Source: a virus | Virus record (IMG/VR): IMGVR_UViG_3300032085_001143 | Span: 1-34,823 of that record | Direction: 5' to 3' (one strand) | Length of the DNA stretch: 34,823 nt | In this document: one piece after another, positions 1-34,823 of the stretch | Numbering within the stretch: the stretch's first letter is position 1 | Layout: every line of letters begins with the position of its first letter | Notes under the pieces: model-generated | Seen by the model: the letters and a program-made list of their open reading frames with translations, nothing else | What the model was told of the DNA's origin: nothing | The model's database searches: none | Translations under genes and position numbers: made by a program

Positions 1-194
1 TATAAAACCCATATAGCTTTGGCCATAGTTTTTCTAGCCGACGTGTTTTGGTTAACTCTTGAAGCTATACCACTGTCTGGATCAAGCAGTTGCTTAGTAA
101 GCATATCAAGCTTTTCGTCCATCTTGTCTAGTTTTTGATCCATTTGATCCATGCGCTGTTTCATTAAAGCTATTTCTTTATCTACTGATTCCAT
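1..194 (-). CDS. Small coiled-coil protein, partial (runs off left edge); possible XhlA/holin-accessory type
   Basis: An open frame begins with ATG at 194-192 and stays open for 64 codons to the window edge, so the C-terminus is missing. Residues 8-36 form a strongly amphipathic heptad pattern rich in Met, Asp, Lys and Leu (for example MDQMDQKLDKMDEKLDML), which is a clear coiled coil. The basic stretch SARKTMAKA and then hydrophobic IWVL follow just before the cut, as if a membrane segment were starting. A short coiled coil followed by a membrane helix is the plan of XhlA-type haemolysin and holin-associated phage proteins, and T7 also places its holin gene near the tail genes. The gene lies 69 bases downstream of the giant internal-protein gene, in the same direction. 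That it is a real gene is fairly safe; the lysis role is a guess because the membrane part is outside the window. Confidence 0.6.
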   Translation of the reverse strand, partial: MESVDKEIALMKQRMDQMDQKLDKMDEKLDMLTKQLLDPDSGIASRVNQNTSARKTMAKAIWVL

Positions 195-263
195 TATCTT
201 ACTTATAATTACCCGCGTGCTACACACACTTAACTTAGCAGTTTCCTTATATAGTTACGTGCT

Positions 264-3200
264 TTATAATCCTTTAAACTTGCTTTTCTTTTTTCTTTTT
301 TTTCTGCTATCTTTTTGCTTTTGTTCTTTTACCTGACTTTTGATATTTTCCATTTTTTCGTTTTCAATATCTAAATTGTATTGACTCCAACCGAAGAACA
401 TCATAATTCTCTCCATAGCCTCGTGATCTTTATTAAACGCTTGTCTAACATTTTGAACTTTGTTGTAAACTTTGTTCAAAGGTAAGTTAACAACTTCAAA
501 GTAACTTGTTACAGCAGGCCATATAGGATTATCTATATCAGATAACTCCATGTGTTCAATTACATCTTTGTTATAGTTAAGTGTTTTTTCAGCGTTAACT
601 ATTTTTCTAGCCTTGATTCCTAAAGGTGGAGATACGTCTAACGCGGCTCTTAAAGTAGCACTTTCGTCTTTGTTATAAGTTTTTCCTCTTTCTTTAGTCC
701 AAGCTATGGCCACGTTTTTAACCGTAGCGACAATGGCGCCGTAAATACCAGTACCTCTTAAAACACTATCAATAGCGCCGTTAACAGCGTACTCATACTT
801 TCTATTTCTGCTTTTTATTTCTTTTTCAGTTTCTTCTTCATCATCGTCAAGCATAGCCATAAACAAAGCTGTCTGCAAAGCGTAGAATACCATATTTTGT
901 ATACCTATATAGTAAGTTAATCTAGCGATATTAGATATATCGCTTTGTAGTTGAGTTTCGTTAGGCTTTGTTATCCTTCTATTTTTAAGATCTAAAAATG
1001 CTTTTTTACCTAATCTGTTAAACTGAGATGTTACGTTTTGAAACGATAGTATAAACTTACCTACAGCTGATCTTTGTTGAGCTGAAATCATGTCTTCTCT
1101 TGCGGACTGCTGTGTAGATTGAGTTAACTCGTTAAAATCGTTCCAAGCAGCTTCTTCGGCTTGTTTTTGCGTTAAACCTTCTTTTACATACTTATTTATT
1201 CTATTTCTATAATAAGTGGCGCCACCAGTAGATATTGCAATACTATCACCAATTTGCGTAGGAGTAAAACCTAAAGCTAACAGTTTCTTAATAACCATAC
1301 GCATTGGAAACCTAGAGTTAGATACGGTTTGAACAAGCTCAGCACCGTTAACGTCTGTTTGTATGCCACCACGCCTTTGCTTCATCATGTCTGAGTTAAA
1401 TATATAAGCCCAGTCTTTCCAATACTGCTTTTGATTAGCAAAAGCTTTAGCCATTGCAAGCAAGTTATTTTCAGCAAAGTTCATGTAGTTTACAATAGAC
1501 ATTTGCTGTAGTAAAGAGGATCTCATATTGAAGAACATAACCGTACCAACCGCTCCGTTTATAAAGTTAACAAAAGCATTTACGATTTTATTCTGTCCTT
1601 GAGGTCTACGCTCTCCAGTTCTTATAGAGTAAAGCATGTCTTCTATAGACTCTCTAACACTTCTACCATAGGCAGCTTCTATTTTGTTTAAGTTTTTGTT
1701 TGAAAATATTTCGTTAGCATTTTCAACAAACTCAGTGAAGTATTGACCTCTACCAACTTTACCAGTAGCATCTAGCAAATCAGATCTTATATCACCAGCG
1801 TCCCATGACTCTGTAGGCGGTATGTAACCATCAACTCTTGATATGATCTCTACGGCATTGGCGTAAACTTTTAATACTGGATCAAGGTTTACATATTCGT
1901 TAAGCATATCTTGATCTTTTTTGCTTAAACCTGGAATATCATAACCGTTCTTAGTCCATATATAAACTCTTATAGCATCTTCAAAAGTAAAATCACCGTC
2001 GGCTGTTTTCTTTTTTAGCTTGTTTTTTATATCTTTATAGTTTTTGTTTAAAGCTTTAAAATCGTTTGCTATAGATTGTTTAGCAGCATCTAGCTCTCTA
2101 TAAGCTCTATTTAAAGGTCTTATTAGCGCAGCTTCAAAAAAGTCTCTATGTCTATTACCTTCAGCACCTTTACCTAAGAAGTTGTATATCAAACCAACAA
2201 AGTCTTCGTGTGAAGGTGGTATAAAAAATCTAAACTTGCCCTTATCGGCTCCACGTTTTCTAGCTTTTATATCGCTAAATCTTTTCTCAGCCTCTATACC
2301 AGTAACAGTTTCTAATATACTGTTAAACTCTTGATCTAAACTTCTACTAAATTGAACCTTAGCCTGTACTGATTTACCTTTAACATCTAACTGATCAAAT
2401 ATGTTCTGCACAGCTTCAACGTTTGGTAACGCGTCATCTACAAAGTACATGTCATTATAACCTTCCGCGTACTTTTCTAGCATCCATAAAGCTTTCGCTT
2501 CACCTTTACTGTTACCTAAACCTGTTATGTTTTCAAAAGGTATATTGATACCTTGTGTTTTAAGCCACTCATGTATCGGTTGTGCGGCTTCTTGCATACG
2601 AGCCGTAAGTACAAACACGTTGTCAGGACCATATTTTTTTATTTGATTTTTCATCTTTTGCAAAAGTGGACCTTCTTTACCACCTCTTACATTTACAAAA
2701 TCTGAAAAGTCAAACTCCCAACCTTTGTCTGCGTATATTGGACCGTCTATAGGCCACTTATCAGACGGTATTCTAACTGTTTCACCGTCTTTAGTTGCTG
2801 TAACAAAGTTTTCGCCGTCTATAATTAGCGTTTCGTCAAAGTCAAACGTAGACATACCTCTTGAAGGTCTTTGCTCTCTAGAAAACTTTATAGCTTGCTT
2901 TAGCGTTCTAGAGTTTTGTATTTTTACTTGAGACTGCAGCTCTTGACTTACAGCTTGAGCAAACTTTTTTGCTTGAGACTTGTTTAACAAGTTGAAGTCT
3001 GACTTATTAAACTTGCTACCATCTATTCTAGGGGACATTCTAAACTTAACGCTGTTTCCAGCCATCGGAAGCCTAGCTACTAGCTGAATTTTATTTTTTC
3101 CAGCTTCTAATGTTGGTACACCAAGCTTACTTGCTATTGCAGCGCTTAAATTGTCAACGTTGTCATTACCAGTCTTCATACGATAAAACTGTTGGCCTAC

Positions 3201-6200
3201 TTGTATAAAGCCTTGAGGCATGTTAGCGTAATTACCGTGTGCGTAATGCCATGTTAAATAATCTAAGTCTACTTCTATGCTAGTACCGTACTTGTGCTTA
3301 TTATCTCTTAAAAATTTAACTTGCTCGTTTGATAAAGCATCTTTTGTTAACGGCATACCAGCATTTTCTAAATCTTGCTTTATTTGAGAATACACCTCTT
3401 TTAACTGATCACCAATTATATCGTCAAACAAGTCGCCGTCTTCGTTTCTAATATCGTTTTTATTACTAAAGTCTAGCTTACCGCTTAAAAACGCTGCTAT
3501 AGTTTGAGAAACACCTCTAGCTTTATCAAGCTTAGACTCTACGCCAACAAGCAAATTACCAAGACCTAAGTAAACGTCACCTTTTCCTCTTAGTGATTCT
3601 AATCCAGTTCCTTTTAAAAACGACTCTACAGTAGTTCTTATACTGTCTTCTAGAGCCATGCCTATATTTATTCTTTTACCCGCCCTGCTAGATTTAACTA
3701 TTCTTTTAACTAAGTCTAGCTTTAGCTTGGGATCTTTAGTATCACCGTAGTTTTCTTTGCCATACGCGTTATGGAAATCGTATATTATTCTAGCGGCAAT
3801 AGCTTTATCTTCATTGGAGTGCTCTCTTTTACCTACTGTTTTGTCTTTCTTCCTGTGGTATATAGGAACTTTTAGTTTATACTTAGGCTTTTTACCTTTC
3901 TCATATATTACCTCAACTATGTCGCCTATAGTAACTTTATCACTTGCTAAATTTTCTAGTATATCAAGAGTGTTGTCTGCTAAACCATCAACAACTTGCT
4001 CTCTTGAGAACATTATAGTTGCATCTCTACCTATAGCTGAAGCAAGCTCTTGTATTTCTGCTTGATAATTATCAGACTCATCTATACGCTCTGAAACTTC
4101 TTCAGACTTTCTAGCCTGCATCGTAGCGTCTTTAACTAAAGATACAGCCATAGCTTTTGCAATACCATCTTTTCTAGTACCTTTCAAACCTGATCTAGCT
4201 CCAGTTTCAGGATTTATAGCTGGTTGGTCAGCATAATCTACTAGCTCTGCTTCAGTAGGTATTCTACGCTTGTATAAGTTTACAGCTTGACCTTTGTCTA
4301 TTTTATTTAAAGCGTCTGGAGGTAACAAGTCTTTTCTAACGGCATCTTGAACGTCTTGTTTAGAAGTTAGTTGTCTTACAAACGTAGTAAATATTCTTTG
4401 GTTCTCAGGTACTTTTCTTTCCATTTGAACAAGATCTGCTACAGATATTCCACTAGGCCCAAATATAGCTTCTCTATATTCTTTTAAATTTTTAATATAG
4501 TCTTTTGTGCCTAAGAAGTTTTTTAAAGGCTTGAACGCATCGCTAGTAAGTCCTTTTGAAAAGTACTCATCATGCAGCATATTTTTTATAGCTTTAGCTC
4601 TTTGTGTAGCGTCTTTTATGTTCAGCGTTTTTCTATAAGCCAACACTAAACTTTTCTTAGTAGCGTCAAGCAGTTTGGTATACATATCACCGCCAGTTTC
4701 AAAGCCAAGTATTTTTCTAAGCTTAGAAGTTTTTTCTGCAGTTTCAGTTCTTTTTCTCATTTGACCTGCTACAGATAAATCTTCTGTTTCTAGCGCTTCT
4801 AGCTCAGCATCTGTCTCTGCAGCAACTTGTACTTTAACTTCACCCTCTTGTGTTGTCTCGCCTATGTCTCTAGCTCTACCAGCAGCTGTTTGATCAACCT
4901 TATATTCTCTGTTGTATACATTACCAGCTTTGTTAGCTATTTGAGAGTTTAAATAACCAAAGAAATCGTCGTTTTGCTCAGGGTTAAAATTCTTAGCATG
5001 CGAAGTTAATTCAGAGTATACTTTATCTACAAAGTCTTTAGGTACGCTTTCGCCTTTAAACTTAGAAGCTATTAAATTATCAAGATAACCTTCGCTTTTT
5101 ATTTTGTTATATATGTCGTCAAAGCTAGCGTCAAACAAAAGCTTACCAAGACCTTTTTGTCTAAAGTTATCACCTACTAAACCTTCTTGTCCCAGACGTT
5201 GAACTTCAGACTGAGCCGTAGCTCTTTGCTCAGCAGTCATAGAAGGTTTAACAGTTTTATCACCTGTCAAATCTTGCTGCTCAGCAAACTCCATTATTTC
5301 TTTTCTATATATACCTTCTTTTGAGTCAGCTACTATAGCGTCTAAAAAAGCTTTTGTATCTGCCCCTGTTTCAAAAGATATTTTTTTAAACTCAGTGTTT
5401 TTGTTGAAAAATTTAGAGAAAAACTGTCCAACTTTAGATAAGTCTAATTGTTCTTGTTTAGATAACTGAGCATAAAAGTTTATGTACTCTTCACCATATT
5501 CTTTGAACTCTTTGTCGGAGCCATCTTCATTTTTTCTATACTTACCAGCATCTAGCTTTTTGTCTAATCTTTTTCTTTGAGATCTAGTAAGCGTACTTAA
5601 AAAATCTTTAACTATTTTTTCTCCTTCTTTGCTAAGGTTACCACTACCATCGTCTTCTTGAAGCGTAGACTTTAGCAAGCCATGTAAAACTTCATGCGTA
5701 CCTGTTGCAGTAGCGTTTCTTTCCGCAGCTACCTGAGCGTTTACTAATAACTTGCCTCCAACCTTTAGGCCGTCTATAGTATATTTTCTACCTGACTTGT
5801 CTTGAGTAGCATTTATAAAGTCTTGTTCTGTTCCACCTTGTGCTAATATTTCTGCTTTCAAAGCAGCTAAAAAGTCTTCTTCTGTTTTGTAAACCTCTTG
5901 CTCTAAACCTTTCATAGCACTAACAAGCTGACCGCTAGCGTCAAGATCTTGCTGTAGCTTAGACATATTAGCGTCGTTCTTTATAGTAGTGATGCCTTTG
6001 TTATATCTAGACATCTTTTCGTTAAACGCCTCCATACCAGCGTCAAACTGCTCTTTTGTTATAACACCTTTTTTATATAAAGATTTTAAATCTTTTATTT
6101 CTTTTCTAGTGTTTCTTAAGTTGTCTACAAGATTGTTTAATCCGTCTTCTTGATTTTTACTTAAATAGTTCGATAAATCTTTATTAGATTCTAAATACTC

Positions 6201-7673
6201 TTTTAGCTCTGTTTCTTCAATTTGTATTAAGTCTTCGTATTTCTTTTTTCTTCTCTTGCTTGTAGATCTAGCTTTAGCGTCAGCGTATGCGGCTATTCTA
6301 TTTATTCTTTCATTTATAAAAGCGCTACCACTTTCGTCATTTCTTAGTGCTGCGTTTATCTTGCTACCTCCAGCAGACACAGCGGTACCACCAATTAAAC
6401 CGGCAAAGTATTGGTCCCAAGCTTCTTCAGTTGTCATGTAGCTTCCAACATCTTTAATAGCGTCTTCAAAAGACATACCTTTACCTATGTTCTTGTTCAT
6501 GCGCTCAGAAAGTCCTTGGCCATATTCTGTAAGGCCTTCTTTGTTTCCAGTTACAAATAAAGAAAAAGCTTTTTTACCTTTAAAAGATCTTTTCATTATT
6601 TCTTTTGTCAATCCTTTGTAGCCAGCTCTTTCTAAAGCATATCCAAGGGTTGCGAAGGCTGCGGGAGTAGCTAATTCATCTTGACCGCTAGCTATAAGCT
6701 TTTGAAAAGCCTCGGGATCATCTTCACCGTATATTGATTTAGCTTTTTCAAGATTATAATCATGATACGACATCCCACCCATTTGAGCAGCCATTGAAAT
6801 ACCGCCAGTTAGCCAACCCGCAATAAGCTGTTCCCCTGAGTCTTGAATAAAATTTGCAGATTCTAAAATAACGTCTCCAACTCTTCCGTTTTTTACAGCG
6901 TCAAGAAACCCTTTACTATCCGTGATCTTATTTTTAGACATTTTGGCAGTTAGCTCTAAGCTTTTTTTATGCCTGTCAGCCATAGCTTTAGCATAATTAC
7001 TTCTAACAGTTTCAGCTGAACCATCGTCATTTATAAAAACTTGCTCAGCAGGCATAAAGTTTTTTTGCAAGCCTCTTTCGCCTTCAGCGTATCTAGGCGT
7101 ATTTTGCATTTTTCTTACAAGCTCGTAATACTTTTTATTTTCAACAGCGTCGTGACCATCTCTTTTATAAGCTTCGCGATTAAAAGTTACAATCTCTCCT
7201 GTTTCAGCATCTCTAAGACCAGTCTTTCTACCGTCTATATCATGGTCTTTATCAAAGGCTGACAAGAAAAAATCAGCTGCTTGTTCGCCTGCCATAAACT
7301 CTATATAAGATCCTAAGCCTTCAGTCATTTGACTGGCTATTTGTTTCCAACGAGTAGGTCTATTTTCGTACAATCTTGAAGCGCCTTCTAAAAAACCTAC
7401 TTCATCTTCAGCCTGCTCTTCTGATATGTCGATGTCATCAAAACCGCTAAAAGTTTTTACGTTAGATGGGCTACTTGGAGATCCCAATGAAGTATTTACC
7501 GATGCTGATCCCATACTTCCTACGCTGGGAGTTATCGGCCCCGCAGTTGCATCCATCACAGCGGCGCCTTCTTGCTTTTCCAATGGCTGAGCATTTGGAA
7601 ACTTTGATAAAAACTCGTCTAATCTGTCTGGAGCAAATTGATATACTTGCCCATTAACTTCGTATTGTAACAT
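264..7673 (-). CDS. Giant multidomain (polyvalent-type) internal virion/ejection protein, 2469 aa
   Basis: This is the last gene of the ejection block and is probably carried in the virion, like T7 gp16 or crAss-like cargo proteins. Seen in order: a disordered Gly/Ser/Pro-rich stretch near residues 40-75; hydrophobic helices near 275-310; long charged helices near 480-600; a zinc-peptidase motif, H660-E-V-L-H664, with a possible third ligand at E728 or E729; a helical region near 835-930 faintly like sigma-70 region 2; an F-S-R motif at 1222-1224. A HAD-like phosphatase domain then has D1611/D1613 in FDFDETL, T1690 in FVLTAR and D1746-D1747 in FVDDALPN. It is bracketed by F-S-R at 1597-1599 and 1775-1777. 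The rest (about 1800-2440) is helical with hydrophobic patches and resembles the LPD38-type domain of polyvalent proteins. The C-terminus is very Lys-rich. One base separates it from the upstream gene. Internal location and enzymatic activity are inferred. Confidence 0.85.
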   Translation of the reverse strand: MLQYEVNGQVYQFAPDRLDEFLSKFPNAQPLEKQEGAAVMDATAGPITPSVGSMGSASVNTSLGSPSSPSNVKTFSGFDDIDISEEQAEDEVGFLEGASRLYENRPTRWKQIASQMTEGLGSYIEFMAGEQAADFFLSAFDKDHDIDGRKTGLRDAETGEIVTFNREAYKRDGHDAVENKKYYELVRKMQNTPRYAEGERGLQKNFMPAEQVFINDDGSAETVRSNYAKAMADRHKKSLELTAKMSKNKITDSKGFLDAVKNGRVGDVILESANFIQDSGEQLIAGWLTGGISMAAQMGGMSYHDYNLEKAKSIYGEDDPEAFQKLIASGQDELATPAAFATLGYALERAGYKGLTKEIMKRSFKGKKAFSLFVTGNKEGLTEYGQGLSERMNKNIGKGMSFEDAIKDVGSYMTTEEAWDQYFAGLIGGTAVSAGGSKINAALRNDESGSAFINERINRIAAYADAKARSTSKRRKKKYEDLIQIEETELKEYLESNKDLSNYLSKNQEDGLNNLVDNLRNTRKEIKDLKSLYKKGVITKEQFDAGMEAFNEKMSRYNKGITTIKNDANMSKLQQDLDASGQLVSAMKGLEQEVYKTEEDFLAALKAEILAQGGTEQDFINATQDKSGRKYTIDGLKVGGKLLVNAQVAAERNATATGTHEVLHGLLKSTLQEDDGSGNLSKEGEKIVKDFLSTLTRSQRKRLDKKLDAGKYRKNEDGSDKEFKEYGEEYINFYAQLSKQEQLDLSKVGQFFSKFFNKNTEFKKISFETGADTKAFLDAIVADSKEGIYRKEIMEFAEQQDLTGDKTVKPSMTAEQRATAQSEVQRLGQEGLVGDNFRQKGLGKLLFDASFDDIYNKIKSEGYLDNLIASKFKGESVPKDFVDKVYSELTSHAKNFNPEQNDDFFGYLNSQIANKAGNVYNREYKVDQTAAGRARDIGETTQEGEVKVQVAAETDAELEALETEDLSVAGQMRKRTETAEKTSKLRKILGFETGGDMYTKLLDATKKSLVLAYRKTLNIKDATQRAKAIKNMLHDEYFSKGLTSDAFKPLKNFLGTKDYIKNLKEYREAIFGPSGISVADLVQMERKVPENQRIFTTFVRQLTSKQDVQDAVRKDLLPPDALNKIDKGQAVNLYKRRIPTEAELVDYADQPAINPETGARSGLKGTRKDGIAKAMAVSLVKDATMQARKSEEVSERIDESDNYQAEIQELASAIGRDATIMFSREQVVDGLADNTLDILENLASDKVTIGDIVEVIYEKGKKPKYKLKVPIYHRKKDKTVGKREHSNEDKAIAARIIYDFHNAYGKENYGDTKDPKLKLDLVKRIVKSSRAGKRINIGMALEDSIRTTVESFLKGTGLESLRGKGDVYLGLGNLLVGVESKLDKARGVSQTIAAFLSGKLDFSNKNDIRNEDGDLFDDIIGDQLKEVYSQIKQDLENAGMPLTKDALSNEQVKFLRDNKHKYGTSIEVDLDYLTWHYAHGNYANMPQGFIQVGQQFYRMKTGNDNVDNLSAAIASKLGVPTLEAGKNKIQLVARLPMAGNSVKFRMSPRIDGSKFNKSDFNLLNKSQAKKFAQAVSQELQSQVKIQNSRTLKQAIKFSREQRPSRGMSTFDFDETLIIDGENFVTATKDGETVRIPSDKWPIDGPIYADKGWEFDFSDFVNVRGGKEGPLLQKMKNQIKKYGPDNVFVLTARMQEAAQPIHEWLKTQGINIPFENITGLGNSKGEAKALWMLEKYAEGYNDMYFVDDALPNVEAVQNIFDQLDVKGKSVQAKVQFSRSLDQEFNSILETVTGIEAEKRFSDIKARKRGADKGKFRFFIPPSHEDFVGLIYNFLGKGAEGNRHRDFFEAALIRPLNRAYRELDAAKQSIANDFKALNKNYKDIKNKLKKKTADGDFTFEDAIRVYIWTKNGYDIPGLSKKDQDMLNEYVNLDPVLKVYANAVEIISRVDGYIPPTESWDAGDIRSDLLDATGKVGRGQYFTEFVENANEIFSNKNLNKIEAAYGRSVRESIEDMLYSIRTGERRPQGQNKIVNAFVNFINGAVGTVMFFNMRSSLLQQMSIVNYMNFAENNLLAMAKAFANQKQYWKDWAYIFNSDMMKQRRGGIQTDVNGAELVQTVSNSRFPMRMVIKKLLALGFTPTQIGDSIAISTGGATYYRNRINKYVKEGLTQKQAEEAAWNDFNELTQSTQQSAREDMISAQQRSAVGKFILSFQNVTSQFNRLGKKAFLDLKNRRITKPNETQLQSDISNIARLTYYIGIQNMVFYALQTALFMAMLDDDEEETEKEIKSRNRKYEYAVNGAIDSVLRGTGIYGAIVATVKNVAIAWTKERGKTYNKDESATLRAALDVSPPLGIKARKIVNAEKTLNYNKDVIEHMELSDIDNPIWPAVTSYFEVVNLPLNKVYNKVQNVRQAFNKDHEAMERIMMFFGWSQYNLDIENEKMENIKSQVKEQKQKDSRKKRKKKSKFKGL

Positions 7674-7674
7674 A

Positions 7675-9204
7675 TTAAAAGTCTGTTTGAATTTTAACTG
7701 GTTGTCCTTCGCTATTATACGTGTAACCAGGTCTTAGATCGGCTATTAAATCTTTCTCTTCTTTTGGTGGTGCGGGTGGTTTAGGTACTACATAACCTAC
7801 AGTTTCGTCATAGCCAAAGTTAGCAGCTAACTGCTCTTGTGTAGTAGCTTCGTACTTTCCAGTAGTAGTGTTATAATAAAAGTAATTACCGTTTTCTTTT
7901 TTCCAGTTTATACCGTTCCAAGCTGTCTGTGCTGGAATATTTTTTTCTTCACTAAGCAGTTGCTTAACGCCAAAGTCTATTTTATCTTTTGGAACGTACT
8001 GGTTAGCTATATAGTATTTATCTGAACCTGAAGCTTGGTTTTGCTTTTTGCCATATATGCTGTTACCCATCTGCCACTGTGATCTACCTTCACCATCAAT
8101 TAAAAAGTCTATATAAGCTTGTTTAGTAGCTGAAGGATCGTAATTAGGGTGTGTCTTATCTGTTAGTACGTTTACAAATTTAGAAGCGTCTTTTGAAAAG
8201 TCTGTGGCGTCTATATCGCCATCACCATCTACGTCTAACGATTTATCTGTAAACTGAAATTTGCTATTTAGCAAGCCAAACATCTGAGCAGACTCTTTAG
8301 TATCAGCTGAAGTTAAAGCATCGTAAAATGATTTTTGTTGCGTGCCAAACTTTTCTCTAAGCATTGAACCTACTGTTCTTTCGTTTATTAAATCGTTTAA
8401 ATTATTTCTTAATTGACTTTGCGTGTTTTCGTCCCAAGCCCCACCGCTTTTACCAGTATTATACATCATTTGAGTAAGCTTAGCCGCTTGTTCTTTAGTC
8501 TTAGGATCTTTCATAACCATAAGGTTTTTTACAAACTCAATATCACCCTGCATAGGTTTACCGTACTTGTTGTTTTTTACATTGCCATCTTTGTCTAAAA
8601 AACTAATAATTTCGTTACCGCTTTCGTCAAAGTCTATTTTAGTACTACCTATAACTTCGCCTTTAGCATTTTTAACTTCACCACCACCTGCAAAAAACGT
8701 GCTAAAAAAGTTATTAGAGTCTTCACCCATCATAACGTGATCAAGCCCGCCTTCTATAAAAGAAGATTTAGCTTCTTGCATTACGTTATCTATTTGAGCT
8801 AAATTAGCGTATATCTTATCTTCTTTACGTCGGTTAGCTCTCATTTGCTCTCTACGATCTTTAGATAAAAAACCCGTTTGACTTCTTATTTCTTCACGCT
8901 CTTGCTTTATGTTTTCTAGCTGTTGCTGTAAAGTTTCAGTTTGACCCTCAAAATACTTGCCGCCAGCTTGTATTAACTCATCTTGTTTTTTAGCCTCAGC
9001 TATAGCCGTACCAGCCGCTGCGCCTGCTGCTTGAGCTGCTCTTGCAATACCTGCGCCAAGTTGACTCATGCCAACAGCGTAAGACTGTGCTATATTATTA
9101 AATATTCCTGATAAATCTTTTGGTACACCAGCATACGCCGCCCTTGTTGCGGCGCCAACTAATGTGGCGTCAGCTTTACCACCAAATCCTTGCATCTTTG
9201 CCAT
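7675..9204 (-). CDS. Putative internal virion protein, 509 aa, with dockerin/EF-hand-like calcium loop
   Basis: I do not recognise a full-length family. The N-terminus (about residues 40-75) is Ala/Gly-rich and helical (for example AAQAAGAAAGTAIAEAKK), which would suit membrane insertion or bundle packing. Residues 85-150 are Gln/Glu/Arg-rich and predicted coiled coil. Residues 324-335 read DVDGDGDIDATD, with Asp at loop positions 1, 3, 5, 9 and 12 and Gly at 6. This is the classical EF-hand/dockerin calcium loop, with the final Asp replacing Glu as dockerins allow. A Pro-rich piece near 475-485 precedes a short tail. Position is the main functional clue: it lies between a coiled-coil S74 protein and the giant multidomain protein, with one base on either side, the slot taken by gene 15 in T7. 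A role in the ejection apparatus is therefore inferred. No catalytic motif is visible. Confidence 0.8.
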   Translation of the reverse strand: MAKMQGFGGKADATLVGAATRAAYAGVPKDLSGIFNNIAQSYAVGMSQLGAGIARAAQAAGAAAGTAIAEAKKQDELIQAGGKYFEGQTETLQQQLENIKQEREEIRSQTGFLSKDRREQMRANRRKEDKIYANLAQIDNVMQEAKSSFIEGGLDHVMMGEDSNNFFSTFFAGGGEVKNAKGEVIGSTKIDFDESGNEIISFLDKDGNVKNNKYGKPMQGDIEFVKNLMVMKDPKTKEQAAKLTQMMYNTGKSGGAWDENTQSQLRNNLNDLINERTVGSMLREKFGTQQKSFYDALTSADTKESAQMFGLLNSKFQFTDKSLDVDGDGDIDATDFSKDASKFVNVLTDKTHPNYDPSATKQAYIDFLIDGEGRSQWQMGNSIYGKKQNQASGSDKYYIANQYVPKDKIDFGVKQLLSEEKNIPAQTAWNGINWKKENGNYFYYNTTTGKYEATTQEQLAANFGYDETVGYVVPKPPAPPKEEKDLIADLRPGYTYNSEGQPVKIQTDF

Positions 9205-9205
9205 A

Positions 9206-10171
9206 TTAATTTATTTTTTTAAAGTCAACGTCTAGCATTGAGTAGTTAACCATCTCGTACCCGTCAGGGTGCATTATAACGGCTTCTCTCGGCACTTCGT
9301 CAGACATAACACCTTGATGTACTCCAGAGCCATGCTTAGCGTCTATATATTCAAAATTATAAACAGGTATACCGCTAGATGAGTTAAACACGTGTTCTAT
9401 GTTTTTCTTTAATTTTCTATCTGATGCAGCGGCAGCTCCAGCGCCTGAAGCAACACCACCGATTATTTGACCAAACATGCCCATACGAGCAGCGTGCATT
9501 TGAGCACCCATACCTATAGCAGCCATTTGGTTACCAAAAGCAGCTTGAACGCCTGCGTTAGCACCGCCGTAATCACCAGCTGACATACCTAATAATGTAG
9601 ACTGTCTACTAATTTCTGCGCCTTGCAGCATTGCAGCACCACCTCTTTCTGCCATATCAGCAGAGGCAGCGCCTTGAGCTACGGCTTGCTGTATTTGCAT
9701 ATCCGTTTGACGCTGCATTTGATCTATTTGTTGACCAGCTTGAGCAGCCATCATTGCGTTTTGTCTTTGCTGTTGAGCTATATCTACAGAAGCTTGTCTA
9801 GCAGCCATAACACCTTGATTAGCTAAGGTTTGTGCTAAACCAGCTATACCTGAAGTACCAGCAGCACCTGTCAACGCTTGTAATATGTCAGCTCTTTGCT
9901 GTGCTGATTGCTCCATCTGAAAGTCTGCTGCAGCTGTGGAAACTTGAAGCTCTTCAAATCTATTTTCCATGCCTTCATACGCGTTCTTAAGATCAGCGTA
10001 ATAGTTTTGCATGTTATCGTAAGGATTAAAAAACTCCATTTGCTCATAATCAGCTTGTCTAGCTTCATACTTTTGCATAGCTTCTCTTTGCAGCTGTGTA
10101 TTGTAGTCGAACTGCCTGTCAGCCTGCGCTTGAGCTTGTCTTTGTATTTGTCTGTTTCTTCTGCCACCCAT
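9206..10171 (-). CDS. Putative internal virion protein with C-terminal S74 (endosialidase chaperone) domain, 321 aa
   Basis: Residues 1-245 are Gln/Ala/Met-rich and strongly helical, typical of a coiled-coil core protein. From residue 250 comes a Peptidase_S74 intramolecular chaperone domain: SDRKLKKNI with Ser250, Asp251 and Lys255, then PVYNFEYID and HQGVMSDEVP. The Ser to Lys spacing of five equals the known autocleavage pair of endosialidase chaperones (Ser911/Lys916), so self-release of the last 72 residues just before Ser250 is plausible. The start chosen is the ATG at 10171-10169 (protein begins MGGRRN). It leaves a one-base gap after the upstream stop, like neighbouring junctions. An in-frame ATG at 10213 would add 14 residues and overlap the upstream gene by 41 bases. 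S74 domains normally end tail spikes and fibres, so the combination with a coiled-coil, presumably internal, protein is unusual. By order it matches T7 gene 14. Confidence 0.85.
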   Translation of the reverse strand: MGGRRNRQIQRQAQAQADRQFDYNTQLQREAMQKYEARQADYEQMEFFNPYDNMQNYYADLKNAYEGMENRFEELQVSTAAADFQMEQSAQQRADILQALTGAAGTSGIAGLAQTLANQGVMAARQASVDIAQQQRQNAMMAAQAGQQIDQMQRQTDMQIQQAVAQGAASADMAERGGAAMLQGAEISRQSTLLGMSAGDYGGANAGVQAAFGNQMAAIGMGAQMHAARMGMFGQIIGGVASGAGAAAASDRKLKKNIEHVFNSSSGIPVYNFEYIDAKHGSGVHQGVMSDEVPREAVIMHPDGYEMVNYSMLDVDFKKIN

Positions 10172-10172
10172 A

Positions 10173-10589
10173 TTATATATATTTAAATGCTTCGTAAGAT
10201 GGTCTACTTTCATCTACAAACCATCGTAAATCTTTATGTGTTTGTCTTAAATATTTATCGCCACATACAGTGAACATGAACTTCACGCCCTGTTGCTTAG
10301 CTTTGAACTCTGTGTTTGTTATGAATAATCTCATTAGCTTCTTTCTGTTTGGCCCTTTGTAATTTGGATTTGAAACTATCCACGTTAAGTAACCTATAGG
10401 TGCATTACTACCTAAAAACAAAAAACCCATAAACACAGGTGTATTTTCGTGCTCTATTACGTAACAGTTTTCATCGTTAGGTAATATTTCTTTTTCTATG
10501 CCTGTTTCATCTTTCCACCACCATTCCCACCATCTGCAGGCTTCTTCATAATCGCCTTGTTTAAACGATCTAAATACTACATTATCCAT
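10173..10589 (-). CDS. GNAT-like protein, T7 gp13-like position, 138 aa
   Basis: The small mixed alpha/beta protein begins with a GNAT-style strand and helix (VVFRSFKQGDYEEACRWW) and continues with strands like CYVIEHE and PVFMGFLFL, then a loop and helix (RKKLMRLFITNTEFKAKQQG). This is the order expected in N-acetyltransferase folds. A consensus acetyl-CoA loop of the Q/R-x-x-G-x-G/A type is not clearly present, so enzymatic activity is doubtful. Five tryptophans lie within residues 20-25 (WWEWWW), which is very rare. T7 gp13, a protein needed for assembly of the internal core, is also about this length, has been noted as acetyltransferase-like and sits in the same position ahead of three internal protein genes. 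The role in virion assembly is inferred from that order. A 41-base leader rich in A and T precedes the ATG. Confidence 0.75.
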   Translation of the reverse strand: MDNVVFRSFKQGDYEEACRWWEWWWKDETGIEKEILPNDENCYVIEHENTPVFMGFLFLGSNAPIGYLTWIVSNPNYKGPNRKKLMRLFITNTEFKAKQQGVKFMFTVCGDKYLRQTHKDLRWFVDESRPSYEAFKYI

Positions 10590-10630
10590 TTAATTAAATT
10601 TATATGTAGTATAGTTACATTTATTGCTTT

Positions 10631-10984
10631 TTATTTACTGCTTTCCACTATGTTAGCAGTAACGCCAAACAGCTCTGCTCTAACAGCTTTATTGTTTGTC
10701 ATAGTTACGTCCATGTAATAACCTCTAACATTAGACTTGTTAGCGGGCTTAGTAAACAATAAAAAAGCACCTGTAGGAACTTCAGTTAACTCTGGGTTAT
10801 CAACTACTATACTACTATCTTGTAATATTTCACTAACAGAGCCTATCAACGTGGGATCACCAACTGTCTGTTGATAAGATCCACCGCTTTCGCTAGAAAC
10901 AGTTTCTGTTTGTTGAAAATACAAAATATCTCCAACTTGAAGTGAAGAAAAATTTTGCGAGTCTGTATTTATATTTATTATCAT
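10631..10984 (-). CDS. Putative virion structural protein, 117 aa
   Basis: I know this only as the type of short beta-rich protein common near tail genes of marine phages; no named family is claimed. The first 40 residues contain a strand-turn-strand unit (LQVGDILYF) suggesting a small beta barrel. The middle has IGSVSEILQDSSIVVDNP. The C-terminal third (NVRGYYMDVTMTNNKAVRAELFGVTANIVESSK) looks like an alternating strand pair ending in a short helix. There is no signal peptide and no membrane segment. Its start overlaps the stop of the upstream 426-residue gene as ATGA, a four-base overlap that usually means translational coupling. A tail accessory or fibre-attachment part is the simplest reading from its place between the nozzle-associated gene and the ejection genes. 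Confidence 0.7.
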   Translation of the reverse strand: MIININTDSQNFSSLQVGDILYFQQTETVSSESGGSYQQTVGDPTLIGSVSEILQDSSIVVDNPELTEVPTGAFLLFTKPANKSNVRGYYMDVTMTNNKAVRAELFGVTANIVESSK

Positions 10985-12261
10985 GATGCTGCTCCTGGTG
11001 TTATAAGTTTATCTAAGTCTATATTAATTATTGTATCAGAAGTAGGGTATGTGTTAATTCTTATAGAAGCCTCTAAAGTCATTTGCTTAAAAAATTTACT
11101 AAAAAATATATCGCCTCCAGTTTTTAAAGGTCCTATAGCAGAGCTTAAAGTTACTAAGCCTTGAGAAGAGCTAACTGTAGTTACAGCGCTAACTGTAGGA
11201 GATCCTGATATTCCAGGTCCACTAACAACAGCACCAGCACCTATAAAATAAGTTCCGTTTAAAGCTACCTTAGTGCTAGACGCGTCTGTGGCTTCATCAG
11301 CTATGCCGGCGTCTGCTCTAACAGTTTTAGACGTTGGGTTATTGATAGTTCCATCAGACAAAACAGGATCAACTCTAAGTCTAGCTTCAGATCTACCGTC
11401 TATTATAGCGCCAGACATTTGCTGTATAATGTCATTACCATAACCTCTAAAAGTTAAAGTAGCGCCATCACCAGCTGTTTGAGTTTGAGATAAGCTTATA
11501 GTGTTTGCTGCCGTGTCAATTGATTTTATATAAGGGTCAGTTCCATTTACACTTCCGCCGCTGATGTTTGTGAGTATTGCTTCAATAGCTAAACCCGAAA
11601 CGTCATCTAATTTTATTGTAAGAGAAGAACTTGCCGCGCCATCTACAGTAACTGTTTTTTCGTAATAATAAATTCTATCTTGTATTCCTTTTGCTAAAAG
11701 AGTTGGATAACCGATAGGTGTAGTGTTAGCACTTAATCCAAAAGCGTTGTCATCGTGGCTTCTGTTTACAAGATCGTAGTTGGCTTGAACAATTACTCCA
11801 GAGACAAGTCCAGGACTTCCTACGCTTGTTACGTCTGTTGCTGCTGGGCTGGAAGAGTATGTGTTAGCGTTATCAGTGGCAACTCTAAAAGTTACAGTGA
11901 CATCGTTTATTTGTGATATTTTTTTATTTATAACGTTTACAACTTTATTATTTAATAGTATTTCTGTATTATCGTCAGGAGTTAATAGTAAAACTTGATA
12001 GTCTGTAGTAGAGCTTGAAGGAAACCTAATATTACTAGAATATTCAGGTGATTTCATTTCGTGTACAAAATTACACTCTGGAGTAAAGCTAGACACAAAA
12101 GACTTTGTTGTAAAATTGTAAAAGCTTTGTGTTGATGTTTTTATTATTTGAAGCATAAATACGGCACCAACGTCTCCAGACACAGTAAACACCCTAGTTT
12201 GCGCAGCGGCTGCTAGATCACTAGTATCTATATCAAATAATGTAATTTGTTTTTTACTCAT
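10981..12261 (-). CDS. Putative tail-associated structural protein, 426 aa
   Basis: The whole chain is rich in Ser, Thr, Asp, Gly and Val and predicted to be nearly all beta, as in tail accessory and fibre proteins. The N-terminal 150 residues (starting MSKKQITLFDIDTSDLAAA) hold several regular strands. Residues 150-200 include a polar motif NRSHDDNAFGLSANTTPIG. Later regions have repeated short strands with Gly/Thr turns (ISGGSVNG, GAGAVVSGPGISGSP). The C-terminus returns to regular strands (TLEASIRINTYP). No enzymatic motif is seen. The first eight bases overlap the end of the giant nozzle gene, and its stop overlaps the next gene, so the three are probably translated in a coupled way. It could be a nozzle cap, a fibre adaptor or a decoration protein; I cannot decide from sequence. 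Confidence 0.75.
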   Translation of the reverse strand: MSKKQITLFDIDTSDLAAAAQTRVFTVSGDVGAVFMLQIIKTSTQSFYNFTTKSFVSSFTPECNFVHEMKSPEYSSNIRFPSSSTTDYQVLLLTPDDNTEILLNNKVVNVINKKISQINDVTVTFRVATDNANTYSSSPAATDVTSVGSPGLVSGVIVQANYDLVNRSHDDNAFGLSANTTPIGYPTLLAKGIQDRIYYYEKTVTVDGAASSSLTIKLDDVSGLAIEAILTNISGGSVNGTDPYIKSIDTAANTISLSQTQTAGDGATLTFRGYGNDIIQQMSGAIIDGRSEARLRVDPVLSDGTINNPTSKTVRADAGIADEATDASSTKVALNGTYFIGAGAVVSGPGISGSPTVSAVTTVSSSQGLVTLSSAIGPLKTGGDIFFSKFFKQMTLEASIRINTYPTSDTIINIDLDKLITPGAAS

Positions 12262-15200
12262 CTATAAATTCTTCATCATCACTACTAGTAGCAACGCTAT
12301 TAATAACACCTAATCCTTGCATAACAAAATCTTCGTATTGCAAATCACCTATATCTTTGCTCTGTATTCTTCCAAACCACTTACCTTCTTTCTTGCTAAA
12401 CTCAGATACCAAGCCTTTTTCTAAGTCTGTACTCAAGCTACTTACTGCCCAGCCATTTAAATCTGTCTCAAAACTAAATTTACCTGGATCAACAAAAGTT
12501 TTACCTTGTGTGCCTTCGTAAGATATGTTTCTAAATGATTTCACAGTTTCTGGAGCAACGTTAAATATAAAATTAACATTACTACTATATTGCTCTTCAT
12601 AGAAATTACATCTTAGTGCAAAGCGATGATTGTGCTCGTATAATCTTGCTTTGTCAAAAGTATAGTATTTTTTAGAAACACTAACACCATGCTCAGGTAT
12701 AAAAGACTTAAAACTAGTCCAACCTTTTGCTGTCTCACTAAACGAAACTGTTTTTGAAACGTAATTTAGCAGTTGTCTCTGTAAAAACATGTTATCAATG
12801 CTTCCGTTAACAACACCTGTTTTACTTCTAACAACTAAAGTGTCAGCTAAATATCCAAGACCTAAGTCAACTTCGTCTTGCCCAATAGTAACTTGTTGGC
12901 TAAACGTGCCAGTTCCACCGTCGTTTATTTCTAATATAAAGCCTTGACCAAATTTATTAAAGTAGTAGATTTCAACAACACCTGTTAAATTAGTGTGAGA
13001 AAAACTTATATCATACGTATCACCTTTTGTAAATTGACCTACAACTTGTTCGACTTGTATTCCTTCTATTACGCTAGAGGTCGGAGCGTCATTAAACGTT
13101 ATAGCATCTAAATCATCATCAAAAACAATGTAATCGAAAGTGCTTTGATTAAAGCCGCTAAACGACCAACTGTCTATGCTATTACCTGTAAAATATTGAG
13201 TCGCGTCCGTTAAAGAAATACCGTTTATTTTACCTACAAAACCGTTTGCGTCATCTGGATAAAAAGCAACTTTTCCATCGTCAGTTGATCCTGTTGTGTC
13301 GTTTAAAATAACTTCTGTAGTATTTGCTATGGCTGTAGTTGAAACTTCTTCACTGTTAAAAACTCTAGTAACAGTTACGTTAGAAACGTTATCAAAATTA
13401 CCTCTTACAGTGTAAATACCAGGCTCAGTTACGTTCGTAACGCCAAAACCATAGAAAGTGCCAGTTATATTTGGTTGAGTAACGTAAGCGTTTACAGCGC
13501 CTTGTATACCGCCAGGATAATCAGGATTTTCTTCTACCGTAAACTTAAAGGCATAGCCTTGAGCAGTTACTAAAGGATTCCAGTTAGAAGGTATAGCCCA
13601 TGATTGAGCAAAGTAATATCCGTTGCTTCCGGTAAAATTTTCTTCAAAACTACTATTAGGCACGCAGTAAAAATTAGCGCTGTCGCCACCGTAGTATATT
13701 TCAGGACTTTCGTACTGATAACCTGTTCCGTCAAGCTCAGTTGTTATCAAATGCGTTAACGCGTGTGGAACTTGATAGTTAGCGCTGGGCGTATGAAAAT
13801 CAGTAAATTCACCGCTAGTATTTTGCTCTGTTATATCTATAACATCTATTCTGTTTACTAAACCTCTTCTACCGTAAATTTGAAGAACCGTTTGATCGTC
13901 TCCGTAGTTTGAGTGAGCTGCTGAATCATATTGAAATATTGTTCTAGCAACAGTTCTACCCGCAGTGTAATACTCACCTCCGGCGGCGCCGGCTGTAATA
14001 GTTGGCTTGCATACGTATGTTTTCGTAGAATTAGTATTAGAGCTTCCGCCAATAGAACCAAAGGTTCCTTTAGGATAATTAACAAAGCCAGGACTGGTTT
14101 CGCTGTAGTGAGAAAGTCCGTACGCAGTCGTACCACCGGCAGATATAATAGCGTCATTTACACCACTATATCCAGCCGCTACAGCATCAGCGTGTATTAT
14201 ATCACCGTTAGCATTTAAAATATCAGAAGAGCCATAACCTGTTTGAATAACATCAGCGCTAATACCACCTACAAAAGCAATAGAACCCTCTATGTTCCAC
14301 TCTCCCGCAGTTCCTCTAGATGCCGGTTGGTTTCCAGGATCAACATCTTCATATTCCACGTCTAGCAGATACCAATGGCCATCTTGAAATTCACCATAAC
14401 CACTTTGCCTTATATACACGCTCGTAGCAGTTCCGTCTGTTTTATGGGCGTCTACATATATTTTGCTATCTGTATTTTCTGCATGAACAGTATAACCCAA
14501 ATCACTTTGTGGTGTAGGCAAGGTACCGCTTCCAGAGTTATTTGTTCCAGTTAAACTATAACTATTTGGATTACCGTTATTGTATTGCTGGTAAGTTGTC
14601 ACACCGTTGTTTGTGCCAGTGTAGTATGTAATACCGTGCTCTGTTACATAGCTACCAGGGTTTGGCGCCCCAAAACTAGGGTTTATCCAAGGAGCCGCCA
14701 CGCCGCTACCATCATCTAATGTCCACCTGGCATTATCTTTATAATAAACTTCAGACCAAGCAGGTATTGTGGTAGAAGGTACAGCTGGAACTTCTGCTTC
14801 AGCATCAATAACACCTACAAATTCACCTGTGCCTACTTGAGTGGTAACGCCCTCTTCCGCTATTGCAGGCCCACCTGGATTTACTAACTCCCTTACTTTT
14901 TCAAATTTAATACTAGTAAGCCAAACTTCTAAATCGTCAACACCCCAGCCAGATGGAGCGGCATCATCGTCAAGATCGGTGTTTGGATCAACAAACCATT
15001 GAGGCCTTACGCCAAACTTAGTGAGTATTGGCTCTGTAGAAATATTATTGTTTACATAGTTAGCCGTATAGTCGCTGCTAGACTTATTAGGATCTTTAAA
15101 CATTATGTAAGTAATAAACTCTCTTTCAGTATTGTCTGGGGCGCTATTAATTGAAGCACTAGGCATAACTGTAGCAGAGCTTCTAAAACCGTAGTTTCTA

Positions 15201-18200
15201 TATGTACCAGTTGTAGATGTTTGAATACTGCTAGCAGGCTCACTTGTTATATCACCCAATGTGCTACCCATGTTGTCTACGTCCATAACATAATCTGACA
15301 TTCCAGCCCCACTATTATTAGCACCTATTAAGCTCATGTAGAATTTTAAATAACCTGTTAAAAAGTTATCATTAGTGTAGTTGGCTGAAGCTTTGAATTT
15401 TATTGTTATTTTAACTACTTCTGTTTCAAAAATAGTCATATTAGTAGCTGCTGGATACGAAGGTCCCTGAGGTGTAGTGTTGTTTAATACTTGCGGCGCA
15501 ACAGCTGTATTAGGTATTCCACTAATTGTTCCACTAGCATAACTAACAGGAATATTCATATAAGGCCTCATTTGGCTTGCTTCAGATACAAAAGGACTCC
15601 AACCAGAAAATCCAGGAGAATAAGAGCTATTGTCCCAAGTCGTGTAGCTAAAACCTACTGTGCTTGTAACACCAGTTGTAGCGCCAGCTGCAACGCTCCA
15701 ATCAGCAGCCCAAAGATCACCAGTACCATTGTTAGTTGAAACTGTAGGATTACTAGCGGCATTGTTAGAGGCAGAAGTAGTATTCCACTCGTATATTACA
15801 GTACCATTAGACCAATCACTTGACGTGGTAAACGTAGCATCTGTTTCTTGTATAGCTTCTTGTGTAACAGTATAAACATCTTCTAAAACTTCCGTACCTG
15901 GATCACCTTCAATAGGTGCTACGTACTGTTGAAAATATCCTTGAGGTATTTCTGGCCAATTAGTCACAACTACCACAGAGTCAAGCCTGTTATTGGAAAT
16001 TAAATTTAAATTGTTGTATTCACTATTACCATCAGCACTTAAAAAGTTTTGTTGAACTAAATTATTGTTATAGTTTGTTCCAACTATATTATTACCGTTT
16101 AACACTCTTTCTACTGGATCAGAAGTTAAACTAGATATTCCAACACCATCTTCGTCAAACTCAGAGTTTTGTATTAAGTTCTCTTCAACTCTTTCTTTTA
16201 GCGTTAAGTTGTAAACGCCTGTGTATTGATCGTAAGTTCCTAATAAAGCTTGATTTTTAGGTAAGTTATCTCTAAACCAATCTTTCATGCCGATGTCGGA
16301 TATAGGCGTTATGCCGTCCATAGATAACCTTAAAACTGCACCTCTAGCCTTATCAGCAAAATAAGCTCTGTAAGAATCTGAAGCAAAAGACTCAGGGTTT
16401 GTAGATATACCGTAATCACCAACAAACGGCACTGCTTGACCTAAAACATTTTCAGAAGCCGTTAGCTGTGGGTTGCCATCAGCATTAAATACAGCGTCTT
16501 TATTTGCAAGTATCTTGACAACTCTATCTTCACAAAAAGATACTAGATCTGTTGATCTTGAAAAAAGCTTCTGTATACTGCCGTAGGTAGGATTTATATC
16601 TTTTGTTATGTTTTGAGCTTGAATAAATTGATTTAAATTATTTACTTTAGAGTTTTGATTATATATTCCAGAGTATATTAAGCTATTAGTTAAAACCTCT
16701 TCTTTGTAAGGCTCGTCTGTAGTTGTTGATGCTTTAGCTCCATTAGTTATTTGCATAGTGTTAAAGTCATCTCTAATTCTATTAGACTCTACACCGTTTT
16801 CAAAACTAAAGCAATTAAACCAATTTAAACCTATAGGTGAATTGTCAGATATTTTTTGATTAATTATAAACCTTCGTTGTAATCCCACCGCATACTCTTC
16901 AAAATTCTGATTTGTGCTTTGACTTAAAATGTCAGCGGTTACGTAAGTACCATCGTCTCTTGTAAATCTAATCTTTCTACCACCATATTGTATTTCATCA
17001 CCGCTATCGTCATTTAAGTTTACTCCAGGTGTAATATATATATACGTGTAAGGATTGTTTGGGTCCTCTCTCCAGTAAAGTAGTTTTTGCGCATCTTCAG
17101 TGCCTTTCGTAGCGTCAGGAAAATCAGGAAAAGAAACTGTAGATTGTAAAGGCGCAAATGTTGATCTATTATTCTCTCTAATTTTTAAAGGTATATCATC
17201 ACTAGCTTCAAAATATATATTTAATTCTGGCAGCTGTCTAGGCTCTGTTTCCCAAATAGCAGAAACGCCAGTGTCTGCACCTGTGCTAGCTTGTGGAAAA
17301 GGCGAAACTATAGAAAAGTTTTTAGAAGTACTACTATCTATATCGCCATCGTTACCTGTAAATATATTTGTATTACTAACAGTGGGCTTTTTATCAAGCT
17401 CTAATATAAAACAAAGTCTTCTATTGTTAGCAGAGCCAAACTGTTGTATTTTATTTTTTAAATTTGTTTGTTTAGCGGCATTAGTTCTATCTATACCCCA
17501 CTCATGAGCTGCTTCTTCAACACTGTCTCCAGCCCAAACCCATTCTGTGCCGTTCCACTTTTTTCTAGCTCTCCAAGGCGTGTGATTGTACAGTTTAACA
17601 GATTTTTTATTTAGTATAGTATAAACCTCGCTGTCGCCTTGAAACTTTATTTTGCTATTTATATTAAGCTTTAGCAAAAAGCTATTTATAGAATCTGCTT
17701 GCTCGCTTGTAACACCGTAGGTGCAATCCCATTGTCTTTCGTGAAGTTCTAAATACTCTTCTTGTTTACCTGCAGAAGAATAGCCATAACCAAAAGTGTT
17801 TGGAACATTGTGCCCGGGCGGAGTCCATTTTCCAGAGATTAAATCATCAGACCACTCAAACGCTATGTGTCTAATGCCGCCGGGAAATACAGTGCTTGAG
17901 TAATCAGGCCTTGGGGTGATAGCTCCACCACCAAATATACCTTGCATCTGCCTTGATAAAGTAACATCTGCTAATTCTATTCCTGCATTATCATCTGTTA
18001 TTAAGTTGCTAAAGTTAATTGAGCCACTGTGCAAGTCTTTACCTGGAGCTAAGAAAGAAACGTGAATATAGTGCTTTCCTGTTTCATCGCCATAAAAACT
18101 TTTTAAATCATTTTTAGCTAAGCCATTAGAAGTAATATAAGAAAGTCCAGTCCATTGTTTACTTCCATTAACATGGCTGTTGTTAGTAGTGACAAAAGGC

Positions 18201-20848
18201 TCTAACCCGTTAAAAATTCTATCAGTATCTGGCGTTGGGTAGTAATAATCATTTATCCAACTACCTTCTTCAAACCCTCCGTCGTTTCTATTCCACACGG
18301 GATAATTGTATCTAACGCCGTTTTGATCTCCTTCAAACTCGCCAACCCAACCTTGCTTTGAGTATTTAGCATATTTTGTGTTACTAGTTTGCGCGCCCGC
18401 CACATATAAGCCGTCAACAAAAAAAGATTTTTGTGGTAAATTACTCCATTTTGCTTGCGTGTCTGTTATACCATAGCCAGCCGCTGATTCATTATTTACG
18501 TCTGCAGGGTTATCAAAACCTTCGCCGTTGTCTTCTACGTTAAATAAATAACCTGAAGCGTAATTATTACCGCTAAATATAGCGTTTCTATCTACATGCC
18601 AAAACAAAGAAGTTTCAACCTCTTTGTAAAGTAAAGTGTTTACAGAATCAAAAACATTGTAATATAGATATTTATTAAAAGTGTCATCGCTAGCTAGTTG
18701 TACAAAAAATTTACCTGAAAAATCTTCATCAACAGATACTTTTCTTTCTTCTACTTTAAATATTAAACTTTCATTTACCGTTGGTGTAGTAGCGCCAGTG
18801 TTTTCCGACTCTTGAAAATAAAGCCCCGTGCTAGAGGCTAAGTTAGCATCTGTTTCTGATATTTGTTTTTCTAGTTTTAAGGTATATTTTCCACCTGAAA
18901 ATTTAGCGCTTATAACCTTGTATCGAGAAGAGCTTTCAGACGTTGAGGTAGAAACGTTGGTCCAAGATATGTAAATATCTAATCTACTTAGCGAAATAGA
19001 GTCTACATCACCATTACCTGACACGTCAACGTTTATTATTTCAGTGTTAGTGTAACCTGTACCAGAAAGCCAAGTGTTTCGATCAACCTCAATAGTAGAA
19101 GTCGTGTTAGCTACACTGAACGCGGTATTGCCAAACAAAACGTCAAAGTCTTGCGTGCAATTACCTATTTCGTAAAAAGTATACTTTATAGCATCTGGAG
19201 CTTCATTTTTTATATCTAAAACTCTATATTTATTTTGATCATACACCGCTTCTGGTTGACCACTAACATCAGAAGACTTAAGTATTATGTAATCATCTTC
19301 TTTTATTTTATTTCTATCTGCAGAAGAAAAAGAAATCCAAGCTGTATCGTCTTTATTTTCAAAACCAACATAAGCGTTAGGCGAATAAGCTTTGTACATA
19401 GAAAGATTGTAATACTCACCAGAGGTTTGCTTAACAAAAAACTTACAGTATTCTGCCCAGCTAGGCGTGTTTTCTAAATAAGCAGAAAATGATATAGGTG
19501 ACGTAGAAATAGATCCTTGATCAGAGTCTCCTCTCCAAGGAACTCTAACAGCGCCTTGCTCGTTAGTTATCACAGGTGTTTCTCTACCGTATTTATCACT
19601 AAACACAACACCTATTTGATAATCTCTTTGAGACTTTATACTTTCAATACCTCCATTTGAATAATCTAAATCTCCAACTCTAGACTCATAGCTAGCATAA
19701 ACTTTTGGCGGAAGAGTAAGATCGTAGCCTTGCTTATAGTTTGCATACACTAATCTATTACCACTTATCTCTTGAGCTAAAGCAGATCTTGGAACATTGT
19801 CCCATGGCCTAATTAGCTGATCTGCAGGTAATGCACCTTTTACGTTTTCAGAAATTATAGTATACTTACCTTTATGTGTTTTATATACCGTCTCTAAACT
19901 AGTAAATTCATAGTTAGGCTGTGATCCTTCAGCGCTCCACTCCGAATCTGTTCTTTCTACATTAGCTAAAACATACACTATAGTAGAGTCTTCTTGTTTA
20001 TAAAGTATATCTACTTGATCAACGTCTTCGGGTATATTATCAGGTACAAAATCAAAAACATCTATTGATTTTATAGAATTAACCATTGCTTGGTTATAAC
20101 CTTCTTTTGAGCCAAAGTAGTTGTTTAAGTTTGTTTCGTTTTGAAAGTTTGCATTAAATATAACCTGCGTAAAAGGTCCAATAGCGGAGTATTGGCCATC
20201 GCTATATTTGTATCTAAAAGCTAATCTAAAAAACGTTTTATCAAAAAGACTTGACTCACCTTCTAACAAACCTTCGTTAATAGTAAACTTTGGAGCAATG
20301 TTAGGCTTTTTTCTGATGACAGTAATATTTTCTTCTTTAATATCACCTAAAGATATGCCATTAGATATTAATTGAGTATGCTGAGTATGGTCTAGCGTGC
20401 CTAGCTTAGCGTTAAGTATGTTTATTCTTTTAGGCTCTCTAAAACCGTCAGTAAAATATATATTGCCACCAAAGACATTTATGCCTGTAATAGTTCTTCT
20501 AGGAAACTCTAATACATTTTTATTAGCGTCTACTAAAACCCATTGAGCTTCAGGATTTTCTGCCGAAGCATTGTATTCTACTATACCGTCAAAGTTTTCA
20601 TGAGTAACAAACCAGTAAAACTTATTGCTACCTTCATCACTTGCTACGCCTATACACTTAGAGCCTTCTGGTATTATAGATTCTATTCTAAAATTACCTT
20701 TTATATTTTCTATAGCTCCAATATTAGAAGATTCTGAAGAGATTACTTCTATGTTTACAGCGTCTCTATATTGTCCATCGGGTAATAACCTTTCATCAAG
20801 GTCTTTATTCATTTTACCTTGAAGAAAATTTTTCTTTAAATCAGGCAT
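12254..20848 (-). CDS. Giant tail nozzle/stabilisation-type protein with a large inserted region, 2864 aa
   Basis: The N-terminus (residues 8-35, containing GKMNKDLDERLLPDGQYRD) is a sequence type I recall from tail tubular protein B/stabilisation-like proteins of marine podoviruses. Residues 1-1550 form a long beta-rich core. Recognisable stretches are SQRDYQIGVVFSDKYGRETP and, near 1470-1530, GISTNPESFASDSYRAYFAD followed by RGAVLRLSMDGITP and GMKDWFRDNLP. The core seems to resume at about 2697 with SETAKGWTSFKSFIPE and ends near 2780 with SYEGTQ. Between about 1550 and 2695 lies low-complexity Gly/Ser/Thr/Asn-rich sequence with jelly-roll-like units (starting NSEFDE near 1560 and NSSFEENF further on). 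I read this as inserted binding modules. The protein probably forms the short tail tip through which DNA leaves. It follows the adaptor gene by three bases. The nozzle role is inferred from position and sequence type. Confidence 0.85.
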   Translation of the reverse strand: MPDLKKNFLQGKMNKDLDERLLPDGQYRDAVNIEVISSESSNIGAIENIKGNFRIESIIPEGSKCIGVASDEGSNKFYWFVTHENFDGIVEYNASAENPEAQWVLVDANKNVLEFPRRTITGINVFGGNIYFTDGFREPKRINILNAKLGTLDHTQHTQLISNGISLGDIKEENITVIRKKPNIAPKFTINEGLLEGESSLFDKTFFRLAFRYKYSDGQYSAIGPFTQVIFNANFQNETNLNNYFGSKEGYNQAMVNSIKSIDVFDFVPDNIPEDVDQVDILYKQEDSTIVYVLANVERTDSEWSAEGSQPNYEFTSLETVYKTHKGKYTIISENVKGALPADQLIRPWDNVPRSALAQEISGNRLVYANYKQGYDLTLPPKVYASYESRVGDLDYSNGGIESIKSQRDYQIGVVFSDKYGRETPVITNEQGAVRVPWRGDSDQGSISTSPISFSAYLENTPSWAEYCKFFVKQTSGEYYNLSMYKAYSPNAYVGFENKDDTAWISFSSADRNKIKEDDYIILKSSDVSGQPEAVYDQNKYRVLDIKNEAPDAIKYTFYEIGNCTQDFDVLFGNTAFSVANTTSTIEVDRNTWLSGTGYTNTEIINVDVSGNGDVDSISLSRLDIYISWTNVSTSTSESSSRYKVISAKFSGGKYTLKLEKQISETDANLASSTGLYFQESENTGATTPTVNESLIFKVEERKVSVDEDFSGKFFVQLASDDTFNKYLYYNVFDSVNTLLYKEVETSLFWHVDRNAIFSGNNYASGYLFNVEDNGEGFDNPADVNNESAAGYGITDTQAKWSNLPQKSFFVDGLYVAGAQTSNTKYAKYSKQGWVGEFEGDQNGVRYNYPVWNRNDGGFEEGSWINDYYYPTPDTDRIFNGLEPFVTTNNSHVNGSKQWTGLSYITSNGLAKNDLKSFYGDETGKHYIHVSFLAPGKDLHSGSINFSNLITDDNAGIELADVTLSRQMQGIFGGGAITPRPDYSSTVFPGGIRHIAFEWSDDLISGKWTPPGHNVPNTFGYGYSSAGKQEEYLELHERQWDCTYGVTSEQADSINSFLLKLNINSKIKFQGDSEVYTILNKKSVKLYNHTPWRARKKWNGTEWVWAGDSVEEAAHEWGIDRTNAAKQTNLKNKIQQFGSANNRRLCFILELDKKPTVSNTNIFTGNDGDIDSSTSKNFSIVSPFPQASTGADTGVSAIWETEPRQLPELNIYFEASDDIPLKIRENNRSTFAPLQSTVSFPDFPDATKGTEDAQKLLYWREDPNNPYTYIYITPGVNLNDDSGDEIQYGGRKIRFTRDDGTYVTADILSQSTNQNFEEYAVGLQRRFIINQKISDNSPIGLNWFNCFSFENGVESNRIRDDFNTMQITNGAKASTTTDEPYKEEVLTNSLIYSGIYNQNSKVNNLNQFIQAQNITKDINPTYGSIQKLFSRSTDLVSFCEDRVVKILANKDAVFNADGNPQLTASENVLGQAVPFVGDYGISTNPESFASDSYRAYFADKARGAVLRLSMDGITPISDIGMKDWFRDNLPKNQALLGTYDQYTGVYNLTLKERVEENLIQNSEFDEDGVGISSLTSDPVERVLNGNNIVGTNYNNNLVQQNFLSADGNSEYNNLNLISNNRLDSVVVVTNWPEIPQGYFQQYVAPIEGDPGTEVLEDVYTVTQEAIQETDATFTTSSDWSNGTVIYEWNTTSASNNAASNPTVSTNNGTGDLWAADWSVAAGATTGVTSTVGFSYTTWDNSSYSPGFSGWSPFVSEASQMRPYMNIPVSYASGTISGIPNTAVAPQVLNNTTPQGPSYPAATNMTIFETEVVKITIKFKASANYTNDNFLTGYLKFYMSLIGANNSGAGMSDYVMDVDNMGSTLGDITSEPASSIQTSTTGTYRNYGFRSSATVMPSASINSAPDNTEREFITYIMFKDPNKSSSDYTANYVNNNISTEPILTKFGVRPQWFVDPNTDLDDDAAPSGWGVDDLEVWLTSIKFEKVRELVNPGGPAIAEEGVTTQVGTGEFVGVIDAEAEVPAVPSTTIPAWSEVYYKDNARWTLDDGSGVAAPWINPSFGAPNPGSYVTEHGITYYTGTNNGVTTYQQYNNGNPNSYSLTGTNNSGSGTLPTPQSDLGYTVHAENTDSKIYVDAHKTDGTATSVYIRQSGYGEFQDGHWYLLDVEYEDVDPGNQPASRGTAGEWNIEGSIAFVGGISADVIQTGYGSSDILNANGDIIHADAVAAGYSGVNDAIISAGGTTAYGLSHYSETSPGFVNYPKGTFGSIGGSSNTNSTKTYVCKPTITAGAAGGEYYTAGRTVARTIFQYDSAAHSNYGDDQTVLQIYGRRGLVNRIDVIDITEQNTSGEFTDFHTPSANYQVPHALTHLITTELDGTGYQYESPEIYYGGDSANFYCVPNSSFEENFTGSNGYYFAQSWAIPSNWNPLVTAQGYAFKFTVEENPDYPGGIQGAVNAYVTQPNITGTFYGFGVTNVTEPGIYTVRGNFDNVSNVTVTRVFNSEEVSTTAIANTTEVILNDTTGSTDDGKVAFYPDDANGFVGKINGISLTDATQYFTGNSIDSWSFSGFNQSTFDYIVFDDDLDAITFNDAPTSSVIEGIQVEQVVGQFTKGDTYDISFSHTNLTGVVEIYYFNKFGQGFILEINDGGTGTFSQQVTIGQDEVDLGLGYLADTLVVRSKTGVVNGSIDNMFLQRQLLNYVSKTVSFSETAKGWTSFKSFIPEHGVSVSKKYYTFDKARLYEHNHRFALRCNFYEEQYSSNVNFIFNVAPETVKSFRNISYEGTQGKTFVDPGKFSFETDLNGWAVSSLSTDLEKGLVSEFSKKEGKWFGRIQSKDIGDLQYEDFVMQGLGVINSVATSSDDEEFIDE
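12760..16199 (-). other. Inserted region within the nozzle gene, probable adhesion modules
   Basis: This in-frame stretch encodes roughly residues 1550-2695 of the giant nozzle-like protein. It lies between two blocks that, as I recall marine podovirus nozzle proteins, are normally adjacent (the strand ending VYNLTLK and the block KGWTSFKSF). Composition changes sharply to Gly, Ser, Thr, Asn and Tyr, including a low-complexity run near 14500-14640. At least two units begin with the N-S-x-F-x pattern typical of carbohydrate-binding jelly rolls. Boundaries are approximate. Confidence 0.55.
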
Positions 20849-20851
20849 GTA

Positions 20852-22540
20852 TTAGTGTTTTATATGCTTAGATTTACCTCTAAGTATTTGAGTTAATTCT
20901 TCTATCTTTAAATTTGATAGTCTAAGCTTGGCTTTTCTTACAGCTGCAAACTTTTGTCTCTTGTAATACATTTGCTGTCCAACTCCAACGTTTCTTCTTG
21001 AAGCCATTAAGTCACATAGTATATGTTTATACATTGCGTCTTCGGCAAGCTTTGGAACCTTCATCTCTTCTTCTGTGCCTAAACTATCACTGATATAATC
21101 TAATATCACATCTTTACCAGAAATATTAGAACTAAAGTGTATGTTTCCTCTAAGTTCGTCAATATAAAAACTACCGTTAATTTGAGCGTGAGAAGGTTCA
21201 ATTCCATATCTTTCACCGTGGTTTGGCCACAGCACGTCGTCTTCGTAGTCGTCGTTTCTAAGCTCTGATGGAGTTTGATCTTTGTATTTCTCCCAAGTTG
21301 AAGACTTACCAGCAAGCGTAGATCTTTCTTGAAGTTGATTAGCAGCGTAACTGTTTTTAACTGTTATATCATCTACTCTAGTTTTTACAAAAGCAGAAGT
21401 TTGATTTTCGCCCCAAGGCGTGTTAGTCCACTCCGCCGTAGACGTAACAACAATGAATATTTCGTCGTACTGCCTAACGTCTACATTGTATAAGTTTTTA
21501 AAACCTTCTTCGCCCGCCGTCCACTCTACATAAGCAATATCAAATATATCAGGACTAGCATTTTGAGAAGGATATAAATCACCAGGCCCGTCCCAAAGCA
21601 AAGCTTCTATTTGGCCAGGTTTCGTGGATATTCCAACTCTAACAGTGGTTAGCGGTATATCTAACGCGTTAGAAGTTCCTTCGTTACCTATTATAGCAGA
21701 TAAAGTATTCCATAGACCTCCAGAGTTTCCTGAATCCGCAGCGTAATAATTACCAGCTGAAACTACAAAATTATTTATTGAAGACATGATATTACCAGCA
21801 GAATCATTAGCTGTAGTAGCAGCGCTTGAGTTAGTTGTTCCAGCAAGCGCGGCTGTAGTTACAGCTTGAGCTTCTACATCAACGTAGTCTATATTTGTTG
21901 TATCTATTTTCTGCCAAGTGGCTCTAGCGCTACCAGCTTCTTGACCTTGAACCCAAGAAGGAGTTAACACATGCTCTAAAGCGTTGTTGACGATCTGCGT
22001 GTACATATACTTCTCTCCAGCCGTGCCTAATGCTAAAATAGTTCCAGCAGATCCAGCTGAGCCGTGGACTTTATATTCAAAGCTGTCTGTCCAGCTTTCT
22101 AGCGTACCTGTAGCAAAATCACTATTAGTGACTAAATCAGCGTTAGATGGAAAGTCGTAACTACCGTCCTCTGTTTGTCTTATTTGAAAAGGGTTGCTAG
22201 TATGTTTTGTTGGATATAACGGATGTTTAACTCCTGAAGAATCAACAGAGCTTATTTTAGTATAATTAACATAATCATGAGGCAGCGGCATTATTTGTGT
22301 GTTTGGCAATATTATTTGTTGAGACTTTATAGATTTAAAAGTGTCAAAAGACAATTCAGCCAAAGCTCTTTGTGCAAAAAAAGCAACGTCTGTTCTACTA
22401 GCTTTATTTATTATTTTTTCTTCGCCAACATAAACTGTCATAAAATAAGTTATAATATCATTTAAAGAAACAAATTGATAGCTTCCGTATTTGCTAGAAT
22501 CTTGGTAATATTCTCTTTCGTTCGATGTATTATAAGCCAT
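20852..22540 (-). CDS. Ring/adaptor (tail tubular A-like) protein with inserted carbohydrate-binding-type domain, 562 aa
   Basis: The ends look like a podovirus head-to-tail adaptor. Residues 20-110 form an alpha-helical region (VSLNDIITYFMTVY, RTDVAFFAQRALAELSFDT), then a beta turn LPHDYVNYTKIS. The C-terminal 85 residues contain LDYISDSLGTEEEM, AEDAMYKHI and a basic helix RKAKLRLSNLKIEELTQIL, ending HIKH. Residues about 134-400 look inserted: they begin LVTNSDFATGTLESW and close with VKTRVDDITVKN, the opening and closing strands of many carbohydrate-binding jelly rolls. Such a module would project from the neck. The gene lies three bases before the nozzle gene and three bases after the other ring gene, which supports a neck role. 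A T7 gp11-like function is inferred from gene order and these end blocks. Confidence 0.82.
   Translation of the reverse strand: MAYNTSNEREYYQDSSKYGSYQFVSLNDIITYFMTVYVGEEKIINKASRTDVAFFAQRALAELSFDTFKSIKSQQIILPNTQIMPLPHDYVNYTKISSVDSSGVKHPLYPTKHTSNPFQIRQTEDGSYDFPSNADLVTNSDFATGTLESWTDSFEYKVHGSAGSAGTILALGTAGEKYMYTQIVNNALEHVLTPSWVQGQEAGSARATWQKIDTTNIDYVDVEAQAVTTAALAGTTNSSAATTANDSAGNIMSSINNFVVSAGNYYAADSGNSGGLWNTLSAIIGNEGTSNALDIPLTTVRVGISTKPGQIEALLWDGPGDLYPSQNASPDIFDIAYVEWTAGEEGFKNLYNVDVRQYDEIFIVVTSTAEWTNTPWGENQTSAFVKTRVDDITVKNSYAANQLQERSTLAGKSSTWEKYKDQTPSELRNDDYEDDVLWPNHGERYGIEPSHAQINGSFYIDELRGNIHFSSNISGKDVILDYISDSLGTEEEMKVPKLAEDAMYKHILCDLMASRRNVGVGQQMYYKRQKFAAVRKAKLRLSNLKIEELTQILRGKSKHIKH
21341..22138 (-). 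other. Inserted jelly-roll-like domain within the adaptor gene
   Basis: This in-frame part encodes about residues 134-400 of the adaptor. It is Ala/Ser/Thr/Asn-rich, starts with a TNSDF-type strand and ends with a VDDITV-type strand. The flanking sequences read as one continuous adaptor core. Boundaries are estimated from composition and motifs only. Confidence 0.5.
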
Positions 22541-22543
22541 TGA

Positions 22544-23230
22544 TTATGATTTTTCTTGTTGAATACTTTTTACTTCTTCAGCATTAGCAAATTGAGCTGT
22601 ATTAAAGTCTTTTGTAGAAATGCCAGCTAACTGAAGTATTTTATGTATTAAGTTTTTTTCTTCAGAAGGATGTAACTCAAAGTGTCTATGATCTGCCGCA
22701 GAGGCGTTGTATAGAGGTTTTTTAGCGTTTTGAGAAACTATGTAAGTCCAGTTTGCAGCTAAAGGTCTTCTTATATAAAACACGCGAACTTGCGAAGAAT
22801 CCATCATAGGCCTAACAGCAAGTTTGTTTTGAAACAAATAAAATATAGGTCTAGATTTAGTAGGCGCAAGAAGCGCGGGTTTGTAATTTTCTTGCTGCTC
22901 TTTACTAGTTTTTTCAGCTGTATTTCCGTCTACTATAACCGAACTAGTTCTGTAAAAGTTCGACGGCAACGGATGATCTCCAGCGTAGCTGTAATCACCA
23001 ATAGTAATAAACTCGCTTATTTTATCTTCTATTATACCAACAGCGTCAGCGTAATCTGATTGATTACCAGGAACTCTTTTAAACTGATTAAGATCGTAGA
23101 AGTATTGCTCGAATATTTCGTTTTGAGCGTGCTTGGCAAACAGGTTAAATTCTTGAGGAGTTATATATCCGCCTTGATCTTTATCAGCTAAAGCTAGTAC
23201 AGTTTGATATACAGTGTTTACGTTTACCAT
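22544..23230 (-). CDS. Ring/head-tail adaptor protein, 228 aa
   Basis: The sequence VNTVYQTVLALADKDQGGYIT followed by PQEFNLFAKHAQNEIFEQYF is of a kind I recall from neck genes of uncultured marine phages. An N-terminal helical part (residues 1-60) is followed by strands (ISEFITIGDYSYAG, RTSSVIVDG), a central part (SRPIFYLFQNKLAVRP, QVRVFYIRRP) and a C-terminal helix (SEEKNLIHKILQLAGIS). This pattern fits the helical-plus-beta fold of head completion rings. The start chosen is the ATG at 23230-23228 (MVNVNTVYQ). An in-frame TTG at 23254 would add eight residues but lies inside the hairpin upstream. It sits between a capsid-proximal gene and the second adaptor, consistent with the first ring on the portal. 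The exact ring identity is not decided. Confidence 0.8.
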   Translation of the reverse strand: MVNVNTVYQTVLALADKDQGGYITPQEFNLFAKHAQNEIFEQYFYDLNQFKRVPGNQSDYADAVGIIEDKISEFITIGDYSYAGDHPLPSNFYRTSSVIVDGNTAEKTSKEQQENYKPALLAPTKSRPIFYLFQNKLAVRPMMDSSQVRVFYIRRPLAANWTYIVSQNAKKPLYNASAADHRHFELHPSEEKNLIHKILQLAGISTKDFNTAQFANAEEVKSIQQEKS

Positions 23231-23249
23231 TTTATATTTTTTATAGTTA

Positions 23250-23275
23250 AGCAACCACCCCGGAGAGTGGCTGCT
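23250..23275 (-). promoter_or_regulatory. RNA hairpin upstream of the ring protein gene
   Basis: On the minus strand AGCAGCCAC and GTGGTTGCT form a nine-pair stem with one G-U pair around an eight-base loop, TCTCCGGG. It ends 19 bases before the chosen ATG at 23230. It lacks a following U-run, so it is not a typical intrinsic terminator. It could be a processing site, a stability element or a translation control element. The CAACCC at 23289-23284 could pair with the 3' arm instead, giving an alternative fold. Confidence 0.5.
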
Positions 23276-23289
23276 CTACTATAGGGTTG

Positions 23290-24111
23290 TTACGAATTAA
23301 ATCGCTTTTCAATATTGGAGTATATCTCCATACCTTCGTCAGTCTTAAACCAGTGTGCTAAGGCTGTGTAAGGGTGTTCGTCAAATGGAACTGTCATTAT
23401 TTTTCTATCATTTGATCCCCATATAAAATTACGTTGATCAGGCGATAATTTAATAATACCTTCCTCTACAGCTTTAATACCAAAGTTTCTTAACATTACG
23501 TTATCATCTTCTAGCAGTTCTAAGAACAAAGAAGGATTATTTCGCGCAAACACTAGTAAATCTCTTTTAAGCTCCTTAGAACTCAACTTAGATACTTCAG
23601 ATCCTTTCTCCACACGCATTATAGCTTCTGCAACGTCTATATCAACAGTTCGCGCCGCTATAATAGCGTCTGCTTCTAGTTCTAAAACTTCTATTTGATT
23701 TTCAGCTATTTTAGCCGGCTTAAACTCATAGTATAACTTATCTCTGTCTGGGTGATAGTTTGAAAGCAGTTTTTGTAAAACTGTTTTTTCTTTTGGAACA
23801 AATAAAGCTCCATTTGAAAAAATTATGTGCTCTAATCTTTGGTCACCTTTCATCTCATCAACAAAGCTAGTTTTTTGATTTTGACAATACTTAAGCTCTC
23901 TTTCATAACCTTTTTCTTCGTCAAACCAAAAAATATTAGCTGCTCTAATAGATCTACTTATAGGTTTTTTGCCGCCTTTTAAATAATAAACTCTATCTTT
24001 TATTTCCCACTTTGGTTTAGCTGGAGTTTTAACCGTAGGTTTTTCCACGGTTACAGTAGCTTTTACTTCAGGTGCTACTTCAACCTTAGTTGTTTCTTTT
24101 TTCTTTGCCAT
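23290..24111 (-). CDS. Unknown conserved-looking protein between capsid and neck genes, 273 aa
   Basis: I do not recognise this protein. The first 50 residues are Lys/Thr/Val/Pro-rich and probably disordered (TVEKPTVKTPAKPKWEI). A compact part follows with strands (DRVYYLKGG, NGALFVPKEK) and a long helical segment (ENQIEVLELEADAIIAARTV, KELKRDLLVFARNNPSLFLELLED). The end (PYTALAHWFKTDEGMEIYSNIEKRF) looks helical. No metal or catalytic motif is visible. It begins 61 bases after the capsid gene stop, just past a strong terminator, so its level should be below that of the capsid protein. Its position between capsid and ring proteins suggests a head completion or minor head protein. That is only context. 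Confidence 0.7.
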   Translation of the reverse strand: MAKKKETTKVEVAPEVKATVTVEKPTVKTPAKPKWEIKDRVYYLKGGKKPISRSIRAANIFWFDEEKGYERELKYCQNQKTSFVDEMKGDQRLEHIIFSNGALFVPKEKTVLQKLLSNYHPDRDKLYYEFKPAKIAENQIEVLELEADAIIAARTVDIDVAEAIMRVEKGSEVSKLSSKELKRDLLVFARNNPSLFLELLEDDNVMLRNFGIKAVEEGIIKLSPDQRNFIWGSNDRKIMTVPFDEHPYTALAHWFKTDEGMEIYSNIEKRFNS

Positions 24112-24124
24112 AATATAATATAAT

Positions 24125-24162
24125 AAAAAATTAAAAAAAAGATCGGGGCCGAAGCCCCGACC
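24125..24162 (-). terminator. Intrinsic terminator after the capsid gene, UUCG tetraloop
   Basis: On the minus strand, 10 bases after the capsid stop, GGTCGGGGC and GCCCCGATC form a nine-pair stem with one G-U pair, closed by C(UUCG)G, an exceptionally stable tetraloop. It is followed by eight T and, after AA, six more T. This is a textbook Rho-independent terminator. As the operon continues beyond it, it probably lets through only part of the transcripts and so raises capsid mRNA over the downstream neck and tail genes. The attenuation is inferred. Confidence 0.93.
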
Positions 24163-24171
24163 TAATATAAA

Positions 24172-25674
24172 TTACTTCAATAACATGAAGTTGTTTGCAC
24201 CTTGAGTGATCAAACATCTCTCAGTAAGGAAGTGCATTTGCATCGCGTCAAGCGCAGAAGTAGCAGCACCTACTGAACCTGTTACCCAAGTCTTCATTCT
24301 ACGATCATCAGTTTGTGAAGCTCTGAAACGAACGTGTAAGAACGGACGTCTAATGCTAGCACCAACAGTTTGGTCGTATACAGAAGATGATCCAGCTGGA
24401 ATTACAACACCACGAATAGCGTTAGATCCTGCAGCAGCGTTAATACCACCACGTGTAGCTAAATCATTTAAGTAACGGAAGTCAGACTTATAGAAATCGT
24501 AAGATCCTCTACGGAAACCAGAGAAGCCTAAGTTCAATGCCATATCTTCAGAGTTGTCAAATACACCGTAAGACGTACCACCAGCTCCGTAAGAATTCAT
24601 AGAAGCTAACATATCGTCAATAGCTAGAGACGTAGCTCTGTTTAAGAAGAACATGTTTTCTTCAATAGCACCTTGCTTGTCAAACTCAGCTAAGATAGCA
24701 TCAAACTCTGCTAAGTCAGTAGCAGCGTTAACACCAGTGATACCAGAAGAAACATTACCTCTGCTTTCAATAGCAGCAAATAAACCTTCAGTACCAACAA
24801 CGTCACCATCAGCTCTTAAGTAGTCGTCAACTAAAAGCTCAACACTAGAAGCAGCGTCGCTGTTCTTTTCAGCTTCTAACATAGCCATTTCTACGTAGTC
24901 GGTGAAACGAGCACGAGTATCAGACTCAGCTTTTAAGTACCATAAGTAACCGTTAGCTCCAGCCTCAGATGAAACTTCAACCCAACCAACACGAGATGCA
25001 TCAGATCCTGATACTTCGTAGTAGTCTTTCATGATGATAGGCTTGTTAGAAAATGATTTGAACTGTGGTTCGTTAGCTGAGTGAGTTTCAGCAACTCTAG
25101 AAGCAGCATCGTTAGTATAGTAACCAGTAGCTTTTCCGTACTCAGAACCGTAAACTAAAATAGTAGTATCTTGAGTTCCGTTTTCAGTAGTAAAACCAGC
25201 GGCTTCTAAAGTAATAAAACCGTAAGGTCTTACTGTAATAACAGCAGAGCTTACATTAGAAACGATACATTTAGCTACAGCTTCAGAGTTTGCAACGATA
25301 ATAGTATCGTTCAATCTAATACCGTGACTAGCTATGCTATCAGTGTTACCGTCAATATCAGCTTCGATAGTGATAGTACCACCACCAGTAGCATCTTTGT
25401 CTTCAATGTGACCTTTGTAAGAAAGGTGTAATCTTGATTGCTCAGACCATACAACTTGGTCAGCTGTCATAGCCTCTTCAGCACCAACTTGAGCAAGGAA
25501 ACCAGAAATTGTACGAGGTCCAAAAACCTCAGCTTCTTTTTCCATCAAGTCTGGCACGTATTGTTGCGCCCAACCTTGTCCAGTTGAAGACGCTAAATCT
25601 AGATAATTTGTAGCTAGTGTTTGCTTTCTTGACGAAGGAACACTATTTAAATTATCACCTGCAGTAATTGCCAT
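24172..25674 (-). CDS. Major capsid protein, 500 aa
   Basis: Length, position after a scaffold-like gene and the following terminator all fit a major capsid protein of HK97 fold. Residues 25-75 hold the N-terminal arm (GQGWAQQYVPDLMEKEAEVF). Residues 90-210 are beta-rich with turns such as DIDGNTDSIASHG. Helical sections lie near 255-290 (RARFTDYVEMAMLEAEKN) and 320-365. The C-terminal part reads RPFLHVRFRASQTDDRRMKTWVTGSVGAA near 445-473, then LDAMQMHFLTERCLITQGAN, as I recall from capsid proteins of marine and crAss-like phages. About half of the Arg codons are CGT, and C-ending Phe and Tyr codons look frequent, suggesting selection for high expression. No propeptide cleavage site is evident. 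The leader before ATG is A/T-rich without a visible Shine-Dalgarno. Confidence 0.88.
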   Translation of the reverse strand: MAITAGDNLNSVPSSRKQTLATNYLDLASSTGQGWAQQYVPDLMEKEAEVFGPRTISGFLAQVGAEEAMTADQVVWSEQSRLHLSYKGHIEDKDATGGGTITIEADIDGNTDSIASHGIRLNDTIIVANSEAVAKCIVSNVSSAVITVRPYGFITLEAAGFTTENGTQDTTILVYGSEYGKATGYYTNDAASRVAETHSANEPQFKSFSNKPIIMKDYYEVSGSDASRVGWVEVSSEAGANGYLWYLKAESDTRARFTDYVEMAMLEAEKNSDAASSVELLVDDYLRADGDVVGTEGLFAAIESRGNVSSGITGVNAATDLAEFDAILAEFDKQGAIEENMFFLNRATSLAIDDMLASMNSYGAGGTSYGVFDNSEDMALNLGFSGFRRGSYDFYKSDFRYLNDLATRGGINAAAGSNAIRGVVIPAGSSSVYDQTVGASIRRPFLHVRFRASQTDDRRMKTWVTGSVGAATSALDAMQMHFLTERCLITQGANNFMLLK

Positions 25675-25696
25675 AATAAATAGTTTTAAACGTTAA

Positions 25697-26884
25697 TTAT
25701 TTCTTTTTAATTTTAAATTTAAAATCAGAAGAACTATCGCCTAATACTCTAGCTTTAATACCACCAGCTTCAAATTGTGGAGCTGATTTACGTGGATCCA
25801 TATTTATGTTTTTAGACCTCGCAATGCTATCTTTTAAAGCATCTGATTTGCCTTGTTCATAAAAATGTTTTGCTATAGCGTCAGCATTCATAGCAGTAAA
25901 CAAGCCTTTATGGTAACCTGCAGCATCATCCATAAACCCGTCTTTATCAAGAAACTTTCTGATATAGTTATTGACGTCGCTTTGTGTTTCTTTAACTTTG
26001 TCTACATCACCAACATTAAACCTAAACTTTTTATCACCAACGTTATATTCAAAACCTTTGAATTTGCTGTTGAAAACATTATCAGTTTTCATAGTAAAAC
26101 GTTTAACCTCTTCGTTAGTCCTATTTTGAATCTCTTCTGATTCTTTGTTATATCGATTAAAGAAATCCATAGCCTTTTGCTGTTCTGGCGAAAGGTTTGA
26201 ACCAGCTTTAATCTCTTCGTAATATTTAGACTTTTGCCCGTCTAAGTAGGCTTTAGCCTCAGCAACTTGCTCTTTTAAGGCTATTTTTTTTCTTCTAATA
26301 TCTTTTTCATCATCAACGTCTTCATCAAAGCTAAAATTTTCTTCAATCAAAAAGTTGATTTCTTCAGCGTCTAAATGTGATTTTGTTCTACTGTAATACT
26401 CTCTTAAAGCAGACATATTATCCATTTTAGAAAAGTCTTGGTTCAATAAAACATAATCTTCAACGCTACCGCCAGTTTCCTCCATAAAGTCAACTAGCTT
26501 TTGTATATTTTCTGGCAAAGGCTTACCTGTAGCCTCTGCTTTAGCAACAGCTTCTTCAGCTTGCTCAGCCGCTTCTTCAACTAGCTGTTTTAGCTCTTCT
26601 GTCGGTTCTTCATCAGTTACCTCCTCAACTATAGGCTGTTCTTGTGTTTCAGCTTCCGGCTGTACTTCTTCTTGTTCCGGTGTGGCATCGGCACTTTCAT
26701 CGCTTCCAACCACTCCTGTGTCGTCAGTTGTACTTCCTTCAGTTTCTGTAGTTTCTTCTTGGTTTTCATCTTCAACTGGTTTGCTTAAGTCTACTTTGAT
26801 AACATCATCGTCATCCGCAGACATAAATTTACTTTCTTCGACTTGTTGAGTTTCTTCAACTTGTTCTAAATCTTTTTCTTCCAT
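25697..26884 (-). CDS. Scaffold-like capsid assembly protein, 395 aa
   Basis: The first 115 residues are extremely acidic and low in complexity (runs of Glu, Asp, Thr and Gln), then come long charged helices (EELKQLVEEAAEQAEEAVAK, RRKKIALKEQVAEAKAYL). The C-terminal quarter turns basic, ending DFKFKIKKK. An acidic helical protein with a basic C-terminal tail coded between portal and major capsid genes is the usual signature of a scaffolding protein, whose basic tail binds the capsid protein. T7 gene 9 has this position. No protease catalytic triad is seen, so the scaffold probably leaves intact or is cut by another enzyme. Function is assigned by position and composition, not by homology. Confidence 0.8.
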   Translation of the reverse strand: MEEKDLEQVEETQQVEESKFMSADDDDVIKVDLSKPVEDENQEETTETEGSTTDDTGVVGSDESADATPEQEEVQPEAETQEQPIVEEVTDEEPTEELKQLVEEAAEQAEEAVAKAEATGKPLPENIQKLVDFMEETGGSVEDYVLLNQDFSKMDNMSALREYYSRTKSHLDAEEINFLIEENFSFDEDVDDEKDIRRKKIALKEQVAEAKAYLDGQKSKYYEEIKAGSNLSPEQQKAMDFFNRYNKESEEIQNRTNEEVKRFTMKTDNVFNSKFKGFEYNVGDKKFRFNVGDVDKVKETQSDVNNYIRKFLDKDGFMDDAAGYHKGLFTAMNADAIAKHFYEQGKSDALKDSIARSKNINMDPRKSAPQFEAGGIKARVLGDSSSDFKFKIKKK

Positions 26885-26907
26885 AATATAAAATATAAAA
26901 ATTAATG

Positions 26908-29334
26908 TTATCTAGGTTCAAAAGCTTCTAAGCTAAATCCACCTCCAACTATATCATTACCTGCAGACTCAAAGTTTTTAGGTGGCTTACCTGTTTTTCT
27001 TTGATCTATAAGCTCCGACTGTTGAGTGGCTTGTATTTTAGTTCTTTCGTCTTTCCTATCTTCTTTCATTTTATCTTTATCAGACAAAACGTTATTATTC
27101 ATTTGAGTTAGCTGCATGTTGTATTGGAACTCTAAAGCCATTAAACTTTTCTTAGCCTCAACTTCAGCTAACATTTTTTGCTGATCAAATTGAGCTTGCG
27201 CTTGAGCCAAGCCTATTTTTTGTTGTGTTATAGCAGACTGCTTTTGAATATCTGCTTGCGCGGCAGCTTGTGCAGACTGAGCGTTTTGCTGAGCTTGCAT
27301 TTGCATATTCTGCTGTTGCGTTTGTTGATCTCTTTCTCTTTTCTTAGTTCTACGTATTTTAAGAAGTTGATTAGCTAATTTTAGATTTTTAACTTCTCTA
27401 ATATCAATAGCATCTTCAAGCTCTATGCTTTGCTTAGATAACGCTACTTGAATATTATTTTCTAACATAGCTTTTTCTTCTTCGTCTGGAGCTAGCTCTA
27501 TAAATATGCCAAAGTCTCTAAGTGGTAAACTCATTATTTCTTCAAGCGTACCTGTGTTGTGAGCTCCAATAGCCTGCACGAAACCTTCAGCTGTTGGAGA
27601 ATATTCTATTACGTCTGCTATTCTAAGCGATATAGCTTCAGCTACTTCTGCTGTTAAAAATAAACCAGACTGTAATATATGTCTTGTGGCTGTGTTGCTG
27701 TTAGCGGCTGCTATTTTTTGTATACCTACTAAAGCGTTTTTATCTGGCATGCTACCATCTCTAGCCTCGTTAAGCCCGGTAGCATCTCTAATCATTTGTA
27801 AATAATAATTGTAGTTGCCTATTAAAGCTTGCATTTTATTACCACCACTACCTGAAGTTATTTCTTGTATAGGTACTTTACCAGGATTCATGTCGCCTTC
27901 ACTTGTAAACGATCTACCAATAACACTACCTGTTTGGAAAAACATATTTAAAGCTTCCTGTGGGTTGTAGTTTGTTCCATTGCCTAAATCAACTTCAGCT
28001 AAACCATCAGCGTCTAAATAAACGCCATCTGGCACCATACGCGACAATACTTGCTGTAACTTTAAGTGCGTGAGCTGTATCATATCTGCAAAACCTGTGA
28101 TACGGCTAACTAAACTTTCTATTTTACCTTTATACATTCTAGGTGCGATAATAGAATAGTTCATCTTAACCTTACTATGATCAGCTTTAGGCCTTAACAT
28201 ATTAGAAGCAAGTTTCCACTTCAACAACTTATTAGATCCTATTATTTTAACACCTTCGTATAAACACTCTATTTTCCTAGACTCTACACTAAAGTTTTGT
28301 AGCATTTCTTCAGGTGGATTAAAGCTGTCATCTTTTATTATAGCTTTAATAGCACCGCTAGCTAAGTCTTTCATTTTAAACACTTCGTTCATATATGTTT
28401 TATAATTAAAGTATAAAACTTGAACGTGGTTGTTGTCATACTCTTTATTGTAATATGAGCTACCGTATCCACCTCGTCTGTCTAGGTTTCTAGTTTTTAA
28501 TAACTCTTCTATTTCAGACTCTAGTAAGTCAGGAAACTGTTTAACAAGCTCGTTTATAGGTATTGTTTTAACCTCACCTACGTAGTATATATCTTCAAAG
28601 TATGGTGATTCAGTGTAAGAATATACTAAGTCAGCTGGATCTACATAGCTAATCTTAATACCTTCTGAATTAGTAAACTCTGTTTTTACAGCACCAATAC
28701 CTAGTACAGTTAAATCATAATTAACTCTTTTTCTTATTCTTTCGTAATAATTATTTTCAAGCGTTAGATTTATTGCTTGTTCTTCTGCTATTTCTATAGC
28801 TTGCTTGTATGTCAACTGCATGTGCAGTCTTAATTCTTCGTTAGTGGCTGGAAGCTCAGGCTCTTCTGATTTTCTCAAATTTAATCCTAATACAGTTTGA
28901 GCTCTTTGATTATATTCGTCGTTTCTCATATCAGAAACAATATTTTCCATATAATCAGTTCTTTCTTTTACACCAAAAGGATCTTGAGAAAAAGCTTTTA
29001 TGTCGTACGTTCTTTCAGATATACCATTAACTACTATATCTACGAACTTAGGAACTATAGGTACTGGAGTCCAATCTAAGTTTAAGTAGCTTAAGTCACC
29101 GTTTATAGAAAGCTCATCTTTGTATTTTTTAACTGATTGCTCTCCTCTAGCATATAGTCTTAAGTTGTGAAAGTTGTTTTGAATATTGTTATACTTAGTA
29201 TAAGTTTTATTAGCATCATTACTAAACCACTCATGCTCTATTGCTTGAGCAACTTTTAAACCATATTCATTAGAAGCTTTTTCAACATCTGAAACCGCTT
29301 GACTTGGAAAGTATTTATTTGTTGTATAAGCCAT
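26908..29334 (-). CDS. Portal protein, 808 aa
   Basis: The portal forms the twelve-subunit ring at one vertex through which the terminase packages DNA. The length (about 800) resembles that of crAss-like portals and is large compared with T7 (about 536). Residues 1-110 form an N-terminal helical and beta part (TPVPIVPKFVDIVVNGISER). Residues 110-300 contain YDLTVLGIGAVKTEF and ISYVDPADLVYSYTE, typical of the portal wing. A helical stem region lies near 510-580 (RDATGLNEARDGSMPDKNAL, then NTATRHIL). After about 665 comes a Gln/Ala/Met-rich coiled coil (QQQNMQMQAQQNAQSAQAAA) matching the C-terminal barrel or crown. It starts one base after the terminase stop and precedes the scaffold gene. The assignment rests on these motifs and on order. 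Confidence 0.87.
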   Translation of the reverse strand: MAYTTNKYFPSQAVSDVEKASNEYGLKVAQAIEHEWFSNDANKTYTKYNNIQNNFHNLRLYARGEQSVKKYKDELSINGDLSYLNLDWTPVPIVPKFVDIVVNGISERTYDIKAFSQDPFGVKERTDYMENIVSDMRNDEYNQRAQTVLGLNLRKSEEPELPATNEELRLHMQLTYKQAIEIAEEQAINLTLENNYYERIRKRVNYDLTVLGIGAVKTEFTNSEGIKISYVDPADLVYSYTESPYFEDIYYVGEVKTIPINELVKQFPDLLESEIEELLKTRNLDRRGGYGSSYYNKEYDNNHVQVLYFNYKTYMNEVFKMKDLASGAIKAIIKDDSFNPPEEMLQNFSVESRKIECLYEGVKIIGSNKLLKWKLASNMLRPKADHSKVKMNYSIIAPRMYKGKIESLVSRITGFADMIQLTHLKLQQVLSRMVPDGVYLDADGLAEVDLGNGTNYNPQEALNMFFQTGSVIGRSFTSEGDMNPGKVPIQEITSGSGGNKMQALIGNYNYYLQMIRDATGLNEARDGSMPDKNALVGIQKIAAANSNTATRHILQSGLFLTAEVAEAISLRIADVIEYSPTAEGFVQAIGAHNTGTLEEIMSLPLRDFGIFIELAPDEEEKAMLENNIQVALSKQSIELEDAIDIREVKNLKLANQLLKIRRTKKRERDQQTQQQNMQMQAQQNAQSAQAAAQADIQKQSAITQQKIGLAQAQAQFDQQKMLAEVEAKKSLMALEFQYNMQLTQMNNNVLSDKDKMKEDRKDERTKIQATQQSELIDQRKTGKPPKNFESAGNDIVGGGFSLEAFEPR

Positions 29335-29335
29335 G

Positions 29336-31549
29336 TTATTTTATTATTCTCGACATAGAGCCTTTATTTGAATATTTAGATATACTTAAATTTAATTTAG
29401 GTTTTTCAACGTTTGGATTAGGTCTATATAAATGCCTGTTGCAAGCCATAATAGCTAAACCGCTACTTATAGAAGCATCGTGTTTAGTTCTTTTGTTTAT
29501 ATCAAACTTGCTCCAATCATTTAGCGTTTCGTTAAAATAACAGCTACCAAAAGTGCCGTCTGGTTTCATGCCAACGTGGTTTTGAATATACATTTCTATA
29601 GCAGCAGCATGGGCTTGCTTTATATCTTCACTAGAGTTAGGCATACCACCTATTTCTTTTTCTGTAACAGAAAGCTTGTTCCAGATTTTATCCGGTCTGT
29701 TCATGCTAAACCCTCTATATCCTCTTCTTCTAAGATGGTATAATAATCTTGGCTTATTGTTCTCAGCTAATAATGGCATGCCATAAAAAACCAGTGCCAT
29801 TAAAACATCTTCAAAAAACATCTCTGCGGTTTGTGGTCTAGCTATATATTCTAAAAAAAATTGATTAGCAGGAGCAGACTCCATACTAAACTTAGTTAAT
29901 CCATGAAGAGATCCGTTAGATCCTCGACCATCAACAGTACCGCTAATATCATAGCTATCGCAGCCAAAAGCGCCCATGTGCTCGTTCCCAGGATATTTAA
30001 CTCCATTTTTAGTTATTACTTTGTTTTGTAAATGAGCGTCAGGCATCCAGCTTATTTTAAATCTTCCTTGTGGATCTGGATAAAAAATAACATTTGTATC
30101 TTTAACACCATTAACCCACTGAAAACTTCCAGTTGTTATACCTAACGATCGATTTAACTCTTCGTTATAATCTATTTGTTCGTATATTTTAATTAAATTA
30201 AATATACTGTTTTTCGTTTCATCTCTAAACGCGTGCTCTTCAGTTCTTGGAAACTGTCGATAAAACTCGTTTAACGCGTCTTGATCTTGCTTTAATCCTT
30301 CTGCTTCGTTATTCCAATGATCAATTACGCCTATATCTATTAATTCACCGTCCGGTCCGTATACATCATTATCTGGACTATTAAATACAGGCTGTCCGTA
30401 TTCGTCAATAAATCCTTCATAGTTCCATTCCATTGGCATAAACAAAGAATATAAACCAGACTTTGTTTGTCCATTGCGGTTTCTGCTTGTAACGTCTGAA
30501 TCATTGTACAGTTTTTTAAAGTTATCTCCACCTTTTTCTAACGCGTTACTAGTCGAACCCATCATGCATTTACCAACTATGCGAGCACCTAGCCTTAAAC
30601 AAGTTTTAGTTACTCGCCAGTTGTTTAGAATATTATCAGGTCTTTCCCACTTACCGCTTTCATCGTGTACTAACAGATTAAGCTTTTCACCGTCATAACT
30701 GTTATCGCCTGTGTTTTTCCAATCAATAGTAGTGTCAAGTCCAACCAGCTCTTCCTCTTTTTCGTTTGCCGTAATTTTTCTACGTGTAAACTTACTTGCA
30801 GGAACCCTATAAGCAAGTTCACTTTTAGGTCTGTCCATACCGTCTTGTATCGGTTTAAAGAAAAACGGATAGTTGACAGATATTGGTACAACTTTATCGG
30901 TAAACATCTTTTTAGCATCAGCACCACTTTTAGATAGTATTCCATACCTAGAGTCACTTGATATAGTAGCCAAGTTAACAGTTTCAGCTGAGCTCATAAA
31001 AGAAAAGCCGCTACGTCTGTTTTTTAAATAACACATACCATAGCAGCGCTTGTCAGCTTTACAAGCTTCCCAAAATATAAAGAACAGTCTATTAGCTTCT
31101 CTAAAATCAGGCGCGCCAACATCTATTTTACTCCACTGAAGATACATATAGTGGCTACCTGTTATGTAAGTAGGCTCACCATTGTTCATAAACCAAAAGC
31201 CTTCGTCTCGGCGTTTAAACTCTTCGTCTATATAATCATACCACTGCTCTTTAGCTTCTTCTGGATATGCCCTCCAATCAAATATATTTTTTAACTTACC
31301 TAGTTCTTTAGGATATTCTAATTTTTGCCACTTGTTTTTTTCGAACACGTGCACGTTTTGCGGTTTAGCCGGCAGCCCAATTCGCAAACCTTGAATCTCC
31401 ACCACTTGTCCAATTTTTCCAGTTTTGCTAATAACGACAATATCGTTTTCTTTATTATGTCCATATTCCCACTTGCGTTTTTTGTTAAGACGACTTATTG
31501 TAGTCTTCTTGATTGGTTCAACTATTTTATATAAAGTTTGCTCGTACAT
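29336..31549 (-). CDS. terL: Terminase large subunit (packaging ATPase and nuclease), 737 aa
   Basis: The ATPase part has an unusual Walker A (KNRRSGFSF, K176 to F184, with Gly181), as in many phage terminases that lack the classical GxGKT. Walker B is LLVHDES with Asp296-Glu297. A coupling motif is CMMGSTSN. The C-terminal nuclease has Asp531 (FGCDSYD, with Asp534) and a late Asp691 (KHDASISSG) as likely metal ligands. Residues 1-170 are an extra N-terminal region before Walker A (including WYDYIDEEFKRRDEGFWFMN and ITGSHYMYL), which explains the larger than usual length. It starts by sharing one base with the stop of the small gene upstream (TAATG), so translation is likely coupled. It would cut concatemers and drive DNA into the capsid through the portal. 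Confidence 0.93.
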   Translation of the reverse strand: MYEQTLYKIVEPIKKTTISRLNKKRKWEYGHNKENDIVVISKTGKIGQVVEIQGLRIGLPAKPQNVHVFEKNKWQKLEYPKELGKLKNIFDWRAYPEEAKEQWYDYIDEEFKRRDEGFWFMNNGEPTYITGSHYMYLQWSKIDVGAPDFREANRLFFIFWEACKADKRCYGMCYLKNRRSGFSFMSSAETVNLATISSDSRYGILSKSGADAKKMFTDKVVPISVNYPFFFKPIQDGMDRPKSELAYRVPASKFTRRKITANEKEEELVGLDTTIDWKNTGDNSYDGEKLNLLVHDESGKWERPDNILNNWRVTKTCLRLGARIVGKCMMGSTSNALEKGGDNFKKLYNDSDVTSRNRNGQTKSGLYSLFMPMEWNYEGFIDEYGQPVFNSPDNDVYGPDGELIDIGVIDHWNNEAEGLKQDQDALNEFYRQFPRTEEHAFRDETKNSIFNLIKIYEQIDYNEELNRSLGITTGSFQWVNGVKDTNVIFYPDPQGRFKISWMPDAHLQNKVITKNGVKYPGNEHMGAFGCDSYDISGTVDGRGSNGSLHGLTKFSMESAPANQFFLEYIARPQTAEMFFEDVLMALVFYGMPLLAENNKPRLLYHLRRRGYRGFSMNRPDKIWNKLSVTEKEIGGMPNSSEDIKQAHAAAIEMYIQNHVGMKPDGTFGSCYFNETLNDWSKFDINKRTKHDASISSGLAIMACNRHLYRPNPNVEKPKLNLSISKYSNKGSMSRIIK

Positions 31550-31827
31550 TACTTAGATCTTCCTTCAGCAAAGCCTTTAAACACTCTTTCTTTTTTTTCT
31601 TCAGGCTCTTTACCTTCTAATATGTTTTCTTCTTCTTGTATACGATTAAGTATTTCAAAAGCATCGAATATAGCTAGCTTTTTTGTAGCCGCAGCATTCT
31701 TTAATCTATCTGCAGATACATCATCTTCGCTATGAGTGATAATCTGTTCTTGAGCGACCTTAATCAACTCTTCTACAGCTTTATGCCCAGCTTGGATTAT
31801 ACTCTTCTTCGTTTCCTTTATATTCAT
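31549..31827 (-). CDS. Small helical protein, terminase small-subunit candidate, 92 aa
   Basis: The protein is almost entirely helical and charged (KSIIQAGHKAVEELIKVAQE, then SADRLKNAAATKKLAIFDAF and EILNRIQEEEN), ending with a basic tail FKGFAEGRSK. Terminase small subunits are short helical DNA-binding proteins coded directly before the large subunit, and this gene ends in the TAATG junction with terL. No clear helix-turn-helix can be claimed. The start chosen is the ATG at 31827-31825 (MNIKETKK), overlapping the upstream gene by 47 bases. An in-frame ATG at 31896 would overlap by 116 bases and add a 23-residue lead unlike the rest. The gene seems real, and the small-subunit role is a positional guess. 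Confidence 0.65.
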   Translation of the reverse strand: MNIKETKKSIIQAGHKAVEELIKVAQEQIITHSEDDVSADRLKNAAATKKLAIFDAFEILNRIQEEENILEGKEPEEKKERVFKGFAEGRSK

Positions 31828-32362
31828 ATTTAATTGTAATAAATTTAGAGTACACTCTATAAAGCCTTTTACCTTCAAAAACAAACTCATATTCACTATT
31901 AGGTGTAAAGCCTACGAGGTCTCCTACGTCTACAGTTCCGTCAGTATATTTAACAATACCAATTAACGGTTGTTCTTCTTCTTGGCTAAACATGTCTTTG
32001 TTTTTTAAAGGTTGAACAAAGCAAAAGCCTTTAGGGCATTTCCACTTATCAGCTCTTTTATAAAGATATATTTGATCTTCTTTCACTAGATAAGTGTTTT
32101 CATCAAAATAACTTCTACTATTCTTTTCTCTACCCTTCATGTCGTGCCATCTTCTAAACACGTTGTGGTGAACTATAACAGTATCGTTAGGCTGTATAAT
32201 AGTATTGTAAGCAGTTGGTGTTGATTTAACTATAGCTTGTCTATTAACAAACTCATGATTAAATATTTCAGTGTTTAATATTAACTCTGATTCACCAACT
32301 TTTTTTACGTTACTATATCTACTACCTTTTGGTTCTATAACAAAATCAAAAGGCGCTTTCAT
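31781..32362 (-). CDS. Possible tandem GroES-like (Cpn10-fold) co-chaperonin-type protein, 193 aa
   Basis: The sequence reads as two related halves. The first has FDFVIEPKG, a long loop with LILNTEI, NRQAIVKS, then IQPNDTVIVHHNVFRR and YLVKEDQIYLYK. The second has GFCFVQPL, IGIVKYTDG, then VDVGDLVGFTPNSEYEF and LYRVYSKFITIKY. Each fits the order of a GroES barrel: strand, mobile loop, G-x-V strand, G-D-x-V turn, then a final strand pair ending in x-I. T4 gp31 is a phage co-chaperonin needed for capsid folding, so a copy beside the head genes makes sense. The GroES assignment is inference from pattern, with no hit shown. The start shares one base with the preceding gene's stop (TAATG). It could instead be an unrelated beta-barrel structural protein. 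Confidence 0.6.
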   Translation of the reverse strand: MKAPFDFVIEPKGSRYSNVKKVGESELILNTEIFNHEFVNRQAIVKSTPTAYNTIIQPNDTVIVHHNVFRRWHDMKGREKNSRSYFDENTYLVKEDQIYLYKRADKWKCPKGFCFVQPLKNKDMFSQEEEQPLIGIVKYTDGTVDVGDLVGFTPNSEYEFVFEGKRLYRVYSKFITIKYEYKGNEEEYNPSWA

Positions 32363-32583
32363 TAGTATTCCAGATTATATTCTACTGATACCGCCATGTT
32401 TTTATTAAAGTCTTTCCAAGGCAGTACATCTTTATTTTTTCTAATATAAATAGAAAACTTATCTTCTTCTTCTATAATGTCGCAAATAGTATGACCGCCA
32501 TACACTTCTTGCCCTACAGCATAGTGCATGGCGTCATTTTTATAATCTTTGCCGACACTAATCTTCCTTATCAGTTTCGCCAT
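32362..32583 (-). CDS. Small hypothetical protein, 73 aa
   Basis: I do not recognise this protein. It begins with MAKLIRKISVGKDYKNDAMHY and contains a short beta-rich middle (TICDIIEEEDKFSIYIRKNK) and a polar end (MAVSVEYNLEY). It is basic at the N-terminus, has no membrane segment and no catalytic motif. It overlaps the upstream coiled-coil gene by 26 bases and shares one base with the downstream gene. This tight packing supports it as a real gene in the packaging operon. A recurrent single-domain phage protein, perhaps a DNA- or terminase-associated factor, is possible but unsupported. Confidence 0.6.
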   Translation of the reverse strand: MAKLIRKISVGKDYKNDAMHYAVGQEVYGGHTICDIIEEEDKFSIYIRKNKDVLPWKDFNKNMAVSVEYNLEY

Positions 32584-32845
32584 CTTCTTTGTAATTTATC
32601 TTGCCAGTCTGAATATCTAAATCGAATGTACCATATTCTTCTTGAAGTTCTTTTTGTATAACAACAAGCTTGTCTTGCAAAGAAATTACATCGTGCAACG
32701 CTCTGTGCTTTCTACTTTCCAACTGACCAAGATCTAATTGTATTCTATTAATAGTGTTTACTACAGACTGTATGTTTTTTAACTGTTCGTCTGTGATTTT
32801 TTCCGCCTTAGGCTTAAGGTCTATTACTTCTTCTTTTTTTGCCAT
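32558..32845 (-). CDS. Small coiled-coil protein, 95 aa
   Basis: After a basic start (MAKKEEVIDLKPKAEK), residues 18-70 form a continuous amphipathic helix with heptads (LKNIQSVVNTINRIQLDLGQ, LQDKLVVIQKELQEEY). A short strand pair follows (GTFDLDIQTGKINY) and an acidic end. Small coiled-coil proteins of this plan occur near packaging genes of marine phages, as I recall. Its function is unknown. The leader before the ATG is an A/T-rich run, and its end overlaps the next gene by 26 bases. No enzymatic feature is seen. Confidence 0.65.
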   Translation of the reverse strand: MAKKEEVIDLKPKAEKITDEQLKNIQSVVNTINRIQLDLGQLESRKHRALHDVISLQDKLVVIQKELQEEYGTFDLDIQTGKINYKEDGETDKED

Positions 32846-32864
32846 AATTAAATTAAATTAAAAA

Positions 32865-33104
32865 TTAATCTTCACTTTCTACAACCCACTCTGATTTATT
32901 CATTTCAACTAATATCTCAGCATGAGTGTATTCTGTTTTACCATTTAAAAAAGATGGTTGGTCTCCATCGTATTTTAGCACAGCTTTATTACCGTCGTTG
33001 TTATATCTTAAATAACTAGGCCCTCTGTTCATGAGCTTATTAAAATCTACAACTGAATCTGTTGCTGTTATTTCTGTAGTATCTATTATTACGTATTTAG
33101 CCAT
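32865..33104 (-). CDS. Small hypothetical protein, 79 aa
   Basis: I do not recognise this protein. It has several short strands (KYVIIDTTEI, SYLRYNNDGNKAVLKYDGD) and a C-terminal helix (THAEILVEMNKSEW) with an acidic end. There is no membrane segment or catalytic motif. It lies 10 bases after the LamG-type gene and 19 bases before the coiled-coil gene, in the same direction, so it belongs to the operon. Its small mixed fold would suit an accessory or regulatory role, but nothing decides it. Confidence 0.6.
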   Translation of the reverse strand: MAKYVIIDTTEITATDSVVDFNKLMNRGPSYLRYNNDGNKAVLKYDGDQPSFLNGKTEYTHAEILVEMNKSEWVVESED

Positions 33105-33114
33105 ATTGTTACTT

Positions 33115-34332
33115 TTAATTGTCAGATGAAAACGTAGCTCCTTCGACTAAACCTGGTTTTCCTTTTAATTCAACAGCTGAAAAGTTTTTAAAATAACCAG
33201 TTACTATTCCAGACCCAGAAACACTTCCTGTTCTTTGACATCTTATTGTTGCGCTTTTGTCAGCTGAAGCTCTTTTTATCATAATTACTGTTTCCCAGTC
33301 TCCACTACCAGAATGGTAAGGTCCGCCATCAAAAGAAGCTTCTACGTTACCGTGTATTCTAAATTGATTTGCAACCGAAGCATTACACTCTGCTTCAAAC
33401 TTGTATACCTTGCCATGCTCTACATCTAAAGATTGGTAAAGTTGAGTTTCTGTGTTATCTCCACCTAGCTCTGTATTAATTGTTACTACTCTAGTATTAG
33501 AGTCCCACGAAGCTGTTGTTCCGCTTAATGTATTAGTGGTTGGATAAACTCCAAATCTCCAACCATTACTAGGCGTGCCTGTTGGAGATCCGTCTCCATG
33601 CACTGGGTTTAAGCTCCAATCAGTATTTGTCATAGTATCGTTAGTAGCTTGAAATCCTGCGCCACCTTGATCGTGAACCACGCCGTTAACTTTGTCGTCA
33701 AATAAACCATGACTTAAAGCGTAGTAGTGACTTGGAGTAGAACTATAATTACTTATAGGTGTGTTTAAGTTGTGATGTCTACCAGCGTTGTATATAGATG
33801 TTATAGCATTAGCGTCAAGTTCAACAGTGTATACTGCAAGACCAGTTAAAGATCCAATATAACGGAAATTGACGCCAGACCTATGAGCGCCTATTGAGCA
33901 ATGATCAGCTGAAGGTACCACGTCCATTGTAGACGTGTGCGTGTCTTCTAGTGCTCCATCTACGTAAATTTTTTGATCACCATCTTTTGCTACAATAGCA
34001 ACGTGATGCCAATTACCATCGTTTACAGCTGTAGTACTTTCAGGAAAAGTGTGGGCAGAAACGCCATTCCAAATAACGCCTCCTGCTATTCCGTTTGCTG
34101 CAATTTTAACAGAAAAAGCAGATCCTACTTCGGTTCTTAGACAAGAAAAAATATAAGCATCAGAAGTTGAAGTTGTTTTTACCCAACAGCTAAAGCTTAT
34201 AGGATCTTGACTAGCAGTAATTATACCATTAGATGGGCCTAAACCTACATAGTCATTAACGCCGTCAAACGATAAAGCGTAATTTTGCTCTTTTTCAGAG
34301 CTACTTGATAATGCACTAGTTAATCCTAACAT
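33115..34332 (-). CDS. LamG/concanavalin-like protein with second binding-type domain, 405 aa
   Basis: Residues about 17-185 fit a LamG/concanavalin A-like jelly roll: YALSFDGVNDYVGLG, ISFSCWVKTTST, NDGNWHHVAIV, QKIYVDGALED and GSLTGLAVYTVELDA in the usual order. Residues about 235-395 form a second beta domain (TNTDWSLNPVHGD, YQSLDVEHGKVYKFEAECNA, then WETVIMI and GYFKNFSAVELK) of the carbohydrate-binding module type. There is no signal peptide. Such proteins on phage particles bind sugars on the host or act as decoration. The place upstream of the packaging genes instead of among tail genes suggests a head decoration or fibre, which is inference. Its start shares one base with the preceding stop (TAATG). 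Confidence 0.8.
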   Translation of the reverse strand: MLGLTSALSSSSEKEQNYALSFDGVNDYVGLGPSNGIITASQDPISFSCWVKTTSTSDAYIFSCLRTEVGSAFSVKIAANGIAGGVIWNGVSAHTFPESTTAVNDGNWHHVAIVAKDGDQKIYVDGALEDTHTSTMDVVPSADHCSIGAHRSGVNFRYIGSLTGLAVYTVELDANAITSIYNAGRHHNLNTPISNYSSTPSHYYALSHGLFDDKVNGVVHDQGGAGFQATNDTMTNTDWSLNPVHGDGSPTGTPSNGWRFGVYPTTNTLSGTTASWDSNTRVVTINTELGGDNTETQLYQSLDVEHGKVYKFEAECNASVANQFRIHGNVEASFDGGPYHSGSGDWETVIMIKRASADKSATIRCQRTGSVSGSGIVTGYFKNFSAVELKGKPGLVEGATFSSDN

Positions 34333-34703
34333 TATATACCTACGTAAGCTATAACTCTACCAGAAGCTAATTTAAAGCCCGTCCATCTACCATATATAGT
34401 AACACCTTTTGGAAACACTTCGCTATCAACAACGCTACCACCATTAGCGTCAATATCTGTACTAGTTCCATTTGAGCTTGGAAAGTTTTGCGCGTCTGCA
34501 GGCGTTAAACCAGCAGAATCACTAGCAAAAACTGTGTCTTCTAAAAATGTTATTGCTACAAAAACTTTTGTTATTCTGTTTGTGTTACCGGCAGGAGTAG
34601 AGTCAGTGTCATCTCCACCTATTAATGTTACTGCGTTAGTGCCAGCAGTGTGTATACTACCTAACTGACCAAATGCGTAATCTGTTGGATCTTTAAATGC
34701 CAT
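34332..34703 (-). CDS. Small putative structural protein, 123 aa
   Basis: The protein is rich in Gly, Thr, Ser, Asp and Ala with a beta pattern (RITKVFVAITFLEDTVFASD, then VFPKGVTIYGRWTGFKLASG and VIAYVG). This is a kind of short beta protein I recall next to LamG-type genes in marine phages. It might be a decoration or fibre-tip partner of the next gene. No catalytic motif is seen. It starts one base after the stop of the truncated gene and its own stop overlaps the LamG-type start, so the three are likely co-translated. No specific function is claimed. Confidence 0.68.
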   Translation of the reverse strand: MAFKDPTDYAFGQLGSIHTAGTNAVTLIGGDDTDSTPAGNTNRITKVFVAITFLEDTVFASDSAGLTPADAQNFPSSNGTSTDIDANGGSVVDSEVFPKGVTIYGRWTGFKLASGRVIAYVGI

Positions 34704-34704
34704 T

Positions 34705-34823
34705 TTATTTTTCTTTTATTTGTTCGTTTTTCTTTGAGCTTCCGCCGAAGAAGAAGTCTATTATTGTATTTACCTTAGCACTCATAGCGCCAAATATAGT
34801 TGATATAAAGCTTATTTCAAACT
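34705..34823 (-). CDS. C-terminal end of an unknown gene (runs off right edge)
   Basis: The frame open at the window edge encodes 38 residues ending in TAA at 34707-34705. The visible part (FEISFISTIFGAMSAKVNTI, then IDFFFGGSSKKNEQIKEK) has a hydrophobic, Phe-rich helix and a basic end. A small membrane-associated or structural protein is possible. The start lies outside. It is one base upstream of the next gene, in the same direction, which supports it as a true gene of the operon. Confidence 0.6.
   Translation of the reverse strand, partial: FEISFISTIFGAMSAKVNTIIDFFFGGSSKKNEQIKEK

Follow-up and report, generated by a model that had tools for sequence, protein, structure and literature searches.

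The window analyzed here, a stretch of 34,823 bases that makes up the whole of one linear virus record, contains as the last of its main genes the coding sequence of a giant multidomain protein (P0001). The tripeptide Phe-Ser-Arg (FSR) occurs in it three times, twice at the edges of a phosphatase-like domain, and the original prediction took these copies to be protein processing sites or a common linker signal. The question is therefore whether such short motifs mark the borders of the modules of this protein and, if so, what would read them.

Genomic setting and domain composition of P0001

The main genes are all encoded on the minus strand: first terminase and portal, then capsid-type structural proteins, a 2864-residue protein carrying a crassvirus muzzle C-terminal domain, smaller genes and finally P0001. 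The giant gene is thus grouped with the virion structural genes, those for terminase, portal, capsid and muzzle all lying upstream of it. A similar order is found in phiCrAss001 (terminase, portal, capsid, ring proteins, muzzle, smaller cargo genes and giant gene), in which the giant genes that follow the muzzle gene specify cargo of the virion (PMC10172136). Proteins such as P0001 are probably carried in virions, from which they would be injected. One search with P0001 returned 46 relatives and a wider one more than 500, from environmental viral contigs, and no match was obtained among the named phages searched.

Several domains are joined in the single chain: zincin-like, sigma region-2-like, HAD and C-terminal regions (Table 1). 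A zeta-toxin-like kinase was observed in one relative of P0001.

Table 1. Features of P0001 and their positions in the window
Feature	Position	Strand	Remarks
Giant multidomain protein P0001	264..7673	(-)	ORF of 2469 aa
Zincin-like metallopeptidase domain	5331..5987	(-)	About residues 563-781; HEVLH at 660-664 (window 5682-5696)
Sigma-factor region-2-like domain	4869..5234	(-)	About residues 814-935; best match 4lup, Z 7.2
Junction tag 1, FSR 1222-1224 (IMFSRE)	4002..4010	(-)	F1222/S1223 kept in at least 90% of 18 relatives
Junction tag 2, FSR 1597-1599 (IKFSRE)	2877..2885	(-)	7 residues upstream of the HAD domain
HAD phosphatase domain	2364..2858	(-)	About residues 1606-1770; nearest fold T4 Pnkp 3'-phosphatase
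Junction tag 3, FSR 1775-1777 (VQFSRS)	2343..2351	(-)	5 residues past the HAD domain; S1776 invariant in 18/18 relatives
Conserved C-terminal region beyond tag 3	267..2342	(-)	Residues 1778-2469; most conserved part of the P0001 family

The HAD residues were found as predicted (D1611-F-D1613-E-T1615, T1690 and D1746-D1747), and the HAD signature was complete, with DxDxT, the motif II Thr/Ser, the motif III Lys and the motif IV acidic pair. D1613, T1615, T1690, K1727, D1746 and D1747 were invariant among 18 relatives, and D1611 was present in at least 90% of them. A search by sequence alone gave no match for this domain. AlphaFold2 (70 sequences) modelled residues 1606-1770 as a HAD core with high confidence (pLDDT of about 90), and VIA-align matched this core best to 5uj0 (Z 13.4, 2.5 Å, 127 residues), the next four entries being Pnkp as well. 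By its modelled fold, the domain appears to be of the T4 Pnkp 3'-phosphatase type, and phosphatase activity may be expected of it.

The zincin-like domain showed a weak fold match to zincins, including residues 2124-2364 of the N4 vRNAP (9pnt; Z 4.6), and its H660, E661 and H664 were kept in at least 90% of the P0001 relatives. For the sigma-like domain, nearly all of the best fold matches were to sigma factor region 2.

FSR copies as border tags in the P0001 family

FSR was found three times, exactly at the residues predicted, and copies 2 and 3 bracket the HAD domain as claimed; the interval first given, 2349-4010, begins too late to include the final two residues of copy 3. After shuffling, the P0001 sequence contained on average 0.35 FSR (probability of at least three copies, 0.005) and 0.07 phi-x-F-S-R, for which three or more copies were reached in 0/5000 shuffles.

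Conservation of the exact tripeptide at the domain borders of homologues, which had also been expected, was not borne out. In the alignment of 18 relatives, F1222/S1223 and S1776 were kept inside otherwise unconserved stretches, with the last position mostly K. FSK is commoner than FSR, and FSE or FSD takes its place in some lineages, so that exact FSR was discarded as the conserved unit. As read from the alignments, the actual motif is wider than FSR and has the form [ILVMA]-x-[FY]-S-[KR], with FSK as its main version in the P0001 family. Across 120 non-redundant relatives, 186 occurrences of phi-x-[FY]-S-[KR] were counted versus 47.6 ± 6.0 in shuffled sequences (about 4-fold), whereas the reversed motif occurred 27 times versus 46.4. 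Among the relatives, 22 motif copies mapped to P0001 residues 1590-1599, and 56 copies in the 120 relatives mapped to residues 1770-1779. In three relatives (L034, L037 and L046), the HAD domain is followed by an additional module, and the FS motif appears again at the new junctions.

To locate module borders, a breakpoint was defined as a position where pairwise homology starts or stops, and a site was counted if it had at least five breakpoints in the P0001 family or at least two in the LPD38 set described below. With the HAD edges excluded, breakpoints lay within 15 residues of 66/132 motif sites of the P0001 family versus 17.0 ± 3.8 expected, and control motifs showed near zero coincidence. 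The models were in agreement with this placement. Tag 3 (model residues 236-238) was exactly one segment with a pLDDT below 50, and tag 2 (model residues 58-60) stood at the end of a low-confidence helix, directly before HAD strand 1. In a second AlphaFold2 model (residues 540-1262), the pLDDT was below 50 from model residue 684, which is residue 1223, within tag 1; Foldseek with this 723-residue model gave no usable match.

The motif also varied in a protein-specific manner. Rarer tags were repeated within one protein in 6/53 cases of the P0001 family versus 0.8 expected (maximum 5 in 5000), and the letters following FS were more uniform within proteins than expected (z of about 3.3 and 3.5), which was not seen for controls. 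Motifs lay C-terminal of the zincin in this family beyond the level of a control motif. LxQ was rejected as a tag of the P0001 family: it was enriched, but its reverse was enriched too, which indicates an effect of composition.

The same motif in unrelated polyvalent proteins

The polyvalent proteins of phages and conjugative elements, as characterized by Iyer et al. in 2017, resemble P0001 in being giant and multidomain and in adjoining virion genes, and a zincin metallopeptidase was proposed there to process them into units (PMC5512222). Their LPD38, LPD1, LPD5, ART-PolyVal and MuF_C modules are also present in our comparison sets. Unlike them, P0001 has no Pfam LPD domain, and neither LPD nor other polyvalent-type domains scored over the threshold in P0001 or 17 relatives.

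A set of 57 non-redundant LPD38 proteins was compiled from proteobacterial genomes and viral contigs, none of them with a blastp match to P0001. FSR occurred in it 48 times versus 20.7 ± 3.4, phi-x-[FY]-S-[KR] 38 times versus 15.2 ± 3.6, and phi-[KR]-[FY]-S-[KRL] 16 times versus 3.2 ± 1.8 (its reverse, once versus 3.8), while LxQ was at chance (12 versus 12.0). In a ranking of the tripeptides of these proteins, FSR stood at 48/5745, high but not top, because conserved domains dominate. Breakpoints fell within 15 residues of 27/53 motif sites, versus 8.7 ± 2.6. Individual proteins illustrate the arrangement: in L308, [IL]RFSK at 750, 965, 1223, 1555 and 1963 separates a methyltransferase, an ART-type module and others; in L309, the Pfam ART-PolyVal domain (2109-2247) lies between tags at 2087 and 2256, 22 residues after the first and 9 before the second; and in L166, the Pfam LPD37 domain (185-435) lies between tags at 174 and 462. 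Among the LPD38 proteins with HExxH, 15/33 were without the motif, and the presence of HExxH showed no clear link with that of the motif in this set; nor was there anything special about motifs C-terminal of the zincin.

Taken with the confidence minima of the AlphaFold2 models at sites 1 and 3, the breakpoints and the borders in unrelated polyvalent proteins strongly support the view that the motif marks domain edges. FSR is not a universal motif, however, being absent from the P1 Dar proteins, the phiCrAss001 cargo and the N4 vRNAP. P1 DarA and DdrB are virion proteins, and DdrB, which terminates in a zincin, has been reported to be processed (PMC5512222); unlike P0001, they have no FSR-type border tags. 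The N4 vRNAP, whose zincin region is weakly resembled by that of P0001, is also without clear border tags. The crassvirus cargo proteins compared were gp45-gp50 of phiCrAss001 (PMC10172136), among which gp47, gp49 and gp50 showed neither a blastp match to P0001 nor clear border tags; the main text of that paper nowhere mentions cleavage or proteases. A literature search for the motif, covering journals outside subscription, returned nothing relevant.

Tag dialects in ART proteins

A third set consisted of 67 proteins picked by their ADP-ribosyltransferase (ART) module, 65 of which entered a permutation test of the borders; a survey of Bacteroidota genomes for ART-PolyVal had given two matches only. 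The residues directly after the ART module, at '(N/D)PDI-', were FSR-like in only a third of cases, the other tags being LNQ, LEQ, FQR, FAR, KSE, TASR, ESR and more. Across different phages, these dialects included IRFSR, NILNQ, IRKSE and TASR, and the identical tag was often also found before the ART module of the same protein. The tags were called automatically, with a few evident misses, such as L417, which was called SEDR though FSLR precedes its ART.

The exact four-residue tag was found again elsewhere in the same ART protein in 16 cases versus 1.6 ± 1.1 after shuffling. The upstream border of the module held the protein's own downstream tag in 23/65 proteins versus 2.8 ± 1.6 when tags were permuted (maximum 11 in 5000). 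Similar results were obtained with non-[FY]S tags only (17/44 versus 2.0) and when cases whose upstream module was another ART were removed (21/61 versus 2.7). At the nucleotide level, the codons of matched tags were identical no more often than by chance (37% versus 41% expected). For the serine of the tag, TCN and AGY codons were both in use, in proportions close to those at other positions (AGY in 25/54 and 115/228). With both types of serine codon in use and no sharing of codons between matched tags, the codon data indicate that tag identity is kept by selection on the protein, and a DNA recombination site was ruled out.

Association between tag and zincin clade

When the ART proteins were sorted by tag, LxQ tags paired with the zincin '[ST]F[LI]HESGHFFLE', [RT][KRA]S tags with 'SPLAVFGHE', xSLR tags with 'LRHEAIHALKELGFFT', and FSR/YSR tags with 'FHEALGHYGLRG' and 'HEWWHALDNY'. 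In a partial Mantel test with ART and C terminus held constant, the similarity of tags was correlated with that of zincins (r 0.26, p 0.0005), whereas the correlation between tag and ART was not significant (p 0.06), even though the two are directly adjacent. Tag similarity was 0.53 in pairs with a similar zincin and 0.14 in pairs with at least 200 homologous residues elsewhere but different zincins. In the HExGHFF clade, Q tags were present in 10/10 proteins versus 6/44 of the others (p 3e-7, before any relatedness correction).

The association was then predicted beforehand for a held-out set of 32 proteins, fetched by the HESGHFF zincin alone and then cleared of those already used. In agreement with the prediction, [IV]L[NEYHS]Q occurred 21 times versus 7.1 ± 3.2, and FSR showed no excess (8 versus 8.7), the reverse of the pattern in the LPD38 proteins. 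Tag type thus appears to follow the clade of the embedded HExxH zincin and not the neighbouring module. This link is a correlation among partly related sequences from which shared ancestry is not fully removed, and tags also correlated with the C-terminal region, both in the ART set and in the P0001 family. In the latter, the link between tag and zincin was weaker (r 0.155, p 0.001). The zincin of P0001 is so divergent that it could be assigned to none of the clades in the ART set (best similarity, 0.13), and thus to none with a known tag, so that the case for P0001 itself draws on this weaker, within-family evidence.

Proposed processing and alternative explanations

RNA viruses and retroviruses make polyproteins that a protease of the virus itself cleaves at sites suited to it. 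Like these, P0001 would combine repeated junction sites and a matching protease in one chain; unlike them, it would belong to a dsDNA tailed phage, its protease would be a zincin, and the site dialect would vary between phages. The tags, their position at borders, their identity within a protein, the selection at the protein level and the co-variation with the zincin clade were all obtained by computation, and a repeated border signal, conserved at the protein level and accompanied by a matching peptidase in the chain, is how a self-processing polyprotein is expected to look. The original proposal that the edges are processing sites gained indirect support from tags that are protein-specific and co-vary with the zincin clade. 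We consider it fairly likely that the giant proteins are self-processing polyproteins whose zincin recognizes the matching tag.

In this scheme, the giant protein would be made as one chain together with its own zincin metallopeptidase, with short tags placed in the flexible linkers that border its swappable modules. The zincin, whether of the same chain or of an adjacent copy of the protein, would recognize the tag and most likely cut there, and the modules would separate before or after injection. Those freed may be the Pnkp-like HAD 3'-phosphatase in P0001, and ADP-ribosyltransferases, kinases or methyltransferases elsewhere. Tags would be specific to each phage lineage and fit the zincin of that lineage, FSR/FSK being one common dialect.

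The main rival is a docking or sorting role, in which the tag is bound without cutting by the zincin or another co-inherited factor, for instance to set module order in the head or the start of threading and unfolding through the tail. Docking would account for the border position, the repetition within proteins and the co-variation with a co-inherited partner. It also has a precedent in the giant, ejected N4 vRNAP (gp50), which contains a zincin and is packaged uncut, this zincin region being kept in the virion and required for encapsidation (PMC5512222). However, the best co-varying partner has an intact HExxH, conserved in at least 90% of the P0001 family, whereas pure docking would need no catalytic residues, and we regard this explanation as unlikely.

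Cutting by another enzyme, either a phage prohead protease or a host protease, with the zincin link reflecting shared ancestry only, would be in line with the annotation of P1 DarA as processed at head maturation and with the correlation of tags with the C-terminal region. Nevertheless, a prohead protease should also cut other proteins of the same contigs, 332 of which held the motif only at chance (25 versus 18.3 ± 4.5; plain FSR, 15 versus 15.5), and its site was discarded on these grounds. Pairs with long homology but different zincins differ in tag, and the set fetched by zincin alone carried the predicted one; the explanation seems quite improbable. There is equally little to be said for inert tags, that is, favoured short splice junctions for module recombination or common linker sequence, which would fit the coincidence with module breakpoints but neither the serine codons and unshared codons of matched tags nor a dialect that switches in step with the zincin.

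Implications for giant phage proteins

If the self-processing reading is correct, the tags would supply the recognition sites so far lacking for the processing zincins of Iyer et al., whose text does not contain FSR and in whose consulted passages no recognition code was found (PMC5512222). Since 2017, zincins have been proposed to process polyvalent proteins, and a tag that repeats within a protein and changes dialect with the zincin would add the substrate rule that this proposal lacked. Such a rule would predict where hundreds of unannotated giant phage proteins are cut and would divide them into modules at defined positions. Extended to its full scope, namely that many tailed phages unrelated to one another have giant virion proteins that cut themselves, each by a zincin that recognizes a lineage-specific border tag, the proposal has in our judgment an even chance of being right. 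If true, it would show how phages add or swap early-infection effectors inside one gene: a module could be exchanged only with the resident dialect, and the dialects would prevent cross-cutting between the proteins of co-infecting phages.

Module arrangement and border tags in relatives of P0001

Among the relatives of the giant multidomain protein P0001 in environmental viral contigs, L046 (1-9774), L034 and L037 carry an additional module, which follows the HAD domain and precedes the C-terminal region, and a zeta-toxin/AAA-type kinase was found in one relative (Pfam). In L028 (4357-11491) the giant gene was broken across frames, possibly due to frameshifts or assembly errors.

Within the C-terminal region, a strongly conserved stretch, IIFSxENLNKIEA, was observed in P0001 (residues 1989-2000) and its relatives. 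It resembles the FSR-like tags that lie at domain borders, yet there is no evident border at that place. The ADP-ribosyltransferase (ART) module of the giant phage proteins chosen by that module frequently ended in an adaptor, '(N/D)PDI' or '(N/D)PNI', with the tag directly after it, regardless of the tag type of the protein.

Domains of P0001 and other genes of the window

Features of the window
Feature	Position (nt)	Strand	Basis
Protein with crassvirus muzzle C-terminal domain, 2864 aa	12254-20848	-	Pfam PF25729, above cut-off
GroES-like co-chaperonin gene, adjoining terminase gene	31781-32362	-	phrog_13932
Protein matching virion structural and DNA ejection proteins	9206-10213	-	PHROG matches
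Sigma factor region-2-like domain, P0001 residues 814-935	4869-5234	-	Fold match
HAD domain of P0001	2364-2858	-	Nearest fold, T4 Pnkp 3'-phosphatase

The protein with the muzzle domain is about twice as long as phiCrAss001 gp44. The one matching virion structural and ejection proteins also gave a weak Peptidase_S74 match, under the cut-off.

The region-2-like domain of P0001 matched the fold of sigmaE region 2 with a Z score of 7.2, and nearly all of its top matches were sigma factors. Such a domain could direct the host RNA polymerase to phage promoters directly after injection. As for the HAD domain, since its closest neighbor is the T4 Pnkp phosphatase, our guess is that it might heal ends against tRNA- or DNA-cutting nucleases.

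Follow-up and report, generated by a model that had tools for sequence, protein, structure and literature searches.

The window analysed here, a complete virus record of 34,823 bases, encodes on its minus strand an Ala/Gln-rich helical protein that ends in a short S74 domain. With a probability of roughly one half, we take it to be the ejection protein that a short-tailed relative of the Flavobacterium and Cellulophaga podoviruses encodes at the gene-14 position, bearing a dispensable and probably self-cleaving C-terminal S74 cassette. Known S74/ICA domains belong to tail spikes, fibres and MyRF transcription factors, wherein trimerisation through a C-terminal helix gates the cut. The widespread short form described here keeps the catalytic dyad and has lost the helix, which raises the question of whether cleavage depends on a trimer and where such a trimer would then come from.

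Identity of the domain

The mechanical open reading frame (ORF) on the minus strand spans positions 9206-10213 (335 aa). Starting from the ATG at 10171, directly past the stop of the 138-aa upstream gene, it yields a 321-aa product whose stop codon occupies 9208-9206. In this translation, SDRKLK runs from Ser250 to Lys255 and HQGVM covers residues 285-289; the Ser250 codon (9424-9422) and the stop codon bound exactly the interval named in the preliminary description. The same description had assigned an S74 domain to a Gln/Ala-rich protein, and this assignment was borne out. Pfam PF13884 (Peptidase_S74, curated cut-off 22 bits) matched the last 82 residues alone at 24.1 bits (E 4.6e-5), above the cut-off, and the 335-aa ORF at 20.7 bits (E 5.2e-4), just below it. 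Furthermore, S250 and K255 supply the Ser-Lys catalytic pair with Lys at +5 that marks the functional class, and the N-terminal 249 residues comprise 20.9% Ala and 16.5% Gln. Across the record, the S74-bearing ORF was the sole PF13884 match (24 bits, E 1.9e-6), and PF13884 also matched 21 of 27 relatives at E≤1e-3. The window domain thus has in common with the PF13884/ICA domains of endoNF, GA-1 gp12, T5 pb1, MyRF and Bdellovibrio Bd3182 both the sequence family and the Ser-Lys(+5) pair, and it shares the conserved G-[VI]-[MI]-[AS]-x-E block with known S74/ICA domains.

At E≤10, a profile of six short domains retrieved three PDB sequences and no others, each an S74/ICA protein: the phage long tail fibre 6f45 (E 0.001), the GA-1 neck appendage 3gud (E 0.0097) and MyRF 7dc3 (E 0.015). 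A 27-member profile retrieved 6f45 alone (E 0.15), and a PDB search with the single window protein gave no match. Foldseek and VIA-align searches with the modelled domain returned no known S74 structure among the matches listed (best Z 3.7), and a fold search with the whole model returned generic long-helix proteins only; the absence of ICA structures from these fold searches is no evidence either way. Given these indecisive fold searches and the weak 27-member profile, the link to solved domains is carried by Pfam and by sequence scores of modest size.

Two PHROG families cover the architecture of helical part plus S74. The match to phrog_6121 (virion structural protein) spans residues 79-312 (E 1.3e-12) and that to phrog_4287 (DNA ejection protein) residues 88-315 (E 6.4e-4); the former family was matched by 31 of 31 family members and the latter by 3 of 31, the PHROG names being annotations and not tests. 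In the structure model of the 321-aa protein, the N-terminal 249 residues consist mostly of long helices, the last of which extends to residue 231 and is followed by a low-confidence Gly/Ala-rich linker, with no beta-helical stalk ahead of Ser250. The term coiled-coil protein, applied earlier, is loose wording for what the model displays, namely long helices.

Table 1 Features of the window, and of one related fusion, with the basis of each assignment
Feature	Position	Strand	Basis
S74-bearing protein gene, 321 aa	9206..10171	(-)	ATG start at 10171; phrog_6121 E 1.3e-12
Short S74 module, residues 250-321 and stop codon	9206..9424	(-)	PF13884 24.1 bits (last 82 residues); block mean pLDDT 81-96
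Ser250 codon, predicted nucleophile	9422..9424	(-)	Motif equivalence to MyRF S587 / endoNF S911; Ser in 147/147 domains
Predicted scissile bond, Ala249-Ser250	at Ser250 codon 9422..9424	(-)	
Lys255 codon, predicted dyad partner	9407..9409	(-)	Motif equivalence to MyRF K592 / endoNF K916; Lys in 147/147 domains
Flexible Gly/Ala-rich linker preceding the module, residues 224-249	9425..9502	(-)	Residues 224-248 pLDDT <50
Ala/Gln-rich helical N-terminal domain, residues 1-223	9503..10171	(-)	Modelled helices 3-43, 79-103, 109-231; family includes S74 carriers and S74-less members
138-aa gene immediately upstream, in the gene-13/IVPA position	10173..10589	(-)	Acetyltransferase-like only through annotation of counterparts
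509-aa gene directly downstream, gene-15 position	7675..9204	(-)	Position and size
2469-aa gene, gene-16 position	264..7673	(-)	Position and size
Virion structural protein	24172-25674	(-)	
Portal	26908-29334	(-)	
Terminase	29336-31549	(-)	
MW202675 fusion ORF	L378 4173-7730		

Gene position and annotated relatives

The minus strand carries a run of genes for terminase, portal and virion structural protein, followed by the S74-bearing gene. By terminase, the closest named phages are a Manatee Spring podovirus (62.7%) and the Flavobacterium elemo phages (about 46%), for which an open-literature search found nothing; the 87 records that matched in the terminase search include phages of Cellulophaga, Tenacibaculum and Maribacter. 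According to excerpts of one account (PMC8954989), podovirus ejection genes comprise a small gp14-like gene (181-240 aa), an adjoining gp15-like gene and then a larger gp16-like gene, and the window follows this small, medium and large pattern with products of 321, 509 and 2469 aa. Its gene order also resembles the gp13-gp14-gp15-gp16 order of T7. Placement in the T7 gene 14 slot, as proposed in the preliminary description, accordingly fits the gene position, and the resemblance to T7 gp14 is one of position alone: hhalign of the window protein against the single T7 gp14 sequence found no similarity (probability 0.03), and profile comparison with T7 gp13 and gp15 found none either. Without its S74 domain the protein has 249 aa, compared with 181-240 aa for the gp14-like size class in those excerpts (PMC8954989) and 196 aa for T7 gp14 itself. 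Gene order and the PHROG names, the two lines that bear on location, suggest that the protein is internal to the virion and is ejected.

Moreover, the gene position recurs across the family. Among the 66 loci with enough flank, out of 82 in the first family sets, 57 have two large same-strand genes directly downstream of the S74 gene, and the Ala+Gln share is at least 0.18 in 54 of these 57 proteins. In the motif-free set described below, searched from Ala/Gln-rich seeds, this share is at least 0.2 in 127 of the 136 distinct proteins (out of 147) whose start is complete and whose Ser was parsed, and below 0.15 in seven.

As for the neighbouring genes, the phiGT1 counterpart of the 138-aa gene is annotated as a RimL-like N-acetyltransferase; Pfam gave no match for the 138-aa product or two counterparts, leaving an acetyltransferase nature unconfirmed. 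The 509-aa protein had no match in the phage collection searched, and the 2469-aa protein had no convincing Pfam or PHROG family match. The 2469-aa ORF (264-7673, minus strand) contains an HExxH motif (GTHEVLHGLL), typical of metalloproteases, and a DxDxT motif (DFDETL), typical of HAD phosphatases, neither of which is backed by a family match. Upstream of the ejection genes lies a single 2864-aa ORF (12254-20848, minus strand), and many related contigs have similar segments ahead of the S74 protein, frequently divided among several ORFs. A 193-aa protein that adjoins the terminase (31781-32362, minus strand) matches PHROG 13932, 'co-chaperonin GroES' (E 2.7e-15); since it has no Pfam match, this name is doubtful.

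The preliminary description had suggested a new use of the domain in ejection proteins. This novelty does not hold, as S74 is already annotated on same-slot proteins of H6/1, RHph_I3_18 and phiGT1. At the same gene position, phiGT1_17 (Sulfitobacter phage phiGT1, MT584811), H6/1 gp17 (KX257490) and RHph_I3_18 EVC14_014 (MN988542) each have a short C-terminal S74, which their annotators named; in phiGT1 and RHph_I3_18 an acetyl/acyltransferase-like gene precedes the S74 gene, and two further large genes come after it in all three phages. The annotated order in phiGT1 is an acetyltransferase-like head assembly protein, the S74 protein and two injection proteins. The N-terminal parts of these three proteins have no detectable similarity to the window protein, of which 19-42%, mainly the S74 end, aligns to H6/1, RHph_I3_18, CRP-212 and Mwe-JY13. 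In GAP52, the S74 match falls inside a gene named DNA ejection protein; in Vibrio phage PVA1 (L092), it directly precedes and slightly overlaps a gene named DNA injection protein, which a second record describes as 'released from the phage upon host infection'. The S74-bearing frame of PVA1 is absent from the listed features of its record. Within the open literature, which leaves most subscription papers outside its scope, we found neither a study of S74 on ejection or internal virion proteins nor a reported cleavage of a short S74, and as far as these searches show, the shortness of the domain, the invariance of its motif and its on-off pattern are undescribed.

A short, invariant and dispensable module

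The window domain comprises 72 residues from Ser250 to the protein end, compared with 129 in the 3gud chain and a reported 133 in T5 pb1. Unlike known S74/ICA domains, it has neither a C-terminal coiled coil nor a preceding beta-helix, and no helix of coiled-coil length follows the core in either structure model. Excerpts of PMC8326128 state that MyRF is cut before Ser587, that the cut requires the pair Ser587-Lys592 (equivalent to endoNF Ser911-Lys916) and that it requires trimerisation, driven mainly by the C-terminal alpha4 coiled coil. In the excerpts of PMC8326128 and PMC3742443, cleavage of known S74 domains is described only in trimers; Bdellovibrio Bd3182 undergoes the same type of self-cut, which is blocked by S782A (PMC10769870, in excerpt). 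The window protein and its relatives stop about where the MyRF-type trimerising helix would start, which argues against the earlier proposal that the S74 domain drives trimerisation.

This short form recurs. Among 16 named-phage proteins hand-chosen from search matches, the ten in the ejection position comprise one fusion and nine with a Ser-to-end length of 62-83 aa, and this length was 89-110 aa in all six annotated as tail fibre or tail protein, whose tails are LLIEAIKEL-like or otherwise charged and helix-like. The S/K match among these 16 was forced by the script pattern and is no evidence for the dyad. In the motif-free scans, the length was 60-79 residues in 140 of 140 parsed, complete proteins, and in the first family set it was 61-85 aa in 75 of 82; the other seven comprise two with a misplaced Ser (L019, L037), two contig-end cuts (L027, L061) and three longer tails (L029, L073, L088). 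The short form also ends a few Ala/Gln-poor proteins, some near terminase genes, and is not exclusive to ejection proteins.

The search pattern of the first family scan contained the motif; therefore, that set was left out of the dyad count, and the scan was repeated with alignments from which the motif had been cut. The best 80 loci of each of two motif-free scans gave 160 loci and 147 distinct domains of moderate diversity (107 clusters at 90% identity, 27 at 70% and 6 at 60%). Ser, Asp and Lys(+5) were kept in all 147 of these short domains, in a similarity ranking that under-samples decayed copies. The script parsed the triad in 141, and the remaining six show the same residues in the output, two of them having lost the intervening Leu and kept Ser, Asp and Lys. 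Across the 27 representatives at 70% identity, the positions conserved at 100% were Ser250, Asp251, Lys255, Gly267, Tyr271, Gly287, Glu292, Val308 and Tyr310; most other domain positions vary, and the residue preceding Ser is highly variable (Phe, Ala, Gly, Met, Lys, Pro and others). A phage search with a Bacteroidota-type domain found nothing further.

The N-terminal domain forms a family of 31 sequences at E<1e-4 in a profile search of a given set. One homologue, Elemovirus gp20 (NC_055854, 202 aa; phmmer E 4.6e-6 within a small set), belongs to this family and occupies the same gene position; unlike the window protein, it has no S74. In two scans with N-terminal core sequences, which were blind to S74 and in each of which three proteins were cut by contig ends, S74 was carried by 5 of 32 and 5 of 77 complete proteins, so that the S74-less form (27/32 and 72/77) is the commoner in both family samples. 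In the 77-protein scan, 65 of the 72 S74-less proteins end 140-199 aa past the core start, and the Ser lies 140-179 aa past it in 5/5 carriers, with the pattern misplacing the Ser of one (L358); most S74-less members thus end about where carriers have the Ser.

On a quick-search tree of 84 N-domains (33 carriers and 51 S74-less), the distribution is explained most simply by 19 changes, at least six of which are forced by well-supported branches, counts that are blind to gain versus loss. Of the S74-less A7 proteins, every third entered the tree. Proteins truncated at a contig end were excluded from it, as were L255 and L290, which duplicate L015 and L012, and the carriers L261, L002, L020, L027, L045 and L061. 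At the level of close relatives, the carrier L257 and the S74-less L259 are 91.9% identical over 4.5 kb on one side and 92.1% over 3.5 kb on the other, and the aligned flanks enclose 229 nt in L257 versus 28 nt in L259. The four S74-less contigs of this cluster, possibly fragments, have no other S74 match. Given such near-identical S74-less relatives and a majority without the module, the module is dispensable in nature, and a need for chaperoning is not supported, these homologues doing without the domain.

In two further cases, S74 lies inside a long ORF past the Ala/Gln-rich part (1185 aa in MW202675 and 1489 aa in L073), with 909 and 1236 residues, respectively, from Ser to the end. Because they have common sequence around the junction, they were counted as one lineage; the L073 fusion might contain a sequencing error. 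The fusions look like a union of the gp14-position protein and the ejection protein that follows it, and a cut would free the gp14-like part.

Self-cleavage and competing readings

Collectively, the strict Ser-Asp-Lys conservation, the free gain or loss of the whole module and a product resembling the S74-less proteins favour self-cleavage at Ala249-Ser250, to which we give about even odds. The short S74 would keep the catalytic half, namely Ser250, Asp251, Lys255 and the conserved Tyr, Gly and Glu positions, without the trimerising C-terminal helix. After the protein has folded or been incorporated into the internal core, Lys255 would probably activate Ser250 for attack on the Ala249-Ser250 bond. 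The cut would free an 8.2-kDa fragment, and the 249-aa remainder would have roughly the natural length of the S74-less homologues; the computed masses are 26.6 and 8.2 kDa, from a full length of about 34.8 kDa. Core assembly or the long upstream helices, both guesses, might substitute for the trimer as the trigger. The cassette would then be a temporary aid to solubility or assembly timing and not a working part. A domain retained for its chemistry as long as it is present would account for strict Ser-Asp-Lys conservation alongside free gain and loss. As counterpoints, a structural role could explain the conservation of Ser, Asp and Lys, given that Tyr271, Gly287, Glu292, Val308 and Tyr310 are equally invariant, the residue ahead of Ser is highly variable, and by analogy with known S74s, described as cutting only as trimers, the absence of the trimerising helix speaks against a cut. 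If the domain does cleave, it would add a processing step to the little-understood assembly of podoviral ejection proteins, for which near-identical phage pairs with and without the cassette are ready-made controls. More tentatively, a portable self-cutting S74 could be a feature of gp14-type proteins in many short-tailed phages, licensed by the core, leaving an S74-less-like product and, in one lineage, splitting a fused gp14-gp15-like polyprotein.

The main rival to self-cleavage is a non-cleaving C-terminal cap or adaptor, in which the short S74 remains attached to the ejection protein and touches a neighbouring component such as a core partner, the portal or a scaffold. We regard this as possible, at clearly lower odds. 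The dyad is equalled in invariance by several non-catalytic positions, and with neither trimer helix nor beta-helix stalk, the known cleavage trigger is absent. Nevertheless, a mere cap would not obviously need the Ser-Lys pair kept in 147/147 domains, and since near-identical phages do without the domain, such a contact is not essential.

The canonical chaperone role advanced in the preliminary description, in which S74 trimerises the helix bundle and is then released, appears unlikely. The family match and dyad agree with it, and the long upstream helices could in principle replace the missing downstream coiled coil; however, the C-terminal helix is lacking (62-83 aa versus 89-110 aa in fibre proteins), there is no beta-helix to fold, homologues manage without the domain, and the post-ejection T7 gp14 channel is reported to be hexameric in excerpts of PMC8954989. 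Less probable still is a mobile passenger, carried between fibre and ejection genes by recombination and with next to no effect on fitness where it arrives. Patchy presence on the tree and the occurrence of the domain on some Ala/Gln-poor proteins (the 7/136 below 0.15) would suit such a passenger, but Ser, Asp, Lys and further positions stay invariant throughout the 107 clusters at 90% identity, which indicates selection and counts against it, and the hosts are non-random, 127/136 being Ala/Gln-rich in searches seeded from such proteins. It is very improbable that the protein is a tail fibre or spike on the outside of the virion whose S74 domain is an ordinary one. In favour, the short-S74 protein of Octadecabacter DB virus 2 is annotated as tail spike protein/chaperone, and PHROG matches among the 31 A2 members include two to a tail-fibre family and one to a long-tail-fibre family; against it, the model has no beta-structure ahead of the domain, two large same-strand genes follow directly in 57/66 loci, and phiGT1 has separate tail fibre and spike genes further on.

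A role of the module in capping a membrane-spanning segment was rejected on hydropathy: the maximum over the last 45 residues before Ser averages 0.66, versus 0.90 in the interior, and reaches 1.2 or more in 3 of 25 proteins. In the N-part of the window protein, no 19-residue stretch exceeds a Kyte-Doolittle mean of 1.17. Its N-terminus is a hydrophilic, Arg/Gln-rich stretch, and many family members (L032, L012, L019 and others) have a strongly hydrophobic N-terminal segment with a 19-residue Kyte-Doolittle mean of up to 2.25.
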